The notes beneath the pieces were generated by a model, which ran no database searches, was not told where the DNA came from, and worked only from the letters and a program-made list of their open reading frames with translations. 63,001 bases of DNA from assembly GCA_947630835.1 (NCBI GenBank), contig CANRIZ010000015.1, positions 1 through 63,001 on the forward strand, written 5' to 3'. A program made the translations under genes and the position numbers. Source of the stretch: an uncultured Clostridia bacterium. GTDB lineage: Bacteria > Bacillota > Clostridia > Oscillospirales > Acutalibacteraceae. Positions 1 through 63,001 of this stretch are shown piece after piece (the stretch's first letter is position 1; every line of letters starts with the position of its first letter).

Positions 1-73
1 TGGGAACAACAGGGCTCGAACCTGTGACCCTCTGCTTGTAAGGCAGATGCTCTCCCAGCTGAGCTATGCTCCC
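1..73 (-). tRNA. tRNA-Val (anticodon TAC)
   Basis: Read on the minus strand, the cloverleaf begins GGGAGCA and closes with TGTTCCC plus discriminator A at position 1. The acceptor stem pairs over seven bases with one G-T. The D-arm core is AGCTCAGCTGGGAGAGC, the anticodon loop is CTTACAA with anticodon TAC (reads GTA, valine), and the T-arm contains GGTTCGAGCC. The window starts at the discriminator base, so whether CCA is encoded cannot be seen. A consensus promoter lies just upstream on the same strand. Confidence 0.95.
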
Positions 74-109
74 ACATTTTGCCTTGCCGTTTCGTCTAAC
101 GGCTTGAAT

Positions 110-138
110 ATAATATCATACCAAAGGCAAGTTGTCAA
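110..138 (-). promoter_or_regulatory. Sigma-A-type promoter of tRNA-Val
   Basis: On the minus strand a perfect TTGACA (133-138) is followed after 17 bp by TATTAT (110-115). Transcription would start near 103, about 30 nt before the mature tRNA 5' end at 73. Confidence 0.75.
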
Positions 139-226
139 CAAAAAAATGAAAAATTTTTCAAAAATTTATGCTCACACAACATCTTGTATTTGCAATTCTT
201 TTGACCACATTTATCTAAATTCAATA

Positions 227-255
227 TTTACTTTCGTGTTTTAATGTGCTAAAAT
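227..255 (+). promoter_or_regulatory. Probable promoter of the yerC operon
   Basis: TTTACT (227-232), a 17 bp spacer and TAAAAT (250-255) precede the yerC start by about 35 bp. A GGAGG-type ribosome site (ACGGAGGC) sits just before the ATG. The -35 box is weak (4 of 6). Confidence 0.5.
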
Positions 256-289
256 ATATTTACTATGAAATTTATTACGGAGGCAAACT

Positions 290-595
290 ATGAACCCCAA
301 ATTAAAAAGCGAAAGTATGGATTTTCTTTTTGAGTCCATTCTAAAGCTGCAAACCGTTGAAGAATGTTATGATTTTTTTGAAGACCTCTGTACTATTAAT
401 GAGCTTCAGTCGATTTCACAGCGTACCGCAGTTGCAAAAATGCTTGTCGAGGGACATGTTTACAGCGATATAGTAAAGAAAACAGGCGCTTCTACCGCAA
501 CCATAAGCCGTGTAAACCGTTCTCTGCAATACGGTTCAAACGGTTACGACGCGGTTTTTGAACGTATGGGAATTAAAAAAGAAGAAAACAAATAA
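290..595 (+). CDS. yerC: YerC/YecD-family TrpR-like DNA-binding protein
   Basis: This 101-residue protein belongs to the YerC/YecD family, small all-helical proteins related to the Trp repressor. Residues about 40-80 form the helix-turn-helix: SQRTAVAKML, then YSDIVKKTGASTATISRVNR, matching the TrpR-type recognition helix. The start ATG has a good GGAGG ribosome site. The family's ligand and regulon are not established; it lacks the tryptophan-operon context of true TrpR. It is the first gene of a tight plus-strand operon, with the next gene 3 bp downstream. Confidence 0.85.
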   Translation: MNPKLKSESMDFLFESILKLQTVEECYDFFEDLCTINELQSISQRTAVAKMLVEGHVYSDIVKKTGASTATISRVNRSLQYGSNGYDAVFERMGIKKEENK

Positions 596-598
596 TTT

Positions 599-1348
599 AT
601 GAGTTACTCTTATTTTGCGTCGGTGTACGATTTGCTTACGGAAAACGTTGAATATTCGCGCAGGGCGGACTATATTTGCTCTCTGTTATCCGAAAACGGA
701 ATTAACGGAGGGCTTTTGCTTGACGTCGCCTGCGGTACGGGCAGTCTTTCCCTTGAGCTTGCAAAAAGGGGCTTTGACGTAACGGGCGTTGATATTTCCC
801 GTGAAATGCTTTCAAAAGCCCAAAATAAAATGTACGAAAGCGGGGAAAGCGTACTCTTTCTGTGCCAGGATATGCGAAAGCTTGACCTTTACGGAACGGT
901 TGACTGCGCCGTGTGTACGCTTGACAGCCTTAACCACCTTACAAGCCGCGAAGATTTGCTCCAAGCGTTTAAAAGTGTTTCTATGTTCTTAAACGACGGC
1001 GGGATATTTATTTTTGATATGAACACGCCGTACAAGCACAAAGAGGTGCTTGCAGACAATTCGTTTGTATATGAGCTTGACGGTCTATTCTGCGTTTGGC
1101 GCAATACGCTTTCCGACGACGGGGTAAGCGTTGAAATAAATTTAGACTTTTTTGAAAAAACGGACGGCGCAAATTATCGGCGCTTTTGCGAAAGCTTTTG
1201 CGAAAGGGCGTATGATACAAAAACGGTTATCGAACTGCTGGACAAGGCGCAGTTAAGCCTCGTTTCGCAATATGCGGAGTTAAGCTTCGACGCTCCCGAC
1301 GAAAAAACTCAGCGCATAGTGTTTACCGCAAGGAGGAACAAAAGATGA
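599..1348 (+). CDS. Class I SAM-dependent methyltransferase
   Basis: The protein (249 residues) has a Rossmann-type methyltransferase domain. SAM-binding motif I is LLDVACGTGSLSLELAKRG (residues about 39-57), followed by the acidic loop GVDISREML and, after the next strand, DLYGTVDCAVCTLDSLNHL. It resembles the broad UbiE/Methyltransf_25-like family, so the substrate cannot be named. It follows yerC by 3 bp and overlaps hslO by 4 bp (ATGA), which implies translational coupling in one operon. Confidence 0.8.
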   Translation: MSYSYFASVYDLLTENVEYSRRADYICSLLSENGINGGLLLDVACGTGSLSLELAKRGFDVTGVDISREMLSKAQNKMYESGESVLFLCQDMRKLDLYGTVDCAVCTLDSLNHLTSREDLLQAFKSVSMFLNDGGIFIFDMNTPYKHKEVLADNSFVYELDGLFCVWRNTLSDDGVSVEINLDFFEKTDGANYRRFCESFCERAYDTKTVIELLDKAQLSLVSQYAELSFDAPDEKTQRIVFTARRNKR

Positions 1349-2220
1349 AAAATCTTATCAGGATGATTTCCGACAACGGTCAGCTTTCCGTTATGGCGGT
1401 TGACAGCACAAATATTGTCACCGAAATGAAGCGCATACATTCCACCTCAAAGGTTTGCTCCGCCGCTTTGGGAAGGCTTTTGACCGCCGCCTCGCTTATG
1501 GGAAGTATGCTAAAGGGCGAGGGCGATTCGCTTACCGTTAAAATCAACGGAAACGGACCGTGCGAAACTGTGCTTGCGGCGTCCGATTCCCACGGAAACG
1601 TAAGGGGATATATAGGAAACGCAAAGGTTAAGCTTCCCTTAAACGAAAAGGGAAAGCTTGACGTAAAGGGAGCCGTCGGCACAGATGGTTCGCTCACGGT
1701 TATCAAGGATTTGGGGCTAAAGGAGCCGTATGTAGGGCAAACGCCCATAGTTTCGGGCGAAATTGCGGAGGATATAACCTCGTATTACGCCGTAAGCGAG
1801 CAGATACCGACCGTCTGCGCTCTCGGGGTGCTTGTTGACCCGGATACGGAAAACATAATATGCTCGGGCGGGTTTATAATTCAACTGCTTCCCTACGCGG
1901 AAGATGAAACAATTACAAAGCTCGAAAAGGATTTGGAGAGCGTAGAACCCGTTACGACGATGCTGTTTAACGGTATGAGTCCGGAGAAAATGTGCCGAAC
2001 GGTACTTAAATCCTTCAGCCTTGAAAAACTCGACGAGGCAGAGGTCGAATACCGCTGTACCTGCTCAAAGGAACGGGTTGTGAAGGCGCTGATAGCCACG
2101 GGAAAGGACGGGCTTTCCGAAATGGCGCAGGACGACGTAACGGAGGTTGTGTGCAATTTCTGCAATAAAAAATATCACTTTCCCAAGGACGAAATTCTGT
2201 CGCTTTTAAAAAATTCATAA
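1345..2220 (+). CDS. hslO: Hsp33, redox-regulated holdase chaperone
   Basis: Hsp33 is a cytoplasmic chaperone switched on by oxidation: four cysteines hold Zn(II) when reduced and form disulfides under oxidative plus heat or unfolding stress. The 291-residue protein has the usual length. The zinc-switch cysteines are visible as CTC at 238-240 and CNFC at 270-273, the family CXC...CXXC arrangement. The N-terminal part carries the expected core, with AALGRLLTAASLMGSMLKG near residue 40. It is the last gene of the yerC operon and is followed by an intrinsic terminator. Confidence 0.93.
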   Translation: MKNLIRMISDNGQLSVMAVDSTNIVTEMKRIHSTSKVCSAALGRLLTAASLMGSMLKGEGDSLTVKINGNGPCETVLAASDSHGNVRGYIGNAKVKLPLNEKGKLDVKGAVGTDGSLTVIKDLGLKEPYVGQTPIVSGEIAEDITSYYAVSEQIPTVCALGVLVDPDTENIICSGGFIIQLLPYAEDETITKLEKDLESVEPVTTMLFNGMSPEKMCRTVLKSFSLEKLDEAEVEYRCTCSKERVVKALIATGKDGLSEMAQDDVTEVVCNFCNKKYHFPKDEILSLLKNS

Positions 2221-2277
2221 ACTCGCTTTTAGGCGCCGCCCAAGTTAAATTAACGGTGGAATTTATAAAACTTACAA

Positions 2278-2320
2278 AAAAAGCCCTTGACCGCATTTTT
2301 ATGCAGTCGGGGGCTTTAAT
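2278..2320 (+). terminator. Intrinsic terminator after hslO (possibly bidirectional)
   Basis: AAAGCCC (2280-2286) pairs with GGGCTTT (2311-2317), with further pairing inside through GCAT/ATGC. A run of A precedes it and TTTAAT follows. It lies between hslO and the convergent gene ending at 2350, so it probably serves both. Confidence 0.75.
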
Positions 2321-2349
2321 CTGTATACGGATTTTAAGGCGTTCAAAAA

Positions 2350-2976
2350 TCAGTCAAATTTTTTCTTGATTATTATATCAACTTTTTTGCCGATAACGCC
2401 TACTATAACGTCGTCCGCAAGATTTGCTATAATGGATTTTTCAAGCTCGTCCCAAGCCTCGGTTTCCCTGTTGTCGCCGGCATACTGCTTGTAGCTGCTC
2501 AGCGACCATGCGCTCTGCCAAGCGTCGTTATAAACGTGGGACATAGTTGCGCCCATATTGTAAAAATCATAATACTCGGTATCGCTTGCCAAGCCCGAGG
2601 TATCAATATAGCCCTCCGACATAAGGTCGAGCATATTCTCCGCAACAAGCCTGATTTTATTGATAATGCCCTTTGAAGCGGCGTTTTCTCCCGATTTTGA
2701 AATGGCAAGAATATCCTCCTTATTGTCCATAGAAAGATTTTCAGCCTTGACAGACGCATGCAATTCAAAGTCTTTCCCATCGTTTTCAATCCAGAACTTG
2801 CCGCTGCCTATTTCAAGAAGCTCGGGCAACATTCCGACAAGCTCCTCTGCGAGCAATCTCAGCTGTAAAGCCTGCTTTTTGGGAAGCTTGTTGTATTCGG
2901 CGGATTTATCAACCTCGGCAAATATTGCGGAAAATGTTGATTTATCGCTTGAAATCGTACAAATATCCGTTTTCAT
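2350..2976 (-). CDS. Unknown protein, possible degenerate GHKL ATPase-like regulator
   Basis: The function of this 208-residue protein is not recognised. It has no signal peptide or membrane segment. Residues about 37-80 (LRLLAEELVGMLPELLE, then GSGKFWIENDGKDFELHASV) look like the N-box helix and first strands of an SpoIIAB-type histidine-kinase-like ATPase, with the core Asn replaced and no clear G1 box. It is downstream of, and in the same orientation as, a SpoIIE-type phosphatase and a STAS protein, which favours a role in the same partner-switching circuit. This reading is inference; a wholly novel fold is possible. Confidence 0.5.
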   Translation of the reverse strand: MKTDICTISSDKSTFSAIFAEVDKSAEYNKLPKKQALQLRLLAEELVGMLPELLEIGSGKFWIENDGKDFELHASVKAENLSMDNKEDILAISKSGENAASKGIINKIRLVAENMLDLMSEGYIDTSGLASDTEYYDFYNMGATMSHVYNDAWQSAWSLSSYKQYAGDNRETEAWDELEKSIIANLADDVIVGVIGKKVDIIIKKKFD

Positions 2977-2997
2977 TTGTGTTCCTTCTTTCTGTTT

Positions 2998-5838
2998 TTA
3001 TATATTCAAAGCCATTACAAGCTTTAAAATATTTTTGTTGTTTTCATATTTGTAATCCATACTCTCGGTCAATTTCTTTACCATAAAGATACCCAAGCCG
3101 CCTATTTGCCGCTCCTCGGCGGAAAGAGTTATATCGGGATCCTCCGTTTCAAGCGGATTGTAGGGTGAGCCGTCGTCCTCGAAAATCAAGTTAAGCTTCC
3201 CGTTTTCAATCGAATAGGAAATTGAAGCGTTTTGAGCGTTGCTGTAATTAATTATATTCGAGGAAATTTCGTCTATGGCAATGCTGACCTTGTTTGAAAT
3301 TTTAGGAATTACGTCAAGCAGCGCGGTGATTTGACAGGCAAAGTCGTTTACCGCCGAAGCCGCGCCTTCGCCGGGTATAAACTCGATTTTACTGCCGCTG
3401 TTGATATAGTTAAGCTTAAAGCTTACCATGGTAATATCGTCAAACTGCGCAGCGTCCCCGACAAAACGGTCGATATCGCATTTTACCGCGTCGCACAAAG
3501 ACTTTACGTCCCCGACCTCATCGCTGCCGTTGAGCAGTTTTATAAGCCTGTCGTCGCCGTACAGCTCGCCGTTTTTATCCGTCGCCTCCGTTACGCCGTC
3601 GGTATAGAGATAAATCATATCCCCCGGAGCGAGCCTTATTTCGCTCTTTTTGTATTTTATGCCCTCCATACCGGCAAGAACGAAGCCCGGGCGCATTTTC
3701 TCAAATTCAAATTCGCCGTTTTTGCGTTTTATAACCGGAGGATTGTGCCCTGCGTTCGCCGCGCTCATGACGCCCGTTTTTAAATCGACAACGGCCATCC
3801 AGGCGGTTACGAACATACCGACGTCGTTGTTTTCGCAAAGCTTTTCGTTAGCCTGAGTAAATATCTCGTCAACCCCAAGGCCGCTTTCGGCAAGGTCTTT
3901 AATTATGGTTTTCGCCTTCATCATAAACATCGCCGCCGGAATACCCTTTCCGGAAACGTCCGCAATAAGAAACGCAATTGTGGAATCGTCGAGCATATAG
4001 AAATCGTAAAAATCTCCGCCCACTTCCTTTGCCGTATCCATTCTCGCATAAATATCGAACTCCTTGCGGTTGGGATAAGGCGGAAATACGCTCGGCAGCG
4101 CCGAACATTGAATTTGCTTTGCAAACTCAAGCTCCGCGTCTATTCTTGCCTCAGCTTCGGAAATGTACTTTTTAAGCGTGTCAACAGTCGAATTGATATC
4201 GTCCGAAAGCGAAGCAAATTCCTCGTTTGACCGAACGTCAACCGTAACGTCGAGATTGCCGTCCGTTATTTTTGAAAGCGCGCGGTTAACCTTAATAAGG
4301 TTATCGATTATAAGTTTCTTTATAAGGAAATATACAAGCGCAAACAGGACGGCAAAAATCAAAATCTCCATAAACGAGCTTAGATAAACCGAAACGTCGC
4401 GCATAAACAGCGCCTCCGCCTTGGGAATTGCGCCTACAATATAATAGCCTTCCGCATACTCGTACTCGCACAAATAAGGCTGCGAGTCAATCTCGATATC
4501 GAATATGGTTTTTTCCTTGTTTTTGTCCGAGTCAATCCGTATCCCGTAATTAACAAGATTTTTTCCCGAATATTCGCTGCCTTCGCTGACAATATTCCGG
4601 TTTTCGTCGCATATGACGATAAATCCGTTTTCGCCTATATGGCGGTTTTCGGCAATCTTTTTTACGGTGTTGTCAATGTCTGCTCTGAATTCGCTTGCGT
4701 CATAACCCACCTGCAAAAATCCGCCCTGCGGCAGAGTAACCGCGCCGTATTTTCTGGCAACGTGGTTATTGTAAGCTTGCGGACGGTATTTCTGCATAAA
4801 GGACTCCGTTTTACCGTTAAGAAGCACAAGGAACTCCGCGGACTGCTCGCCGCTTGCCATATCGAAGCCGATATACCGCGGTTCGTTTGAATTTACGATT
4901 ATTCCGCCGTCGTCTACAATATGAATTTCCGAAACATTGTTTTCCTTTGCAAGAGTCCGCAAAAACTCGGCGCTTTTATCGCCCGACCGCAAATAATCCG
5001 ATTTAATGCGATTCGCTTTATTCAAAAGATTTTCGTCCGATGTGTCGAGAATATCCTGATTTACGTCGTCGATATTCGTTCTTATAACGGATTGCGTTTC
5101 CGTATTCGACATCCTGCTTTGAAGGACGTAGGTATATGTGCTTGTAAGTACAAAGGCAATAACTATACATATAAAAAGACCTGTTTGAAAGGTTTTTGAA
5201 ATATGCCTGCCCTCGATATGCCGGGCGCCCTTATCCTTGCTCTTGCCCAAAAGCGAAACGATAAGCACCGCCGCTCCGACGGAAAATCCGTTGCACAGCA
5301 TCATAGGAAGCGAGCATACCTTTACAAAATTAAATGCGGTACTCGGGTCGTCGGCGTTGGTGAAAAATATCATCAGCATATGAATGACCTCGCATAACAT
5401 TCCTATGCCGAAGCCGTAAATAACGCCGGGCTTTTTATTGTCAAACATAAACTTTCGCAACACCGCCGCTATAATGCCGGCAAGAACCGTGGAAACCGAA
5501 CAGGCGAGCTGAGTATATGTTCCCGTAAGCCCGTAAAACGCCGAGATGTAGCGATATAAGCCGCCTATAATTCCGGCGATTATTCCCGAGGGCGCTCCGA
5601 AAATAAGCCCCGCGCAAATAGGGGCGGCGTCCCGCACGTTCATAATCGTACCGTCGCCTATATCGACCCCGCCCATGCTTGAGCTTGCAAAAGCGGCCAT
5701 AGCGCCGAGAATAACGCCTGTAATTATCTGCTTACTTTTGTATGAAAGCTTGCCCAACGGTGTTTTTTTGTCGGCAACATAAATAATCGCCGCCAAAATC
5801 GCATTGTAAAGGGCTGTCAATATAAGTTTAAAAACCAT
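2998..5838 (-). CDS. Membrane sensor SpoIIE-type PP2C phosphatase with C-terminal ATPase domain
   Basis: The 946-residue protein appears to run as follows. Residues about 1-210 form a multi-pass LytS-type 5TM module (VRDAAPICAGLIFGAPSG). A helix at about 215-240 is followed by an extracellular Cache-like sensor to about 490, a membrane helix, and a HAMP domain (about 515-565). A SpoIIE/RsbU-like PP2C domain follows (about 595-790: KEVGGDFYDF, FLIADVSGKGIPAA, AGHNPP). The C-terminal HATPase_c_2 domain has AIDEISSNIINYS and FEDDGSPYNP. By family knowledge, the phosphatase removes phosphate from a STAS antagonist while the ATPase domain may phosphorylate it. The STAS gene lies 21 bp upstream, the natural substrate. 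This differs from sporulation SpoIIE, which lacks a Cache-like sensor and C-terminal kinase. Confidence 0.85.
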   Translation of the reverse strand: MVFKLILTALYNAILAAIIYVADKKTPLGKLSYKSKQIITGVILGAMAAFASSSMGGVDIGDGTIMNVRDAAPICAGLIFGAPSGIIAGIIGGLYRYISAFYGLTGTYTQLACSVSTVLAGIIAAVLRKFMFDNKKPGVIYGFGIGMLCEVIHMLMIFFTNADDPSTAFNFVKVCSLPMMLCNGFSVGAAVLIVSLLGKSKDKGARHIEGRHISKTFQTGLFICIVIAFVLTSTYTYVLQSRMSNTETQSVIRTNIDDVNQDILDTSDENLLNKANRIKSDYLRSGDKSAEFLRTLAKENNVSEIHIVDDGGIIVNSNEPRYIGFDMASGEQSAEFLVLLNGKTESFMQKYRPQAYNNHVARKYGAVTLPQGGFLQVGYDASEFRADIDNTVKKIAENRHIGENGFIVICDENRNIVSEGSEYSGKNLVNYGIRIDSDKNKEKTIFDIEIDSQPYLCEYEYAEGYYIVGAIPKAEALFMRDVSVYLSSFMEILIFAVLFALVYFLIKKLIIDNLIKVNRALSKITDGNLDVTVDVRSNEEFASLSDDINSTVDTLKKYISEAEARIDAELEFAKQIQCSALPSVFPPYPNRKEFDIYARMDTAKEVGGDFYDFYMLDDSTIAFLIADVSGKGIPAAMFMMKAKTIIKDLAESGLGVDEIFTQANEKLCENNDVGMFVTAWMAVVDLKTGVMSAANAGHNPPVIKRKNGEFEFEKMRPGFVLAGMEGIKYKKSEIRLAPGDMIYLYTDGVTEATDKNGELYGDDRLIKLLNGSDEVGDVKSLCDAVKCDIDRFVGDAAQFDDITMVSFKLNYINSGSKIEFIPGEGAASAVNDFACQITALLDVIPKISNKVSIAIDEISSNIINYSNAQNASISYSIENGKLNLIFEDDGSPYNPLETEDPDITLSAEERQIGGLGIFMVKKLTESMDYKYENNKNILKLVMALNI

Positions 5839-5859
5839 GAATACCCTCCTTGGGAAGAG

Positions 5860-6156
5860 TTACTCGATTGTGAGAATATCGATAAAGCCCGTAATATCGA
5901 ATACCTCCATAATAGTCTCGTTAACGCCCGTAATCGTCATACTTCCCTTGGTATTCATAACCTTCTGCGCCTTGAGCAGAACTCTGAGCCCCGCCGACGA
6001 TATGTACTCGAGCCCGTTAAAATCAAAACGAAGCTCCCGAGCGTCGTCAAGCGCCTTGTCGAGAGCCGCTTCAAGCTCGGGCGCGGTTACGGTATCGAGC
6101 CTGCCCGATAAAGCAAGCGTTACTTTTCCGTTTTCGTTTGTCTGTTTGATTGTCAT
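5860..6156 (-). CDS. STAS-domain anti-sigma-factor antagonist
   Basis: The 98-residue protein is a single STAS domain of the SpoIIAA/RsbV type. The signature strand-loop-helix LEYISSAGLRVLLKAQKV (from about residue 48) carries the SS pair where such proteins are phosphorylated by their kinase. Synthesis would be coupled to the adjacent phosphatase-kinase gene 21 bp downstream. It is a second SpoIIAA-like protein in this window, separate from the sporulation one at 30675-31016, so it probably serves another output. Confidence 0.88.
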   Translation of the reverse strand: MTIKQTNENGKVTLALSGRLDTVTAPELEAALDKALDDARELRFDFNGLEYISSAGLRVLLKAQKVMNTKGSMTITGVNETIMEVFDITGFIDILTIE

Positions 6157-6201
6157 ATAAATCTCTCCTTAATATTAAATTCTTTTGATATTATGAACCT
6201 G

Positions 6202-6242
6202 CAAAGCGGCATATCCCCACAGTAAAGGGATATGCCGCTTTG
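6202..6242 (-). promoter_or_regulatory. Perfect 16-bp inverted repeat between operon genes
   Basis: CAAAGCGGCATATCCC (6202-6217) and its exact complement (6227-6242) flank a 9-nt loop. Neither strand has a U-rich tail, so it is not a standard intrinsic terminator. It lies between the unknown gene ending at 6300 and the STAS gene. It may act as a processing or stability hairpin, or as a terminator of unusual type. Confidence 0.6.
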
Positions 6243-6299
6243 ACGCTTTGCCTTACAGCCGTCCGCATAAATTAATTTTTCTGTTTCCGAGCCGTTAAA

Positions 6300-7211
6300 T
6301 CACATCGGAGGCATACCGCCGTTCTGCGCGCTTCCCTGCGCCATCATCTGCGCAAACATACCGGGCTTTTTCTCTTTTTTGGGCTTATAGGGAGGCGGAT
6401 TTTCAAGCTTTTTCCTAAGCTTTTCGCCAGACTTGCCCGAAAGATATTTGTTGACGAGAAGAACCGGCTCTCTCATATCGTCGCACATAAATTCCTTTAC
6501 GTCCTCGCACATTTGGCTGTCGTTTTTCATCTCGCCCAAAATTGTAACGGCAATAAGCCCCTGAGTTTCCGACGAGCCGTTCTCGTAAATATCGTTAAGC
6601 ACCTTAAAAAGGCGTTTTATCTCGGTTTTATCGCGGCTTTTGATTACATCGATAACAACCTTTGAGCCGTAGTTAATAAAGAACTCCTCGGGTAAAAAGC
6701 TTCCGTACTTTTCAAAGTTTTCCCTGTACGGCTCTTTTAACTCGGGATACATTGCCGAAAGCCTGTTTGCAAGCGTATTGCCGTCATACGCCTGCGCGCC
6801 GGACTTTGCCGCCGATTTTGAAACGGGCGTGGGCATTTTGGATTTTTTTGCAACCGCACGCTTTTCCGAAAATTTGTCGTTAATGGTTTCGTTAAGCTCG
6901 TTGCAAAGGGATTTTAAATCCTTTTGGTCGAACTCCTCAAGATTAAAATAGTTTACCGAAGCCTTTGTATAATTTTCTTCGCCGCCGTCCTCCGAATTTT
7001 CGGCGAAAGAAAGCAAAACCTGATTTCCGAAAAATTCAATTCTGATTTTACCCTTTTCACCTTTAAAATCCACGCAGGAATGTTCGCCGTCCCTGGTGAC
7101 GGGTAAATCATCCGTCATATTGCCGGGTTTAACTATTTCAAAGCCGTTTTCCTTAACAGCCGCCGCAGTACCGGAAATAACGCCGCCGAGCGCCTCGTTT
7201 AATTCCAACAT
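6300..7211 (-). CDS. Unknown cytoplasmic protein upstream of the STAS gene
   Basis: The protein (303 residues) is not recognised. No signal peptide or membrane segment is apparent. An N-terminal part (about 1-125) holds alternating strands (IRIEFFGNQVLLSF). A basic, Ser/Pro-rich linker (about 125-150) leads to a helical C-terminal domain (about 155-260, with FFINYGSKVVIDVIKS and GLIAVTILGEM) that resembles HEAT-like helical pairs. The end is a Pro/Lys patch and a Met/Gln/Gly-rich tail. The separate promoter and the hairpin downstream suggest partial independence from the STAS-phosphatase genes. Confidence 0.6.
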   Translation of the reverse strand: MLELNEALGGVISGTAAAVKENGFEIVKPGNMTDDLPVTRDGEHSCVDFKGEKGKIRIEFFGNQVLLSFAENSEDGGEENYTKASVNYFNLEEFDQKDLKSLCNELNETINDKFSEKRAVAKKSKMPTPVSKSAAKSGAQAYDGNTLANRLSAMYPELKEPYRENFEKYGSFLPEEFFINYGSKVVIDVIKSRDKTEIKRLFKVLNDIYENGSSETQGLIAVTILGEMKNDSQMCEDVKEFMCDDMREPVLLVNKYLSGKSGEKLRKKLENPPPYKPKKEKKPGMFAQMMAQGSAQNGGMPPM

Positions 7212-7243
7212 AACAGAACCACCTTATTTTAATACTGTTAGTT

Positions 7244-7272
7244 ATTGTACCATATAAATTACGATTTGTCAT
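7244..7272 (-). promoter_or_regulatory. Promoter of the 6300-7211 gene
   Basis: On the minus strand ATGACA (7267-7272), a 17 bp spacer and TACAAT (7244-7249) lie about 35 bp before the gene. It is divergent from the ddl promoter, and the two -35 boxes are about 20 bp apart. Confidence 0.6.
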
Positions 7273-7292
7273 TAAAAATTTTAACTAAATAA

Positions 7293-7321
7293 TTGATAAT
7301 ATCCGCATATTATGATATTAT
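7293..7321 (+). promoter_or_regulatory. Promoter of the ddl-DUF1934-argS operon
   Basis: TTGATA (7293-7298), a 17 bp spacer and TATTAT (7316-7321) precede the ddl start by about 30 bp. Confidence 0.7.
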
Positions 7322-7352
7322 TAACAATAACAAATTTTTCGGGGTGACTTGA

Positions 7353-8441
7353 TTGAAAAACGCGCTTGTATTATTCGGAGGAGTTTCGAGCGAACACTTC
7401 GTTTCCTGCGTCTCCGCAACATACGTTATTAAAAATATACCGAGAGAAAAATACAATGTTTACTGCATAGGAATAACCCTCGGCGGAGAATGGTATCTTT
7501 ACGAGGGCGACCCCGGGCTTCTGTCCGACGACAAATGGCTTGAAAGCGGCAATATCAAAAAGGCTGTGATTTCCCCCGACAGGAACGACCGCGGAGTGCT
7601 TGTGCTTACGGATAACGGGGCAAAAAAAATTAAAATCGACGTTGTTTTCCCCGTGCTTCACGGCAAAAACGGCGAGGACGGCACCGTGCAGGGTTTGCTT
7701 GAAATAAGCGGCATTCCCTACGTCGGCTGCGACTGCCTCTCGTCCGCATGCTGTATGGATAAGGCGGTTACCAACACCCTTGCGGACTCGGCAGATATAC
7801 GCCGGGCAAAATGGCTTTCCGTTTTGAGTGAGGATTACATAAAAACGAAGGACGAATTTTTAAAAAAGGCGGAGGATTATCTCGGCTATCCGATTTTCGT
7901 TAAGCCCGCCAACGCAGGCTCGTCCATAGGCATTTCAAAGGCAAAGAACAGAGCGTCCCTTGAACGTGCTATGGAAATTGCGTTTAAAGAGGATAAGAAG
8001 GTTGTTTTGGAGGAATTTATCGACGGCTACGAGATAGAATGCGCCGTACTCGGCAACAGCGAGCCTCAGGCTATGGCGGTAGGTCAGATTAAACCCGCAA
8101 ACGAATTTTACGATTACCGGGCGAAATACGAAAACGACAACAGCGAGCTTTACATACCCGCCCATATCCCGCAGGAAAAGCAGGACGAAGTGAGAGCGCT
8201 TGCTATAAGGGCGTATAAGCTTCTCGGCTGTACGGGTATTGCGAGAGTTGATTTCTTTGTAACAAAATCCGACCTGGAGGTTGTTTTCAACGAAATAAAC
8301 ACTATCCCCGGCTTTACGCCTATAAGCATGTACGCTAAAATGTGCGAAAAAAGCGGAATACCCTATTCGGAGCTTATTGACAGGCTTTTTGAGCTTGCCA
8401 TGGAGAGAAAAGCAAATGACAAAAAACAATGCGATTATTAA
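7353..8441 (+). CDS. ddl: D-alanine--D-alanine ligase
   Basis: Ddl joins two D-alanines using ATP for peptidoglycan precursor synthesis in the cytoplasm. The 362-residue protein has the N-terminal motif LFGGVSSEHFVS, the central PVLHGKNGEDGTVQGLLE, and the ATP-grasp elements PIFVKPANAGSSIGISKA and ARVDFFV...VFNEINTIPGFTPISMY. The start is TTG, chosen because GGGGTGA lies about 7 bp before it and the first residues (MKNALVLFGG) match the family start. It overlaps the next gene by 26 bp. Confidence 0.95.
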   Translation: MKNALVLFGGVSSEHFVSCVSATYVIKNIPREKYNVYCIGITLGGEWYLYEGDPGLLSDDKWLESGNIKKAVISPDRNDRGVLVLTDNGAKKIKIDVVFPVLHGKNGEDGTVQGLLEISGIPYVGCDCLSSACCMDKAVTNTLADSADIRRAKWLSVLSEDYIKTKDEFLKKAEDYLGYPIFVKPANAGSSIGISKAKNRASLERAMEIAFKEDKKVVLEEFIDGYEIECAVLGNSEPQAMAVGQIKPANEFYDYRAKYENDNSELYIPAHIPQEKQDEVRALAIRAYKLLGCTGIARVDFFVTKSDLEVVFNEINTIPGFTPISMYAKMCEKSGIPYSELIDRLFELAMERKANDKKQCDY

Positions 8442-8844
8442 TATCAAGGGAACCCAAACCATCGACGGCGAAAGCTATACCACGGAAATTGACGTTGTGG
8501 GAACTATTGAGGAAACGGAAAAGGGCTTCGTGATAGAATATGCCGATTACGAATTTGACTCAAAGGGCAAAACGGTTGTTTCGTTCGGAAAAAACGGTAC
8601 GGTTTTTATGTCCAAATTCGGCGGGGAGTTCTCAACCGAAATGTATTTTGAAAAGGGAACGAGGCAAAACTGCGAATACGCCACCCCGTACGGTTTTATA
8701 ACGGTAGGAATATACACAAACGAAATAAACGTTGATTTAAGCGCTGTCGGCGGGCGGGCTTTGCTTAATTATAATCTTGATTTCAACACGGGTCACGCCG
8801 CGGAGAATTTGCTTGAAATGGTTGTCAGCGTAACGGACGGTTGA
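8416..8844 (+). CDS. DUF1934 family protein (YwiB-like beta-barrel)
   Basis: This 142-residue protein fits the DUF1934/YwiB family of small calycin-like beta-barrel proteins with no assigned reaction. It is rich in beta strands, ending with ALLNYNLDFN. The ATG at 8416 is preferred over an in-frame TTG at 8377 because GGAGAG lies 8 bp before it and the family begins close to this point. It overlaps the end of ddl by 26 bp and is 27 bp before argS. YwiB also precedes argS in Bacillus, which supports the call. Confidence 0.85.
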   Translation: MTKNNAIINIKGTQTIDGESYTTEIDVVGTIEETEKGFVIEYADYEFDSKGKTVVSFGKNGTVFMSKFGGEFSTEMYFEKGTRQNCEYATPYGFITVGIYTNEINVDLSAVGGRALLNYNLDFNTGHAAENLLEMVVSVTDG

Positions 8845-8871
8845 ACTATTTGAATAACGAGGAGAATTAAA

Positions 8872-10617
8872 ATGTCTTATTTGGTAAAAAAGGCGGAGAA
8901 CGATTTAAAAACCCTGATTTTAGAAGCCATAGGCAGGGCTGTTGCGGACGGGAAGCTCCCCGAAGAGCCTATGCCGGCTTTTATAATCGAAATACCCCAG
9001 GACAGACAAAACGGCGATTACTCTACCAACGCCGCTTTTACGGGCGCAAGGGCTTTTCATATGCCGCCGAGAAAAATTGCGGAGATAATTTCCGAATATA
9101 CGGACCTTACGGGCACTTATTTTTCAAGCTGTTCGGTTGCCGGCGCAGGCTTCATAAACTTTACCCTTTCGCAAAGCTTTTATGCGGATATACTGCTTGA
9201 CATAAACAAGTCCGGCTCCGACTACGGCAAAAGCGATTACGGCAAGGGCAAGAGATACAACGTCGAATTTGTTTCGGCAAACCCGACCGGCCCTATGCAT
9301 ATGGGCAACGCAAGGGGCGGAGCTTTGGGCGACTGCCTTGCAAGCGTGCTGTCAATGGCGGGCTATGAGGTCGAAAGGGAATTTTATGTAAACGACGCGG
9401 GTAATCAAATTGAAAAATTCGGACTCTCTCTCGATATACGCTACCGTCAGCTCATACTCGGCGAAAACGCGGCGCAGCTTCCCGAGGACAGCTACCACGG
9501 CGACGATATAATCGAAAGAGCCAAGCAATTCAGGGAAAAATACGGCGACGCATATCTTGAAAAGCCCGAGGAGGAGCGCAGAAAGGCGCTCGTCGATTTT
9601 GCGCTGCCTCTGAATATAGAAAAGATGCGGGAAAATATGAAAAAATACCGCATTAACTACAACACCTGGTTCAGGGAAAGCTCGCTTTATGAAAGCGGGG
9701 CGGTTAAGGACTGCATCGATTACCTTACCGAAAAGGGCTTAACCTACGAAAAGGACGGCGCTTTGTGGTACAAGAACATCGAGGTTCAGACTCAAATGCT
9801 TACCGAGCAGGGAAAAACCCAAGAGGAAATAGACAGACTCGAATTAAAGGACGACGTGCTTATAAGGCAAAACGGCAACCCGACCTATTTTGCGGCGGAT
9901 ATTGCATATCACCGCAATAAGCTCGTCACAAGAGGCTTTGATAAGGCTATCGACGTTTTGGGCGCGGATCATCACGGCCATGTCGCCAGAATGAAGGGCG
10001 TTTTGCGCGCGCTTGATTTGGACGAATCAAGACTCGACGTTGTTTTAATGCAGCTTGTAAACCTTACCAAAAACGGCGAGGTTGTGAGAATGTCAAAGAG
10101 GACGGGAAAAGCCATTACGCTTACGGATTTGCTTGATGAAATTCCCGTTGACGCGGTCAGATTTTTATTTAATATACGGGAACCCGGTTCGACCATGGAT
10201 TTCGACCTCGACCTTGCCGTTGAGCAGTCGTCGCAAAATCCCGTTTACTACTGCCAATACGCAAACGCAAGAATTTGCAGTATTTTAAGGAAGCTTGAGG
10301 AGGACTCCGTCGTGATAAGGGACTGTACGAAAGACGAGCTTGAAGCGCTTTCACAGCCCGAGGAAAAGGAGCTTATCAGGCATCTTGCGGCTCTGACGGA
10401 CGAAATAGTGCTTGCCGCAAGGAATTACGACCCGGCAAGGATAACCAAATACGCCGTTACGCTTGCAACGCTTTTCCATAAATATTACAACGCCTGCAAA
10501 ATCAACGTCGAGGACGAAGCTTTAAAGCAAGCGAGGGTTTACCTGTGCAAATGCGTAAGAAGCGTTATGGTAAACCTGCTTACCGCTTTTAACATAAGCA
10601 CGCCCGAAAGAATGTAA
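8872..10617 (+). CDS. argS: Arginyl-tRNA synthetase
   Basis: ArgS charges tRNA-Arg. The 581-residue protein shows the N-terminal additional domain typical of ArgS (PQDRQNGDYSTNAAF). The class I HIGH motif is HMGN at residues 143-146 within SANPTGPMHMGNARGG, and the KMSKS-equivalent is MSKRTGK at about 407-413. The C-terminal DALR anticodon-binding domain ends the protein (CKCVRSVMVNLLTAFNI). ATG has a GAGGAG ribosome site. No T-box leader fits in the 27 bp gap upstream. It ends the ddl operon at a terminator. Confidence 0.96.
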   Translation: MSYLVKKAENDLKTLILEAIGRAVADGKLPEEPMPAFIIEIPQDRQNGDYSTNAAFTGARAFHMPPRKIAEIISEYTDLTGTYFSSCSVAGAGFINFTLSQSFYADILLDINKSGSDYGKSDYGKGKRYNVEFVSANPTGPMHMGNARGGALGDCLASVLSMAGYEVEREFYVNDAGNQIEKFGLSLDIRYRQLILGENAAQLPEDSYHGDDIIERAKQFREKYGDAYLEKPEEERRKALVDFALPLNIEKMRENMKKYRINYNTWFRESSLYESGAVKDCIDYLTEKGLTYEKDGALWYKNIEVQTQMLTEQGKTQEEIDRLELKDDVLIRQNGNPTYFAADIAYHRNKLVTRGFDKAIDVLGADHHGHVARMKGVLRALDLDESRLDVVLMQLVNLTKNGEVVRMSKRTGKAITLTDLLDEIPVDAVRFLFNIREPGSTMDFDLDLAVEQSSQNPVYYCQYANARICSILRKLEEDSVVIRDCTKDELEALSQPEEKELIRHLAALTDEIVLAARNYDPARITKYAVTLATLFHKYYNACKINVEDEALKQARVYLCKCVRSVMVNLLTAFNISTPERM

Positions 10618-10644
10618 TATCCCCTCTTAAAATTTTTATAAAAA

Positions 10645-10684
10645 ATTTAACGCTATGCCGCAAGAATCGGTATAGCGTTAATTT
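10645..10684. terminator. Bidirectional terminator between argS and nadE
   Basis: TTAACGCTATGCCG (10647-10660) pairs with CGGTATAGCGTTAA (10668-10681) with one G-T pair and a 7-nt loop. A/T-rich tracts flank both sides, which fits two convergent genes. Confidence 0.75.
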
Positions 10685-10708
10685 GTATATTTTATTGCCG
10701 ACCGGGGA

Positions 10709-11443
10709 TTACAAATATTTCTCGTCGGGTTCAAACACGGGCATATATTTCAGCTTAAACAAATTTGCCTTATGCTTTTTGTCGATAAGCTCTTTATGCT
10801 CCTCGTTATCTATCTCGCCGGTGCGGATATATCTGTCAAGCTCCGAGTAAGTGAAGCCGAGATTTTCCTCGTCGGTTTTTCCGCAAAGGCCGTCAATCGG
10901 CACTTTATCAACAAGCTCGTCGGGAAGCTTTAAGAGCCTGCCTATCTGCTTAACCTCGGCTACCGTGAGATTGGCGCAGGGGCTGAAATCCCCGGCGGCG
11001 TCGCCGTAACGGGTGGAATAGCCTACCCAGTCCTCGGACATATTGCAGGTGTTGGCTACCCTGCCGTTATGACTTTGCGCCACGGCATACAGGGTCGTCA
11101 TTCTGATTCGTGCGGGGATATTCGTTAAAGACTGTCGGGAAAGCTCAAAGGGCATGCTTTTCTTTAAGCCCTCCACCGCGTCCTTAATATTTACGGTATA
11201 GCTTTTAATTCCGAGGTGCTTCACCAAAAGCCGTGCCATATCTATATCGTGCTGTACTCCGCAGGGCATAAGCACGCCGATAACCCTGTCCTTCCCGAGA
11301 GCCTCGGTAAGCAGAGCCGCAACAACGGAGCTGTCCTTGCCTCCGGAAATACCGACTATGGCGTTGCAGTCCTTTCCGTTTTCCTCAAAAAAATTTCTTA
11401 TCCACTCAACGCAGTCGTTTTTAACCTTTAATGCGTCAAACAT
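10709..11443 (-). CDS. nadE: NAD(+) synthase, short ammonia-type form
   Basis: NadE amidates nicotinic acid adenine dinucleotide to NAD with ATP. The protein (244 residues) has the PP-loop SGGKDS at residues 33-38, plus NIPARIRMTTLYAVAQ and NMSEDWVGYSTRYGDAAGDFSP, which are family signatures. It lacks the N-terminal glutaminase (nitrilase) domain, so it should use free ammonia or a partner. The ATG has a GGAGG site. It lies 3' of glmS in the same orientation but behind a terminator. The upstream NAD-pathway enzyme nadD is elsewhere in this window (41298). Confidence 0.94.
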   Translation of the reverse strand: MFDALKVKNDCVEWIRNFFEENGKDCNAIVGISGGKDSSVVAALLTEALGKDRVIGVLMPCGVQHDIDMARLLVKHLGIKSYTVNIKDAVEGLKKSMPFELSRQSLTNIPARIRMTTLYAVAQSHNGRVANTCNMSEDWVGYSTRYGDAAGDFSPCANLTVAEVKQIGRLLKLPDELVDKVPIDGLCGKTDEENLGFTYSELDRYIRTGEIDNEEHKELIDKKHKANLFKLKYMPVFEPDEKYL

Positions 11444-11502
11444 TTTATCGCCTCCAAAAAAAATACAGGTTTATAATACACCGAAAAATCACAAAATGCA
11501 AT

Positions 11503-11535
11503 AAAACCGCCCCGTTTTTTTCGGGAGCGGTTTTT
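11503..11535 (-). terminator. Intrinsic terminator of glmS
   Basis: On the minus strand AAAACCGCTCCCG and CGGGGCGGTTTT pair around an A-rich loop and are followed by a U-rich tail. It sits between the glmS stop and the nadE start. Confidence 0.75.
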
Positions 11536-11547
11536 ACATATTCCGAA

Positions 11548-13374
11548 TTATTCAACCGTAACGGATTTTGCGAGGTTTCTCGGTTTATCGACGTCGCAGC
11601 CCCTGCCGACCGCCATATAATAGGCAAAAATTTGAAGCGGTATAACGGTAAGCGAAGGCATAAGGAAATCGCTGACCTCGGGAACTCTTATAATATCGTC
11701 GGCAAATTCGTCCGCCGCCGTATGGTTTTCCCCGACAAGCGCGATAACCCTTGCGCCCCTTGCCTTAACCTCCTTGATGTTTCCGAAAGTTTTTTCGATT
11801 AAGGCGGGTTGGGTTGCAACCGCAAATACGGGCGTTCCCTCCTCGATAAGGGAAATTGTTCCGTGTTTTAATTCCCCGGCGGCATAGGCTTCGGAATGAA
11901 TATAGGATATTTCCTTGAGCTTCAAAGAGCCCTCAAGCGAAATAGCGTAGTCGAGCCCCCTGCCGATAAAGAATACGTTTTCGGAATTCACATATTTTTT
12001 GGCAAGCTCCTTTAAATAGGAATCCATTTTCAAAATTCCCTCTATTATCTCGGGAAGCCTTAGCATTTCCCTGCAATATTTTTTCTCGTCCTCCCTCGAA
12101 ATTAACCCCTTTGCCTTGGCAAATTTTATTGCAAGCAGATAAGCAACGTTTAACTGCGCCGAAAAAGCCTTCGTTGTCGCAACGGCAATTTCCGGACCCG
12201 CTAAAGTATAAATTACGTCGTCCGACTCCCTTGCTATGGTGCTTGCGACAACATTTACTACAGAAACAATCTTTGCGCCCTTGCTTTTTGCCTCCCGCAG
12301 AGCCGCAAGTGTATCCGCCGTTTCGCCGGACTGTGAAATTACTATGCAAATGTCGCCCGGTCTTACAATCGGATCCCTGTACCTGAACTCGCTTGCAAGG
12401 TCAACCTCGCAGGGGATTTTCGCCAACTGCTCGATAACGTATTTTGCCGCCGTTCCCACGTGCCAGGCGCTGCCGCACGCCACAATGTGAACCGTTCCTA
12501 TATTTTTTATTTCTTCGTCCGTTAAGCTCAACTCGTCTATAACAACGCTTTCGTCCTTAATTCTCGGCGAAAGGGTATCCCGCACGGTAGAGGGCTGCTG
12601 GGCAATTTCCTTTTTCATAAAGTGGTCGAAACCGCCCTTTTCAGCCGCTTCGACGTCCCAGGTAACGTGGTATATATCCTTACGGACTTCCTGCCTGTTT
12701 ATATTGTAAAGCTTAACGGAATCTTTTGTAAGCAGGGCTATTTGGTTATCGTCAAGCAAATAACAGTCCCTTGTATATTTAAGCACCGCAGGAATATCGG
12801 AAGCGAGGAAATTTTCGCCCTTTCCCAAACCGACTATCAACGGGCTGTCTTTCCTTGCGGCAATTATTTCTCCGGGTCTGTCGGCTATAAGCGCCGCAAC
12901 GGCATACGAGCCCCTTACGGTTTTCATCACGTTGGACATAGCCTCAAGGCAATCCCCGTTATAAAAGAAATCGAACAAATGGGCAAGCACCTCGGTATCG
13001 GTTTGCGATACAAATTCATATCCCTTTTGTTCGAGCATAATTTTAAGCTCGATATAGTTTTCTATAATGCCGTTATGAACGAGGGTAATTCTTCCGTTTC
13101 CGCCCTTATGCGGATGGGCGTTTACGTCGTCGGGCGCGCCGTGGGTTGCCCAGCGGGTATGCCCTATGCCTATATTCCCCTCGGGAGTTCCCTCGATAAC
13201 AAGCTTCTGTTCAAGGTCGGCAATTCTGCCCTTGGTTTTTTTGACCTGAACCCCGCCGTTTCCAAACACGGCGATGCCTGCCGAGTCATAACCTCTGTAC
13301 TCGAGCTTTTTAAGACCGTCAATCAATATCGGGGACGCACTGCTCTCCCCAATGTAACCAACAATTCCACACAT
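11548..13374 (-). CDS. glmS: Glutamine--fructose-6-phosphate aminotransferase
   Basis: GlmS makes glucosamine-6-phosphate from fructose-6-phosphate and glutamine, the first committed step to UDP-GlcNAc and the cell wall. The 608-residue protein begins MCGIVGYIG, with Cys2 as the glutaminase nucleophile, and shows HTRWATHG. Two SIS domains follow (ACGSAWHVG, ISQSGETADT). It ends KPRNLAKSVTVE, the conserved C-terminal loop. It is preceded by a glmS ribozyme that would shut off expression when product accumulates. Confidence 0.97.
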   Translation of the reverse strand: MCGIVGYIGESSASPILIDGLKKLEYRGYDSAGIAVFGNGGVQVKKTKGRIADLEQKLVIEGTPEGNIGIGHTRWATHGAPDDVNAHPHKGGNGRITLVHNGIIENYIELKIMLEQKGYEFVSQTDTEVLAHLFDFFYNGDCLEAMSNVMKTVRGSYAVAALIADRPGEIIAARKDSPLIVGLGKGENFLASDIPAVLKYTRDCYLLDDNQIALLTKDSVKLYNINRQEVRKDIYHVTWDVEAAEKGGFDHFMKKEIAQQPSTVRDTLSPRIKDESVVIDELSLTDEEIKNIGTVHIVACGSAWHVGTAAKYVIEQLAKIPCEVDLASEFRYRDPIVRPGDICIVISQSGETADTLAALREAKSKGAKIVSVVNVVASTIARESDDVIYTLAGPEIAVATTKAFSAQLNVAYLLAIKFAKAKGLISREDEKKYCREMLRLPEIIEGILKMDSYLKELAKKYVNSENVFFIGRGLDYAISLEGSLKLKEISYIHSEAYAAGELKHGTISLIEEGTPVFAVATQPALIEKTFGNIKEVKARGARVIALVGENHTAADEFADDIIRVPEVSDFLMPSLTVIPLQIFAYYMAVGRGCDVDKPRNLAKSVTVE

Positions 13375-13394
13375 ATTAAATTTTCCTCATAAAT

Positions 13395-13556
13395 AAAAAA
13401 TTTGCGCTTTGCGTTTGCCTTTGTTACGCCGTTGCCGGCGGTTTTAAGCAAACGCCCGTGTCCCCGCACATTCGGGACAAGAAGCATCCGCCGAAAATTC
13501 GATAAGCTTCTCCCTCGTCACCTGCCGAAAAACAGTGCAGACAGGTCAGGCGCTGA
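13395..13556 (-). ncRNA. glmS glucosamine-6-phosphate-activated ribozyme
   Basis: On the minus strand, 5' to glmS, the conserved core of the glmS self-cleaving riboswitch is present. The cleavage-site region CAGCGCCTGACC puts the cut between 13554 and 13553. Then come GGTGACGAGGGAGAAGC, TTATCGAATTTTCGGCGGAT and GCTTCTTG, which pairs back as P2.1/P2.2, and further paired elements ending at CAAAGCGC. By family knowledge, glucosamine-6-phosphate acts as cofactor for cleavage, and the 5'-OH product is degraded by RNase J. The 3' limit is approximate. Confidence 0.95.
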
Positions 13557-13624
13557 TTTTTAAGGAATCTTAAAACCTTTTGTAAATAAAAAATTTACCG
13601 AAACTGCACCCGTTTCATTTTTAT

Positions 13625-13653
13625 ATTTTACCATCTTGATTACCCTATGTCAA
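13625..13653 (-). promoter_or_regulatory. Promoter of the glmS leader
   Basis: On the minus strand a perfect TTGACA (13648-13653) and TAAAAT (13625-13630) are 17 bp apart. Start would be near 13618, about 65 nt before the ribozyme cleavage site. Between them an A/U-rich leader shows nothing else clear. Confidence 0.8.
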
Positions 13654-13716
13654 CCCGACGCGGTTTAAAGAATACATAAGGCGAAAACAGGCAATAATAA
13701 CCATGGTGGTGAAAAT

Positions 13717-14547
13717 ATGAAAAACACATCCGCAAAGCTTAACGCAAGAATTATCAACTCCGAATACGGCGCAAAAAGCGTAATTTTTACCTTTTTAATG
13801 CTGACTCTTAAATACGTTTTTCTTTTGTGCGCCGTTTTCTGCTCGATTACCGTTTACGCATTCGCCCGTTCCGATATTAACGAGGGCGTTGCCGCCGACA
13901 TTCTTTATTATCTGCTTTTTTCGCTCGGAATTGCATTTTCCCTTTGCTTTTATGTTCTAAGCTCTTATACGGTTAAAAGCGAATACTTTAAAACCTCCGT
14001 TTCCGATGTGAAATTTGAGTTTTTTAAGCCGTTGAGCTTTAATATTCAGTTAAAAATTATCTATCTTCATTTTTTAAGATTTTTCAAAAATATTTTTACC
14101 TTTGTTTTTTACCTTTTCCCGTCGGCGGCGGTCGCACTGATTACATTGTATTTTTTAAACGACGGCATAGACGGCTTTATATTCCTTTTGCTTGTAATTT
14201 TATTTGCGGCGTTACTTATTTCGGGGCTGTATTTTTCCTTTGTTTCGGCGCAGAGCCTTGCGTTTATAGACGAAGCCGTATTTTCTAACCCTTCTTTAAC
14301 CGTTTCCCAAACGCTCAAAGCCGCAAAAGAAAGCACGGCGGGCAGATGCTTTTCTCTTGCAAAATTCAAACTGAGCTTTGTCGTATGGTTTTTGCTTTGC
14401 GTTTTTTTGATACCCGCATTTTTTGTAATTCCCTATTATTTAAGATGCGTTTCATTATATGCAAAACAGGCTTTCGGAGTGAAAGCCCCGAAGCCTGTGA
14501 AAGAAAAGCCGATAATATTGTTAAAGCTTATAAAAGAAAGCGATTAA
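13717..14547 (+). CDS. Multi-pass membrane protein of unknown function
   Basis: The 276-residue protein has about five or six hydrophobic segments (roughly 24-50, 68-90, 130-153, 156-182, 226-252) and a basic C-terminal tail rich in Lys and Pro. No catalytic motif is seen. The layout resembles bacterial membrane families of the DUF975/glycerophosphoryl-type group, but I cannot assign it. The ATG has a GGTGGTG ribosome site. It converges with and overlaps by 4 bp the phosphatase gene on the other strand. Confidence 0.65.
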   Translation: MKNTSAKLNARIINSEYGAKSVIFTFLMLTLKYVFLLCAVFCSITVYAFARSDINEGVAADILYYLLFSLGIAFSLCFYVLSSYTVKSEYFKTSVSDVKFEFFKPLSFNIQLKIIYLHFLRFFKNIFTFVFYLFPSAAVALITLYFLNDGIDGFIFLLLVILFAALLISGLYFSFVSAQSLAFIDEAVFSNPSLTVSQTLKAAKESTAGRCFSLAKFKLSFVVWFLLCVFLIPAFFVIPYYLRCVSLYAKQAFGVKAPKPVKEKPIILLKLIKESD

Positions 14548-15290
14548 AAATTGCCTTCGCTGTTTTCATAATCCGTGTAATCGTTAATGTAGGGGGTTAT
14601 ATCGAAATCGTCCTTGTCGGGGTCATAATCAAAGGTATCCCACATTTCCCTTTCGGCGTCAATCTGCTGTTTAAGCGGAGGACATTCCGCAATGGCCTCG
14701 AGCCTGCGCCCCATTCTCCAAACGGAAGCGTCCACCCGCAGCGTATAGCCGCAGCCGTTCGGGGTAAGCCATTCGTGAGCCTGTGCCTCGGGAATAGCGA
14801 AGTTTTCCATAAGGGAGGTAATTATACCGCCGTGCGTGATTACAGCGGTGCTGTTTGTGCCGGATTTTATTATGCCCTCAACTATTTTAACAAAGCAGTC
14901 GCAAATCCTTTTGCCGAATTCGTTTTGGCTTTCGCCGAAGGGCACGGGGGTATCCGGTTCTTTGCCGGAAAGCCACAGCTTAAAGGTATCCAAGTCCTTC
15001 AGCTCCTCCGCCGTACAGCCCTCGAACTGACCGAAATCGTATTCCCTTAAATCCGCCATTATTACGGGCTCCTTGCCGGGATATATCAGCTTTGCGGTCT
15101 GAATACACCTTTTAAGCGGGCTTGAAATTACCACGTCCGCCTCCGGGTAGCCTTCGCCCTCGTTCATTAAATCCTTTACCTGTGCCAAGCCCTCCTTTGA
15201 AGCTTCAACGTCGGTTTGACCTATGTATTTGCCTTGGATATTTTCTGCCGTCAAAGCGTGGCGTATAAGATGAATTTTGTATGTTTTCAT
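14544..15290 (-). CDS. Histidine phosphatase family protein
   Basis: The protein (248 residues) has the phosphoglycerate-mutase-like signature LIRHALTAEN at its N terminus (catalytic His in RHA; the usual RHG has Ala in place of Gly). SSPLKRCIQTAKLI supplies the second Arg, and VITHGGIITSLM the second catalytic His. Such proteins remove phosphate from small metabolites, as in cobalamin-pathway CobC or YhfR-type enzymes; the substrate is not inferable here. An acidic C-terminal extension (DYDPDKDDFDITPYINDYTD) is beyond the core domain. Confidence 0.85.
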   Translation of the reverse strand: MKTYKIHLIRHALTAENIQGKYIGQTDVEASKEGLAQVKDLMNEGEGYPEADVVISSPLKRCIQTAKLIYPGKEPVIMADLREYDFGQFEGCTAEELKDLDTFKLWLSGKEPDTPVPFGESQNEFGKRICDCFVKIVEGIIKSGTNSTAVITHGGIITSLMENFAIPEAQAHEWLTPNGCGYTLRVDASVWRMGRRLEAIAECPPLKQQIDAEREMWDTFDYDPDKDDFDITPYINDYTDYENSEGNF

Positions 15291-15342
15291 AATTTGCCTC
15301 CCGAAGTTTTGTAATATTTATCAATATACAATCTGTAATTTT

Positions 15343-15373
15343 TATAATAAAATACTTATACATTCAGTATAAG
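15343..15373 (+). promoter_or_regulatory. Promoter -10 and inverted repeat, probable operator of the Xre gene
   Basis: A consensus TATAAT (15343-15348) is followed by a perfect inverted repeat, CTTATAC-ATTCA-GTATAAG (15355-15373), at the expected transcription start and just 11 bp before the regulator's ATG. That placement is typical of autorepression by Xre-type proteins. The -35 box is poor. Confidence 0.5.
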
Positions 15374-15384
15374 GATTTGATTTT

Positions 15385-16002
15385 ATGACCAATACTTTTG
15401 CAAAGCGTATGACCGAACTGCGCTCGCAACGGGGCGCAAGCCAAAAGGAGGCCGCGGAAGCCCTCGGCATATCCCAGGCGCTTTTGTCGCACTACGAAAA
15501 GGGGATAAGGGAATGCGGACTCGACTTTCTTTTAAAAGCGGCTTCCTACTATGACGTAAGCTGCGACTATTTACTCGGACGCGTTGACACAAGGCGGCGT
15601 TTTCACGAGGATTTTAAGGACGGCGATATAGAATTCGACTCGGAATTTCGTACAAGTACGATTTTCAGGGCTTCGACTATGCTCCACGACCGTCTTGCCG
15701 CTCTTGACAGAGTAAAGGGAACGCAGGCGAAAAATTATTTTGCGCTGTGCGTTTATCAGCTTGTTGTTCACGCCGTAAAATCGGGGTATATTCCGAAAAG
15801 CTGGATAAGCCTTCCGCCCGACTCCGCCGCCGTGCTATGTAAGGCAAAAACCGAAATGATAAAAAATTCGGTAATTGCCGAACAGGCGGTAAAGCCCCAC
15901 AAAAACGAGCCACGGCCGCTCTGCCTTAAAACGGTTATATCCTCGTCGGAAAAGCTGATTTTAAAAGAGGCGGAAGCGTTAATAGGCAATCGGAACGCTT
16001 AA
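15385..16002 (+). CDS. Xre-family helix-turn-helix regulator
   Basis: This 205-residue protein has an N-terminal HTH_3 domain (residues about 8-62: RMTELRSQRGASQKEAAEAL, then SQALLSHYEKGIREC and YYDVSCDYLLGR). The remaining 140 residues are a mostly helical region without a recognised ligand domain. The ATG has an AAGGA site. A perfect palindrome at its promoter suggests autoregulation. Its last 4 bases overlap the convergent rubrerythrin gene. Confidence 0.85.
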   Translation: MTNTFAKRMTELRSQRGASQKEAAEALGISQALLSHYEKGIRECGLDFLLKAASYYDVSCDYLLGRVDTRRRFHEDFKDGDIEFDSEFRTSTIFRASTMLHDRLAALDRVKGTQAKNYFALCVYQLVVHAVKSGYIPKSWISLPPDSAAVLCKAKTEMIKNSVIAEQAVKPHKNEPRPLCLKTVISSSEKLILKEAEALIGNRNA

Positions 16003-16535
16003 AAAGCGGGAAGCCGAACCTGAAAATACGCCTGCGGTTTTGAGCAGACGGGGCAGTTTGCGGGCGGCGTGCTTCCCTTATGAATATGGCCGCAGTTTCG
16101 GCAAATCCACAGGGTGTTCTCATCTGCTTTAAAGACCTCGTCTTTTTCTATAGTATCAAGGAGTATGCGGTATTTTTGCTCATGCTCCTTTTCTATTGCG
16201 CCGACGTTCTCAAACAAAAAGGCTATATCGTTAAAGCCCTCCTCCCTTGCGGTAAGGGCAAATTCGTTATACATCTCGCTCCACTCGTAATGCTCGCCCG
16301 CTATTGCGTCGCTGAGATTTTTCTTGGTGTCGGGCATACCGTCGTTGAGCTTTTTAAACCATATTTCCGCATGCTCTTTTTCGTTATGGGCAATTTCACG
16401 AATAAAATCGGCGTACTGCTCGTAACCGTCCTCCTTTGCCTTTGCGGAATAATAAATATACTTTATGCTCGCCTGGGTTTCGCCCGCAAACGCCGCAAGC
16501 AAATTCTTTTCCGTTTTACTTCCTTTTAATTCCAT
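15999..16535 (-). CDS. rbr: Rubrerythrin
   Basis: Rubrerythrins are diiron NADH-dependent peroxidases of anaerobes. The 178-residue protein carries the ferritin-like domain with ligand motifs AFAGETQAS, AHNEKEHAEIW, EHYEWSEMY and AIEKEHEQKY, then a C-terminal rubredoxin-like domain with two CXXC pairs (CRNCGHIH and CPVCSKPQAYF). The length is normal. It indicates a strict or oxygen-sensitive anaerobe. The ATG has an AAGGAG site. The 3' end overlaps the convergent Xre regulator by 4 bp. Confidence 0.95.
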   Translation of the reverse strand: MELKGSKTEKNLLAAFAGETQASIKYIYYSAKAKEDGYEQYADFIREIAHNEKEHAEIWFKKLNDGMPDTKKNLSDAIAGEHYEWSEMYNEFALTAREEGFNDIAFLFENVGAIEKEHEQKYRILLDTIEKDEVFKADENTLWICRNCGHIHKGSTPPANCPVCSKPQAYFQVRLPAF

Positions 16536-16603
16536 AGAGAAAGCTCCTTTACAATATAATTCGCTCTTAGCTTTCCCCGAATTTACAAAATTAACCGCTT
16601 TAG

Positions 16604-17200
16604 TTAAAATTCGTCTATATTGTTTTTTATATATTCCTTAATGCCGTCAAGCAATTCGTTTTGGGAATAAATTTCGGAAAATTTCCTGTCCGTTTCATCC
16701 CTAAGCCCGTAATCGAGGGAAACCTCCTCGTTATTTTCGTCAAACATCGAAAATTGCGTTTCGGTAAGGGGGTAAATTTTTTCCGCATTTACGGCTTTTA
16801 AGGCGGGAAGGAGTATATCGGTAAGCTCCGAGCCGTTGTTTTTGAAAAAGAACGAAAGCCCCTGCCGCACGTCCTCAATAAAGTAGTACAGGCAGTACAT
16901 ATATTTTTGGGCGTCGTTAAATTCGGAAAATTCCGCTTCCGCATTCTCCGCCTTTTCAATCCTCGCCTGCAAAACGGCGTTTATCCCGTCGAGCAATTCC
17001 CGATTGTCGGCGTTCTCCGCCTTTTGAACGGTTAAATCCTTGTATTTATCCTTCAAGGCCTTCATACGGTCAATTTCCGAAAGCAGTCTTTTTGTTTCCT
17101 CATTGTGCGAGGACAGCGCCCTGCCCGCAAAAAAGATAACAACCGCGGTTATAATTATAAGTGCCGCAAGTATCAGCCATAAAAATCGGTAATCCGCCAT
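16604..17200 (-). CDS. Membrane-anchored coiled-coil protein, unknown
   Basis: The function of this 198-residue protein is unknown. One N-terminal membrane helix (FLWLILAALIIITAVVIFFAG, residues about 5-26) is followed by a charged, heptad-like helical stretch (about 30-100, with ETKRLLSEIDRMKALKDKYK) and a C-terminal region ending in KEYIKNNIDEF. The start is 3 bp after the rsmI stop, so the two are probably cotranscribed. An envelope structural role is possible but not shown. Confidence 0.6.
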   Translation of the reverse strand: MADYRFLWLILAALIIITAVVIFFAGRALSSHNEETKRLLSEIDRMKALKDKYKDLTVQKAENADNRELLDGINAVLQARIEKAENAEAEFSEFNDAQKYMYCLYYFIEDVRQGLSFFFKNNGSELTDILLPALKAVNAEKIYPLTETQFSMFDENNEEVSLDYGLRDETDRKFSEIYSQNELLDGIKEYIKNNIDEF

Positions 17201-17203
17201 AAC

Positions 17204-18031
17204 TTATTCTCCCGTCAACGCTTTGTAAATATCTCCCTTTTTAAGCTTAGTTCTCTTTGCCGTTTCCTTTGCCGCCTCGTTTACCGCCGCGCCGTTTTTA
17301 ACAAGCTCCTTTGCAAGCAAAACCGCTTCCTCGAGGCTTATTTTTTTGTCTGATTCCGACGGCGCGCCCTCGATTACCAAAACGTACTCCCCTTTAGGCG
17401 TTTCGTTTGAATATTTCTCGCACGCAAGGGAGAGGGTTGTTCTTTCCACCGTTTCGTGGATTTTGGTAAGCTCTTTTATCACGGCTATTCTCCTGTCGCC
17501 GAGACAGGCGTATAAATCGGAAAGCGTAGCCCGCAGCTTGTGCGGAGCTTCGTAGAAAACCATGGTTCTTTTTTCGTCCGTTATGCTTTCAAGATGCTCC
17601 CGCCTGCTCGGCTTATTCATACTCAAAAAGCCCTCGAACGTAAACCTGCCGCTTGGAAGCCCCGAAACGGCAACGGCGGTTGCAAAAGCCGTGGGCCCCG
17701 GTACCGCTTCGACCTTTATGCCGCTTGAAAGGCACAAATCCACCAGCTCCTCGCCCGGGTCGGAAATTGCGGGCATACCCGCGTCCGTTACTATGGCGCA
17801 GTCCTCGCCGTTTTTAATTCTTTCAAGTATAATTTCGCCCTTTTCCCGACGGTTATGTTCAAAATAGCTTATCATAGGCTTTTTTATGCCGAAATGATTT
17901 AAAAGCTTCAGCGTAACCCTTGTATCCTCGGCGGCAATAAAATCCGCCTGCGAAAGAACCTGAACGGCTCTCGGGGAAAAATCGGATAAATTACCGATAG
18001 GCGTGCCGACGACGTATAATTTTCCCGACAT
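17204..18031 (-). CDS. rsmI: 16S rRNA 2'-O-ribose C1402 methyltransferase RsmI
   Basis: RsmI methylates the ribose of C1402 in the decoding centre. The 275-residue protein has the tetrapyrrole-methylase fold motifs: LYVVGTPIGNLSDFSPRAV at the N terminus, AAEDTRVTLKLLNH, and TDAGMPAISDPGEELV. The ATG at 18031 is preferred to one 6 bp earlier (18037), because GGAGG is 7 bp from the former and only 1 bp from the latter. It follows the YabB-type gene directly, as in Bacillus (yabB, yazA, yabC). Confidence 0.93.
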   Translation of the reverse strand: MSGKLYVVGTPIGNLSDFSPRAVQVLSQADFIAAEDTRVTLKLLNHFGIKKPMISYFEHNRREKGEIILERIKNGEDCAIVTDAGMPAISDPGEELVDLCLSSGIKVEAVPGPTAFATAVAVSGLPSGRFTFEGFLSMNKPSRREHLESITDEKRTMVFYEAPHKLRATLSDLYACLGDRRIAVIKELTKIHETVERTTLSLACEKYSNETPKGEYVLVIEGAPSESDKKISLEEAVLLAKELVKNGAAVNEAAKETAKRTKLKKGDIYKALTGE

Positions 18032-18033
18032 AA

Positions 18034-18780
18034 TCATTCCTCCCTGTAGAGCCTTAAAATATCGTTCATTTCCTCCGAATAGCGGTCGTTTTCGGTGTAG
18101 ACGACAAAATTTTTCTCAACGGACAGTCCGCTTTTGCCGCCCGACTTTGCCTCTATCAGGCAAAGCCATGGCCTTTCGCCTTCCCTGCTGACTACAAGCC
18201 TGAGCCTTTTCGGCTCCAACTTATGATTTTTCATACCGAGCATTGCCTCAAACATTCTTTCGGGTCTTATACAGACGCAAAATCTTCCGCCGTATTTTAA
18301 AAGCGAAGCCGCCGCGCCGCAAACGTCCTCAAGCGTGCAAAGCGTTTCGTGACGGGCGATTTTATCGTTTTCCTTTGCGCTTTTTATCCCCGCGTTTTCC
18401 TTTTTGTAGGGAGGGTTCATACTTACTAAGTCAAACCGCCCCTGCGGAAGCTTGCCCTTTAAATCCTTTAAATCCGAGCAAACGGCAAAAACGCTTTCTT
18501 CAAGGCCGTTCATTTCAATGCTTCTTTGAAACTGCCCGAAGCCCTTTTGCTGAATTTCAACCCCGTAAACGGTTTTGCATATGCCGTCACGCTTCCACAA
18601 AAGCGGAATTATGCCGCAGCCCGTGCCCAAATCGCAGGCTGCGTCGCTTTTTTTGGCTGCGCAAAAACGGGCGAGCAGCATAGCGTCGGTGCCGAAGGTA
18701 TGCTCCCGCGATACAATAACGCCAACGCCGTTTCCGAGTATTTCGATATGTTCGTTTTCATTAAGGACAGTGTTTTTCAT
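18034..18780 (-). CDS. YabB/TrmN6-type tRNA1(Val) A37 N6-methyltransferase
   Basis: The protein (248 residues) is of the COG4123 group. SAM motif I is CDLGTGCGIIPLL (residues about 45-57), and the N6-adenine catalytic motif is NPPY within DLVSMNPPYKKENAG. E. coli TrmN6 methylates A37 of tRNA1(Val). The Bacillus neighbour YabB is of the same family, and the gene pair with rsmI is conserved, which supports the assignment. It ends at the rsmI start (TGA overlapping the alternative ATG). Confidence 0.82.
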   Translation of the reverse strand: MKNTVLNENEHIEILGNGVGVIVSREHTFGTDAMLLARFCAAKKSDAACDLGTGCGIIPLLWKRDGICKTVYGVEIQQKGFGQFQRSIEMNGLEESVFAVCSDLKDLKGKLPQGRFDLVSMNPPYKKENAGIKSAKENDKIARHETLCTLEDVCGAAASLLKYGGRFCVCIRPERMFEAMLGMKNHKLEPKRLRLVVSREGERPWLCLIEAKSGGKSGLSVEKNFVVYTENDRYSEEMNDILRLYREE

Positions 18781-18897
18781 AACGCTTTATTTTAGCACAT
18801 ATAAAATAAAAAGTAAACCGTCGGTATATTCAAGGTTCCGCCTCTGTTGCAAATATAAGGTCAAAACCGTAAATATCAATAAAAACAAGATAATAAA

Positions 18898-18926
18898 TTG
18901 ACTTTTTTTATATAAAATGATAAGAT
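18898..18926 (+). promoter_or_regulatory. Probable promoter of the phosphoesterase-symporter-GH2 operon
   Basis: TTGACT (18898-18903), 17 bp, then TAAGAT (18921-18926) lie about 50 bp before the first gene. The -10 is weak. No obvious catabolite-response element was seen between it and the ATG. Confidence 0.45.
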
Positions 18927-18975
18927 TTATATGGCATTATTAAAAGTTTAAACATATCTTGAAGCGAGGTGTTTT

Positions 18976-20361
18976 ATGGCCGGCAATTTTTCATTTTATC
19001 TGGTAACGGACCCTCATTTTTTTGAGCTTTCGCTCGGCGGCGAGGGCGAGGCTTATGAAGCGAGAAGCCGAACAGACCAAAAATGCGTTGCGGAAACCGG
19101 GGCTATTATTGACGCGGGATTTCAAAAAATTGCGAAAGACAGCGAAACCAACGTAATACTTATCCCCGGCGACCTTGTTTACAGGGGAGAACAAGCAAGC
19201 AACGAGGGCTTTATCAAAAAGCTTGAATGGCTTGAAGAGAGAGGAAAAACAATCTACGTAACCACCGCCCGCCACGACTACGGCGAAACGCCCTACCCGG
19301 TCGGCTTTGTGGGAAAAGAATGTGTGCCCGTCGAGGGTACGCCGAGGGAAAAGCTGCGGGAACTTTACCGTCACTACGGCTTCGATCAGGCCATTTCCGA
19401 GCATAAGTCGATGTCCTACGTTGTTCAGCTTACCGATTCAATCCGTCTTTTGGCGTTAAACTGCGACGGCGACTGCAAGGATTTCAGGGGTATTTGGCCC
19501 GACCAGCTCGCTTGGGCGCTTGAGCAAATCAAAGACGCTCACGAAAACGGCTGTTACATATTCGCCATGACTCATTACCCGCTTTTGCCTTTTTCTCCGT
19601 TTGCAAATCTTGCGGTCGATACTCATCTTACCGACTGGGAAACGCTTGCAAACACCTTTGCCGACGCAGGGCTTGACCTGATTTTCACGGGGCACATGCA
19701 TGCTCAGGCGGTCACGGAGTTCAAAAGCAAAAAGGGCAATATGATAACCGACGTACAAACGAGCAGCTTCGTCGGCTATCCCTGCGCGTACAGGAAAGTA
19801 ACCTTCCTTGACGACAACACGATAGACATTAAATCCTATACCATTGAGGATTTTGACTGGGACAAGGGCGGAAAAACCGCGGCGGAATATTTTACTTGGC
19901 GTTTTGACAGAATGATTACCGACATAATTGACGCCATGGCTTATGATTTTGCTTTCTTCACACGCCTTTTCGGAGGCCCCGAAAAGAACAAAAAGCTTAA
20001 AATTCCCGTTACCGCGGTCGGCAAAATTTTGCAGAAAATGACCGTTAAGGGACTTGGCAGGCTTTTGTTCTTCAAGGTTGACAAAAGCATTGAAAACATA
20101 CTTGTAAAGGATTTGGCGGTCGAGTTTGTGCGAAATATTTTCCGCGGAAACGAGCCGTATGTAGACGGCACGCCCGTAAACGACGCAGTCAGGAAGCTTT
20201 TAAAAAGGCTTCGTCCCATAACAAAAATTATCGAAAAAAAGGCGGGGGATAAGAATCCCGTACTCTCCGATATTGACAAGTTCGTTCTTGACACAATCGG
20301 GGACGAAAAGCAAAGGGATTACGACGCCGTTCTTAATATCAAATGGAAAAGAGAGGCTTAA
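18976..20361 (+). CDS. Calcineurin-like metallophosphoesterase with altered metal motif
   Basis: The 461-residue protein has metallophosphoesterase motifs D12-X-H14 (VTDPHFF), GDLVYRGE (D66), THYPLLP, and GHMH (239-242). The position of the canonical GNHD is ARHD (98-101), so the Asn metal ligand is Arg and Gly is Ala. No signal peptide is present, implying a cytoplasmic location. A C-terminal part (about 305-461) is helical and not recognised. It heads an operon with a sugar symporter and a GH2 glycosidase. A role on a phosphorylated or lipid-linked sugar would fit but is inference. ATG follows a GCGAGG ribosome site. Confidence 0.8.
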   Translation: MAGNFSFYLVTDPHFFELSLGGEGEAYEARSRTDQKCVAETGAIIDAGFQKIAKDSETNVILIPGDLVYRGEQASNEGFIKKLEWLEERGKTIYVTTARHDYGETPYPVGFVGKECVPVEGTPREKLRELYRHYGFDQAISEHKSMSYVVQLTDSIRLLALNCDGDCKDFRGIWPDQLAWALEQIKDAHENGCYIFAMTHYPLLPFSPFANLAVDTHLTDWETLANTFADAGLDLIFTGHMHAQAVTEFKSKKGNMITDVQTSSFVGYPCAYRKVTFLDDNTIDIKSYTIEDFDWDKGGKTAAEYFTWRFDRMITDIIDAMAYDFAFFTRLFGGPEKNKKLKIPVTAVGKILQKMTVKGLGRLLFFKVDKSIENILVKDLAVEFVRNIFRGNEPYVDGTPVNDAVRKLLKRLRPITKIIEKKAGDKNPVLSDIDKFVLDTIGDEKQRDYDAVLNIKWKREA

Positions 20362-20366
20362 TACAA

Positions 20367-21818
20367 ATGTCAGACGCAACCGTAACGGCAAAATCACTTG
20401 CCGACAACAACAAAAAGCAGGTGGGCACAGCCGAATTTGTAATGTACCTTGTGGCGGTGTTCTTCTACACTATGATGACGGGTATGGTGGGCAATTACAG
20501 AAACAATTACCTGTCCGACGTGCTTCAAATCAACAAAGATTACATTTCGATATTCAATTCCGTACTTCCCGTTGCGGGATTTATTATCAATTTCTTCGTT
20601 TCAATGTATATCGACGGCAGAAAGCCGAAAAAGGCGGGAAAATTCCGTCCGCTTATAAACCTTATGGCCGTACCTGCGGGCATTTTCCTTATCCTTACAT
20701 TTTGGGCGCCCAAAACGCTGAACGGAACGCTTCTGCTCGCATACCTTCTTATAGTCGCAATAGGCTGGACCGTTGCCACTAACTTCTGCGGCTCGCTTAA
20801 TATGATTTCAAACTTTATGACCTCCAATCTTAAAGAGCGTGACACGGTTATTTCCTTTAGGAGCATTTCCTCGGCGGTTGGCAATTCCGCTCCGCTTGTA
20901 GTTGTGCTTGTACTCAATTTAATTTGGAAAGACAATCTTGCCACTCAGTACCTTGCGGGAGCCGCGCTTTGCAGCGTTTTCGGCACGGTAACCATGCTTT
21001 TGAGTATGAGGCTTATAAAGGAAAGAGTTGCCTGCGCACCTACAAAGAAAAATCCGCTTGAAGGCATACTTGACATACTTAAAAACAAATACGCCTGGAC
21101 CATAATAGCTTCCGATTTTATAAAGACCTTCCGAAACATAGCCACGTTTATGGGCATTTATCTTGCGGTCGCCCTTTTGGGAAGCCCGAGCAAATTTCTG
21201 CTTTTCGGTCTTCCTACGGGCATAGGTACCGCGGTGGGTATGCTTATTATCAATTTCCTGTTAAAGAAATTCAATTCAAAGGTTCTTTACATAGCAAGCG
21301 GCATTTATTCGGTAATTATAAACGTGCTTGCGTTTGCGGCGGGCTACGCTTACTTTAAAAGCCCGAACCCCGTTTTGCAGATTCTGTTCATCGTATCGCT
21401 GTTCCTTATAGGTCTTCAATTCGGCGCTTCAAACCTGCTTCCCACTATGTTCCAGGCAGACGTGCTTGAAACAATTGAGCTTAAAACCAAAAAGAGACTT
21501 GACGCCTCACTTCCGTTTGTTATCGGCATAGGCACTACCATCAGCAGCGCGATTGCGGGCGCAATAGCTCCTCAAATTCTTTTCGACGAAGGTTCGCTTA
21601 TAGGCTATATACGTCCCATGGAAGTAAGCACGGGGCTTGTTTACCTTGAACAGTCCTTCCATACAAAGGTAGCCCTTCTTTTCTTCTACACGGTGTTCCA
21701 CGGACTTATGATGTTCCTTGCGGGCGTTCCGTTCTTCTTCTACAAGCTCACAGGCAAAACAAAAGAGGATATACACAATGCGGTTATAGCGCAGCGTGAA
21801 AATATGGAGAGTAAATAA
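20367..21818 (+). CDS. GPH-type (MelB-like) sugar:cation symporter
   Basis: The 483-residue protein has about 12 hydrophobic segments and fits the glycoside-pentoside-hexuronide branch of the major facilitator superfamily (FVMYLVAVFFYTMMTGMVGN; a basic loop DGRKPKKAGKFRP; and LLFFYTVFHGLMMFLAG near the end). The start is set at 20367, because GAGAGG lies 10 bp before it and 5 bp separate it from the upstream stop. An in-frame ATG at 20343 would overlap the phosphoesterase gene. The GH2 gene follows by 2 bp, so it probably imports the glycoside that enzyme cleaves. Confidence 0.85.
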   Translation: MSDATVTAKSLADNNKKQVGTAEFVMYLVAVFFYTMMTGMVGNYRNNYLSDVLQINKDYISIFNSVLPVAGFIINFFVSMYIDGRKPKKAGKFRPLINLMAVPAGIFLILTFWAPKTLNGTLLLAYLLIVAIGWTVATNFCGSLNMISNFMTSNLKERDTVISFRSISSAVGNSAPLVVVLVLNLIWKDNLATQYLAGAALCSVFGTVTMLLSMRLIKERVACAPTKKNPLEGILDILKNKYAWTIIASDFIKTFRNIATFMGIYLAVALLGSPSKFLLFGLPTGIGTAVGMLIINFLLKKFNSKVLYIASGIYSVIINVLAFAAGYAYFKSPNPVLQILFIVSLFLIGLQFGASNLLPTMFQADVLETIELKTKKRLDASLPFVIGIGTTISSAIAGAIAPQILFDEGSLIGYIRPMEVSTGLVYLEQSFHTKVALLFFYTVFHGLMMFLAGVPFFFYKLTGKTKEDIHNAVIAQRENMESK

Positions 21819-21820
21819 TT

Positions 21821-23578
21821 ATGGTTTTCAGTTTACATCCCACGCCGCAATTTGAGAGGGAAAATTACATTTCTCTTAACGGCGAATGGGATTTCGGCTT
21901 CGCAAAATCCGTTCCCGGGATATTCAGATTTTCCCAAAATGAAGAAAGGGCGTTCGGCATATACGTAAAGGCGAATTATCCCCATAAAATCACCGTGCCC
22001 TACTGCATAGAAAGTAAGCTGTCCGGCATAGGCTACACGGGCTTCGTAAACCTTGTGTGGTACAGAAAGACCGTTTCGCTTTCGCCCGACGGCAAGCGTG
22101 CAGTTCTTCATATAGGCGCTGCGGATTATTTGACAAGCGTAATAGTAAACGGAAAATTTATAGGCAGGCACAGAGGCGGCTACACTTCGTTTTCCTTTGA
22201 CGTTACGAACGCGGTAACCGACGGCGAAAACGAGATATTCATTCTCTGCGAGGACGACTGCAAAAACCGTTTCGTACCGAGCGGAAAGCAATCCGAAAAG
22301 CTCAAAAGCTACGGTTGCAGCTATACCCGAACCACGGGCATATGGCAAAGCGTTTTCATCGAGTACACGCCGGCGCATTACATAGCCGATTTCAAGCTCT
22401 TCCCCGACGTTGAAAATTCACGGCTTGGCATAAAGCTTGAATTGGGCGGCGAAAGCACCGTAACCGAGCTTGAAGCTCAGGCGTTTTTCGACGGAAAAGC
22501 TGTAGGCAGGGCGAGTACAAAAATTACAAAGGCGGGCGAGGCGGAATTGACGCTGAAGCTCGACGAAAAGCATCTGTGGCAAGCGGGCAGGGGCGAGCTT
22601 TACGACCTTGAAATAAAATACGGCGAGGACAGAGTAAAATCCTACTTCGGGCTTCGCAGCGTTTGCATTGACGGTTATAAGTTCCTGATAAACGGTAAAA
22701 GCGTTTTTCAACGCCTTGTGTTGGACCAGGGCTTTTACAAAAACGGCATTTATACCGCCGCGGACGATGACGAAATAAAGCGGGATATTGAGCTTTCGAT
22801 GTCGCTGGGCTTTAACGGCGCAAGGCTTCATCAAAAGGTGTTTGACCCGAGATACCTGTATTTTTGCGATATTTCGGGCTATCTCGTCTGGGGAGAATAC
22901 GCAAGCTGGGGCTTTGACATTTCGTCAAAATTCGGCGTAAGATTTTTTGCAAACGAATGGCGGGAGGCTTTAAAGCGCGATTTCAACCATCCGTCGATTA
23001 TAGGCTGGTGTCCGTTTAACGAAACCTGGGATTACAAAAAACGGCCGCAGTACGACAAGCTTATAAGCTATATTTACGAACTGACCAAGCGGCTCGACCC
23101 CACCCGACCGTGCATCGACGCAAGCGGAAATTACCACGTTGCGACCGATATATACGATGTCCACGATTATAACGGCGACGTTGAATTTTTCAAAAATAAT
23201 TTTGACAAATTTTCCGACGGCGGCGAGCTTTACGAGCATGTTCTTATCGACCATCCCGGCAGGCAGAAATATCCCGGCGGGCTTCCCGTAATGGTAAGCG
23301 AATACGGCGGAATCAAATGGGAAGCGGACAGCGAATATAAAGCCTGGGGCTACGGCGAGGACGTTAAAACGCCCGAAGAATTTGCCGAAAGGTACTGCGG
23401 GCTTACAGACGCCCTTATAAACAACAAAAATATGTGCGGCTTTTGCTACACTCAGCTCTACGACGTCGAGCAGGAGCAGAACGGGCTTTTCACTTATACA
23501 AGGGAAAAGAAATTTTCGGATGAAATATACAAAAAAATCAAAGCCTCGAATACGCAGACAGCCTCAATAGAAAAATAA
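21821..23578 (+). CDS. Glycoside hydrolase family 2 (beta-galactosidase/glucuronidase-like)
   Basis: GH2 enzymes hydrolyse beta-glycosides with retention. The 585-residue protein has the N-terminal jelly-roll domain (NGEWDFGF, WYRKTVSLS), an immunoglobulin-like middle domain, and a TIM barrel (FNGARLHQKVFDPRYL). The acid/base is Glu401 in CPFNETWDY and the nucleophile Glu494 in VSEYGG. There is no signal peptide, so it acts on imported sugars. It is short for LacZ and closer in size to glucuronidase or mannosidase-type members; substrate is not determinable. It is last in its operon. Confidence 0.9.
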   Translation: MVFSLHPTPQFERENYISLNGEWDFGFAKSVPGIFRFSQNEERAFGIYVKANYPHKITVPYCIESKLSGIGYTGFVNLVWYRKTVSLSPDGKRAVLHIGAADYLTSVIVNGKFIGRHRGGYTSFSFDVTNAVTDGENEIFILCEDDCKNRFVPSGKQSEKLKSYGCSYTRTTGIWQSVFIEYTPAHYIADFKLFPDVENSRLGIKLELGGESTVTELEAQAFFDGKAVGRASTKITKAGEAELTLKLDEKHLWQAGRGELYDLEIKYGEDRVKSYFGLRSVCIDGYKFLINGKSVFQRLVLDQGFYKNGIYTAADDDEIKRDIELSMSLGFNGARLHQKVFDPRYLYFCDISGYLVWGEYASWGFDISSKFGVRFFANEWREALKRDFNHPSIIGWCPFNETWDYKKRPQYDKLISYIYELTKRLDPTRPCIDASGNYHVATDIYDVHDYNGDVEFFKNNFDKFSDGGELYEHVLIDHPGRQKYPGGLPVMVSEYGGIKWEADSEYKAWGYGEDVKTPEEFAERYCGLTDALINNKNMCGFCYTQLYDVEQEQNGLFTYTREKKFSDEIYKKIKASNTQTASIEK

Positions 23579-23644
23579 GCCTCAAAACAGCAAAAAGCGC
23601 CGCTTTTAAGTCTTGCGGCAAACGTTTTGAATTTCGGCAAAAAA

Positions 23645-23674
23645 CAGAGCGTCCGATATCGCTCGAACGCTCTG
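23645..23674 (+). terminator. Hairpin after the GH2 gene
   Basis: CAGAGCGT (23645-23652) and ACGCTCTG (23667-23674) form a perfect 8-bp stem followed by AAAATTTTATTT. It is a plausible first terminator for the plus-strand operon. Confidence 0.5.
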
Positions 23675-23753
23675 AAAATTTTATTTGATATCATCGGCAT
23701 AATAAGAGCCGTCGCAACGCGCAGCATAACGGCAACCGAAACAAAGCAAAAGA

Positions 23754-23787
23754 GAGAGGACTTCATTACAAATCCTCTCCCTTTTTT
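23754..23787. terminator. Bidirectional terminator between GH2 and nifU genes
   Basis: GAGAGGA (23754-23760) pairs with TCCTCTC (23773-23779) and is followed by CCTTTTTTT on the plus strand. The minus strand has a T/C-rich tail. It separates two convergent operons. Confidence 0.75.
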
Positions 23788-23801
23788 TAATTTGTTTTTA
23801 A

Positions 23802-24236
23802 TTATTCCGCGTGATGATGCTCGTAATTACAGCAATCCTCAACAAAAAGGCTCTTGTCGTATTCTATGCCGTGCTTCTCGTAATAATCCTTAATTGCCGC
23901 CTTGATAGCCTCCTCTGCAAGCACAGAGCAATGAATTTTAACCGCCGGAAGCCCGTCAAGCGCTTCAACAACCGCCTTGTTTGTAAGCTTGAGCGCTTCG
24001 GAAATAGGCTGCCCTTTAATCATATCCGTTGCCATGGAGGAGGTCGCTATTGCGGAAGCGCAGCCGTAGGTATTGAATTTAACATCGGTAATTATATCGT
24101 TTTCAACCTTGATGTACATTTTCATAATATCGCCGCATTTTGCGTTGCCTACCTCGCCTATACCGTCGGCGTCCTCAATTTTCCCGACGTTGTGCGGAGT
24201 TGCGAAATGCTCCATTACCTTTTCCGAATATTCCAT
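23802..24236 (-). CDS. nifU: NifU/IscU-type iron-sulfur cluster scaffold
   Basis: This 144-residue protein assembles Fe-S clusters with sulfur delivered by the upstream cysteine desulfurase. The scaffold cysteines are Cys34 (NAKCGDIMK), Cys59 (YGCASAIATS) and Cys103 (IHCSVLAEEAI). Its extra C-terminal end, CCNYEHHHAE, carries two Cys and three His and is not part of the core fold. It starts at the overlap with the nifS stop, so the pair is translationally coupled. Only the IscU-like domain is present, as in clostridial NifU homologues. Confidence 0.93.
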   Translation of the reverse strand: MEYSEKVMEHFATPHNVGKIEDADGIGEVGNAKCGDIMKMYIKVENDIITDVKFNTYGCASAIATSSMATDMIKGQPISEALKLTNKAVVEALDGLPAVKIHCSVLAEEAIKAAIKDYYEKHGIEYDKSLFVEDCCNYEHHHAE

Positions 24237-25420
24237 TACACATTACCTCTCTCTTTCTGTATTCTTTCCCAAAGCGGGGACATAGAGCGCAGTCTTTCTA
24301 TAATTTCCGGCACGCATTCAATTATATAATCGATTTCCTCCCGAGTATTATCCTCGCACAGAGAAAGTCTTAACGAGCCGTGCGCAACCTCATGCTTTAA
24401 GCCTATCGCAAGCAAAACGTGGCTCGGATCGAGCGAACCCGAGGTGCAGGCGGAACCCGAGGAAGCGGAAATGCCCTTCATATCAAGATAAAGCAAAAGC
24501 GATTCGCCCTCAACGCCCTCAAAGCTTATGTTTACATTGCCGGGCAGTCTGTTTTCCCTATCGCCGTTTAATCTGCTTGACTCTATTTTAAGAAGCCCGT
24601 CTATGAGCCTGTTTCTTAAAGCGGTCATCTTTTCCATATTGCTTTCAAGATTCTCGCTTGCCTCTTTTAACGCCGCCGCCATACCTGCCATGGCGTACAC
24701 AGCCTCCGTGCCTGCCCTTTTGCCGCTTTCCTGCGCTCCGCCCTCGATAAGATTGGGTATCCTTATCCCCTTTCTTATATAGAGCGCTCCTATGCCCTTG
24801 GGGCCGTGGAATTTGTGGCTCGACATTGAAAGCATATCAATATTCTGCGCCTTAACGTCTATGGGCAGATGCCCTACCGCCTGAACCGCGTCCGTATGGA
24901 AAATAACGCCCTTTTTGCGGCAAATTGCGCCTATTTCGGAAATGGGCTGAATTGTGCCTATTTCGTTGTTTGCGTACATTACGGTAACAAGAGCCGTGTC
25001 GTCCCTTATGGCTTTTTCAACGTCCTCCGGCTTAACTATGCCGTTTTCGTAAACGGGAAGATAGGTGATTTCGCAGCCGAACATTTCCTCAAGCCTTTTT
25101 ACCGTATGCAAAACCGCGTGATGCTCAAAGGCGGTGGTTATTATGTGCTTTTTCCCCTTTTTCGCCATCATTTCCGCAACGCCCTTAATAGCCCAGTTGT
25201 CCGCCTCGCTGCCGCCCGAGGTAAAATACAGCTCCTCGGGCAGAGCGTTAATTACCTCGGCTATCGTTTTGCGCGCCGCCTTAACGCCCTTATGAGCCTG
25301 CTGACCTATTTCGTAAAGGCTTGAAGCGTTGCCGAAGGTATCGGTAAGGTAAGGCTTCATAGCCTCGAGCGCGGTTTTTGAAAGCCTCGTGGTAGCCGCA
25401 TTATCCGCATATACTTTCAT
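24236..25420 (-). CDS. nifS: Cysteine desulfurase NifS/IscS
   Basis: The enzyme is PLP-dependent and releases sulfur from L-cysteine as persulfide for Fe-S cluster assembly. The 394-residue protein begins [14 protein letters not shown]. The PLP lysine is Lys203 in [13 protein letters not shown]-binding residues lie in [10 protein letters not shown], and the catalytic Cys325 is in [10 protein letters not shown]. The length is normal. It is cotranscribed with nifU from a strong promoter whose spacer and -10 lie within a palindrome. A Rrf2/IscR regulator gene is not in the window. Confidence 0.95.
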
Positions 25421-25469
25421 ATTAACAACTCTTTTCCAAAATTCATACTTTTTTTATCGGAATTGAAAT

Positions 25470-25500
25470 ATATCATACAACAATAGTATGATATTGTCAA
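25470..25500 (-). promoter_or_regulatory. nifS-nifU promoter overlapped by a palindromic operator
   Basis: On the minus strand TTGACA (25495-25500), a 17 bp spacer and TATGAT (25472-25477) form a near-consensus promoter. A perfect inverted repeat, ATATCATAC-7 nt-GTATGATAT (25470-25494), covers the spacer and -10. This fits a repressor site, perhaps for an Rrf2-family Fe-S sensor by analogy with isc operons. Confidence 0.7.
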
Positions 25501-25556
25501 TATGATTTTATTACATTTTTTGACTGCGGATTAAAAATTTTCTTGTGCTTTGTGTT

Positions 25557-25586
25557 AAAAAAAAAGAAAGCCCCCGCAGGAGCTTC
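25557..25586 (-). terminator. Intrinsic terminator of queH
   Basis: On the minus strand GAAGCTCC and GGGGGCTTTC pair around TGC and are followed by a run of nine T. It lies 26 bp past the queH stop. Confidence 0.75.
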
Positions 25587-25611
25587 CCTTTAAAGAGGCT
25601 TTTAATAAGCT

Positions 25612-26223
25612 TCATTCAAACCAAATTGAAAATTTACAGCCGCAATAATTCTGGCGGTAGAGCCCAAGCTCCCTTGAAAGCTCCGTTGAACGCTTGTAGC
25701 CGTCCTTTTTCTTAAAATCGGAAATAAGATATTTTACGCCGTATTTTTCCGCAAACCGCAAGCCGATTTCGTTCAAGAGACGGGCGTTTTTATGAGGGCT
25801 TACGGAAAGAGTGGTGCAAAAATATTCCGCGCCCGTTTCCTTCGCCTTTTTCGCCGTTTCTTCAAGCCTTAATTTAAAGCACTCGGTACAGCGCTCGCCG
25901 CCCTCTTTTTCGTTTTCCAGCCCCTTTACCCGGCTGAAAAATTCTTCCGGCTCATATTGCGAATCCAAAAGCGTAATTCCCTCGGCAAATTCGCCGTTTC
26001 CCAAAAGCTTGCCGAATTGTTCGAGCCTTTTATAATATTCACTCTCGGGATAAATATTCGGATTGTAAAAATAAAGCTTTAGGGTAAAATACTCCTTGAG
26101 TCGTTCCAAAACTGCGCTTGAGCACGGCGCGCAACAACATTGAAGCAAAAGCACAGGCTTTTTCCCTGTGCTTTTTATATGTTCTGTTTCCTTTTCCATT
26201 TCGGATTGAAAATCGGTTTTCAT
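25612..26223 (-). CDS. queH: Epoxyqueuosine reductase QueH
   Basis: QueH (DUF208) converts epoxyqueuosine in tRNA to queuosine, as the non-orthologous replacement of QueG. The protein (203 residues) has the cysteine cluster CCCAPC at 29-34, then FYNPNIYPESEYYKR, and a second pair in GERCTECFKLRLEETA. These cysteines bind Fe-S in the family. It overlaps the upstream membrane-protein gene by 4 bp, so the two are coupled. Confidence 0.9.
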   Translation of the reverse strand: MKTDFQSEMEKETEHIKSTGKKPVLLLQCCCAPCSSAVLERLKEYFTLKLYFYNPNIYPESEYYKRLEQFGKLLGNGEFAEGITLLDSQYEPEEFFSRVKGLENEKEGGERCTECFKLRLEETAKKAKETGAEYFCTTLSVSPHKNARLLNEIGLRFAEKYGVKYLISDFKKKDGYKRSTELSRELGLYRQNYCGCKFSIWFE

Positions 26224-26996
26224 ACTTTCGCCGTTTCTTCCGTTTTGCTTTCGGCAATTATTTTGTTGACGCTGTTTTTGCCCTTATGGCGATAGGGAAC
26301 AATTCTCAGGAAAATAATCGCAATTAACGCTCCGCAGGTATTGAGAACTATATCCGCCATAGTATCCATAAGCGGCCAGCGGTCGGGCCACCACGGGTTA
26401 AAGAGCGTCAATTCCTTAGGCGTTCCCTGCGCAAGAGCCATTGACCAGTGCTGAGCGTCGCCCGCGGCCTGAATATTGTTCGCCAAAAAGGAACTGCGGC
26501 AGGCTATCTGATCAAAAGTGAACTCAAAAAGCTCCCACCCCGTCGAAGCGAGGAAAGAAAAGCCCATAGCGCAGAGCAAAACTATTGAAAGCGGTACGGC
26601 AGCCTTTTCCTTTTTCTGCATAGCCGTGATAATTTCATAGCCGAAGAATACGCATGCGCCGCCGCCTATAAAGTGGAGCATTACGTCCCACCATCTGAAA
26701 TCGTAATACCAGTTAAGATACTTGCCGCAGAAAGAGCCGCAGAAAATTCCTATAATCAGGAAGGTCTGAACCCTGGGGTCAACATACCTTAAAGAGTTTG
26801 ACTTGGGTAAAAGCATAAATACTTCCCAAACAAAAGTGCAAAGGAAATTTGCGCCCACCTGCAAAGGGTCGGTAATATCGAACGGTACTCTGAAAAAACC
26901 GCGTACAAACGCATATAAAAGCAAAGCCCTGAACACCCACCAAATTATAATATCGATTTTCTTGGGGGTGCTTGTAATTCTTTTTAAATACTCCAT
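26220..26996 (-). CDS. Multi-pass membrane protein, unknown
   Basis: The 258-residue protein has about six hydrophobic segments (IDIIIWWVFRALLLYAFVRG, then ANFLCTFVWEVFMLL, FLIIGIFCGSFCGKY, VMLHFIGGGACVFFGYEI and others). It contains a conserved-looking motif, WWDVMLHFIGGG, in a membrane helix, and DTMADIVLNTCGALIAII near the end, with acidic and His residues that recall the DUF2238/YjdF-like membrane family. The start ATG at 26996 is preferred to a TTG 24 bp upstream, since AAAGG lies 9 bp before it. It is coupled to queH by a 4-bp overlap; a link to queuosine-precursor uptake is a guess. Confidence 0.6.
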   Translation of the reverse strand: MEYLKRITSTPKKIDIIIWWVFRALLLYAFVRGFFRVPFDITDPLQVGANFLCTFVWEVFMLLPKSNSLRYVDPRVQTFLIIGIFCGSFCGKYLNWYYDFRWWDVMLHFIGGGACVFFGYEIITAMQKKEKAAVPLSIVLLCAMGFSFLASTGWELFEFTFDQIACRSSFLANNIQAAGDAQHWSMALAQGTPKELTLFNPWWPDRWPLMDTMADIVLNTCGALIAIIFLRIVPYRHKGKNSVNKIIAESKTEETAKV

Positions 26997-27180
26997 ACTC
27001 CATAACCTTTCGTCCCGCAATTTTCAATAACGTCATTTGCCGCGGTATGCAAAAACCGTAAGCCCGTATCCTTATAAAAAATCAGTATAATATGCAATGT
27101 AATCGGAAAGCACATTTATGTTTTCCTGAAATTTTAAGCAGACTGCTCATAATTAGAATAACACAATCGGAGCAATTAGT

Positions 27181-27243
27181 AAAGTAAAAAATAAAACAAG
27201 CCCCCGTTTTCGCCTTGGCAAAACGCCGTACGCAAACGGGAGC
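27181..27243 (-). terminator. Intrinsic terminator of the DUF5696 gene
   Basis: On the minus strand GCTCCCGTTT pairs with AAACGGGGGC around a long, internally paired loop and is followed by TTGTTTTATTTTTTACTTT. The remaining 26997-27180 stretch is A/T-rich and probably holds the promoter of the next gene. Confidence 0.75.
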
Positions 27244-27261
27244 AAATTCATATATTTACTG

Positions 27262-29526
27262 TCAGCCTACCCTTATAAAGCTTTTGGGCGCCACCTTTAC
27301 CGAATTTACGGTTTCCTCGGTATCGTTATAATTAAAATAAATGACGCTGCTGTTGTTGTATTCCGTGCTGTAAACTCCGTCCCTTATCTGCCTGTGGTCG
27401 GTAATTTTGGCGTCCCTCAGGGAGGCGAGGGCTTCGTCGGCAAGCTTGTATTTTTCCGCCGCCTTGTCAAGCTGTTCCTCGTAATAATAGACGCTGTCGG
27501 CGGTTTTCCTGTCGGTTTTTGTGCAATACCATTTATAGGAGGGTATTGCGCCGTACTCGACAGCCTTCATAAACGCCTTTTCGCCGTCCTCGCTCAAATT
27601 TACCGGAGTAAGCGAATAATCCATAATCGAATGAAGCACCGCCTGAACAAAGGGAACCTGAACGTAGACTTCGGTTTCGGGATAATCGGTTTTTTCGGGC
27701 AAATCGGTAACGTAGTCCGCGTCCTTGAGCAAATAGAAATAACCTCCCGCAATCATAAGCTTGTGGTTGTTGGAAAGCATCTGCGCCTGCGGAGCGATAA
27801 TGTTGACCGCATTGCTTCTGTTGTGAGCCTCGTCGGAATAATCGGAATAAAGAATATTTCCGGCGTCGTTTATGCAAAAGGCGTCGAACTGATAATTCTT
27901 GGAGCTGTTCAGATATTTTAAAACGTTATTCTCGATATCGGAAAGCGCGGCGGCATATGTTTTGAAGCTGTCCTTACCCGAAATCTCGTAAAAGCTGTTT
28001 TCCCTGTTGTAGAAAATAGCCTCGCCCGCCATATTTTCCGCCGTATTTTCGGAAATCGGGGATTTTTTATTCGCGGAAACCAAACTCATATCAAGATACA
28101 TATCGAATTTTTGCGTCAAAACGTACTGCTTTAACTGTGCGAAATCCCTTTGGTTTCCCAAAGCCCCGATATTATCCGCCTTGGAAAGCAAATCCTGATT
28201 GTTCGCGCCGTCGAGCGCGCCGCAATAACGAAGCGATATGTTGTTAATGCTCTTTGCCTTCATAACCTCCAGCAAATCGAGGGTCTGCTCGTAATCAGAA
28301 AGTATCTCGTAGGAATGAGCGCCGTTTTTGGCGGAGGCAGCCTGAACGGAAACGGCGAACGGGATATGAGCCGAGGCTTGAACCTGCGTACTCGGCAGCA
28401 CGCCCTCCCTTATAAGTATCTCCCGACAGGCGGAAGAAAAGCCTATATAGCCTGCGCTTTTGCCGGACAAAAATCTGTATATAATATTAAGTTCGCCCGT
28501 ATATCTTTCGCCTATATATTTTGTCTTTTTCGCTTCGTCGCCGCTGTAGGTAACGTCGGTAATCCTGAATGACGAACCTACCCGATTGTATGCTCCCTTT
28601 TGCGAACGTATGTGAGAGCTTATGGTGGAAACGGTATCGCCGCTTAAAATTATGCCCGTAAAGGCGTTGTCGCCCGATTTTATTCCGAACGCCGGAACAA
28701 GCGCACGGGCAAATTCAACCGAGCCGTTTTCGTCAAGGTTATTTAACGAACCCATAGAAACGTCCTTGCCGTACACTCTGTAATTCCTTGTTTCGTATTC
28801 GCCGTCCGGATTTACGCCGGTTTTTATCACGGCGCCGCTTTGGTCGGGTACAAAAATATAATCGTCCTTTTGTGCGGTTGAAGAAGCGCCGAAGAAATTA
28901 AGCAAATCAATACTTTCCAAAACATAACCGTCGCTTAACATTATATCGCCGCAATTAACCTTGACGTTAAGAGCGCCGTCGGAAAGCATAAAGCTTATGC
29001 TTACGCAAACGTAAAGCTCGCCGCTGTTTTCCGCAAATCCCGCCTGAGCAGTCTGCTCGTCGAGCGCCATATTGTACGTTATGCTTATGCCTCCGCTTGT
29101 AGGTCTGAACGAAGCGGAACCGAAAGCGACGGAATTATCCTGAGAATTCAAATAATAGATTTCGTTGCCCTTTGAAACCCTTACACTTAAAACGGAGGAT
29201 TGGCAGTTTTCGCTTAGCTCCCCTGTTTCGGGCAGTGCGTACCAAAATTTATCGTTTGTAGTATCCCTTATCGCAACGGAATAATCAACGCTGTCAAAGT
29301 AAAGCTCTATAAGCCCCGACGAGGCTACAAAAACAAGGTTTTTAAGCTGTGAAAAATGATACTCGTTTTTTGAAAAAACCGCCTGCGTTTCCGAAAGCTC
29401 GCCGACTTTTTCGCAAACCGCTCCCCTGCCGGTTCTTCCGCAGGAGGAAAAGCACCATAACGCCGATATAAGCGCCAAAGCCGCCGCGGTAAGCTTAAAG
29501 ACAGCCGACCTCTTGTTTAAAGCCAT
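27262..29526 (-). CDS. DUF5696 lipoprotein
   Basis: The 754-residue protein has an N-terminal lipoprotein signal: basic start, hydrophobic core LTAAALALISALW, lipobox CFSSC. It matches the general plan of DUF5696 proteins, large extracytoplasmic beta-rich N-terminal domains with a C-terminal TIM-barrel-like part; family function is not established, though such genes often sit near carbohydrate transport. The ATG at 29526 is chosen because GAGAGGG lies 6 bp before it. It stands alone between a terminator and the sigF operon end. Confidence 0.75.
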   Translation of the reverse strand: MALNKRSAVFKLTAAALALISALWCFSSCGRTGRGAVCEKVGELSETQAVFSKNEYHFSQLKNLVFVASSGLIELYFDSVDYSVAIRDTTNDKFWYALPETGELSENCQSSVLSVRVSKGNEIYYLNSQDNSVAFGSASFRPTSGGISITYNMALDEQTAQAGFAENSGELYVCVSISFMLSDGALNVKVNCGDIMLSDGYVLESIDLLNFFGASSTAQKDDYIFVPDQSGAVIKTGVNPDGEYETRNYRVYGKDVSMGSLNNLDENGSVEFARALVPAFGIKSGDNAFTGIILSGDTVSTISSHIRSQKGAYNRVGSSFRITDVTYSGDEAKKTKYIGERYTGELNIIYRFLSGKSAGYIGFSSACREILIREGVLPSTQVQASAHIPFAVSVQAASAKNGAHSYEILSDYEQTLDLLEVMKAKSINNISLRYCGALDGANNQDLLSKADNIGALGNQRDFAQLKQYVLTQKFDMYLDMSLVSANKKSPISENTAENMAGEAIFYNRENSFYEISGKDSFKTYAAALSDIENNVLKYLNSSKNYQFDAFCINDAGNILYSDYSDEAHNRSNAVNIIAPQAQMLSNNHKLMIAGGYFYLLKDADYVTDLPEKTDYPETEVYVQVPFVQAVLHSIMDYSLTPVNLSEDGEKAFMKAVEYGAIPSYKWYCTKTDRKTADSVYYYEEQLDKAAEKYKLADEALASLRDAKITDHRQIRDGVYSTEYNNSSVIYFNYNDTEETVNSVKVAPKSFIRVG

Positions 29527-29597
29527 AGTTATCCCTCTCAAAAAGCAAATTCTATCTTAGTATTTTAGCATAAATCAAGATAAAATTCCACAAAAAT

Positions 29598-30251
29598 CTA
29601 CTCAAGTATGAAATTTTTGACCTTCCCTATTATTTTCTTTTCCTTTCTCGAAACCTGAACCTGTGAAATTCCCAGTATTTCGGCGGTTTTGCTCTGAGTA
29701 AGGCCCTTGTAATAGCGCAGATAAATAATTTTTCTTTCCTCCTGCGGAAGCTTTGTAAGTATTTCTCTGAGCGCCAAAATATTCTGTATGTTTTCCTCCT
29801 CGGATTCGACGGGTATATCCGTCTGCTTTTCGCCGCCGTCGTCGCAAAGAGTCAGAGATACCGGAGGCAGGGTAGCGTTTAAAAGCTCCGCGGTTTCGTA
29901 TTCGTCGTAGCCCAAAGACTCGCCTATCTCCTTTAAGCCCGGTTCTCTGCCGAGCTTAATTTCAAGCCTCTCCTTTTCCTTTAAAACAAGACGCGCCTTT
30001 TCCTTGACGCAACGGCTCACCTTTACCGCTCCGCCGTCCCGAAAAAGGCGTTTAATCTCGCCGAGTATTACCGGTACGGCGTAGGTTGAAAACTTAAAGC
30101 CGAGCTCCTCCTTAAATCCGTTTGCCGCCTTAACAAGCCCCAAACAGCCCGCCTGATACAAATCCTCATATTCGATTCCCTTATTGCGAAAACGGTTTGC
30201 GCACGAATATACAAGCGCAAGGTTTTTCTCCACCAAATCGTTGCTGCTCAT
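29598..30251 (-). CDS. sigF: Forespore RNA polymerase sigma factor F
   Basis: Sigma-F directs early forespore transcription. The 217-residue protein has region 2 (YEDLYQAGCLGLVKAANGF, FKFSTYAVPVILGEIKRL), region 3 (LKEIGESLGY) and region 4 (LTQSKTAEILGISQVQVSRK). The last gene of spoIIA, it overlaps spoIIAB by 4 bp, the order fixed in endospore formers. It is shorter than B. subtilis SigF (about 255), mainly at the N terminus. SigG is its closest alternative, but the operon context settles the call. Confidence 0.95.
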   Translation of the reverse strand: MSSNDLVEKNLALVYSCANRFRNKGIEYEDLYQAGCLGLVKAANGFKEELGFKFSTYAVPVILGEIKRLFRDGGAVKVSRCVKEKARLVLKEKERLEIKLGREPGLKEIGESLGYDEYETAELLNATLPPVSLTLCDDGGEKQTDIPVESEEENIQNILALREILTKLPQEERKIIYLRYYKGLTQSKTAEILGISQVQVSRKEKKIIGKVKNFILE

Positions 30252-30688
30252 ATAAGCGACGCTCTGCCGTGAATTTTTTTATAAAGAGTTACCGTGGTTC
30301 CCGTGCCGGGCTTCGAGCGCACATTAAGCTTATCCGTAAAGCTTTCCATTACCGAAAAGCCGAGCCCCGCCCTTTCCTCTCCGCCGGTTGTAAACAAAGG
30401 CTCCATGGCTTTTTTCACGTCGTCTATTCCGCAGCCTCTGTCCCTTATTTTAATTTGAAGCACGCAATTTTCCAAAACGCTTACGCTTATGTAAATTTTG
30501 CCCACCCCTTTTTTATAGGCGTGAACAATACAATTTGTGACCGCTTCGCTGACCGCCGTTTTAATATCGTTTATTTCCTCCACCGTCGGATCAAGCTGCG
30601 AGGCGAATGCCGACACCGCAACCCTTGCATACCCCTCGTTTACCGAACGGCTCTCGAGTTGAATTTTTACCGTGTTAAGCGCTTTCAT
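30248..30688 (-). CDS. spoIIAB: Anti-sigma-F factor and SpoIIAA kinase SpoIIAB
   Basis: SpoIIAB binds sigma-F in the predivisional cell and mother cell and phosphorylates SpoIIAA. The protein (146 residues) is a GHKL ATPase with the N-box Glu48 and Asn52 in SEAVTNCIVHAY, the G1 box Asp83 in RDRGCGI, and a G2-like loop GGEERAGLGFSVME. The length matches the family. It overlaps spoIIAA and sigF, so all three are translationally coupled. Confidence 0.96.
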   Translation of the reverse strand: MKALNTVKIQLESRSVNEGYARVAVSAFASQLDPTVEEINDIKTAVSEAVTNCIVHAYKKGVGKIYISVSVLENCVLQIKIRDRGCGIDDVKKAMEPLFTTGGEERAGLGFSVMESFTDKLNVRSKPGTGTTVTLYKKIHGRASLI

Positions 30689-31016
30689 TACTTGTTACCT
30701 CCCCGTTTTTCTTTTTTAATACCGCAAGCTTTTCCATCCCCGCAAGCTGCATAACCCTGTATGCGTGGGGCGAAAGGTTAACCGCCGCCAGCTTGCAGCC
30801 CGTATTTTCCAAAAGCCTGTATCTTCCCATTACAAGCCCTATACCGGAGGAGTCCATAAAGCTTACGTCCTTAAAATCAAGCACGAGCCTGCGCGGCTTT
30901 ACGCTTACTATGCTCGCGTCGATTTCCTCCCTTATATCCGCCGCGCTGTGATGGTCGATTTCTCCCGACAGGTACGCCGTAACCGTACCGCCGCTTATTT
31001 CAATTTTCACCTGCAT
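30675..31016 (-). CDS. spoIIAA: Anti-sigma-F antagonist SpoIIAA
   Basis: SpoIIAA releases sigma-F from SpoIIAB when dephosphorylated by SpoIIE. The 113-residue STAS protein has LSGEIDHHSA and the phosphorylation site in FMDSSGIG (Ser56, corresponding to B. subtilis Ser58). The ATG at 31016 is preferred to one at 31025, because AAAGGA is 9 bp from the former and touches the latter; the length then equals typical SpoIIAA. It is the first gene of the operon. The upstream region holds a GAAT-containing sigma-H-like motif (tentative). Confidence 0.94.
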   Translation of the reverse strand: MQVKIEISGGTVTAYLSGEIDHHSAADIREEIDASIVSVKPRRLVLDFKDVSFMDSSGIGLVMGRYRLLENTGCKLAAVNLSPHAYRVMQLAGMEKLAVLKKKNGEVTSNESA

Positions 31017-31125
31017 TTTTCTCATTCCTTTCAGCTTGATTGTATATTAAAGCCATTAAAAAATTTGTCGCTTGCTGTTCTATTCAAAAAAAGCGGCAAA
31101 CTTTCGTTTCATTTTGAATTTAGTG

Positions 31126-31154
31126 TTGACAAGTAACAAAACTTCGTCTAAAAT
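31126..31154 (+). promoter_or_regulatory. Promoter of the phage-derived lysis cassette
   Basis: A perfect TTGACA (31126-31131), a 17 bp spacer and TAAAAT (31149-31154) give a strong promoter with start near 31161. It is divergent from spoIIAA, whose start is at 31016. Confidence 0.8.
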
Positions 31155-31173
31155 AATACTTGCGAGTGAACAA

Positions 31174-31215
31174 AAAACGACACCTACGAAACAGACGTTT
31201 CTTAGGTGTTGTTTT
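31174..31215 (+). promoter_or_regulatory. Long leader hairpin with U-tract between promoter and first cassette gene
   Basis: AAAACGACACCTA (31174-31186) pairs with TAGGTGTTGTTTT (31203-31215), including one G-T. After a single C-T mismatch, GAAAC/GTTTC continues to an AGAC tetraloop. In RNA this would be an intrinsic-terminator-like structure closing about 55 nt after the start and followed by AATTTAT. It could be an attenuator, or a DNA palindrome bound by the encoded regulator. Confidence 0.65.
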
Positions 31216-31241
31216 AATTTATACCGTTTTCGGAGGATAGT

Positions 31242-31658
31242 ATGAAAAAGAAAGAACCTATCGAACTGAGCCGAAGCGAATATCTGTTTTTGTCGGAAAA
31301 ATTTGAGTTTATGTCCGCTTCGGATGCAAAAGCGCTGCCCGCATATATCGTCGACGCCAAAAACGACAATTACGGGCGGATAGTAAAAATGGCGATTGAA
31401 AACGAACTCAACGAAACCGAGCAAAAATATATTTCGGACAGATTTTTCAATTTAATGAACGTCACCCAAATATCAAAAAAATACGGAGTAAGCCGACAAT
31501 CTGTTTACAGATGCCTGCAAAGAGCGGCGGACAAGCTGTTTAACTGCCTGAAATACGCCTACTGCTGCGGCTTTACGCTTATAAATCCTCCCGAAAATTT
31601 TGAAGAAATTGTTTCAAATATCAAAAGGAGGAACATATTTTGCGAGAAATACTTATAG
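31242..31658 (+). CDS. Sigma-70 region 4-like HTH regulator
   Basis: The 138-residue protein has an HTH in its centre (residues about 64-98: LMNVTQISKKYGVSRQSVYR, then CLQRAADKLFNCLKYAY) like sigma-70 region 4 or phage late regulators. The N-terminal 60 residues are charged and contain no region 2. Without region 2 it is unlikely to be a complete sigma factor. GGAGGA precedes the ATG by 6 bp. It is first in a five-gene plus-strand cassette and overlaps the fibre gene by 19 bp. It is the obvious candidate to control the cassette, perhaps through the hairpin upstream. Confidence 0.7.
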   Translation: MKKKEPIELSRSEYLFLSEKFEFMSASDAKALPAYIVDAKNDNYGRIVKMAIENELNETEQKYISDRFFNLMNVTQISKKYGVSRQSVYRCLQRAADKLFNCLKYAYCCGFTLINPPENFEEIVSNIKRRNIFCEKYL

Positions 31659-32878
31659 ATGTTGATTCTGCTTCGATTTATGACGAGGAAAGGGCTTTTG
31701 ACGCCGGACTTATGTTCGAGCACAACGCCGCGAAGCTGAAGTTTAAGCTCTCGTCCGACCTTATAAACAGCTCCTATAAATACTACCTTGAATTTGCAAC
31801 GGCGTCCGGCCCCGCAAGAACGGATTATTTGACGCCGGATTCGGGCGGAGTCGTTTCGTATCTCCTTCCCGCCGCCATAACGGGGCAGATGAGCGTTCTG
31901 TGTTATTTTAACGTTATAAAAACAGACCCCGACACACTTGATACAACCCTTGTAATAAAGCCCGCCGCCGTAAGGCTTAATTTTACGTCGGTGGAGAGCG
32001 ATTCAAAAGAGCTTGCCGAAAGCTATGATTTTTCGGTTAACGCGCTTTTGGAAGCGATTAAAAACGGTACTTTTAAGGGCGACAAGGGCGACAAAGGCGA
32101 CAAAGGCTTGCAGGGGGTAAAAGGCGACAAGGGCGAACCGGGAAAGGACGCCGTTATCGACAACACGCTCAGCCAAATGAGCCAAAATGCCGTACAGAAC
32201 AGGTTGATAACAAACGCGCTTAATTCAAAGGTCGACAAGGTCGACGGAAAGGAACTTTCCGAAAACGACTTTACCGACGAGCTGAAAGCGAAGCTTGAAT
32301 CAATAGAGGAAAACGCCGACAATACACAGGTTGACGGGGAGCTTTCGGATTTGAGCGAAAACCCGGTACAAAACAAGGTCATATATAACAAATTTGACGA
32401 GGTTAACACGTCGATTACGGAGCTTCAAGACAGTAAAGCGAATAAAACAGGTACGGTTCTTGGGCTTAACGCAAGCGCAAAAGTAGCGGTTTCCATTGCC
32501 ATAGGCAGGGACAGCTCCGCCGCAAACGTAAGCACTGCCTTGGGATTTTCGGCAGCTACACAGGGACAGAATTCCTTAGCTTTAGGTGACCACGCAAAAG
32601 CGATGCAGGTGGGAGCTATTCAGTTGGGCGGCGGTCTAAACGAAACGGCTTATTCTTTTCAGGTACGCAGCTATTTGCTCTTAGACCGCTACGGAATTAT
32701 TCCGAACGAGAGGCTCGACATAGCCGACAAAGCAGAAGAGGGCAACGCAACGCCCATTTCGTCGGACGCCGTTTATAAAGCCCTTGAAAAGGTCAGAGCC
32801 CTTGCCGAGGGACTGTCAACGGCGACAACTCTCGAACAGGTGCGTTCTGCCGCGCAAAGCTTTTTGGAAAGCGAGTAA
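31640..32878 (+). CDS. Phage tail-fibre-like protein: BppU-like, collagen and YadA-head-like parts
   Basis: The 412-residue protein begins with a beta-rich domain like the phage baseplate upper protein BppU N terminus (about 1-130). A collagen-like Gly-X-Y tract follows (about 147-171: GDKGDKGDKG, GEPGKDA). Predicted helices and repeated (N/D)xVQN motifs (NAVQNRL, NPVQNKV) come next. YadA-head-like repeats (VSIAIGRDSSA, TALGFSAAT, SLALGDHAKA) sit at about 280-330, and the end is helical. Start is TTG, with AAGGAGG 8 bp before it. Such fibres trimerise and bind surfaces. No signal peptide is present, which fits release by lysis. Confidence 0.75.
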   Translation: MREILIDVDSASIYDEERAFDAGLMFEHNAAKLKFKLSSDLINSSYKYYLEFATASGPARTDYLTPDSGGVVSYLLPAAITGQMSVLCYFNVIKTDPDTLDTTLVIKPAAVRLNFTSVESDSKELAESYDFSVNALLEAIKNGTFKGDKGDKGDKGLQGVKGDKGEPGKDAVIDNTLSQMSQNAVQNRLITNALNSKVDKVDGKELSENDFTDELKAKLESIEENADNTQVDGELSDLSENPVQNKVIYNKFDEVNTSITELQDSKANKTGTVLGLNASAKVAVSIAIGRDSSAANVSTALGFSAATQGQNSLALGDHAKAMQVGAIQLGGGLNETAYSFQVRSYLLLDRYGIIPNERLDIADKAEEGNATPISSDAVYKALEKVRALAEGLSTATTLEQVRSAAQSFLESE

Positions 32879-32951
32879 TAAAACGGCGGTAAAATTAATT
32901 TGTAAATTATATAAACAAATCGCAATATAATGAATTGACAGGTGATATACA

Positions 32952-33176
32952 GTGAACAGCGAATCCATTATCGCTTTGTTATCCTTTTTGGGAACTCTTG
33001 TAGGCACGTCGGGAGGCATACTTGCAAGCGCAAAGCTTACAAATTACAGGCTTGAATTGCTTGAAAAAAAGGTTGACCGACACAACAGCTTTGCCGAACG
33101 GGTACCCGTTATAGAGGAAAAGGTGAAAAATCAAGAGGCAAGAATAGATAATTTAGAAAGGAATGAGGTAATATGA
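32952..33176 (+). CDS. XhlA-like phage membrane-associated small protein
   Basis: The 74-residue protein has one N-terminal hydrophobic segment (IIALLSFLGTLVGTSGGILA) and a coiled-coil tail (LELLEKKVDRHNSFAER, VIEEKVKNQEARIDNLER). This is the layout of small phage proteins encoded just before endolysins (XhlA/holin-accessory type). Start is GTG, with AGGTGAT upstream. It overlaps the lysozyme start by 4 bp. Family assignment is by architecture and context. Confidence 0.65.
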   Translation: MNSESIIALLSFLGTLVGTSGGILASAKLTNYRLELLEKKVDRHNSFAERVPVIEEKVKNQEARIDNLERNEVI

Positions 33177-34066
33177 AAGGGATTGACGTGTCCAAATATA
33201 ACGGCTCGATTAACTGGAGCGAGGTTAAAAAAAGCGGCATAGATTTTGCCATACTCCGCGCGGGCTACGGTCAATACGAAAATCAGAAGGACGAAACCTT
33301 TGAAAATAATTACGCCGCCGCCAAAAAAGCGGGCGTTAAGCTCGGCGCATATATTTATTCCTATGCAAAGTCCGCCGAGGACGCAAAAAAGGAGGCCGCG
33401 GTTTTTCTTAAATGGCTGAAGGGCAAGCAGTTTGAGATGCCGGTTTATTACGACGTTGAGGAAAACAGCCAGGCGAAAAAGGGAAAAGCCTTTGTTTCAC
33501 TGCTCATTAAAAACTTTTGCTCGGTAATGGAAAATGCGGGCTATTTTGTAGGCGTGTACGCAAATAAAAACTGGTTTGAAAATTACATCGACGACGAATG
33601 TAAAAAGCGCTACGCCTCATGGGTTGCTCAATGGGCAAAGAAAAACACATATAACGGCGCATACGGCTTATGGCAGTATTCGGCAAGCGGCAAGGTAAAC
33701 GGAATAAGCACAAGCGTCGACCTTGATACATCGTATAAAGATTATCCCTCCATAATAGTAAGCGGCGGCTTTAACGGCTTTAAGGGCGGCGAAGCTCCAA
33801 AGCCCGTAACCCCTGCTCCAAAGCCGACAACGCCTAAGCCGTCATATAAGGCGGGCGCAAAAATCAGGCTTGACAACGCGCCTATATACGCCTCCTCCAC
33901 AACAAACAGACAAGCGGGAAAAAAGACGGGTATATTTTATATTTACGACGGCATAGAAATCCGTTCCCGCTATCGCATAACGACAAAGCCCGAATATGTA
34001 AACGCAAAGCCCATAGACGAAAAGGTGACGGGCTACGTCAGAAAATCCGATATAAAGCAGGTGTAA
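33173..34066 (+). CDS. GH25 lysozyme, phage endolysin type
   Basis: GH25 muramidases cleave MurNAc-GlcNAc bonds in peptidoglycan. The 297-residue protein has the catalytic domain at residues 1-200, with Asp5 in MKGIDVSKYNG and the DXE motif Asp94/Glu96 in YYDVEEN, and the LWQYSASGKVNGI end motif. A Pro/Lys/Thr linker (about 204-222) leads to a C-terminal SH3-like wall-binding domain (about 225-297). There is no signal peptide, so it needs the holin encoded 2 bp downstream. It is preceded by a GAGGT ribosome site inside the small gene before it. Confidence 0.93.
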   Translation: MKGIDVSKYNGSINWSEVKKSGIDFAILRAGYGQYENQKDETFENNYAAAKKAGVKLGAYIYSYAKSAEDAKKEAAVFLKWLKGKQFEMPVYYDVEENSQAKKGKAFVSLLIKNFCSVMENAGYFVGVYANKNWFENYIDDECKKRYASWVAQWAKKNTYNGAYGLWQYSASGKVNGISTSVDLDTSYKDYPSIIVSGGFNGFKGGEAPKPVTPAPKPTTPKPSYKAGAKIRLDNAPIYASSTTNRQAGKKTGIFYIYDGIEIRSRYRITTKPEYVNAKPIDEKVTGYVRKSDIKQV

Positions 34067-34068
34067 TA

Positions 34069-34347
34069 ATGGAAAACGTAATAGAATATCTTGTAAGCAA
34101 CGCGCTTATCTTAATTCCGGCGCTTAACATTATCGGAATGATTATAAAGCGCACGGATAAAATTCCCGACAAGTACATTCCCCTGATAATTTTGGTTTTC
34201 GGAATAGCGGGTTGTTTTGCGCTTTTGGGATTCAGCGCAGACTCCGTTATACAGGGAGTGCTTGTATCGGGAGCGGCGGTTTACGGCAATCAGATAAAAA
34301 AACAATTAGTTCAAAAGGACGAAGAAGAACCGGAAACGGAGCAATAA
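34069..34347 (+). CDS. Phage holin
   Basis: The 92-residue protein has two or three short hydrophobic segments (YLVSNALILIPALNIIGMII, then IPLIILVFGIAGCFALLGF and VIQGVLVSGAAVYG) and an acidic, charged C terminus (QKDEEEPETEQ). This is the form of the Phage_holin_5_2-like family that follows GH25 endolysins in clostridial phages. It would permeabilise the membrane to let the lysozyme reach the wall. It is last in the cassette and followed by a strong terminator. Confidence 0.85.
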   Translation: MENVIEYLVSNALILIPALNIIGMIIKRTDKIPDKYIPLIILVFGIAGCFALLGFSADSVIQGVLVSGAAVYGNQIKKQLVQKDEEEPETEQ

Positions 34348-34370
34348 CTCCATTTTCGGCGGCAAAAAGC

Positions 34371-34420
34371 GGCGGCGCAAAGAGCGTATCTCTCTGCGCC
34401 GCCGTAATTTTTTTATTTTT
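34371..34420 (+). terminator. Strong intrinsic terminator closing the lysis cassette
   Basis: GGCGGCGCA (34371-34379) pairs perfectly with TGCGCCGCC (34395-34403), with AGAG/CTCT pairing inside. GTAATTTTTTTATTTTT follows. It isolates the cassette from the convergent dockerin gene. Confidence 0.88.
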
Positions 34421-34443
34421 CCGCAATAACAGCAGTTAATTGC

Positions 34444-36393
34444 TTATATGTTGTAAACAACTATTCCAACGGTTTGGTCATTGTGAACGCAAACGGTTAC
34501 CGCAATTTTTGCCGCAGTATTTACATAATAATCGTATCTTTCCACTGCGTTTTGCCTTGTTTCGTCAAATACAAATCCGTTGTTCAAAATTAATTCGACA
34601 TACCTTCCCAACGGTCCGTTTTTATTAATATCGGAAGCGTTGTATACAAATTCAACATAGCCGTTTTCGTCAAACTCCGGAATTTCCGTTTCGTTTATAT
34701 CGTAAAATACGGTTTTCGTGGGCGAAATGCCGAGCAACACTCCCAAGTCGGGCACGCTTTCATAATATTTATAGCTGTTTACCTTTACGCTTTCGGTTTC
34801 GGTCGTCAATAAATATGAGCCCGCGATATTTTGCAAAATCCGTTTTGCGTCGACAACGGAAAGCTTTTTGTCGCCGTTTACGTCAGCCGTTTTTACTGCG
34901 TATTCTCCGAGGGACGCGGAACCCGAAATCGCCTGCAATACCGCTTTTGCGTCAACAACGGATATTTTTCCGTCGATGTTGACGTCGCCGAAGCGTATAA
35001 GCTCGTTGAGGGTTAATTCAACGGCGCTGTAATCCGAAACGGTAAACGTCAACGCCGTTTCGTTTGATAAAATTCCCGATTTTGAAACGGCTCTGAAGCT
35101 TAAATTATATTCCATAGGCTTATTAAAGCTCAGACTGTTTCCTTCTAAATCCTGCCACTCGCCGCCGTTAAATTTATATTGGTATTTTAAAATATTGGCG
35201 TCGTCGTCCGAAGAAAGAGTAATGTTTACCCTGCCCTTGGCTTTATCGCCGTTTTTAATTTCAACGCCGCCGGAGCTTGCGCTTACGTTAAGCACGGGAA
35301 CGGGCAATGGCTTTGCGTTATCGGGGTCGTACGCATTTTTGCTAAGCTCCGGATAGCCGACTATTATATTCACTTTCTCGCCCTGCTCGTTAGGTATATA
35401 AAATCTGTTCCCGTCCGTGACATGGGTTACCGAAAAAGCGTCAAGATAAGAGTCTGCGGTATCGCTGCCGACAAGGAAATACTCGTTTTTATTAGGGTTA
35501 TCGTCCATCCAGGTAGTATCCACGGCGTACCATTTGCCGTCCTCCATTTGGACGTAATTCCACGCATGGCCGCCGCCCGAAAGCACGCCGGGAACATTGT
35601 ACGTATATCCCAAGCCCACAACGATAAGCGAGGGAATATTGTTTGCGTCGCAAATCATTTTAAAAGCCTTTGAATAACCGTCGCAAACAACTCTGTGCGG
35701 TTCAAGCAGGCAGTAGGACGGATAAAAATATTGATCGTCCTCATCCGTGGCTTCATAGGCATAGTCCGTCATTTCGCAAATTCCGTCCGCTATGCTCCTG
35801 ACCTGCTCGTATCTCGTTTTGCCGCTTACCGTAAAGCTTTCTGCCGCGTTTAAGGTATCGTTATACTCCTTTTTTAATTTTTCAAAGCTTCCCGTATGAG
35901 AAGCGCCGTCGACAAAATCGAATATAAGCCAAAGATTTTCGTCATTCGCTCTTTGTTCCGCTCTGACGTCGTAAGGAAAATCAAGCAGCCAATAGAATTG
36001 AGGCGTATCGTCAACAATCGCCGCCAACGCCGTATACAGAGCCATCCGCATTTTGAACGCGTCAAGGTCAAAATCCTCGCCGTTGGTGATTTCAACGGAA
36101 AAATCACCGTCCTTGGTGTTAACGCCGCTTTGCTGGTTTACAATGCCGTTGTAAATTATTTTTTCGGTTTGCGTAAGCCCGTCGTAAAATCTGTACGGAG
36201 AACCGTTTGTAAACTTATCTTTTACGCTCGAAAAATTTTTGTTGATTTCCTTTATGAGCATTCCCGCGTTATGCCCGTCGCCCGCCCTGCTTACGACAAG
36301 GCTCTTGGGCTGCGCCGCAAAAGCGCCCGCGGGCAAAGCGGAAATAATCATAACCGCCGCAACAAATATACTGAACAGTTTACGTTTTTTCAT
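34444..36393 (-). CDS. Secreted transglutaminase-like protein with dockerin domain
   Basis: The 649-residue protein has a signal peptide (KKRKLFSIFVAAVMIISALP, then AGAFAA). The transglutaminase-like domain has the triad Cys237 (RVVCDGYSKAF), His276 (GGHAWNYV) and Asp292 (AVDTTWMDD). A beta-rich domain follows (about 375-455). A type I dockerin-like module at about 464-530 has two calcium loops (GDVNIDGKISVVDAKAVLQ; ADVNGDKKLSVVDAKRILQ). A further domain of about 110 residues follows the dockerin. ATG at 36393 has AGGAG 8 bp upstream. It is in the operon of the hydrolase upstream. The dockerin suggests anchoring to a cohesin scaffold, but no cohesin gene is seen here. Confidence 0.85.
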   Translation of the reverse strand: MKKRKLFSIFVAAVMIISALPAGAFAAQPKSLVVSRAGDGHNAGMLIKEINKNFSSVKDKFTNGSPYRFYDGLTQTEKIIYNGIVNQQSGVNTKDGDFSVEITNGEDFDLDAFKMRMALYTALAAIVDDTPQFYWLLDFPYDVRAEQRANDENLWLIFDFVDGASHTGSFEKLKKEYNDTLNAAESFTVSGKTRYEQVRSIADGICEMTDYAYEATDEDDQYFYPSYCLLEPHRVVCDGYSKAFKMICDANNIPSLIVVGLGYTYNVPGVLSGGGHAWNYVQMEDGKWYAVDTTWMDDNPNKNEYFLVGSDTADSYLDAFSVTHVTDGNRFYIPNEQGEKVNIIVGYPELSKNAYDPDNAKPLPVPVLNVSASSGGVEIKNGDKAKGRVNITLSSDDDANILKYQYKFNGGEWQDLEGNSLSFNKPMEYNLSFRAVSKSGILSNETALTFTVSDYSAVELTLNELIRFGDVNIDGKISVVDAKAVLQAISGSASLGEYAVKTADVNGDKKLSVVDAKRILQNIAGSYLLTTETESVKVNSYKYYESVPDLGVLLGISPTKTVFYDINETEIPEFDENGYVEFVYNASDINKNGPLGRYVELILNNGFVFDETRQNAVERYDYYVNTAAKIAVTVCVHNDQTVGIVVYNI

Positions 36394-36419
36394 ACTGTGC
36401 GCTCCTTGCAAGGTATTTG

Positions 36420-37736
36420 TCAATTTGTATTTTGCTCAAAGAATTCAAGCATTTCGTCTATAGTCCTTTTGCTTTCCTCAAGCTCGGGATAGGCTACGCT
36501 TGTAATATGCCCGGAGGATTTATTAAAAGTCAAGCCCCAGTCCCTGAAAGTATGCTTAACGCCGTTTTCGTTTAACGCCTCGTTGAACATAACCGACGAA
36601 GCGTGGAGAAAATCCCTTGAACAGGTAACCACATAACAGGGGGGAAGCTTGCCAAGAGGAAGCGCCTCCTGCGGCTGTAAGTAATTATAGCACTCGGCGT
36701 TTTTGTAGTCAAAGCCCAAATATGAGGAAATAAGGGGAGAATTTACCCCGTTTTTCATATCGTACATACCGGAAACCAAACCGAGAGCGTCTATTGAAAG
36801 TCCCGACGGTTCAACGCCGTAAATCTGCCGTAATTTTTCGCTTGAATCGACAAGAGGGACGTAATAAGCAAGGTTGCCGCCGGCGGAATCCCCGGTTACA
36901 TAGACCTTATCAAGATTTATATTATACTTTCGGGCATTGTCGTGTATCCACTTAAACGCCGCCGAAACGTCCTGCACCTGCGAGGGATAAAGCACGTCGG
37001 GGCAAAGCCTGTAATTAAGCGTAACCACGGTGTACCCTCTTTTTGCAAGCACGGAAGCGTAAACCCTGTTTGAGTCCTTATCGCCCATCATAAGCCCGCC
37101 GCCGTGAATATCTATGATTACCGGAAGCGGAGATTTTGTGTTTTCGGGATAAAAGACGTCAAGCATATGCTCGTTCGTGCCGTCGTCAATATACGGTATA
37201 TCCTCAAGCCTTGTAACGCCCTTTTCCATACTTTGAGAATTTACCCTGTTTTCGTCGAAAACCGTTACCATATCCCAAATTATAGAAATAGCCGCCGTAA
37301 CGAAGCCCTTGTTTGTAAGCTCGCCCATAGCCTTGGAGTCCATTTCGTTGAGCTTGGTATCGAGTTGAAAAAGCCCGTTGAATATCTCGGCAAATCTTTT
37401 TTCATTGCCGGCAGAGTCGTCAACGTCCGTCCCGTTTACAATCAGACCTTTGAGAAATATATAAAAATCGGTAAAAACGCTTTTAACGCTCTTGATAAAT
37501 TCCTTATCGTCGGAAAGATCGGTTGAATTTATGAGCTTATCGAGCGTTTCTCTCTTTGAATAAAACTCTTTTTCGATTTCGCCGTAGCTGCCGTATTTAA
37601 TCTCGGTATGCGAACCGCTTTCGACGGCTCTGGCAAAATCCGACCTTTTTGCAAAAACATTTGTCTGGCGGCATATGCCGAAGGTAAATGCGGCGACAAG
37701 CAGCATGCCGACAATTCTGTTTAAGCTCCTTTTCAT
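36420..37736 (-). CDS. Exported alpha/beta hydrolase, HSL-type esterase
   Basis: The protein (438 residues) begins with a hydrophobic segment (NRIVGMLLVAAFTFGIC) that may be a signal peptide or anchor. The C-terminal half has HGGGLMMGDKDSNR (oxyanion hole HGGG), the nucleophile in VTGDSAGGNLAYY, and a likely catalytic His in SSGHITSVAYPE, which together indicate a hormone-sensitive-lipase-type carboxylesterase. The N-terminal 170 residues are a helical extension not part of the core fold. Its ATG overlaps the stop of the small gene upstream. Confidence 0.85.
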   Translation of the reverse strand: MKRSLNRIVGMLLVAAFTFGICRQTNVFAKRSDFARAVESGSHTEIKYGSYGEIEKEFYSKRETLDKLINSTDLSDDKEFIKSVKSVFTDFYIFLKGLIVNGTDVDDSAGNEKRFAEIFNGLFQLDTKLNEMDSKAMGELTNKGFVTAAISIIWDMVTVFDENRVNSQSMEKGVTRLEDIPYIDDGTNEHMLDVFYPENTKSPLPVIIDIHGGGLMMGDKDSNRVYASVLAKRGYTVVTLNYRLCPDVLYPSQVQDVSAAFKWIHDNARKYNINLDKVYVTGDSAGGNLAYYVPLVDSSEKLRQIYGVEPSGLSIDALGLVSGMYDMKNGVNSPLISSYLGFDYKNAECYNYLQPQEALPLGKLPPCYVVTCSRDFLHASSVMFNEALNENGVKHTFRDWGLTFNKSSGHITSVAYPELEESKRTIDEMLEFFEQNTN

Positions 37737-37855
37737 TTTTTGTGACCCCTGAACAGCGCTGCGGCGGCGGAAACGATATACATAACTATATCCGACGTTC
37801 TTGTGTTTCTGAAAATATCTGTTATTTTGTCAAGGTAATCGCCCAAAGTTTTCAT
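37733..37855 (-). CDS. 40-residue small protein coupled to the hydrolase gene
   Basis: A short open frame reads MKTLGDYLDKITDIF, then RNTRTSDIVMYIVSAAAALF and RGHKK. Its stop (TGA) overlaps the hydrolase ATG in an ATGA junction, the usual sign of translational coupling. AAAGGA lies about 11 bp before the ATG. The C-terminal half has one hydrophobic stretch (about 25-35) with basic residues after it, consistent with a peripheral or single-pass membrane peptide. No family is recognised. Confidence 0.6.
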   Translation of the reverse strand: MKTLGDYLDKITDIFRNTRTSDIVMYIVSAAAALFRGHKK

Positions 37856-37918
37856 TTAAAGCTATATCCTTTCTTAAAAAACGATTTAAACCGCCGCGCA
37901 GGAAATTATAAAAATGCG

Positions 37919-40327
37919 TTATTTTGCAACTATATTGACAAGTCTGCCCTTAACGTAGATTTCTTTTATAATGTTTTTGCCCTCGATTTCCGCCTTAACC
38001 TTTTCATCCTGCTTTGCCGCAGAAATTGCGTCCGAGTCGGAAATATCGGTTGCCACGTTTATCTTTGCGCGGATTTTACCGTTGATTTGCACCGCGATTT
38101 CAACCGTATCGTCAACGCATTTTTCCTCGTCAAATTCGGGCCATACGCCGTCCGAAGCGAGCATTTTGCCGAAGCCCTGCCGTTCCCACATTTCCTCCGT
38201 TATATGCGGCGCGAACGGGTTTACAATAAGCAAAAGGCTTTTAAGCTCCGCACGGTTGATTTTACCGTTATCGTAAATTGTGTTGAGAAGCGTCATAACG
38301 GAAGCTATTGCGGTGTTGAATTTCATACTTTCTATATCTTCCGTAACCTTTTTAATCGTCTTGTGCATGGAGGAGGAAAGCTCCTTTGAATATTCGTCGC
38401 CGTCTGCGAGCATTTCCTGAAGCTTCCATATTCTGTCGATAAATCTCTTGCAGCCCTTAACGCTTGATTCGCTCCAGGGCGCGGCCTGCTCGTAATCGCC
38501 CATAAACAAAACATAGGTGCGTAAAACGTCGGCGCCGTACACGTCGACAACCTCGTTGGGGTCTATGACGTTGCCCCTCGATTTACTCATCTTAACGCCG
38601 TCGGGTCCTAAAATAAGCCCCTGCGCCGTTCTCTTTAAATACGGCTCTTTAAATGGTACCGCGCCTATATCATAAAGGAATCTGTGCCAAAATCTTGAAT
38701 AGATAAGATGCCTTGTAACGTGCTCCATACCGCCGTTGTACCAGTCCACGGGGCCCCAGTAATTGAGCTTATCCATATCGGCGAGCGCAGATGAATTGTG
38801 CGGGTCGATATAGCGTAAGAAATACCAGCTTGAGCCCGCCCACTGCGGCATGGTGTCGGTTTCACGCTTTGCGTCCTTACCGCACTTGGGGCATTTGCAA
38901 TTTACAAAGGACTCGATTTTTGCAAGCGGACTTTCGCCGTCCTGACCGGGTTCAAAGTTTTCAACCTCGGGAAGCTTTAACGGAAGATCCTTGTAATCCA
39001 CGGGAACCATTCCGCAATCGGGACAATACACAATCGGAATAGGCTCGCCCCAGTAACGCTGACGGTTGAACGCCCAGTCCTTCATCTTGTACTGAACGCC
39101 GCCCTCGCCTATGCCTTTTTCGGTAAGATAATCTATCATCTTGGCTATTGAATCTTTTTTGTTAGTCATACCGTTAAGGAAGCCGGAATTAACCATCTCG
39201 CCGTCGCCCGTGTACGCTTCGACGGAAATATCCCCTCCCTTAATTACCTCGATAATATCTATACCGAATTTCTTTGCAAAATCATAGTCCCTCTGGTCGT
39301 GCGCAGGAACCGCCATAATAGCGCCCGTGCCGTAGCCCATCATTACATAGTCGGATATGTAAATGGGTATATCCTTGCCGTTTACTGGATTTTTTGCGGT
39401 GAAGCCTTCAAGCCTTACGCCCGTCTTATCCTTAACGAGCTGTGTGCGCTCGAACTCGGTTTTCTTTGCACATTCCTCACGGTACGCCTTAACCTCGTCC
39501 ATATTTTTGATAATGCCGGCGTACTTGTCTATCATAGGATGCTCCGGCCCCATGACCATAAAGGTTACGCCGAAAAGCGTGTCGGGACGGGTGGTGTAAA
39601 TCCTGAAGCTCTCATCGGCTTCGTTTACCGCAAAGGTTACGAAAGCACCCCTCGATTTGCCTATCCAATTCTCCTGCTGAAGCTTGATATTCGGAAGATA
39701 GTCAACCTCCTCAAGCCCTTCAAGAAGCTTGTCGGCATACTCGGTAATTCTCAAATACCAAACATCCTTTGATTTTTGGACTATATCGCTGTGGCATATA
39801 TCGCACTTACCGCCCTGTGAATCCTCGTTTGAAAGCACAACCTTGCACGACGGGCAATAGTTTACAAGGGTTTTGTCACGAAACGCAAGACCGTTTTCAA
39901 ACATTTTGAGGAAAATCCACTGAGTCCACTTGTAGTAATCCTCCTGAGTGGTATCTATTACTCTTGTCCAGTCAAACGAAAAGCCGACCCTTTTAAGCTG
40001 AGAGGTAAACTTTTCGATGTTCATATCCGTTACTTTTCTCGGATGAACGCCCGTCTTTATGGCGTAATTTTCGGTGGGCAGGCCGTAAGCGTCAAAGCCT
40101 ATCGGAAAAAGCACGTTATAGCCCTGAAGCCGTCTTTTTCTCGAAACGACCTCAAGCCCGGAATACGCCTTGATATGACCTACATGCATACCCGCGCCCG
40201 ACGGATACGGAAATTCGACAAGGGCGTAAAACTTCGGCTTATCCGAATTGTCCCGAGCATGGAAAACGCCCGCCTGCTCCCACTTATCCTGCCATTTTTT
40301 CTCGATTTGTTTAAAATTGTAATCCAT
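37919..40327 (-). CDS. leuS: Leucyl-tRNA synthetase
   Basis: LeuS charges tRNA-Leu. The 802-residue protein has the HIGH motif HVGH at residues 48-51 (PSGAGMHVGHIKAY), an editing CP1 insertion, a Zn-type element CPSCKVVL...CDICH, and KMSKS at about 579-583 in GVKMSKSRGN. It is the last gene of the long minus-strand housekeeping run, 41 bp after rsfS. That gap is too short for a T-box leader. Confidence 0.96.
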   Translation of the reverse strand: MDYNFKQIEKKWQDKWEQAGVFHARDNSDKPKFYALVEFPYPSGAGMHVGHIKAYSGLEVVSRKRRLQGYNVLFPIGFDAYGLPTENYAIKTGVHPRKVTDMNIEKFTSQLKRVGFSFDWTRVIDTTQEDYYKWTQWIFLKMFENGLAFRDKTLVNYCPSCKVVLSNEDSQGGKCDICHSDIVQKSKDVWYLRITEYADKLLEGLEEVDYLPNIKLQQENWIGKSRGAFVTFAVNEADESFRIYTTRPDTLFGVTFMVMGPEHPMIDKYAGIIKNMDEVKAYREECAKKTEFERTQLVKDKTGVRLEGFTAKNPVNGKDIPIYISDYVMMGYGTGAIMAVPAHDQRDYDFAKKFGIDIIEVIKGGDISVEAYTGDGEMVNSGFLNGMTNKKDSIAKMIDYLTEKGIGEGGVQYKMKDWAFNRQRYWGEPIPIVYCPDCGMVPVDYKDLPLKLPEVENFEPGQDGESPLAKIESFVNCKCPKCGKDAKRETDTMPQWAGSSWYFLRYIDPHNSSALADMDKLNYWGPVDWYNGGMEHVTRHLIYSRFWHRFLYDIGAVPFKEPYLKRTAQGLILGPDGVKMSKSRGNVIDPNEVVDVYGADVLRTYVLFMGDYEQAAPWSESSVKGCKRFIDRIWKLQEMLADGDEYSKELSSSMHKTIKKVTEDIESMKFNTAIASVMTLLNTIYDNGKINRAELKSLLLIVNPFAPHITEEMWERQGFGKMLASDGVWPEFDEEKCVDDTVEIAVQINGKIRAKINVATDISDSDAISAAKQDEKVKAEIEGKNIIKEIYVKGRLVNIVAK

Positions 40328-40368
40328 AATCGCGTCCCTCTGTATATGAATAGTTAATTTTTATCTGT

Positions 40369-40725
40369 TTAATTGTCGCTTAACCAATCAGAAACGTCAA
40401 CGTCCTGCGCGTCCTGCCAGAGCTTTTCAAGATTGAACAGCTCCCTGTTGTCGGGCGTAAAGATATGGCATACGACGTCGGCATAGTCCAAAAGTATCCA
40501 GCCCGTCGCCCTGCCCTCGATATTTTTGGGCTTAACGCCGAGCTCGGAAAGCTTATCTTCAACCTCCTCGGCAAGCGACTTTACATGCGTTGAAGACGTG
40601 CCGCCCGCTATTATAAAATAATCTGCAATGGAGGTTAAATCCGTAATTTTAAGCACCTTGATATCGGCAGCTTTTTTTGAATCAAGAATTTTAACGATAT
40701 TTTCTACTATTTCATCTGTCGTCAT
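40369..40725 (-). CDS. rsfS: Ribosomal silencing factor RsfS
   Basis: RsfS binds L14 of the large subunit and blocks joining of subunits when nutrients are scarce. The protein (118 residues) has the family core: KITDLTSIADYFIIAGGTSS and WILLDYADVVCHIF with the conserved tail. It overlaps yqeK by 14 bp and belongs to the conserved yhbY-nadD-yqeK-rsfS order. Confidence 0.94.
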   Translation of the reverse strand: MTTDEIVENIVKILDSKKAADIKVLKITDLTSIADYFIIAGGTSSTHVKSLAEEVEDKLSELGVKPKNIEGRATGWILLDYADVVCHIFTPDNRELFNLEKLWQDAQDVDVSDWLSDN

Positions 40726-41320
40726 CTTTTTTACTTCCTTTCTCTTTTTTCATTTTAAGTACGGTTTCATTATATGCAAAAAGGCTGTCGGGATCAATAA
40801 CGCCCAATCGGTTAACCTGTTTTGTTACGGTATATTGCAAGCCGTACAGCATAGCCTCGTCAAGGCTTCTTTCCGCCTTTTCCCTCATAACGTCGGCGTC
40901 GGGATAATCCCTGTCGGCAGAGGTGTAATCCGCAATATAAACCACCTTGTCAAGCAGACTCATACCCGCCCGCGCCGTTGTGTGATACCGCACGGCGGAA
41001 AGTATCTCCTCGTCCTCGACCCCAAGCTCGAAGCGCAAAAACAGCTCGCCGCTTTGGGCGTGCCATACAGGCGAGTTTGCAAGCTGAGTTTCGCTCATTT
41101 TGCCGTCGTACTTTTCGATAAGCCTTTTTTGAAAATCAATATCCGTATCTTTCATTATATCGTGAATAAGTCCGGCAGTAAAGGCTTTTTCTTCATCTGC
41201 GCCGTATTTTTTTGCAAGTTTTTTTGCCTGCTCGGCGACATTAACGCTGTGATTAAAACGGTATTCGGATAATCTTTTCTTTATTTCTTCAAGGAATTCA
41301 TCGTTTCTTTCGGTATCCAT
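40712..41320 (-). CDS. yqeK: YqeK-type HD-domain diadenosine tetraphosphatase
   Basis: The 202-residue protein has an HD fold with HSVNVAEQA, GLIHDIMKD and YHTTARAGMSLLDKVVYIAD, metal ligands typical of the YqeK family, which hydrolyses Ap4A symmetrically. ATG at 41320 has AGGGG a few bases before it and is preferred to a TTG at 41338. It overlaps the nadD stop by 23 bp and lies in a conserved gene order. Confidence 0.93.
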   Translation of the reverse strand: MDTERNDEFLEEIKKRLSEYRFNHSVNVAEQAKKLAKKYGADEEKAFTAGLIHDIMKDTDIDFQKRLIEKYDGKMSETQLANSPVWHAQSGELFLRFELGVEDEEILSAVRYHTTARAGMSLLDKVVYIADYTSADRDYPDADVMREKAERSLDEAMLYGLQYTVTKQVNRLGVIDPDSLFAYNETVLKMKKEKGSKKDDDR

Positions 41321-41927
41321 AAATGCCCCTGTCCTCAATATATTTACAGACCTTTTCGTTAAGATATTTGCTCACGTCGCCGCCCGAAGAAAGCAATTCC
41401 CTAAGCTTTGTCGAGCTGATTTCCAAAGGCTCGCAGGGCGAAATTATTATCCCGCCGCCCTCAAGGCCGTCTGTTTTGACATTAAGTCGGGAAATGGCGT
41501 AGCTTTTGAGCCTATCGAGGTCGTCTCCGTTCTCCCTTGAAGCCACGCAAAGGGTGCAGCCGCGCATAATTTCCTCATATCTGTACCACTTGTCGAAGCA
41601 TAGGAACATATCCGAGCCGATAATCAAATAAAAATCGTCGTCCGGGTATTTTTCCCTAAGCTCCCTTAAAGTAAAAACGGTATAGCTGTCCGAGCTTCGG
41701 TCGATTTCCATACGGCTTACTTCATATTTGGGGTCGCAAAAGGCGAGAACGCACATCTCATACCTGTTTTCATCGTCTGCAAGATTTTCCCACGGCTTAT
41801 GAACGGGTTTCTTGTCGGGAATTATCAAAACCCTGTCAAGCCCGAGCCTTTCGGTAAAATCGTTTACTATCCTTTCGTGTCCCCTGTGCGGCGGATTGAA
41901 TGTTCCGCCGAAAATGCCTGTTTTCAT
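41298..41927 (-). CDS. nadD: Nicotinate-nucleotide adenylyltransferase
   Basis: NadD adenylylates nicotinate mononucleotide, upstream of nadE in the same pathway. The 209-residue protein has the nucleotidyltransferase motif GGTFNPPHRGH (the HXGH-type site) at the N terminus and SSTKLRELLSSG, the ISSTxIR-type second motif, near the C terminus. It overlaps yqeK and follows yhbY by 3 bp. Confidence 0.96.
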   Translation of the reverse strand: MKTGIFGGTFNPPHRGHERIVNDFTERLGLDRVLIIPDKKPVHKPWENLADDENRYEMCVLAFCDPKYEVSRMEIDRSSDSYTVFTLRELREKYPDDDFYLIIGSDMFLCFDKWYRYEEIMRGCTLCVASRENGDDLDRLKSYAISRLNVKTDGLEGGGIIISPCEPLEISSTKLRELLSSGGDVSKYLNEKVCKYIEDRGIYGYRKKR

Positions 41928-41930
41928 AGC

Positions 41931-42227
41931 TTATCTTTTTGCGGGCTTCTTTTCGTGAAGCTTGGGATTATATCTGTAAAAAATCATAACGCCGCCTATT
42001 ACCGCGACGACCTGCGAGCCCGTCCTGTTTGCAAGCTCCTCGGCAACCTTGCCCGCGGACTCCGGGCAGGTATCCCGCAGGACCTTTATTTTTATAAGCT
42101 CTCTTGCCGTAAGCGCGTCGTCCGTCTGCTTAACAAGCGCGTCAGAAATTCCGCCCTTACCCACTTGAAACAGAGCTTCAAGCGAATTTGCCCGAGCCCT
42201 CAGACCTGCTCTTTCCTTGCTTGTCAT
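41931..42227 (-). CDS. yhbY: YhbY-family RNA-binding protein (CRM domain)
   Basis: The 98-residue protein is a CRM-domain protein associated with large-subunit assembly in the family. Visible elements are SLEALFQVGKGGISDALVKQ and ELIKIKVLRD, then QVVAVIGGVMIFYR. It is 3 bp before nadD, as in Bacillus yqeI-nadD. Confidence 0.93.
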   Translation of the reverse strand: MTSKERAGLRARANSLEALFQVGKGGISDALVKQTDDALTARELIKIKVLRDTCPESAGKVAEELANRTGSQVVAVIGGVMIFYRYNPKLHEKKPAKR

Positions 42228-42252
42228 AACTGCTCCTTTAACAAAAACAAAA

Positions 42253-42846
42253 TTACTTTTTTAAATATTCGGGCAATTTTTTTGCAAATTCACGCAAAGC
42301 GTTGCCCCTATGGCTTATTTTATCCTTTTCCTCGGGTGAAAATTCCGCAAACGCCCTGCCGCCGATATAAAAAAGCGGATCGTAGCCGAAGCCGTTTTCG
42401 CCCTTTTCCTCAAAGCCTATCAAACCGTGACATTCTCCCCTTACGGTAAATTCTCTGCCGTCGGGGAACACGCAGCAGACGCAGGCGACGTATTTTGCGG
42501 TTCTGTCCGAAGCCTTAACGTCCTTTAAGCAATCAAGCAATTTTCGGTTGTTCTTTTCGTCGTTGCCGTGATCGCCCGCAAACCTTGCCGAATACACGCC
42601 CGGAGCGCCGTCAAGAGCGTCAACCATAAGCCCGGAATCGTCCGCAATGCAGGGCATACCGCTTTCCATACAGCCGGACCGCGCCTTTAGACGGGCGTTT
42701 TCCTCAAAGCTTGTACCCGTTTCCTCAACGTCCGTTAAATCTATACCCGCTTCGTCTGCGGTTTTTACCGAAACGCCGAGCGGCGAAAGTATCCTTTCAA
42801 GCTCGGCTCTTTTTTTCATATTATGAGTGGCGATTAAAAAGTCCAA
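42253..42846 (-). CDS. rdgB: XTP/dITP diphosphatase (RdgB/HAM1)
   Basis: The enzyme hydrolyses non-canonical purine nucleoside triphosphates to monophosphates. The 197-residue protein begins MDFLIATHNMKK, like the family's T(G/H)N motif, and has IADDSGLMVDALDGAPGVYS and GFGYDPLFY, with SHRGNALREF near the C terminus. It overlaps the ftsY 3' end by 26 bp. Confidence 0.95.
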   Translation of the reverse strand: MDFLIATHNMKKRAELERILSPLGVSVKTADEAGIDLTDVEETGTSFEENARLKARSGCMESGMPCIADDSGLMVDALDGAPGVYSARFAGDHGNDEKNNRKLLDCLKDVKASDRTAKYVACVCCVFPDGREFTVRGECHGLIGFEEKGENGFGYDPLFYIGGRAFAEFSPEEKDKISHRGNALREFAKKLPEYLKK

Positions 42847-44170
42847 AAAATCCCCTCTTCTCCTTTTTCTCTTTCTTTTCTTCCGCTTCCTCGGATTCTG
42901 TTTCTTTCTCTATCTCCGCCGCTTTTTCCGCTTCGTCGGATACCGGCTCGCTTTGCGTTTCCGCAGTCTGCTCTGCCGAAGCTTCGCCCTCTCGCTGAGG
43001 CGGCAAAATATCGTCGAGCATATCCGATACCATTTCGTCTATCATCTGCGTTGCCTGTTGTAATTGAGAAGCTCCGCTTTCATTTGCCGAGGAGTCGAAA
43101 CCCTTGTCTGCTTTTTCGCCTTTCGGGGATGCAGCTTCCTGTGGAGGAAGCCCTTGAGCCTGTTCTTTGCCGTTTGCGTGTCCATCGTCAGAGCCTCGTA
43201 CACCGCCCAGGACGTTTTCAGCAATTTTTTCGCTTTCAAGTTCATCTTCCTCCTCATACTCTATTTTTTCAAACAGTCCGTCCGCAAACGCCTGCGGTTT
43301 AAACGGCTGTAAATCGTCTATCTGTTCTCCCACGCCTATAAACTTAACGGGTATGCCCAGTTCGTTTTTGATTGCAAGCACTACTCCGCCCCTTGCGGTG
43401 CCGTCGAGCTTTGTAAGCACTATGCCCGTAATATCGGCGACGGCTTTAAATTCCTTTGCCTGATTAACGGCGTTCTGACCCGTTGTGGCGTCAAGCACAA
43501 GCAGTATTTCCCTGTCCGAATAGGGAAGCTCCCTGTCGATAACCCTGTAAATCTTGGCGAGCTCCTCCATAAGATTCTTTTTGTTGTGAAGCCTGCCCGC
43601 CGTGTCGATGATTACTATATCCGTATTTCTTGCCTTTGCGGCGTTTACGGAATCGAAAACCACCGCCGCCGGATCCGCTCCCTCGGCGTGCTTAACTATC
43701 TCAACGCCGGAGCGATCCGCCCATATCTGAAGCTGGTCAATGGCGGCGGCCCTGAAAGTGTCGGCGGCGCCCAAAAGCACCTTTTTGCCCTGCGACTTAT
43801 ACATTGCCGCAAGCTTGCCTATGGTTGTGGTCTTGCCTACGCCGTTAACGCCTATTACGAGTATAACGGACGGCTGGGTGATAAGCCCCATATCCTCGCC
43901 GCCGTAAAGCAGTTCGGCGACGATATTTTTCATCTCCTGTTTTATGGCTTCCGAATTTTTAAGCTTTTTTTCGGCGACGTTCTTTTTAAGAGTTTCCGTT
44001 ATTTGGACGGCGGTAACCATACCCACGTCCGCCATAACGAGTATTTCCTCAAGCTCCGAATATAAATCGTCCGTAATCTCCTCCGCGTTATCGAACAAAT
44101 CGTCGATAGCGCCGGACATTTTATTTCTCGTCTTTGTAAGTCCGAAATTTATTTTACTGAAAATTCCCAT
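42821..44170 (-). CDS. ftsY: Signal recognition particle receptor FtsY with C-terminal acidic extension
   Basis: FtsY is the SRP receptor GTPase at the membrane. The NG domain fills residues about 1-300, with P-loop GVNGVGKT (107-114), DTAGR (189-193) and TKLDG (253-257). The usual acidic A domain is absent at the N terminus. Instead, about 150 residues rich in Glu, Ala and Ser follow the G domain and end in KKEKRGFFGLFNRHS, a basic-aromatic motif like a membrane-targeting helix. The N terminus (GIFSKINFGLTKTR) is similar. ATG at 44170 has GGAGG 7 bp upstream; a TTG 6 bp earlier is less likely. It follows smc, as in other Firmicutes. Confidence 0.95.
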   Translation of the reverse strand: MGIFSKINFGLTKTRNKMSGAIDDLFDNAEEITDDLYSELEEILVMADVGMVTAVQITETLKKNVAEKKLKNSEAIKQEMKNIVAELLYGGEDMGLITQPSVILVIGVNGVGKTTTIGKLAAMYKSQGKKVLLGAADTFRAAAIDQLQIWADRSGVEIVKHAEGADPAAVVFDSVNAAKARNTDIVIIDTAGRLHNKKNLMEELAKIYRVIDRELPYSDREILLVLDATTGQNAVNQAKEFKAVADITGIVLTKLDGTARGGVVLAIKNELGIPVKFIGVGEQIDDLQPFKPQAFADGLFEKIEYEEEDELESEKIAENVLGGVRGSDDGHANGKEQAQGLPPQEAASPKGEKADKGFDSSANESGASQLQQATQMIDEMVSDMLDDILPPQREGEASAEQTAETQSEPVSDEAEKAAEIEKETESEEAEEKKEKKEKRGFFGLFNRHS

Positions 44171-44205
44171 TGCCAAACCTCCGAAACAGTCTGTTTATTT
44201 TAAAA

Positions 44206-47200
44206 TCAAGCCAAGCCGAGCTTTTGAGCCATTTCCGCCGTCCTCAATTCAAGCAGCTTTGAAACGCCCTTTTCCTGCATGGTGACGCCGTAAAGCACGT
44301 CCGCCTCCTCCATAGTTCCCCGCCTGTGCGAGATAAGGATAAACTGGGTGTTGTTTGTCATTCTTCTGACATAGCTTGCGTAACGCCCTACGTTTACGTC
44401 GTCAAGAGCCGCCTCGACCTCGTCAAAAATGCAAAACGGCGCGGGCGTTACCTTTAAAATCGCAAACAAAAGCGCAATAGCCGAAATTGCCTTTTCGCCG
44501 CCCGAAAGCAGGTCTATGTTCTTGACGTTTTTACCGGGAGGCTGAACCTTGATTTCGATATTGCATTCAAGAATATCAAGCTCGTTTTCCAAGCGAAGCT
44601 CCGCTCTGCCCCCTCCGAAAAGCTCTCTGAAGGTTTCGCCGAAGCAGGCGTTGATTTTATTAAAGCTCTCCCTGAATTGGGACGCCATTTTTCCCGTTAA
44701 ATCATAAATAAGCTTGTTAAGCTCGTTTTTGGATTTTTCAACGTCGTTTATCTGACCGGACAAGAACTCGTACCTTTCGGCAACCTCCTTGTACTCCTCG
44801 ATAGCCGAAACGTTTACCGAACCCAAAGCCTTTATCTGCGCTTTAAGCTCCGTAAGGCGCTTGCCTGCGGCGTGATAATCTTCGATAACTATTTCAAGCG
44901 AAGCGGCTTCCCTGCGAGTGAGCTGATATTCCTCGTAAAGCTTTGCGGAAATATCGTCGTACTCCTTACGCATGGATATTTTCTTTTCCTCCAAACGGGC
45001 AAGCTCGCTGCCAAGCTGTTCGCGCTCGGTTGTTTTTGAGCGTTCAAGCAGCCTCATATCGTTCTGCTGCTTTTCAAGAACATTTCGGTTTTCTATAAGG
45101 GCTTCTATATCCGACCTTGAATTTTCGGACGCTTTTTTTAAATCCGAAACGTTAAGCTTTAAATTTTCTATATTCTTTTCAAGCTGTATATTCTTTTCCC
45201 TGATTTTCAAAATCTCTGCGTCAAGCACGCTTTCCTTATCGGTGTGCCCCTCTTTTCGGGCGTTAAGATGGCGCAAGGTATCCTCGTTTGTCTGAATATC
45301 CTTTTTAAGAGAAAGAGCCTCCAAGCTCAACTGCGACGCCTTTTTTGAAAGTTCCTCCCTCGAAGCCACGATTTCTTCCCGACGTCCCGTGATTTTTTCA
45401 AGCTCCAGCTCCTTTTCGGAAATAAGCTTAGTGAGCCTTTCGGTTTCCGAAGCCGCATTTACCGCGCCCTTGCTTATATCGTCAATACGCTTTTCAAGAG
45501 TTTCCCTTTCCTCTGAAAGCTCCTTTACCGTACCGGACAAAGCTCCGAGCTGTTCCTCTTTAAGCTTAAATTCGCCTTCGAGCCTGATTTTTTCCTCATT
45601 TTTTCTGAGTAAATCGCCCTCTGCGCCTTCAAGCTCCGCCGAAGCCTTGGCGGCGTCCTCGCTGAGCTGTTTATAATCGGATTCCAAGCTCTTAATTTGG
45701 TTCTTGATTGACTCAAGTCCTTTTTTCAGCCTGTCTATCTCGTTTCCCCTGCTTAAAATGCCCGCGTTTTGGGTTCTTGAACCGCCCGTCATACTTCCGC
45801 CGGCATTGACAACCTGACCGTCAAGAGTAACTATCTTAAAGCGGTAATTGTATTTTTTTGCTATGCTTACCGCGCAGTCCATATCATCGCAGACAACCGT
45901 TCTGCCGAGCAAAGAATTGATAATTTCGGAATATTTGCGCTCGCAGGAAACGAGCTTGGATGCAATGTTTATATAACCGTATTCGTCGTCAAGTCCCTTT
46001 TCCGTAAGAGTTTTCCCTTTAATTGCGGAAACGGGCAAAAACGTTGCCCTGCCCGAACGCGATTGTTTTAAGAAAATAATCGCCGCTTTGGCGTCGTTTT
46101 CATTGTTTGTAACTATATTCTGAACCGCGGCGCCCAAGGCGGTTTCAATAGCCGCGGAATATTTTTCGCCGACCGTGATAAGCTGTGAAAGCGGCCCGTC
46201 TATTCCGCGCAAAGCGCCCCTTTTGACCTCGTTCATAACCGCCTTTATCGAACCGGAATAGCCCTCCATATTTTTTTCAAGCTCTTTTAGTATTTTTATC
46301 CTGTCCTCGGCGTTTTGAAATTCTCTCTGCTTTTCAACAAGCCTGTCCTTACATTCTCCTGCCTTTTTCCCTCTCGCCTCGAAGCGCATGGAGTAGCCGT
46401 CGATGGAGTTTTTAACGCAAGCGATTTCCTCCTCGCAGTTTTTAAGAGCCTCTTTTGCTTCGTCCCTGCTCTTTTTACATTTCTCGTACACTTCCCGCCT
46501 GCCGCCGAGAGCCTCGTCGATGGCCTTAATCCTCGCCTCGATTTCACGGGTGGAGGAATTTGCGGTTTCGCTCGTTACCCTGTTGTCCGCAAGCTCAACG
46601 GAAAGCGACGATATTTCGGAGGATAAAAGCTGCGCCCTGTCGGAAATTTCCGAATTGCTCGCCTTAAATTCTTCCTCTCTTTTTGCCAAAAGGGCGGTTT
46701 TTTCCTCAATTTCGCTTATCTTCGCCCTTGCGTTCTCTATATTTTCCCGAGCTTCCCCGATTCGCTCGTCAAGATGCTGCTTCGTTTCGTTTTCAAAGCC
46801 TTTGTCCTTTTCGAGCCTTTGGATAGCTTCATTGTTATGTAAAATTGAGTTTTCCTCAACCTTTATCTGCGTTTCGAGTGCGGAAAGCTGCTCCTCCGAA
46901 ACGGAAGATTTGCTCCTGATTTCTTCGATTTTGACGTTGATTTGCCTTATGCCGTCGGCAGCCTCGTCTATCTTTTTTTCGATTTCCCCAAGCTCCTGCT
47001 CCGCCTGCCTGTAGTTTACCTCGGCAGTTGAAATTTTATGCTCCTGCTCGCGCAGTCTTTCGTTGGTTTTTTCAATGGTATCAAGCCAAATTCCTATTTC
47101 AAGCTGTTTTTTTTCATCAGCCAAAACTATAAATTTCTGCGCCTTTTCGCTCTGCGCTTTAAGAGGGCCTATTCTCGATTCAAGCTCCGTAAGTATATCC

Positions 47201-47775
47201 CTCAGGCGCACAAGATTTTCCTCCGCCTGACTAAGCCTTTTTATTGCGTCGGCGCGGCGGTAACGGAAATGCGAAATTCCCGCCGCTTCCTCAAGCATTT
47301 CGCGGCGTTCGCCCGCCCTTGAAGACACCATATCGGCTATTTTGCCCTGACCGACTATGGAATATCCGTCCCGACCGAGTCCCGTATCCATAAAAAGCTC
47401 GTTTACGTCCCTGAGCCTTGCGCTTTCGCCGTTAATGAGATATTCGCTTTCGCCCGAACGGAAATAACGCCTTGTGACGAAAACCTCGTCTTTGTCCCCT
47501 GCAAGCGCCCTGTCGGTGTTGTCAAGGCGCAGAGTAACCTCCGCAAAGCCCTTAGCCTTGCGTATGTCCGTTCCGTCAAAGATAACGTCCTCCATCTTTG
47601 AGCCTCTCAGGTTTTTGGTTGACTGCTCGCCCAAAACCCAGCGCACTGCGTCGGAAATATTGCTTTTGCCGCTGCCGTTAGGCCCTACGACGGCGGTTAT
47701 GCCCTTATTGAATTCAAGTACCGTTTTATCGGGGAATGATTTAAAACCCTGCATTTCCAGCGCTTTTAAAAACAT
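44206..47775 (-). CDS. smc: Chromosome segregation protein SMC
   Basis: The 1189-residue protein has the N-terminal Walker A (VGPNGSGKSNISDAVRWVLG), long coiled coils (about 170-500 and 680-1020), and a central hinge (about 510-660, with YSGSIKAVMNEVKRG, GGSMTGG). The C-terminal signature LSGGEKAISAIAL and Walker B FCIFDEVEAALDD complete the ABC-type head. Length is typical. It acts with ScpAB, not in this window, in condensing the nucleoid. It ends near 44206, 36 bp from ftsY. Confidence 0.97.
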   Translation of the reverse strand: MFLKALEMQGFKSFPDKTVLEFNKGITAVVGPNGSGKSNISDAVRWVLGEQSTKNLRGSKMEDVIFDGTDIRKAKGFAEVTLRLDNTDRALAGDKDEVFVTRRYFRSGESEYLINGESARLRDVNELFMDTGLGRDGYSIVGQGKIADMVSSRAGERREMLEEAAGISHFRYRRADAIKRLSQAEENLVRLRDILTELESRIGPLKAQSEKAQKFIVLADEKKQLEIGIWLDTIEKTNERLREQEHKISTAEVNYRQAEQELGEIEKKIDEAADGIRQINVKIEEIRSKSSVSEEQLSALETQIKVEENSILHNNEAIQRLEKDKGFENETKQHLDERIGEARENIENARAKISEIEEKTALLAKREEEFKASNSEISDRAQLLSSEISSLSVELADNRVTSETANSSTREIEARIKAIDEALGGRREVYEKCKKSRDEAKEALKNCEEEIACVKNSIDGYSMRFEARGKKAGECKDRLVEKQREFQNAEDRIKILKELEKNMEGYSGSIKAVMNEVKRGALRGIDGPLSQLITVGEKYSAAIETALGAAVQNIVTNNENDAKAAIIFLKQSRSGRATFLPVSAIKGKTLTEKGLDDEYGYINIASKLVSCERKYSEIINSLLGRTVVCDDMDCAVSIAKKYNYRFKIVTLDGQVVNAGGSMTGGSRTQNAGILSRGNEIDRLKKGLESIKNQIKSLESDYKQLSEDAAKASAELEGAEGDLLRKNEEKIRLEGEFKLKEEQLGALSGTVKELSEERETLEKRIDDISKGAVNAASETERLTKLISEKELELEKITGRREEIVASREELSKKASQLSLEALSLKKDIQTNEDTLRHLNARKEGHTDKESVLDAEILKIREKNIQLEKNIENLKLNVSDLKKASENSRSDIEALIENRNVLEKQQNDMRLLERSKTTEREQLGSELARLEEKKISMRKEYDDISAKLYEEYQLTRREAASLEIVIEDYHAAGKRLTELKAQIKALGSVNVSAIEEYKEVAERYEFLSGQINDVEKSKNELNKLIYDLTGKMASQFRESFNKINACFGETFRELFGGGRAELRLENELDILECNIEIKVQPPGKNVKNIDLLSGGEKAISAIALLFAILKVTPAPFCIFDEVEAALDDVNVGRYASYVRRMTNNTQFILISHRRGTMEEADVLYGVTMQEKGVSKLLELRTAEMAQKLGLA

Positions 47776-47776
47776 A

Positions 47777-48778
47777 TTATAATTCCTTTACCTTGATTTC
47801 ATAATCATCCAAAAAATCGTTACCTTTTATTTTACAATAAAAGCCCGCTTTTTTCAATGCTTTTTCGTTTCTTTTTGACTGCCCTATCGCTTTTGAAATT
47901 GATTTTTGAGGCACTTCTATAACGTACTGCCTGCCCCTGTCCTTTTTGCCCAGACATTCAAGCATTTGTTTAAGATATATCTCGCCCTCGCACAGCTCTC
48001 TGAACGCGGGGTGATATGCTCCCGCTATGTAACCTTCCTCTACCGAGCCGCCGGAATGAAGCCCGAGCCTTATAACCTTGACGCCGTTTTTTCGGAACAT
48101 CAAAAGAAGCAGGGCGCAAAGTTCAACCGCCTCGTCGAGGCTCTGCGCTTTGTATTCGCCTGTTTCAAGCCTTTTTGCAAGCTCGGTATTTTCAAGCACT
48201 ATTGTGGGATATATCCTTACGGTATCGGGCTTTAAATCTATAAGCCGCCGAGCCGTTAATATATCCTTATCCCTGTCCGAGCCGAAAAGCCCCGTCATCA
48301 TCTGAAGCCCGAGCGAAAAGCCGTACTCCGAGATAAGCCGCGAAGCGTTTACGACGTCCTCGGCGCTGTGTCCTCTGTTGTTAAGCGCAAGCACCGAATT
48401 GTCCATACTCTGCGCGCCCAATTCAATCGAGGTAACGCCGTAACGTTTTAAAATTTCAAGCTTACGGCCGTCAATGCAGTCGGGACGGGTGGAAATTCTT
48501 ATGCCCTTAAAATATTTTTTGTCGATATATTCTTTTGCGCTTTCGAGCAGAGAAATCATATATTCCTCGTCTATTGCGGTAAAGCTTCCGCCGAAAAAGG
48601 CTATTTCCGAATTTTCGGGATTTGCATTGCCGCTTTTTACCGCAATTTCGCAGGCTTTTCTCACGTCTTGCGCAACGGGACTGTTCAGCGCTCCCGATAT
48701 AGTCCTTTGGTTGCAGAAGCTGCAGCGGTAGGGACAGCCCGCATGCGGCACAAACAGCGCAACATTTGCATGCTTCAA
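47777..48778 (-). CDS. Radical SAM protein, Elp3-like
   Basis: The 333-residue protein has the radical SAM cysteines at 15, 19 and 22 in GCPYRCSFC and FFGGSFTAI, plus the Elp3-type QSMDNSVLALNNRGHSAED. In many clostridia this protein lies between rnc and smc. Full Elp3 has a C-terminal acetyltransferase domain, which is missing here, so the role may be different; the substrate is unknown. It is 1 bp from smc and overlaps rnc by 4 bp. Confidence 0.85.
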   Translation of the reverse strand: MKHANVALFVPHAGCPYRCSFCNQRTISGALNSPVAQDVRKACEIAVKSGNANPENSEIAFFGGSFTAIDEEYMISLLESAKEYIDKKYFKGIRISTRPDCIDGRKLEILKRYGVTSIELGAQSMDNSVLALNNRGHSAEDVVNASRLISEYGFSLGLQMMTGLFGSDRDKDILTARRLIDLKPDTVRIYPTIVLENTELAKRLETGEYKAQSLDEAVELCALLLLMFRKNGVKVIRLGLHSGGSVEEGYIAGAYHPAFRELCEGEIYLKQMLECLGKKDRGRQYVIEVPQKSISKAIGQSKRNEKALKKAGFYCKIKGNDFLDDYEIKVKEL

Positions 48779-49443
48779 ATTCCCATCAGCTCCAACGCCT
48801 GTTTTGCCGCCTGCTGCTCGGCTTTTTTCTTGCTTTTATCCGTTCCCCTGCCTATGACGTTTGAATTGAGATGCACCTCAACCTCAAACAGCTTGTTGTG
48901 ATCGGGGCCCGATTCGGAAACGACCTCGTATTTAAGCTCTTCTCCGTGATTTCTCTGTACAACCTCTTGCAAGATTGTTTTGTAATCCTTAAAATTCGGT
49001 TTTTCTTCAACATAAGGAGCTACGAACCTCAACACAAAGCTTTTTGCCTGCTCTATTCCCGAATCAAGATAAATTGCGGCTATAAGCGCTTCAAAAGCGT
49101 CGGAAAGAACCGACGGTCTGTTCCTTCCTCCCGTCAGTTCCTCGCCGCGGCTCAATTTTATGCGGGCGCCGAGGTTGATTTGCTTTGCAAACTCAAAAAG
49201 CGAATTTTCACACACGGCGTAGCTTCTGAGCTTGGTAAGCTCTCCTTCGGGGAAGCTCGTATGGTTTTGGAAAAGATATTCCGCCGTCACAAAGCCCAAA
49301 ACGGAATCGCCCAAAAATTCAAGCCTTTCATTGTCGCCGAGCGCGGTGTGGTTTTCATTTGCGTATGACGAATGGGTTAAAGCCTTTTCAAGCAGCTTCT
49401 TATTCTTAAATTCATATCCTATTATCTGTTCAAACTCGCTCAT
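48775..49443 (-). CDS. rnc: Ribonuclease III
   Basis: RNase III cuts double-stranded RNA in rRNA processing. The 222-residue protein has the catalytic signature NERLEFLGDSVLGF, the second acidic cluster SDAFEALIAAIYLD, and a C-terminal dsRBD (YKTILQEVVQRN ... KKKAEQQAAKQAL). ATG at 49443 has GAGG 8 bp before it and is preferred to an in-frame start at 49470. It overlaps plsX by 14 bp. The acpP gene, often found between them, is absent. Confidence 0.96.
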   Translation of the reverse strand: MSEFEQIIGYEFKNKKLLEKALTHSSYANENHTALGDNERLEFLGDSVLGFVTAEYLFQNHTSFPEGELTKLRSYAVCENSLFEFAKQINLGARIKLSRGEELTGGRNRPSVLSDAFEALIAAIYLDSGIEQAKSFVLRFVAPYVEEKPNFKDYKTILQEVVQRNHGEELKYEVVSESGPDHNKLFEVEVHLNSNVIGRGTDKSKKKAEQQAAKQALELMGI

Positions 49444-50437
49444 TTTCACTACCTCTAAATGAGTTTTCAACTATATCTATATATCCCGACTGCGTAAACT
49501 TAACCGCCTGAGCTATTGTATTCTTAACAGCATATGCGTCCGACGAACCGTGAGCCTTAAACACGGGCTTACGCACGCCTACAAGCGGAGCTCCGCCGTA
49601 TTTTTTGTAGTTCATACTTTCCTTAAATTCATCCATACCCGATTTTACGCCGAGATATGAAAGCTTTGTTAAAATATTTTTCTTGAATATATCCTTAACG
49701 CGGTTTGAAATCGCCTTTGCCGCGCCCTCGTACATCTTTATTATCATATTGCCCGAAAATCCGTCCGAAACTATAACGTCCGCCTCGCCGAACGGTATAC
49801 TTCGAGCCTCTATATTGCCTATGAAATTCAAATTCTTATCCTCTTTAAGCCTCTTGTAGGTTTCAACCGCAAGCGGCGTACCCTTTGTTTCCTCCGTACC
49901 TATATTGGCAAGCGCAACCCTCGGATTTTCAACGTCGAGGATTTTTTCCATATACAATTTGCCAAGCGCCGCAAACTGGCAGAGCATATCGCTGCTGCAC
50001 TCGCAGTTTGCGCCCGTATCCACCAAAATAAACGGCTTGTTGTTTGAAGGCATAACCGCCGCAAGCGCAGGTCTTTTAATCCCCTTAATTCTCTTTACTA
50101 TAAGCGTGCCGCCTACGAGTATTGCGCCGGTGCTTCCCGCAGAAATAAATGCGTCGCCTTCGCCGTCGGCAAGAGCGTCAAGCCCTACCCCCAGGGAAGT
50201 GCCTCTCTTTGACTTTACGATTTCCGACGGAGTATCGGTCATATCAAACACCGTATCCGCATTTTTTATTTGGAAGGAAGAAATATCGAGAGAATTTTCC
50301 TCGGCGCACTTTTCTATTAATTCCTTACTGCCGGTAAGTATTATATCAACGCCAAGCTCTTTTTTTGCCTCTGTGCAGCCCTTGATGATTTCAAGCGGAG
50401 CGTTATCGCCGCCGAACGCGTCAACTATGATTTTCAT
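49430..50437 (-). CDS. plsX: Phosphate acyltransferase PlsX
   Basis: PlsX forms acyl-phosphate from acyl-ACP for membrane phospholipid synthesis. The 335-residue protein has MKIIVDAFGGDNAPLEIIKG at the start, STGAILVGG, and DVIVSDGFSGNMIIKMYEG. The length is right. It overlaps trmFO by 4 bp. Confidence 0.96.
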   Translation of the reverse strand: MKIIVDAFGGDNAPLEIIKGCTEAKKELGVDIILTGSKELIEKCAEENSLDISSFQIKNADTVFDMTDTPSEIVKSKRGTSLGVGLDALADGEGDAFISAGSTGAILVGGTLIVKRIKGIKRPALAAVMPSNNKPFILVDTGANCECSSDMLCQFAALGKLYMEKILDVENPRVALANIGTEETKGTPLAVETYKRLKEDKNLNFIGNIEARSIPFGEADVIVSDGFSGNMIIKMYEGAAKAISNRVKDIFKKNILTKLSYLGVKSGMDEFKESMNYKKYGGAPLVGVRKPVFKAHGSSDAYAVKNTIAQAVKFTQSGYIDIVENSFRGSENERV

Positions 50438-51741
50438 ATTCCGTTCTCCTCCTTAAATCTTTTTAAATCGTTTAAAGCCCTGTTTGCAAGCGCCGTATAT
50501 CTTTCGCTTTTATCCCTGATTTTGTTTTCAAGCGCAGGCAAAACGCCGAAATTTGCCCCCATAGGCTGAAAACTCTTCACGCTCGGGTCGCTTATGTAGC
50601 GGGAAAGCGCGCCCATCATAACGGTTTCGGGTAAGGTTACGGTGTTTTTCCCAAAAAGCCTTCTCGCCGCGTTTAAGCCGGCAAGTATTCCGGACGAGGC
50701 GGATTCCATATAGCCCTCCACTCCGGTTATCTGCCCGGCAAAGAAAATGTCCGGATTTTTACGCATAGAAAAATCGGAATTTAAAAGCTCGGGCGAATTT
50801 ATAAAGGTGTTCCTGTGCATAACGCCGTAGCGCAAAAACTCGGCGTTTTTAAGAGCCGGAAACATCGAAAAAACTCTTTTCTGCTCCGTAAATTTCAAAT
50901 TGGTCTGGAACCCTACAAGGTTATACATGGTCCCCTGCGAATTTTCACTGCGAAGCTGTAAATTCGCCCACGGTCTGCGTCCCGTTCTCGGGTCGATAAG
51001 CCCAACGGGTTTTAAGGGGCCGTAACGCATGGTATCCTTGCCCCTCGAAGCCAAGACCTCGATAGGCATACAGCCCTCGTAAACGTCCTTTTTCCTGTCA
51101 AAGCTGTGAAGCTCCGCGCTTTCCGCATTTATAATCGCCTCGTAAAACGCCTCGTACTCCTCCCTGTTCATAGGGCAGTTAATATAGTCGTCCCCGCCCC
51201 TGCCGTATCTTGACTGGGTAAATGCACAATTCATATCAATACTGTCCGAGGAAACTATCGGAGCCGCGGCGTCGTAAAAGAAAAGGCTGTCGCCGCAAAG
51301 CTTTTTAATCTCTGCCGATAGACTGTCGCTTGCAAGCGGTCCTGCGGCAATAATTACCGCGTCCGCCTGCGGCAAAGAGGAAACTTCCTTTGTAATTACG
51401 TTTATTTTCTCGGCCGATTTTATCCTGTCGGTTATTAATTTTGAAAACAATTCCCTGTCGACCGCCAAAGCTCCGCCCGCAGGTACGGACGTCTTTTTTG
51501 CGGCGCAGACGCATATCGATTCAAAACAGAGCATTTCTTCCTTTAAAAGCCCTGCGGCGGAATTCAGCCGCTGTGCTTTCAGAGAATTTGAACATACAAG
51601 CTCCGCAAAATTGTCGGATTTATGCGCCGGCGAACGCTTTATCGGCTTCATCTCGTACAAATCGACCTCAACGCCGTATTTATTGAGCTGCCATGCCGCC
51701 TCGCACCCTGCGAGCCCCGCTCCGATAACTGCTGCTTTCAT
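50434..51741 (-). CDS. trmFO: Methylenetetrahydrofolate--tRNA-(uracil-54) methyltransferase TrmFO
   Basis: TrmFO makes T54 in the T-loop using folate and FAD. The 435-residue protein starts with the FAD-binding AVIGAGLAGCEAAWQL and has ELVCSNSLK, AQRLNSAAG and QITGVEGYMESASSG. It sits between topA and plsX, part of the usual topA-trmFO neighbourhood. Confidence 0.95.
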   Translation of the reverse strand: MKAAVIGAGLAGCEAAWQLNKYGVEVDLYEMKPIKRSPAHKSDNFAELVCSNSLKAQRLNSAAGLLKEEMLCFESICVCAAKKTSVPAGGALAVDRELFSKLITDRIKSAEKINVITKEVSSLPQADAVIIAAGPLASDSLSAEIKKLCGDSLFFYDAAAPIVSSDSIDMNCAFTQSRYGRGGDDYINCPMNREEYEAFYEAIINAESAELHSFDRKKDVYEGCMPIEVLASRGKDTMRYGPLKPVGLIDPRTGRRPWANLQLRSENSQGTMYNLVGFQTNLKFTEQKRVFSMFPALKNAEFLRYGVMHRNTFINSPELLNSDFSMRKNPDIFFAGQITGVEGYMESASSGILAGLNAARRLFGKNTVTLPETVMMGALSRYISDPSVKSFQPMGANFGVLPALENKIRDKSERYTALANRALNDLKRFKEENGI

Positions 51742-51744
51742 CCG

Positions 51745-53871
51745 TTATTCCTCTTTTTTGGCTCTTTTCTTTCTCTCCGCCTTTTTCTCAAACCCGCATT
51801 TTTCGTCAAGGCAAACCAAAAGCCCGCCCTTACGCTTAAACAGCGATTTTCCGCATTCGGGGCAGATTTCGTCCGTCGGCTTATCCCAAGTCATAAAATT
51901 GCAGTCGGGGTAATTGTCGCAGCCGTAGAAGACGTAACCCCTTTTCGATTTCTTTTCAATAACTTTTCCGCCGCAAACGGGACATTTAGCGCTTGTTTCT
52001 ATAACAAAGGGCTTTGTGTTTTTACATTCCGGATACCCGGGGCAGGCAAGGAATTTTCCGAACCTTCCGACCTTGACTACCATCATTCTGCCGCATTTTT
52101 CGCAGGGAATGTCCGTTACGTCCTCCTGAAGCCGGATTTTAACTCCCGACATATCCTTTTTTGCCTTTTCAAGCGTTTCTTCAAAGCCGTCATAGAATTT
52201 ATGAAGCATTGCGATATAATCTATTTCGCCGGCTTCTATCTTGTCCAAATCCGACTCCATATTTGCGGTGAATTTTACGTTTACTATATTGGGGAACTGC
52301 TGTTTTAAAAGATTAACCACAGCCTCGCCCAGTTCCGTGGGAACAAGCTGTTTTTTCTCCCTTTTTACATACTCCCTTTGAAGTATGGTGGAAACTATCG
52401 AAACATAGGTGCTCGGTCTTCCTACGCCCGTTTCCTCAAGAGCCTTGATAAGCGAAGCCTCCGAATACCTTGCGGGCGGCTGTGTAAAATGCTGATTTCC
52501 GTCTATACTCTTTAATTTCAGCTTATCGCTTTCGTGAATTTCGGGAAGGATGTTCTCTCCCTCCTCGTCGTCGTCCGTGCTTACCTCATAAAGCCTTGTA
52601 TATCCGTCAAACTTTACGCTGTAGCCCGAAGCCGAAAAGATAAGAGCCTTGCCCTTTTGCCTGTCCTCATCCCTTGCGGCGCTTATTTCAACCTTAACCG
52701 TATCCTGCACGCATGCGGACATAAGGCTTGCGGTAAACCTTTTCCAAATAAGCGAATAGAGTTTAAACTGATCCGCAGTAAGGCTGTCCTTAACCTTATC
52801 GGGCGAAAGCGACGGTATGGTGGGTCTGATTGCCTCATGCCCGTCCTGAGCGCCCGCCTTTGTTTTATAGTACCTCGGCTTATCGGGAAGATAGCTCTTG
52901 CCGTACTCGTTTAAAATGAACTCGTTTCCCTGCTGCCTTGCCTCCTCGGAAATACGAAGCGAATCCGTCCTCATATAGGTAATAAGACCGGTTGTGCCTA
53001 CGCCCTTAACCTCCATACCTTCGTAAAGCTCCTGGGCAAGCTTCATAGTCTTTTTGCCCTGGAAGCCGAGCTTTCTTGAAGCGTCCTGCTGAAGAGTCGA
53101 GGTGGTAAACGGAGGCGCCGGTTGGCGCTTTCTTGTGCCTTTTTTAACCGAATTTACAATATAATCCGCATTGTCGAGCCTTGCAAGATAACCGTCCGCC
53201 TGCTCCTTGTTTTCGATTTTCACCTTTCCGTTTTCATCTGCCGAAAGCGAAGCGGCAAAGGTCTTTTTTGACGACGGAGCGGTAAACTTAGCGTCTATGG
53301 ACCAGTATTCCTCGGCGTTGAACTTTCTTATTTCTTCCTCTCTGTCAACTATGAGCCTGACCGCAACGGACTGAACGCGTCCCGCCGAAAGACCCCTCCT
53401 TATTTTCTGTGAAACGAACGGGCTTAATTTATAGCCGACTATACGGTCAAGTATACGCCTCGCCTGCTGAGCGTCAACCAAATCGAGGTCGATTTTTTCC
53501 GGATTTTCCATACCCTTTGTGACGCTCGTCTTGTTTATCTCGTTAAATTTAACCCTGTTTTTTATGTTCATATCAAGGTCAAGCACGGTTGCAAGATGCC
53601 ATGAAATTGCCTCGCCCTCACGGTCGGGGTCGGTTGCGAGATATACGCAATCCGCGTCCGAAACCATCTCTTTAAGCTCCTTTACAAGCTTTTCCTTGCC
53701 CTTGACTATAGCGTATTTGGGGGCAAAATCGTTTTTCACGTCAACGCTAAGCTTTGCGGCGGGCAAATCCCTGATATGCCCTACGGAAGCGGTGACCTTG
53801 TACGACTTGCCGAGATACTTTTGGATTGTTTTTGCCTTTGAAGGCGACTCAACTATTACTAATTTAGACAT
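51745..53871 (-). CDS. topA: DNA topoisomerase I
   Basis: TopA relaxes negative supercoils. The 708-residue protein has the TOPRIM domain (KLVIVESPSKAKTIQKYLG, ATDPDREGEAISWHL), the active-site Tyr in GLITYMRTDSLR, and three C-terminal zinc-ribbon modules (CEKCGRMMVV, CPVCGGKVIEKKS, CPECGKSLFKRK). ATG follows dprA by 6 bp; the order dprA-topA-trmFO is conserved in Firmicutes. Confidence 0.97.
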   Translation of the reverse strand: MSKLVIVESPSKAKTIQKYLGKSYKVTASVGHIRDLPAAKLSVDVKNDFAPKYAIVKGKEKLVKELKEMVSDADCVYLATDPDREGEAISWHLATVLDLDMNIKNRVKFNEINKTSVTKGMENPEKIDLDLVDAQQARRILDRIVGYKLSPFVSQKIRRGLSAGRVQSVAVRLIVDREEEIRKFNAEEYWSIDAKFTAPSSKKTFAASLSADENGKVKIENKEQADGYLARLDNADYIVNSVKKGTRKRQPAPPFTTSTLQQDASRKLGFQGKKTMKLAQELYEGMEVKGVGTTGLITYMRTDSLRISEEARQQGNEFILNEYGKSYLPDKPRYYKTKAGAQDGHEAIRPTIPSLSPDKVKDSLTADQFKLYSLIWKRFTASLMSACVQDTVKVEISAARDEDRQKGKALIFSASGYSVKFDGYTRLYEVSTDDDEEGENILPEIHESDKLKLKSIDGNQHFTQPPARYSEASLIKALEETGVGRPSTYVSIVSTILQREYVKREKKQLVPTELGEAVVNLLKQQFPNIVNVKFTANMESDLDKIEAGEIDYIAMLHKFYDGFEETLEKAKKDMSGVKIRLQEDVTDIPCEKCGRMMVVKVGRFGKFLACPGYPECKNTKPFVIETSAKCPVCGGKVIEKKSKRGYVFYGCDNYPDCNFMTWDKPTDEICPECGKSLFKRKGGLLVCLDEKCGFEKKAERKKRAKKEE

Positions 53872-53877
53872 AATAAC

Positions 53878-55116
53878 TCATCCTATACTTATTTTTTTAT
53901 ATTTTCTGCCGGGCAAAACCTCGATAAGCCCTTGCATTTCAAGCTCGGTAACCGCCGTCATCACTTTATATGCCGGCAAGCCGGATTTCCTTACGACGTC
54001 GTCAAATTCCGTTTCACCGTCGATTGCTTCGTAAACGGTTTTGGCGTTTTCGCCTATGTCCTCCGGCAAAGCCTTAAAGCGCGGCGCGGTATTTTTGCTT
54101 TGCTCCGGTTTTATTTCCTTTTCAATCTTTTTTCTTTTAGCCTTTTCTTTCTTCTCCGAGTTTATACCGTCGAAAACAAATTTATCGCTTTGGGGCATAA
54201 GCTTTGAAAGCGGAGTATCCGCGCCCTCAAGCTTAATTTTATCGGGATAAACGTTAGCATATTCCTCCGCAACGTCCGCGGCGGTAAAGATTGGCTTTGC
54301 GCCGTCGCGTATCAGTTTGTTTGCTCCGGTAAACGATGAAGAAAACACGTCACCCGGGACTGCGAAAACGTCTCTGTTTTGTTCCGCCGCATATTTCGCG
54401 GTAATAAGCGAGCCGCTTCGCTCGCCCGCCTCTATAACCACCGTGCCAAGCGACATACCCGATATTATCCTGTTCCTCGTAGGGAAGGTATGCCTTGAAG
54501 CCTCGTAAAACGGAGGGTATTCCGTAATGAGCGCTCCGTTTTGCGCTATTTCGCGCCTGAGAGCTTCGTTCCCCTTTAAATAGCCTGTTCCGAAACCGCA
54601 GCCGAGTACCGCAACGGTCTTGAAGCCCGAATTGATTGCACCCGAATGGGAGGCGCTGTCAACGCCTACCGCCGCGCCAGAAACAACGGTAAGTCCCGTT
54701 TTTGAAAGCTCCGACGCAAGCAGCTTTGCCGCATTTATGCCGTAGCTTGACGCTTTTCTTGTGCCGACCATTGAAATAAACATTCTGCTTGCAAGCAGAC
54801 GGCTGTTTCCGTCAACATAAAGCACGGCGGGAAAATTGCAAATTTCCCTCAGCAAGGGCGGATAATCCGAATCGTCCGGAGTTATTATATCCCAGTGGTT
54901 ATCGGAACACGCTTTCATAATTTGACCGGATTCGGACGGGCTGTACTTTGAAAGCCTGTTAATCTGATTGCCGCTGAAAAGCCCCGATATACGCCAGTTG
55001 TAGCTGCCCGCCTCATAAAGCGTCCTTGCAGAGCCGTAGTAGTTAATCAAATCGTCAATTCTTGCCGCAAATCCGAGTGTTCTTTGCAGCCAAATCCAAT
55101 ACTCACAGTTTGTCAT
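53878..55116 (-). CDS. dprA: DNA-processing protein DprA
   Basis: DprA loads RecA on incoming single-stranded DNA. The 412-residue protein has the Rossmann-like core motifs VGTRKASSYG, VVSGAAVGVDSASHSGA and VIEAGERSGSLITAKYAAEQ. The C-terminal winged-helix part (DVVRKSGLPAYKVMTAVTEL) follows a basic linker. The ATG at 55116 overlaps the upstream stop as ATGA, and is preferred to an in-frame GTG at 55131. Confidence 0.95.
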   Translation of the reverse strand: MTNCEYWIWLQRTLGFAARIDDLINYYGSARTLYEAGSYNWRISGLFSGNQINRLSKYSPSESGQIMKACSDNHWDIITPDDSDYPPLLREICNFPAVLYVDGNSRLLASRMFISMVGTRKASSYGINAAKLLASELSKTGLTVVSGAAVGVDSASHSGAINSGFKTVAVLGCGFGTGYLKGNEALRREIAQNGALITEYPPFYEASRHTFPTRNRIISGMSLGTVVIEAGERSGSLITAKYAAEQNRDVFAVPGDVFSSSFTGANKLIRDGAKPIFTAADVAEEYANVYPDKIKLEGADTPLSKLMPQSDKFVFDGINSEKKEKAKRKKIEKEIKPEQSKNTAPRFKALPEDIGENAKTVYEAIDGETEFDDVVRKSGLPAYKVMTAVTELEMQGLIEVLPGRKYKKISIG

Positions 55117-55898
55117 TTTGTCATTTCCCACATAGTTATAACCGCCGCGGCCGAAGCGTTTAGCGATTGGGCGTTACCCGACATTTTTATTGTAGCGAGA
55201 ACCGAAGCGGCCTCCTTAACACGGTCGCTCACCCCGTTGCCCTCGTTGCCTATTACCGCCAAAGCCCCCGATGAGAAATCAAGAGAGGTAATGTCGCAAG
55301 CGTCCGCGTCGGGTACGGTTGAAAAGGTCAACCCGCCTTTTTTATTAAAATCTTCTATCAAAGCGCAGAGGTCGGCGGCCTTTATTACGGGTATCCTTAA
55401 AAGACTGCCCATGGAAGCCCTGAGAGCCTTCGGATTGTAAATATCACAGCCTCCGGAAACGATAAGACCGTCAATTCCGAGGGCCTCCGCAGTTCTTGCG
55501 GCGGCGCCCAAATTGTCGGGGTTTTGCACGCAGTCAAGCGCAACGTATTTTTTCCCCGCCTCGACGGGCATTTCTCCGTTTTGCTTCATCTCTGCAAGCA
55601 CAAAAACGCCCTGCGAATTTACGGTGTCGGAAAGCTTTTGCTTTACGCTGTCCGTAATAAGATAAACGCTTTGAGCATTGTCGGCTATTTCGTCGATTTT
55701 TTCGCCGTATTTGCCGACGGCCTCCCCGGTTACGAAAAGCTCCCTTATTCTGTAGCCGCTGTAAACCGCGTCGCGGCACAGGCGAAGCCCCTCGCACACA
55801 AAAAGCGACGCCGCGTATCTCTCCTTCGAGCTTGAAACGAGCTTGGCGGCATATTTTATTTTTTCGTTATTCCTGCTTGAAATTTCAATATAATTCAT
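55113..55898 (-). CDS. TrmH/SpoU-family RNA 2'-O-methyltransferase
   Basis: The 261-residue protein has an N-terminal substrate-binding domain (about 1-100) and a C-terminal SpoU knot with motif 1 in QNPDNLGAAARTAEALG, motif 2 in IGNEGNGVS and motif 3 in SLNASAAAVI. In Firmicutes, the member next to rplT/infC is often the 23S rRNA methylase of the TsnR/RlmB-like type. The exact base cannot be assigned. Upstream lies the rplT terminator, so either readthrough or an unseen promoter serves it. Confidence 0.87.
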   Translation of the reverse strand: MNYIEISSRNNEKIKYAAKLVSSSKERYAASLFVCEGLRLCRDAVYSGYRIRELFVTGEAVGKYGEKIDEIADNAQSVYLITDSVKQKLSDTVNSQGVFVLAEMKQNGEMPVEAGKKYVALDCVQNPDNLGAAARTAEALGIDGLIVSGGCDIYNPKALRASMGSLLRIPVIKAADLCALIEDFNKKGGLTFSTVPDADACDITSLDFSSGALAVIGNEGNGVSDRVKEAASVLATIKMSGNAQSLNASAAAVITMWEMTK

Positions 55899-55910
55899 AA
55901 TTAATCGACA

Positions 55911-55944
55911 AAAAATTTAACCACGCCTAATTTACGGCGTGGTT
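55911..55944 (-). terminator. Intrinsic terminator of the infC-rpmI-rplT operon
   Basis: On the minus strand AACCACGCC (55944-55936) pairs perfectly with GGCGTGGTT (55927-55919) and is followed by AAATTTTTTG. It lies 6 bp after the rplT stop. Confidence 0.85.
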
Positions 55945-55949
55945 ATAGC

Positions 55950-56306
55950 TTATTTAAGCGCTGCTTTTGCCTGCTCTGTAAGCGCTGTAAACGCTGTAGG
56001 ATCGGAAATGGCGATTTCCGAAAGCATTTTACGGTTTAACGTAACGCCTGCTTTATTAAGGCCGTTAATGAATGTCGAATAATTCATACCGTTCATTTTG
56101 CAAGCGGCGGAAATTCTTGTAATCCAAAGTCTTCTGAAATCTCTCTTTTTCTGCTTTCTGCCGATATAGGCATACTGACCGGATTTCATAACCGCCTGCT
56201 TAGCGGTCTTGAAAAGGCTTGACTTTGAGCCATAGTAGCCTTTAGCAAGCTTTAAAACTTTATTTCTTCTTTTGCGAGTCATCATCGCACCCTTAATACG
56301 AGCCAT
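55950..56306 (-). CDS. rplT: Ribosomal protein L20
   Basis: L20 is a large-subunit assembly protein and, in Firmicutes, represses its own operon by binding the leader. The 118-residue protein starts [20 protein letters not shown], the family signature. ATG at 56306 has GGAGG about 10 bp upstream and fits the family length; an in-frame ATG at 56345 would add 13 residues and lacks support. Confidence 0.96.
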
Positions 56307-56361
56307 TTTAAGATACCTCCGAAATTTTGTAGTAAGTGGCGTCAACCACGGAAATTAAGAA

Positions 56362-56559
56362 TTATTTATAGGGGATAAGACGTTTAATCTGCCTCTGATT
56401 GGTAACGTCCGCAACAGCTGTCTTGCGAAGATTTCTTTTCCTCTTGGTTGATTTTTTGTTAAGAATGTGCGACTTGTAGGCGTGCGCCCTAATCGGTTTA
56501 CCGTTTTTCGATAACTTAAAACGCTTTTTTGCACCGCTGTGAGTTTTAATTTTAGGCAT
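56362..56559 (-). CDS. rpmI: Ribosomal protein L35
   Basis: The 65-residue basic protein begins [20 protein letters not shown], the L35 signature. It lies between infC and rplT as in almost all bacteria. ATG follows a GGAGG site. Confidence 0.97.
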
Positions 56560-56585
56560 TTTATTTTCCTCCTGAATGAAATAAT

Positions 56586-57104
56586 TTACTTGGTTGGTAT
56601 GGGAGCTAAAAACATAAGCATCTGCCTGCCCTCAAGCTTTGCGGCCTTTTCAACGTTGCTGACGTCGCCCAAAGCCTCGGCAAATTTTTTCATTGTTTCC
56701 TCGCCTATCTGGGGATGAGCCATTTCCCTGCCCCTGAAGCGGATTGAAACCTTAACCTTATGTCCCGAAGCGAGAAACTTCCTCGCCTGATTTGCTTTAG
56801 TATCAAAGTCGTGCGTGTCAATATTAAGAGAAAGCCTGATTTCCTTTGTTTCGATAATACGCTGGTTTTTCTTAGACTCTTTCTCCTTTTTTGACTGTTC
56901 AAATCTGAATTTGCCGTAATCCATAATTTTGCAAACCGGCGGGTTTGCGGTAGGCGCTATTTTAACGAGGTCGAGATTTTTTTCCTCTGCCTTTTTAAGC
57001 GCCTCTTTTGCAGACATTATTCCGAGCTGCTCGCCGTCAGCGGTAACGACCCTGACCGATTTATCTCGGATTTCCTCATTGAGCTGCATTTCTTTGATAG
57101 CGAT
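56586..57104 (-). CDS. infC: Translation initiation factor IF-3 with apparent AUC start
   Basis: IF-3 keeps subunits apart and monitors start-codon choice. The protein reads (M)[18 protein letters not shown], then [16 protein letters not shown] and the C-terminal domain. An ATG at 57089 begins the frame five codons in, but no ribosome site fits it. Translating from ATC at 57104-57102 adds AIKE, matching the family's usual N terminus, and GGGAG lies 9 nt before it. IF-3 genes commonly use AUU/AUC/AUA for autoregulation. On that reading it has 172 residues. Confidence 0.93.
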
Positions 57105-57118
57105 GGATAATCACTCCC

Positions 57119-57244
57119 ATAAAAATAAAATAAAAGCGTGAAACAACCGTTCACGCTCAATACACATAACGAACCGAAGCCCTTAAAGTATTGACCTGTG
57201 TCATTAAAAATCGCAGGTGAGAACGGAAAGTTCCTCTTTGTTGT
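57119..57244 (-). promoter_or_regulatory. infC-rpmI-rplT leader (L20-leader-type attenuator)
   Basis: About 125 nt run from the start at about 57244 to the infC ribosome site. They contain GTTCTCACCTGCG...CAGGTCAATACTTTAAGGGC and a closing terminator hairpin, AGCGTGAA (57157-57150 read on minus) with TTCACGCT (57142-57135), followed by TTTATTTTATTTTT. This is the arrangement of the Firmicute L20 leader (Rfam L20_leader), where L20 promotes termination. Confidence 0.78.
57121..57157 (-). terminator. Leader terminator (attenuator) before infC
   Basis: A perfect 8-bp stem (AGCGTGAA/TTCACGCT on the plus strand) with a 7-nt loop, then a 14-nt U-rich tract on the minus strand. It sits before the coding start, so it would act conditionally. 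Confidence 0.8.
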
Positions 57245-57250
57245 ATGAGT

Positions 57251-57279
57251 ATAATACACCGTTAAGCATAATTTGTCAA
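57251..57279 (-). promoter_or_regulatory. Promoter of infC-rpmI-rplT
   Basis: On the minus strand a perfect TTGACA (57274-57279), a 17 bp spacer and TATTAT (57251-57256). Confidence 0.82.
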
Positions 57280-57304
57280 GGGCTTTTTGCCCAAACCTTA
57301 AAAA

Positions 57305-57865
57305 TCATTTTTTCAACAGCCCCGGAATAACTATCCATTCCCGAACTATGTTTTTCGTAAACGCTCCGATGGTAAGACGTGAAGAAAGCCTGTACGGCTC
57401 TATGCCGACGCGGCGCGCATAAACGCCCGACCGAAACTGGTGGAAGCCCGTGGTGATTATGACGGCTTCGTTTCCGAGTCCGAGCTTATCCAAAATCTCC
57501 TTTGAAAAAATCATATTTTCCCGAGTGGTGGTTGATTTGCTTTCCATTATGAGCCTGCCGCAATCCGCGCCGTTTTTTGTAAGGTAATCGAACATTGCAC
57601 GGGACTCCGCCCTGTTTATTTCGTCCTCCCTGCCGCCCGAAAGTATCAAAACCGCGTCCTTGTCGGAATTCAAATACTCGAGCGCTTTATCGCACCTTCT
57701 TATCAGCATTTTGCTCATTTTGTTTTTGCGAACCGTACAGCCGAGCACTATTGCCGGCGTACCCTTCGGTATCTCCCTTTTTTCCCTTGCGCCGTTAATT
57801 ATCAAAACGGACGCCGCGGCGCAATACAGTATTATTATTGTAATTATTACATATAAAAATATCAT
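57305..57865 (-). CDS. YdcF/SanA-family membrane-anchored protein (DUF218)
   Basis: The 186-residue protein has one N-terminal membrane helix (LYVIITIIILYCAAASVLI) and a DUF218 domain: PAIVLGCTVRKNKMSKML, DAVLILSGGREDE and ESRAMFDYLTKNG, with TTTRENMIFSKEIL and ITTGFHQFRS. The family includes ElyC/SanA, linked to envelope integrity and vancomycin tolerance; the reaction is unknown. It overlaps the sialidase-like gene by 4 bp. Confidence 0.85.
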   Translation of the reverse strand: MIFLYVIITIIILYCAAASVLIINGAREKREIPKGTPAIVLGCTVRKNKMSKMLIRRCDKALEYLNSDKDAVLILSGGREDEINRAESRAMFDYLTKNGADCGRLIMESKSTTTRENMIFSKEILDKLGLGNEAVIITTGFHQFRSGVYARRVGIEPYRLSSRLTIGAFTKNIVREWIVIPGLLKK

Positions 57866-59130
57866 TTTTCTTCCTCTAAGAGCCTTTCAACGTCCCGCAG
57901 GTTTATCCTTTTTGAAACTATAAAGGTCTTTCGTCTGGGCTTACCCTTATCCGTTTCATACTTTCCGCATTTGCTTTTTTCGGGTGAGAAAATTCCGTAT
58001 GACGAGGTAACCGCCGTTCCGTCGGAAAGCACGACGTTGCCGCAGTAAGCCGTATCGGCGTTTGCCGCCCTTGCGGGATTTTTCTGCCCCGGAAGATAAG
58101 TATGCGCAATTTTTATCCTGTAGTCGCCCTCCCCGCCGCTTTTTAAATCGTCATAAGAGCCTACCCAGGCAATCCAACCCTCCGAGTACCAGCCTCTCAA
58201 CTTTTTCTCGCTGTAGCGCAGAACCTTTTTCCCGTCCCTTTCGATAGAGCGAAAAGTAATGAACAGCCTGCCGTCTTTAAGGTAATCCGCCTTGTGCCTT
58301 TCGCCGTTTATAGAGCTTGGCGCAAACACGGGGTAAGACCATGTTTTGCCCTCGTCGCTTGAAAAGCTCAAAAGGGAATTCACCTTTTTTGAATTGCTCC
58401 TTGTGATAAGCATAAGCTCGTCGCCGCTGCCGCCGTCGCTTCTTACGCATTCCACCTCGCACATCTGCGTGCTTTTTTCAATATCCCTGTACGCCGAAAA
58501 ATACGGCTCGGGCTCGGACCAACACATTTTTCCGTTATCGTCGAAGCTTAAAATCGTTTTGTAATTGACAAAATCCCTGTCGTGAAACAGCCCCATCCAC
58601 TTGTCGCAAAATTCGCCGTTCTCCTTTAGCTTTGTAAGGGAGCTCATTGCCACAATAGGATAAATTTTGCCCGCAAAGAACAACTCAAATTCCGAAAAAG
58701 TCTTTCCCTCGTCGTCGGAAAGCGAACAGTTGAAGCCGCCGACGGAGCTTTTTTCGTCCCACCATTTCGGATTTCCGCAAATCAAAATCAGCTTATCCGC
58801 AGTATCGCTTTGAGTAAAGCTGAGCCTGTAAACCGTAGGCGTTTCCTTGGATTTCTCCCAGCTTTTCGGAGGGTTTTCAAAAGCGTCAAAATACGACCTG
58901 CCGCCGTCGGCGCTCCTTTTTGCAAGCACCTTTCCCCTGCCGTGTCCCTCGGGATAAAAGGTGAGAATTTCGTCGCCGTTTACCGTGCAGGAATCGGGAT
59001 GCCCAAGGTAACCCGTCCCCTCGTCCACAACAGTATATCGGTAAAGGTATTTAAGCTCCTCGCTTACGCCCTGCGGCTCGACGGATAAATCCACCTGAGG
59101 TATTGTATAATCCTTACCCCTGTTTTTCAT
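57862..59130 (-). CDS. Sialidase-fold (BNR/Asp-box) protein
   Basis: The 422-residue protein has several Asp-box-like elements (SADGGRSYFDAF, SDDEGKTFSEF, SSDEGKTWSYPV) typical of six-bladed sialidase propellers, plus an Arg-bearing end (FRSIERDGK). No signal peptide is seen. It is most likely an exo-sialidase or a related glycosidase of the same superfamily; catalytic Tyr/Glu are not assigned with certainty. ATG at 59130 follows GGGGGA; an in-frame start at 59190 lies inside the terminator region and is rejected. Coupled with the YdcF gene. Confidence 0.75.
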   Translation of the reverse strand: MKNRGKDYTIPQVDLSVEPQGVSEELKYLYRYTVVDEGTGYLGHPDSCTVNGDEILTFYPEGHGRGKVLAKRSADGGRSYFDAFENPPKSWEKSKETPTVYRLSFTQSDTADKLILICGNPKWWDEKSSVGGFNCSLSDDEGKTFSEFELFFAGKIYPIVAMSSLTKLKENGEFCDKWMGLFHDRDFVNYKTILSFDDNGKMCWSEPEPYFSAYRDIEKSTQMCEVECVRSDGGSGDELMLITRSNSKKVNSLLSFSSDEGKTWSYPVFAPSSINGERHKADYLKDGRLFITFRSIERDGKKVLRYSEKKLRGWYSEGWIAWVGSYDDLKSGGEGDYRIKIAHTYLPGQKNPARAANADTAYCGNVVLSDGTAVTSSYGIFSPEKSKCGKYETDKGKPRRKTFIVSKRINLRDVERLLEEEK

Positions 59131-59139
59131 AGCCGTTCC

Positions 59140-59180
59140 CCCTAAAATAAAAATCACCGACGGCATACTGTCATCGGTGA
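59140..59180 (-). terminator. Intrinsic terminator of the 59192 lipoprotein gene
   Basis: On the minus strand TCACCGA pairs with TCGGTGA (plus 59154-59160 and 59174-59180) around a 13-nt loop, followed by TTTTTATTTTAGG. It separates the lipoprotein gene from the sialidase-like gene. Confidence 0.78.
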
Positions 59181-59191
59181 TAAGATACAAA

Positions 59192-60271
59192 TTATTTTGC
59201 TTCCGCTTCCCAGCCGAAATGATACTCGACGCAATCCGTGCAGTTAAAGCTTAAATCCTGGCTTCCCAAATATTCAAGCGAACCGACGCCGTTTACAACC
59301 GTAGTTATATTCATATTCTTTTCGTACCTGACCGTAAGAATATTGTCCGTAACGGCGTTAAACGTAGCGACTATAGTACAGGTGTTGAAGCCTACATTGT
59401 AATCGTCAACCGTAAAGTAATCCGCGCCCTTTTTCATTTCCTTGAGTATGTTTTCCTTGCCTCTGACCGAAAAAGCGTTTTTGACCGAAGCTTCGTCGTC
59501 CTTTAAAACTATTTTTACAATTCTTGTAGCGGCGGTGGGAACTTCCTCATCGTCCGAATTTGTAACCGTTTCGTAATTTACGGAGCTGAATACCGAAACG
59601 ACGTTGTCCATAGTAAGCTTGCAGGCTTTTTCGTCGCCGTAAAGATACATAATATCGGTAAGATCCGTACCCTGTTCGGTAACGCCGGTTTTGCCGTTAT
59701 CACCGTTGCTCAAATAGTCCCCGACGCCCTTTGTTACAAAGTAATCAAAGAATTTTGCCGCCGTTTTGACTTTTTCATCGCTTTCCTTGCCGTTTTGCGA
59801 AAACTCGATGCTGTCCGAATCGGTCCAAAAGCTCTCGTTATACTCGACTATGGGCTTTTCGGACTTTGCAAAGTTTACTTTTTCCACAAAGTAATTGAGG
59901 ACGTCCTCAGCGTTGTCGGTGAGCTGTGCCTTTTCCTTATCGGAAAGAAGAGCCATTACGGAATTGAAAAGCTCGCTTCCCTCCTCGAAATTGTTTGCAA
60001 GGTCGTTGTAAGTCATATCAATAGTGACGTCGTCCTCAAGCTTATCGTATTCCTCAAAAAGAGAACCGAGTTTGTCCTGAGGGAGTACCTGTTTAAGTTC
60101 GCCGTACGTAAAGGTGAAAACAGCGTCCTTAAGGTCGGTTTTAACCTTAATCGCCACAGGCTGTTCAACGTTCTTATTAAGGATTTTTTCAACGCTGCAT
60201 GAGGAAAGCATAACCGCAAGCATTGAAATTAACAAAATTGCCGATATTATTTTTTTTACTTTAGATTGCAT
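59192..60271 (-). CDS. Lipoprotein, unknown
   Basis: The 359-residue protein has a lipoprotein signal (KIISAILLISMLAVMLSSC, with lipobox LSSC at about residue 25). The mature part is rich in Asp, Glu, Lys and Asn, with a helical half (YDKLEDDVTIDMTYNDLANN) and beta strands at the C-terminal end (LDFN-like SLEYLGSQDLSFNCTDCVE). No family is recognised. It is monocistronic, between its own promoter and terminator. Confidence 0.6.
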   Translation of the reverse strand: MQSKVKKIISAILLISMLAVMLSSCSVEKILNKNVEQPVAIKVKTDLKDAVFTFTYGELKQVLPQDKLGSLFEEYDKLEDDVTIDMTYNDLANNFEEGSELFNSVMALLSDKEKAQLTDNAEDVLNYFVEKVNFAKSEKPIVEYNESFWTDSDSIEFSQNGKESDEKVKTAAKFFDYFVTKGVGDYLSNGDNGKTGVTEQGTDLTDIMYLYGDEKACKLTMDNVVSVFSSVNYETVTNSDDEEVPTAATRIVKIVLKDDEASVKNAFSVRGKENILKEMKKGADYFTVDDYNVGFNTCTIVATFNAVTDNILTVRYEKNMNITTVVNGVGSLEYLGSQDLSFNCTDCVEYHFGWEAEAK

Positions 60272-60303
60272 ATTTCAAACCCCTTTTGGTAGTTATCGGA
60301 TAT

Positions 60304-60333
60304 ATAATAACATACTTTGTATGGATTTAACAA
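60304..60333 (-). promoter_or_regulatory. Probable promoter of the 59192-60271 lipoprotein
   Basis: On the minus strand TTGTTA (60328-60333), an 18 bp spacer and TATTAT (60304-60309), about 32 bp before the start. The spacer contains the small inverted repeat CATAC-AAA-GTATG. Confidence 0.5.
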
Positions 60334-60351
60334 TAGTTTTTTTGCAATATC

Positions 60352-61587
60352 TTAATATTCTTCTTTTAATCCCTGTTCGTCATACAAAAACGCCGCCTCA
60401 ACCAGAACGCCTATTCCGGCTTCCACGGCTTTTAAGCTGAGTTTATCCGCCGTATCGAGCGTTGAGTGATAGAACCCCGCGGTTTCGGGATTTGCGGCGA
60501 CGAGCGCCGAGGAGCTCATACCCGCCCTGCTGAAAGCGACGCAATCCGTTATAAATGCGGAAGTCCCGATATTAACGTCATATCCGGCGTTTTCCGCCGC
60601 CTTTTTAATAAGCGCCGCGGTTTTTCGGTCAAAAGCGGTACCCGTGTGCTTATCCTTGGCGGCAACGCACATTTTTTCAAATTCGTGGAGAGCGTCAACC
60701 GCTATTACGACCGTTTGCGTTTCGTCGTTTTTATGCTTTTCGGCGTAAGCCTCGGCGCCTCTCAATCCGCATTCCTTGCAGGAGGTTGAAAGGGCGGCAA
60801 CCTCGGTATTTTCAAATCTTATGTTGTTGGCGTCCATAAAGCGAAGCACCGCAAGGCTTGAAAACACTCCGGTTAAATTTGAATTCGCGCCTTGGGAAAC
60901 GGACTTAAAATTAATGAAAGCGAAGCACATAATTGCGGGAACTGCGCTTACGGCGGAAACGACAAGCATAACCGTATCCGCAGCCTGAGGGAGATTGAAT
61001 AAGGCTGTAATATTTATGACAATATTAATTACCGCGGCCGCGACAAGGGCGCATATAACGGCATAGCTTTTCTTGTACCGCCATTCGTATGAAGAATCCA
61101 TATTTCCCGCGAAAACGATTCTCCTCTTTGCCTGCGACGAGGCGTTCCTTGTGAAAATCACGTTTTCCGCAGTCTTTTTTGAAAACAGGAAATCTATAAC
61201 TTTTCTTGACAAAATGAACTCGCCCGCAACAACCGCCAACGAAAGTACGCCTAAAACGGCGGCGGCCATACCGACGTAAAGAGACGCCGAGCCCAAAATG
61301 TTGAGCCTGCAAAGCACGCCGAGCGCAATGCAGAGCAAAAGCAGAGCGGCGCTTACGCTTATTGAGGCGGTAAACGCCTTGGGGCTTACGGTAAATTCCT
61401 CGCGTTCAACGCTGTCGCAAATATTTTGCATAGACTCCGCCGCATATTGCTGAGCCTTTTTTTCCTCTTCGCCGCCGGATTGCCGAGGACCCGTCTGCAT
61501 ACAGACCTTTTTTACCTCCCGAACGGTGTAGTTTGACATTTCCCTAATTCTTGACGGATAGTTTTGTACGCTTTCACACGCTTTCAT
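60352..61587 (-). CDS. M28-like membrane peptidase with degraded metal site
   Basis: The 411-residue protein resembles an M28 aminopeptidase: the segments FAGNMDSSYEW, SQGANSNLTGVFSSLAVL, STSCKECGLRGAEAY and FYHSTLDT correspond to the HXD, GANDNASG, EExGLxGxxAY and H-x-x-x-DT motifs. The first His reads Asn, the bridging Asp reads Ser, and the first Glu reads Lys, while the last His remains. It also has about four membrane segments in the first 240 residues. It is probably not an active metallopeptidase. ATG at 61587 has GGGAG 8 bp upstream; a start at 61602 has none. Confidence 0.7.
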   Translation of the reverse strand: MKACESVQNYPSRIREMSNYTVREVKKVCMQTGPRQSGGEEEKKAQQYAAESMQNICDSVEREEFTVSPKAFTASISVSAALLLLCIALGVLCRLNILGSASLYVGMAAAVLGVLSLAVVAGEFILSRKVIDFLFSKKTAENVIFTRNASSQAKRRIVFAGNMDSSYEWRYKKSYAVICALVAAAVINIVINITALFNLPQAADTVMLVVSAVSAVPAIMCFAFINFKSVSQGANSNLTGVFSSLAVLRFMDANNIRFENTEVAALSTSCKECGLRGAEAYAEKHKNDETQTVVIAVDALHEFEKMCVAAKDKHTGTAFDRKTAALIKKAAENAGYDVNIGTSAFITDCVAFSRAGMSSSALVAANPETAGFYHSTLDTADKLSLKAVEAGIGVLVEAAFLYDEQGLKEEY

Positions 61588-61619
61588 ATATTCAACTCCC
61601 AATTAATTGCGTTTTGGTT

Positions 61620-61648
61620 ATTTTATCATATTATCACTTTTATGTCGA
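61620..61648 (-). promoter_or_regulatory. Promoter of the M28-like gene
   Basis: On the minus strand TCGACA (61643-61648), a 17 bp spacer and TAAAAT (61620-61625). Confidence 0.5.
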
Positions 61649-61729
61649 TAATTAATTGTCAAATAAAAGAAAAAAATCGAAAAATTTTACTTTATAATTC
61701 GTGCAAAAATCGGTCGGGAATAAAAAAAT

Positions 61730-61758
61730 TTGACATTTACGAAAAAAACAAATAGAAT
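61730..61758 (+). promoter_or_regulatory. Promoter of the VanY-like gene
   Basis: A perfect TTGACA (61730-61735), a 17 bp spacer and TAGAAT (61753-61758), about 36 bp before the ATG. It is divergent from the M28-like gene's promoter, in the same 190 bp intergenic region. Confidence 0.75.
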
Positions 61759-61794
61759 ATACGCATAAATTTTATATCGGAAAGGCTGTTATGT

Positions 61795-62742
61795 ATGACT
61801 CAAAATAACAGACGTGCGGAACCTGCCGACAGAAACCGGTCAAACAAAAAAAGAGCTTCGGGGAAAATCAACTTTAAGAAGCTTTTCAATTCTTTGGGAG
61901 CAAAGAAATATCTTGCAGCCGCATTGCTGGCAATTATGCTGCCGCTGCTTTTATGCTTTGCGATTGTGCATAAAAAGATACCCGAAAAGAGCGTAATCGT
62001 TCCCACAACTCAGGCTCCGGCAACAACGCAAGCGAGCAGTACCGTCATTTCCGACGAGCAGTTAAAGCAGCTTAATAAGGACTCCACAAACAAAAATTCC
62101 GACAATAAAAGTAAGGACGGCGAAAACGGCGAAGAGCAAAACGATACGGTTGCGCGCCGGATGGCAAAGATAATCGAGCCGACCGACGAGGAATATTGGT
62201 ATTTGTCAATTATCGGGGTAAAATATCCGCTTCCCGAGAAATACGCGCCTTCGCTTTCGCCGTTAATCGAAGGCAGCTCGATTACGGTTGACGAAAGGAT
62301 AGTTGAAAAATACCGTCAAATGTATGACGCGGCGAAAAAGGACGATTGCATACTCACCCCGTATTCGGGATACCACAGCTATTCGCTTCAAAAATCGTCT
62401 TACACAAGAAAGGTAAATTTCTATATTAATCAGGGCTTAGCGCAGGAGGAAGCGGAAAGCAAGGCAAGCTTAAGCGTACAGCCGGCGGGATGCTCCGAGC
62501 ATAACGCGGGGCTTGCGGTGGATATAGTGAGCGCAAGCGAGGACTTCGCAAAGACTAAGGAATATCAATGGCTTTCGGACCACGCGCAGGAATACGGATT
62601 TATATTGCGCTACCCTGCCGACAAGACAAAAATAACCGGTATGGATTATGAACCGTGGCATTGGAGATATGTCGGCGAAGAAGCGGCGCAGAAAATGAAG
62701 GATAAGAACGAATGTCTTGAGGAATATCTCGGAATTGTTTAA
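61795..62742 (+). CDS. VanY-type D-Ala-D-Ala carboxypeptidase (M15B)
   Basis: The 315-residue protein has a membrane helix at about 40-62 (KYLAAALLAIMLPLLLCFAI), a Thr/Ser/Asp-rich linker to about 110, and an M15B domain. The zinc site appears in SEHNAGLAVDIV (His, Asp) and EPWHWRYVG (His), with TPYSGYHSYSLQ before it. It trims the last D-Ala from peptidoglycan pentapeptides outside the membrane. Start at 61795 has AAAGG 9 bp upstream. A nearby ATG at 61791 is out of frame. Confidence 0.88.
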   Translation: MTQNNRRAEPADRNRSNKKRASGKINFKKLFNSLGAKKYLAAALLAIMLPLLLCFAIVHKKIPEKSVIVPTTQAPATTQASSTVISDEQLKQLNKDSTNKNSDNKSKDGENGEEQNDTVARRMAKIIEPTDEEYWYLSIIGVKYPLPEKYAPSLSPLIEGSSITVDERIVEKYRQMYDAAKKDDCILTPYSGYHSYSLQKSSYTRKVNFYINQGLAQEEAESKASLSVQPAGCSEHNAGLAVDIVSASEDFAKTKEYQWLSDHAQEYGFILRYPADKTKITGMDYEPWHWRYVGEEAAQKMKDKNECLEEYLGIV

Positions 62743-62790
62743 CGGAAAAGCAAACAAAATTAAGCTTATCACAAACTATTGACGGAAAAG

Positions 62791-62924
62791 GTCAAGCTTC
62801 GCTAAAATTCGCGGCGGGCAACAGTCAAAGCTTCGCTTAAATTTGCGGCGGGCGACGGTCAAAGCTTCGCACAAATTTACGCGGATAACTGTCAAAGCCA
62901 CGCTTAAATTTGCAGAGCGCGACG
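62791..62924. repeat. Four degenerate 33-34 bp tandem repeats
   Basis: Units begin at 62791, 62824, 62858 and 62891. Each starts GTCAA(A)GC and runs through a core like CGCTTAAATTTGCG to a G/C-rich end (GGCGGGCGACG in unit 2). Units 1, 2 and 4 are closest; unit 3 diverges at its 3' end. No open frame is evident. Confidence 0.8.
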
Positions 62925-62935
62925 ATCAATGTTTT

Positions 62936-63001
62936 CCCCGACTTTTACAAAAGTCGGTGGGGTCGAGGGGCAAAGCCCTCGTCGCAGTCCGCAGACTGCG
63001 A
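62936..63001. repeat. Three consecutive hairpins at the window edge
   Basis: In order: CCGACTTTT-AC-AAAAGTCGG (62938-62957), flanked by CC/GGGG; CGAGGG/CCCTCG (62964-62969 and 62976-62981); and TCGCAGTC-CGCA-GACTGCGA (62982-63001), perfect and ending exactly at the window edge. They follow the tandem repeats directly, so the two may form one intergenic element. Confidence 0.75.

Follow-up and report, generated by a model that had tools for sequence, protein, structure and literature searches.

What are phage-type regulator, fibre and lysis genes doing together in the genome of a clostridial bacterium? The window analysed here, a stretch of 63,001 nucleotides from an uncultured member of the Acutalibacteraceae, carries five such genes on the plus strand, all with open frames. 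The regulator gene (31242..31658, 138 aa) is overlapped by 19 bp by the fibre gene, which starts with TTG (31640..32878, 412 aa); after a gap of 73 bp follow the XhlA-like gene (32952..33176, 74 aa), the GH25 endolysin gene, which overlaps it by 4 bp (33173..34066, 297 aa), and, after a further 2 bp, the gene of a Hol44-family holin (34069..34347, 92 aa). The original prediction placed a consensus promoter ahead of this cassette and a strong terminator behind it. The former is a sigma-70 promoter, TTGACA-N17-TAAAAT (31126..31154, plus strand), with 11 of 12 consensus bases. As for the latter, a hairpin of -25.8 kcal/mol 3' of the holin gene (34370..34404) is followed on the plus strand by TAATTTTTTTATTTTT; the terminator scan flagged this palindrome on the minus strand only, and the plus-strand terminator is our reading of the T-run. 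Inspection also agreed that neither the fibre nor the lysozyme has a signal peptide. The prediction took the cassette for a domesticated unit standing alone, which would lyse a subset of cells or release the fibre. We consider it likely that it supplies activator, fibre and lysis functions to a system of phage descent that resembles a gene transfer agent (GTA), is inherited vertically and has its genes split between loci; the dispersed virus-like particle is probably a GTA.

Profile searches bore out part of the proposed protein identities: the HTH regulator, the GH25 enzyme and the holin score above the cut-offs, and the XhlA, collagen and YadA assignments fall below them. The regulator matches Sigma70_r4 (PF04545, 5.7e-6, 26.2 bits against a cut-off of 24.1) and resembles a sigma-70 region-4 or phage late-activator-like HTH protein; its similarity to antitermination protein Q is weak (0.034, and 0.0012 for a relative in L115). 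The fibre consists of a conserved N-terminal domain of about 140 aa, a collagen-like stretch (0.0046) and a variable C-terminal domain, which is YadA-head-like here (0.021) and of the GDSL/SGNH or NAGPA type in other cassettes. Its structure model reaches a pLDDT of 86, and its fold may be BppU-like; a profile search of PDB sequences with the fibre gave nothing convincing. The XhlA-like protein is a small membrane coiled-coil (XhlA, 0.014; phrog_1863, function unknown, 3e-14).

Of the 39 genomes of the genus, 38 carry the cassette, with one regulator match each, and its chromosomal surroundings are of at least six kinds; these counts leave out L069 and L070, which belong to other genera, and L071 (in G004), where the match is SigF, and loci L072-L078 were searched with the c163 profile only. 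The lysis genes that a GTA would use for release are there throughout. The GH25 endolysin (PF01183, 3.9e-32; phrog_291, 8e-52), to which the search of the window's genome added no other GH25, occurs in 38/38 cassettes, split over two frames in G005. The holin (PF16079, 3e-20) is of the Hol44 family in 36/38; the cassette of G029 has Phage_holin_1 (PF04531) in its place, and that of G034 a similar ORF. The XhlA-like protein takes the form seen in the window in 9/38 cassettes and a second form in the other 29/38. The fibre N-domain is found in 28/38, and because the remaining 10/38 lack the fibre, its release alone, as first proposed, is unlikely to be the core function.

A TTGAC-N15-19-TANNAT promoter lies 5' of the regulator in 37/38 loci by pattern, and that of G002 was seen by eye. 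A perfect LexA box, GAAC-N4-GTTC, accompanies it in 31/38 loci, compared with 0/190 shuffled sequences: in 30/38 species it lies at the position corresponding to 31168..31179 (plus strand) of the window, and in G028 a copy lies inside the promoter spacer. The window retains only the left half-site GAAC at this position and has no perfect box anywhere; its genome (G000) shares the absence from the cassette locus with G001, G022, G023, G029, G034 and G036, and the clade of the window thus lacks the box. Genome-wide counts of CGAACNNNNGTTCG fell below those of a reversed-pattern control in all seven genomes (6 versus 14 in G000) and are hence uninformative. Within the clade of the window, G022 has one LexA box ahead of a dinB-like gene, and this speaks for the cassette box having been lost rather than for an altered LexA; in G029, on the other hand, not one site of this kind was seen, and LexA may therefore be altered in this clade. 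The CGAACAAATGTTCG site of G000, on contig C34, has no recognised SOS gene beside it. Control at a spore stage finds no support here, a LexA operator being present in most species instead, and the spoIIA boundary is not conserved, being common to G000 and G001 only among the neighbourhoods compared.

Between promoter and regulator lies a hairpin with a T-tail that resembles an intrinsic terminator (31175..31214, plus strand), a candidate attenuator or antitermination site that went unmentioned in the original prediction. The leader of the window folds more stably than its shuffles (z = -4.1). A hairpin with T-tail of -9 kcal/mol or below is found in 38/38 leaders versus 30/228 shuffles on the finer length grid, and in 24/38 versus 7/190 on a coarser one.

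As far as it was searched, the window holds no capsid, portal or terminase gene, in line with the prediction; this does not extend to the genome, where the terminase and capsid profiles match on contig C11 only. There, at 17.7-23.8 kb, a compact operon encodes TerS (PF03592), TerL (PF03237, 3.6e-13 in a scan of the G022 copy), a portal (phrog_30703, 1e-119), a protease-like protein, a capsid protein (PF25209, 1.5e-15; phrog_3922, 6e-103) and three small proteins, its 3' end lying just ahead of glgB. Host genes could be read on each side of the operon on G000:C11 and G022:C11, and on G000:C11 no tail or replication gene was read between them. TerS, TerL, portal, protease-like and capsid genes recur in all 18 head loci fetched, the present one included, from genomes picked for a terminase match (the G034 capsid gene is cut by the contig end). 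The capsid gene is found in 36/39 genomes of the genus, as a single match in 33 of those 36. In the one pair of operons compared, dN/dS is 0.03-0.14 for six of the eight genes, with low values for TerS, portal and capsid. Conservation of head and packaging genes of phage type along a lineage is expected of a GTA and is seen here. The cassette can no longer be called stand-alone, since a conserved head and packaging operon lies elsewhere in the same genome; FpGTA of Faecalibacterium is described with the same split (PMC12946183). No LexA box precedes the head operon in any of the 18 loci, and no DNA motif common to the cassette and head-operon promoters was found; the motif upstream of TerS is approximately CTATNNNTGAAAGG.

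Do the two loci belong together? A module for programmed lysis, in which damaged cells would burst to release public enzymes, DNA or fibre and the head operon would play no part, would account for the LexA control and for a constant core of regulator, GH25, XhlA-like protein and holin with a dispensable fibre. It would also accommodate G030, a genome 96% complete that has the cassette and no capsid or Terminase_3 match, which counts against a split particle. We nevertheless regard such an autonomous module as unlikely, for cassette and capsid gene occur together in 35/39 genomes of the genus, and the association reaches further. Across 394 genomes sampled from the order, 71 contain the capsid gene, and a regulator-like HTH protein occurs in 57/71 capsid-positive versus 6/323 capsid-negative genomes, at a threshold (E <= 1e-8) picked after viewing the list, with 1e-8, 1e-9 and 1e-10 all computed. 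For the family outside the genus, the corresponding figures are 22/28 versus 0/8. Moreover, a conserved fibre N-domain bearing variable enzymatic or adhesin-like C-ends is what a particle-borne receptor-binding protein would look like. Distances between cassette proteins and head proteins are correlated as well (Mantel r 0.43-0.68, n 16-31, 0/2000 permutations as high), a pattern that plain species descent also gives. Of 20 regulator-like loci fetched from other genera, 19 showed no match, within the few kb covered for each, to the GH25, holin, XhlA-like or fibre profiles of the cassette; in the remaining one, G440, a GH25 gene lies directly 3' of the regulator. These loci speak against a split particle, as do the ten cassettes without fibre, the two promoters having no motif in common and the window having no perfect LexA box.

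If the loci do form a particle, it might carry no DNA, being an empty capsid or a PBSX-like or tailocin-like device for killing or protein delivery. Head genes of the same kind lie beside sheath or baseplate genes in other genera (L394, L187; the ranking of capsid neighbours leaves out 9 of the 80 named loci, those without a called capsid gene), and the authors of the FpGTA study leave a PBSX-like role open for their particle, for which DNA delivery was not shown (PMC12946183). In the genus, by contrast, searches, the last of them without a positive control, found no sheath, baseplate J, Dit or hub gene outside apparent prophages of G012 and G035. These two genomes account for both matches to PF04984 (2/39) and both to PF04865 (2/39), with none in G000, and the contractile tail expected of a PBSX-like or tailocin-like device is thus not seen. 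The same lack counts against the particle that we favour, which would have no evident means of injecting DNA. Terminase, portal and capsid genes are kept, TerS, portal and capsid under the low dN/dS given above for one pair, and head and packaging genes retained without contractile parts fit DNA packaging better than killing. We therefore rate this alternative as improbable, somewhat more so than autonomous lysis.

The cassette genes are of phage type, but a remnant of a decaying prophage is most improbable and was rejected on conservation and selection: broken genes, relaxed selection and patchy presence are not what we see, the cassettes being unbroken apart from the two-frame GH25 gene of G005, their promoter architecture conserved and dN/dS 0.02-0.26 over the stretches compared in all but two gene comparisons. 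No phage structural gene was noticed in the flanks of representative loci by gene clustering and Pfam searches, and pattern-based IMG/VR scans gave no confirmed relatives of the regulator or the fibre N-domain. The view of a domesticated unit with intact frames, which occurrence confined to prophages or widespread gene breakage would have overturned, has held.

The split particle system that we favour could operate as follows. An input signal, DNA damage acting through LexA in most species and another input in the clade of the window, would open the cassette promoter, with the leader terminator holding the leak low. The HTH regulator would then activate, or antiterminate, the head operon together with its own, and the head operon products would build heads and pack DNA. 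The fibre would be added to the DNA-filled heads before lysis by holin and GH25 lysozyme sets free the particles, which may carry host DNA and deliver it to other cells.

GTAs are known in few lineages. In that of Rhodobacter (RcGTA), a single activator controls head/tail, fibre, spike and lysis genes that lie dispersed; the loci described here share the dispersal, fibre and lysis genes included, and differ in host phylum, regulators and gene content. PBSX of Bacillus subtilis is a domesticated phage-derived particle that packs host DNA and has XhlA among its lysis genes. The present system is likewise phage-derived with an XhlA-like lysis protein, its particle being predicted from the genes; PBSX, however, has a complete tail and all its genes in a single locus, whereas here they are divided between loci and none could be recognised as a tail gene. 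In Caulobacter, GafY and GafZ activate the CcGTA cluster as well as accessory promoters elsewhere, with antitermination past a terminator near the cluster start, in a system that depends on IHF (PMC11150451). Activation of dispersed promoters and a terminator near the start would be common to both systems; the hosts are unrelated, and the regulator here is sigma-region-4-like, its role in antitermination being a guess.

The closest precedent for separate head and fibre/lysis loci is FpGTA, reported in 2026 in a paper that presents it as the first GTA of the human gut microbiome and also mentions PBSX (PMC12946183). It consists of two dispersed operons without replication genes, the first encoding TerS, TerL, portal, scaffold and capsid and the second fibre, receptor-binding protein, holin and endolysin plus baseplate genes; the particles are reported to have capsids of about 40 nm, DNA of about 9 kb and no identifiable tail (PMC12946183). 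The likeness, a head operon separate from a fibre/holin/endolysin operon in a Gram-positive gut anaerobe, is one of gene layout as published. Operon II of FpGTA includes baseplate genes as described, whereas the genus here has no baseplate-J or hub gene outside the apparent prophages, and the first gene of our cassette encodes a regulator, preceded by a leader terminator and a promoter that bears a LexA box in most species, whereas the passages on FpGTA mention no regulator. What is new relative to FpGTA is the LexA box in 31/38 loci, the leader terminator in 38/38 and a genus in which, the two apparent prophage carriers aside, no tail gene was recognised.

More tentatively, and with somewhat less than an even chance of being right, these loci may descend from an ancient, order-wide GTA lineage of gut Clostridia, whose core in many genera would be the head genes and a small HTH activator. 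In the genus of the window the tail would have been lost and the genes for activator, fibre and lysis joined in a single suicide operon under SOS control, so that DNA damage would release a tailless, fibre-decorated DNA capsid. The capsid gene in 71/394 genomes of the order, the co-occurring activator and, in this genus, the conserved lysis operon would mean that many uncultured bacteria of gut and rumen have gene exchange by capsids as a permanent feature. There is a bearing on viral databases too. An IMG/VR scan with the capsid confirmed 341 stretches, some of which, such as L335, lie in real phages. As to a faecal-virome origin of the MT835 records, their accessions were not found in the text of the Mexican VLP study. 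Two GenBank 'Bacteriophage sp.' records with these loci read as pieces of chromosome.

The five genes of the cassette (regulator, fibre, XhlA-like protein, GH25 lysozyme and Hol44 holin; window positions 31126..34420) are all open in the window sequence, with the spacing claimed by the original prediction. The promoter proposed there is a good match and the end terminator is a strong hairpin, albeit one that the scan flagged on the minus strand only. In Pfam and PHROGs searches, the names GH25 and Hol44 holin are clear, while XhlA, collagen and YadA remain below the cut-off. The regulator is a 138-residue protein with a sigma-70 region-4 HTH (26.2 bits for a cut-off of 24.1), and a leader hairpin with a T-tail, absent from the original prediction, lies between it and the promoter. 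The GH25 gene is the single one detected in a search of the window's own genome (G000). The cassette is adjoined by a gene (34444-36423) whose product combines a transglutaminase core with a type I dockerin, and a glmS ribozyme is found on the minus strand at 13401-13565 (93.4 bits).

We searched for the regulator in 98 relatives, 38 of which belong to the same genus, and obtained one match per genome in all 38. The match in one of them (G004) is part of its sigF gene and was discounted; counting the window's own genome, the regulator is thus carried by 38 of the 39 genomes of the genus. The regulator profile A2 gave extra, weaker matches in G000 and in the relatives G033 and G035. Cassette content was scored by HMM searches around the regulator in the 38 loci. 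GH25 is present in all of them (split over two frames in G005), as is the XhlA-like protein, in one form in 29 loci and in another in nine. The Hol44 holin is found in 36/38; a Phage_holin_1 protein replaces it in G029, and G034 has a similar ORF. The N-domain of the fibre is present in 28 loci and c163, a small coiled-coil gene, in 16. Gene clustering distinguishes at least six different neighbourhoods, whose representatives were assigned by Pfam to a sigma/HATPase/STAS set (spoIIA by reading), ClpC with an ATP:guanido phosphotransferase, IF-2 and a U32 peptidase; glg genes (by reading) flank the cassette in G022. Over profile-matched stretches of 13 species pairs, with the fibre represented by its N-domain only, dN/dS is 0.02-0.26 for every cassette gene, save for one almost unchanged holin comparison (1.9 at a dS of 0.02) and a c163 comparison in which dS was saturated.

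The cassette is probably not, as had been proposed, stand-alone: the same genome contains a head and packaging operon on another contig (C11). Of 36 genus genomes searched for Terminase_3, 33 have a match, G000 among them, and a few of these genomes have an additional, stronger and prophage-like match. The TerL of G000 is a member of a 6-kb operon on C11 comprising TerS (17711-18205), TerL (ending at 19467), a portal (19424-20644), a protease-like ORF (20547-21605), a capsid (21630-22637) and three small genes (ending at 23779), followed by glgB (by reading; start at 23987). PHROGs and Pfam confirmed TerS, portal and capsid on the G000 copies and TerL on the G022 copy; the protease-like gene has a match in phrog_16951, a family of unknown function, and none of the three small genes has a PHROGs or Pfam match. 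The genes from TerS to capsid are present in 18/18 same-genus genomes fetched, G000 included, all picked for having a terminase match. A locus from another genus (L069) shows TerL, portal and a partial protease-like gene at the end of the stretch. Between G000 and G001, dN/dS is 0.03-0.14 in six of eight head genes (TerL and the protease-like gene left out). The capsid profile A1 matches 36/39 genus genomes, twice in G025, with genes truncated by contig ends in G034 and G035; it has no match in G015 (81% complete), G030 (96%) and G036 (68%). Capsid and cassette are both present in 35/39, and on present data G030 is an exception to this pairing.

The association extends beyond the genus. In the order, A1 matches 71 of 394 genomes, once each save for G363 (two matches) and G035 (two fragments). 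With A2 run on a draw of 394 order genomes at E <= 1e-8, a regulator-like match was found in 57/71 capsid-positive versus 6/323 capsid-negative genomes (Fisher 4e-48, a p-value overstated, like the others of this kind, because the genomes are non-independent). The figures are 50/64 versus 6/323 outside the genus and 22/28 versus 0/8 in the family minus the genus. We fetched 20 regulator-like loci from other genera; 19 have no GH25, holin, XhlA-like or fibre profile match within the fetched stretch, and in G440 the regulator is immediately followed by a GH25 gene (1e-28) whose product is extended at the N-terminus. A c163 match precedes the regulator in two of the 20, and several further loci have small c163-similar ORFs (by reading).

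Tail genes were also sought. Among the 39 genus genomes, sheath was found in two, baseplate J in two, Dit in one and hub in none (one search lacking a positive control). These matches are confined to G012 and G035, both apparent prophage carriers, so that the genus keeps head, fibre and lysis genes without a recognisable tail gene. Scanning named genomes with A1 confirmed at least 568 stretches, of which 80 were kept; a baseplate-J-type gene follows the head genes in 29 of these 80, and in 17 of the 45 loci whose fetched sequence extends 6.5 kb or more beyond the capsid. In one locus (L187), Pfam gives Baseplate_J at 1.7e-54, with LysM, Mu gp45 and gp48 below the cut-off. A viral contig, L394 (IMGVR_UViG_2511231134_000003), has head genes of the same type, followed by a sheath gene and by genes resembling those for tube and baseplate; a tape-measure gene was not noticed in it, and it reads as a fuller version of the element.

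The unit initially envisaged is upheld as domesticated, and it is a conserved lysis, fibre and regulator locus. A study of solvent clostridia (PMC10538166) reportedly employs the term 'domesticated prophage'. We consider it probable that the cassette represents one of the arms of a split, GTA-like particle. Its link with the head operon, inferred from co-occurrence, gene content and precedent, would join the two arms. What was covered of the FpGTA paper (Faecalibacterium; PMC12946183) mentions neither the window's genus nor the regulator, a LexA box or a leader terminator; preprints and most subscription papers were outside our scope.

A sigma-70 promoter pattern was found in 37/38 cassette loci and a perfect GAAC-N4-GTTC (LexA) box in 31/38 (0/190 shuffles). 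In 29 loci the distance between the box and the first base of the -35 hexamer is 41-43 bases; the remaining two are in G002, whose promoter was read by eye, and in G028, within the spacer. Of the 38 loci scanned, those of G000, G001, G022, G023, G029, G034 and G036 have no perfect box; we take these genomes as one clade with a common promoter type, and the window promoter retains a LexA half-site. Perfect SOS boxes also occur within 600 bases upstream of the regulator in 5/20 other-genus loci (0.009 expected per locus). In G033, whose cassette has no c163, such a box stands immediately ahead of a c163-like gene (3e-8) away from the cassette (G033:C2:1394583; L325 1501-1770), and boxes were also found ahead of genes read as recA-like and dinB-like. 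A leader hairpin with T-tail at or below -9 kcal/mol is present in 38/38 leaders versus 30/228 shuffles, and at -15 kcal/mol in 23/38 versus 1/228. No LexA box was found in the 18 genus regions of the head operon. The TerS upstream regions share a motif near CTATNNNTGAAAGG, a candidate regulator site, which occurs with at most one mismatch in 8/18 genus regions of derivation and 9/69 further regions, versus 4/1740 shuffles. CcGTA (Caulobacter; PMC11150451) offers a precedent for activation combined with antitermination.

The N-terminal 140 or so residues of the fibre (A3) are shared between cassettes (57% mean column identity; structure model with a pLDDT of 86), and its C-terminus varies after the collagen-like stretch: YadA-head-like in the window (below the cut-off), a GDSL/SGNH hydrolase in G029 and G016, and an NAGPA phosphodiester glycosidase in G012. 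A constant N-domain with a variable C-terminus is the usual build of receptor-binding proteins. The sole match of the fibre in a phage collection, MT835647, is apparently a piece of chromosome. This entry (L115, MT835647.1; GenBank 'UNVERIFIED: Bacteriophage sp.') reads as chromosome, with a regulator-fibre-GH25 cassette near sugar-transferase-like genes (GH25 named by Pfam, the remaining genes by reading). L111 (MT835508.1), labelled likewise, also reads as chromosome and has a ribosomal-protein gene cluster and a head cluster (by reading).

Finally, GTA-type capsid genes are also found in phages, which possibly hijack or poison GTA capsids. A phage contig (L335, IMGVR_UViG_3300032038_000365) encodes a terminase, a portal and a PF05065 capsid of its own and carries, upstream of these genes, a second, GTA-type capsid gene (10001-10981), 76% identical to that of G000 and nine residues shorter. 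In G035, a phage-like region (L332, contig C15; YqaJ, RecT, a weakly c163-like gene and SSB) runs to the contig end, where the first 59 codons of a GTA-type capsid gene share 96.6% DNA identity over 205 bases with the chromosomal copy.
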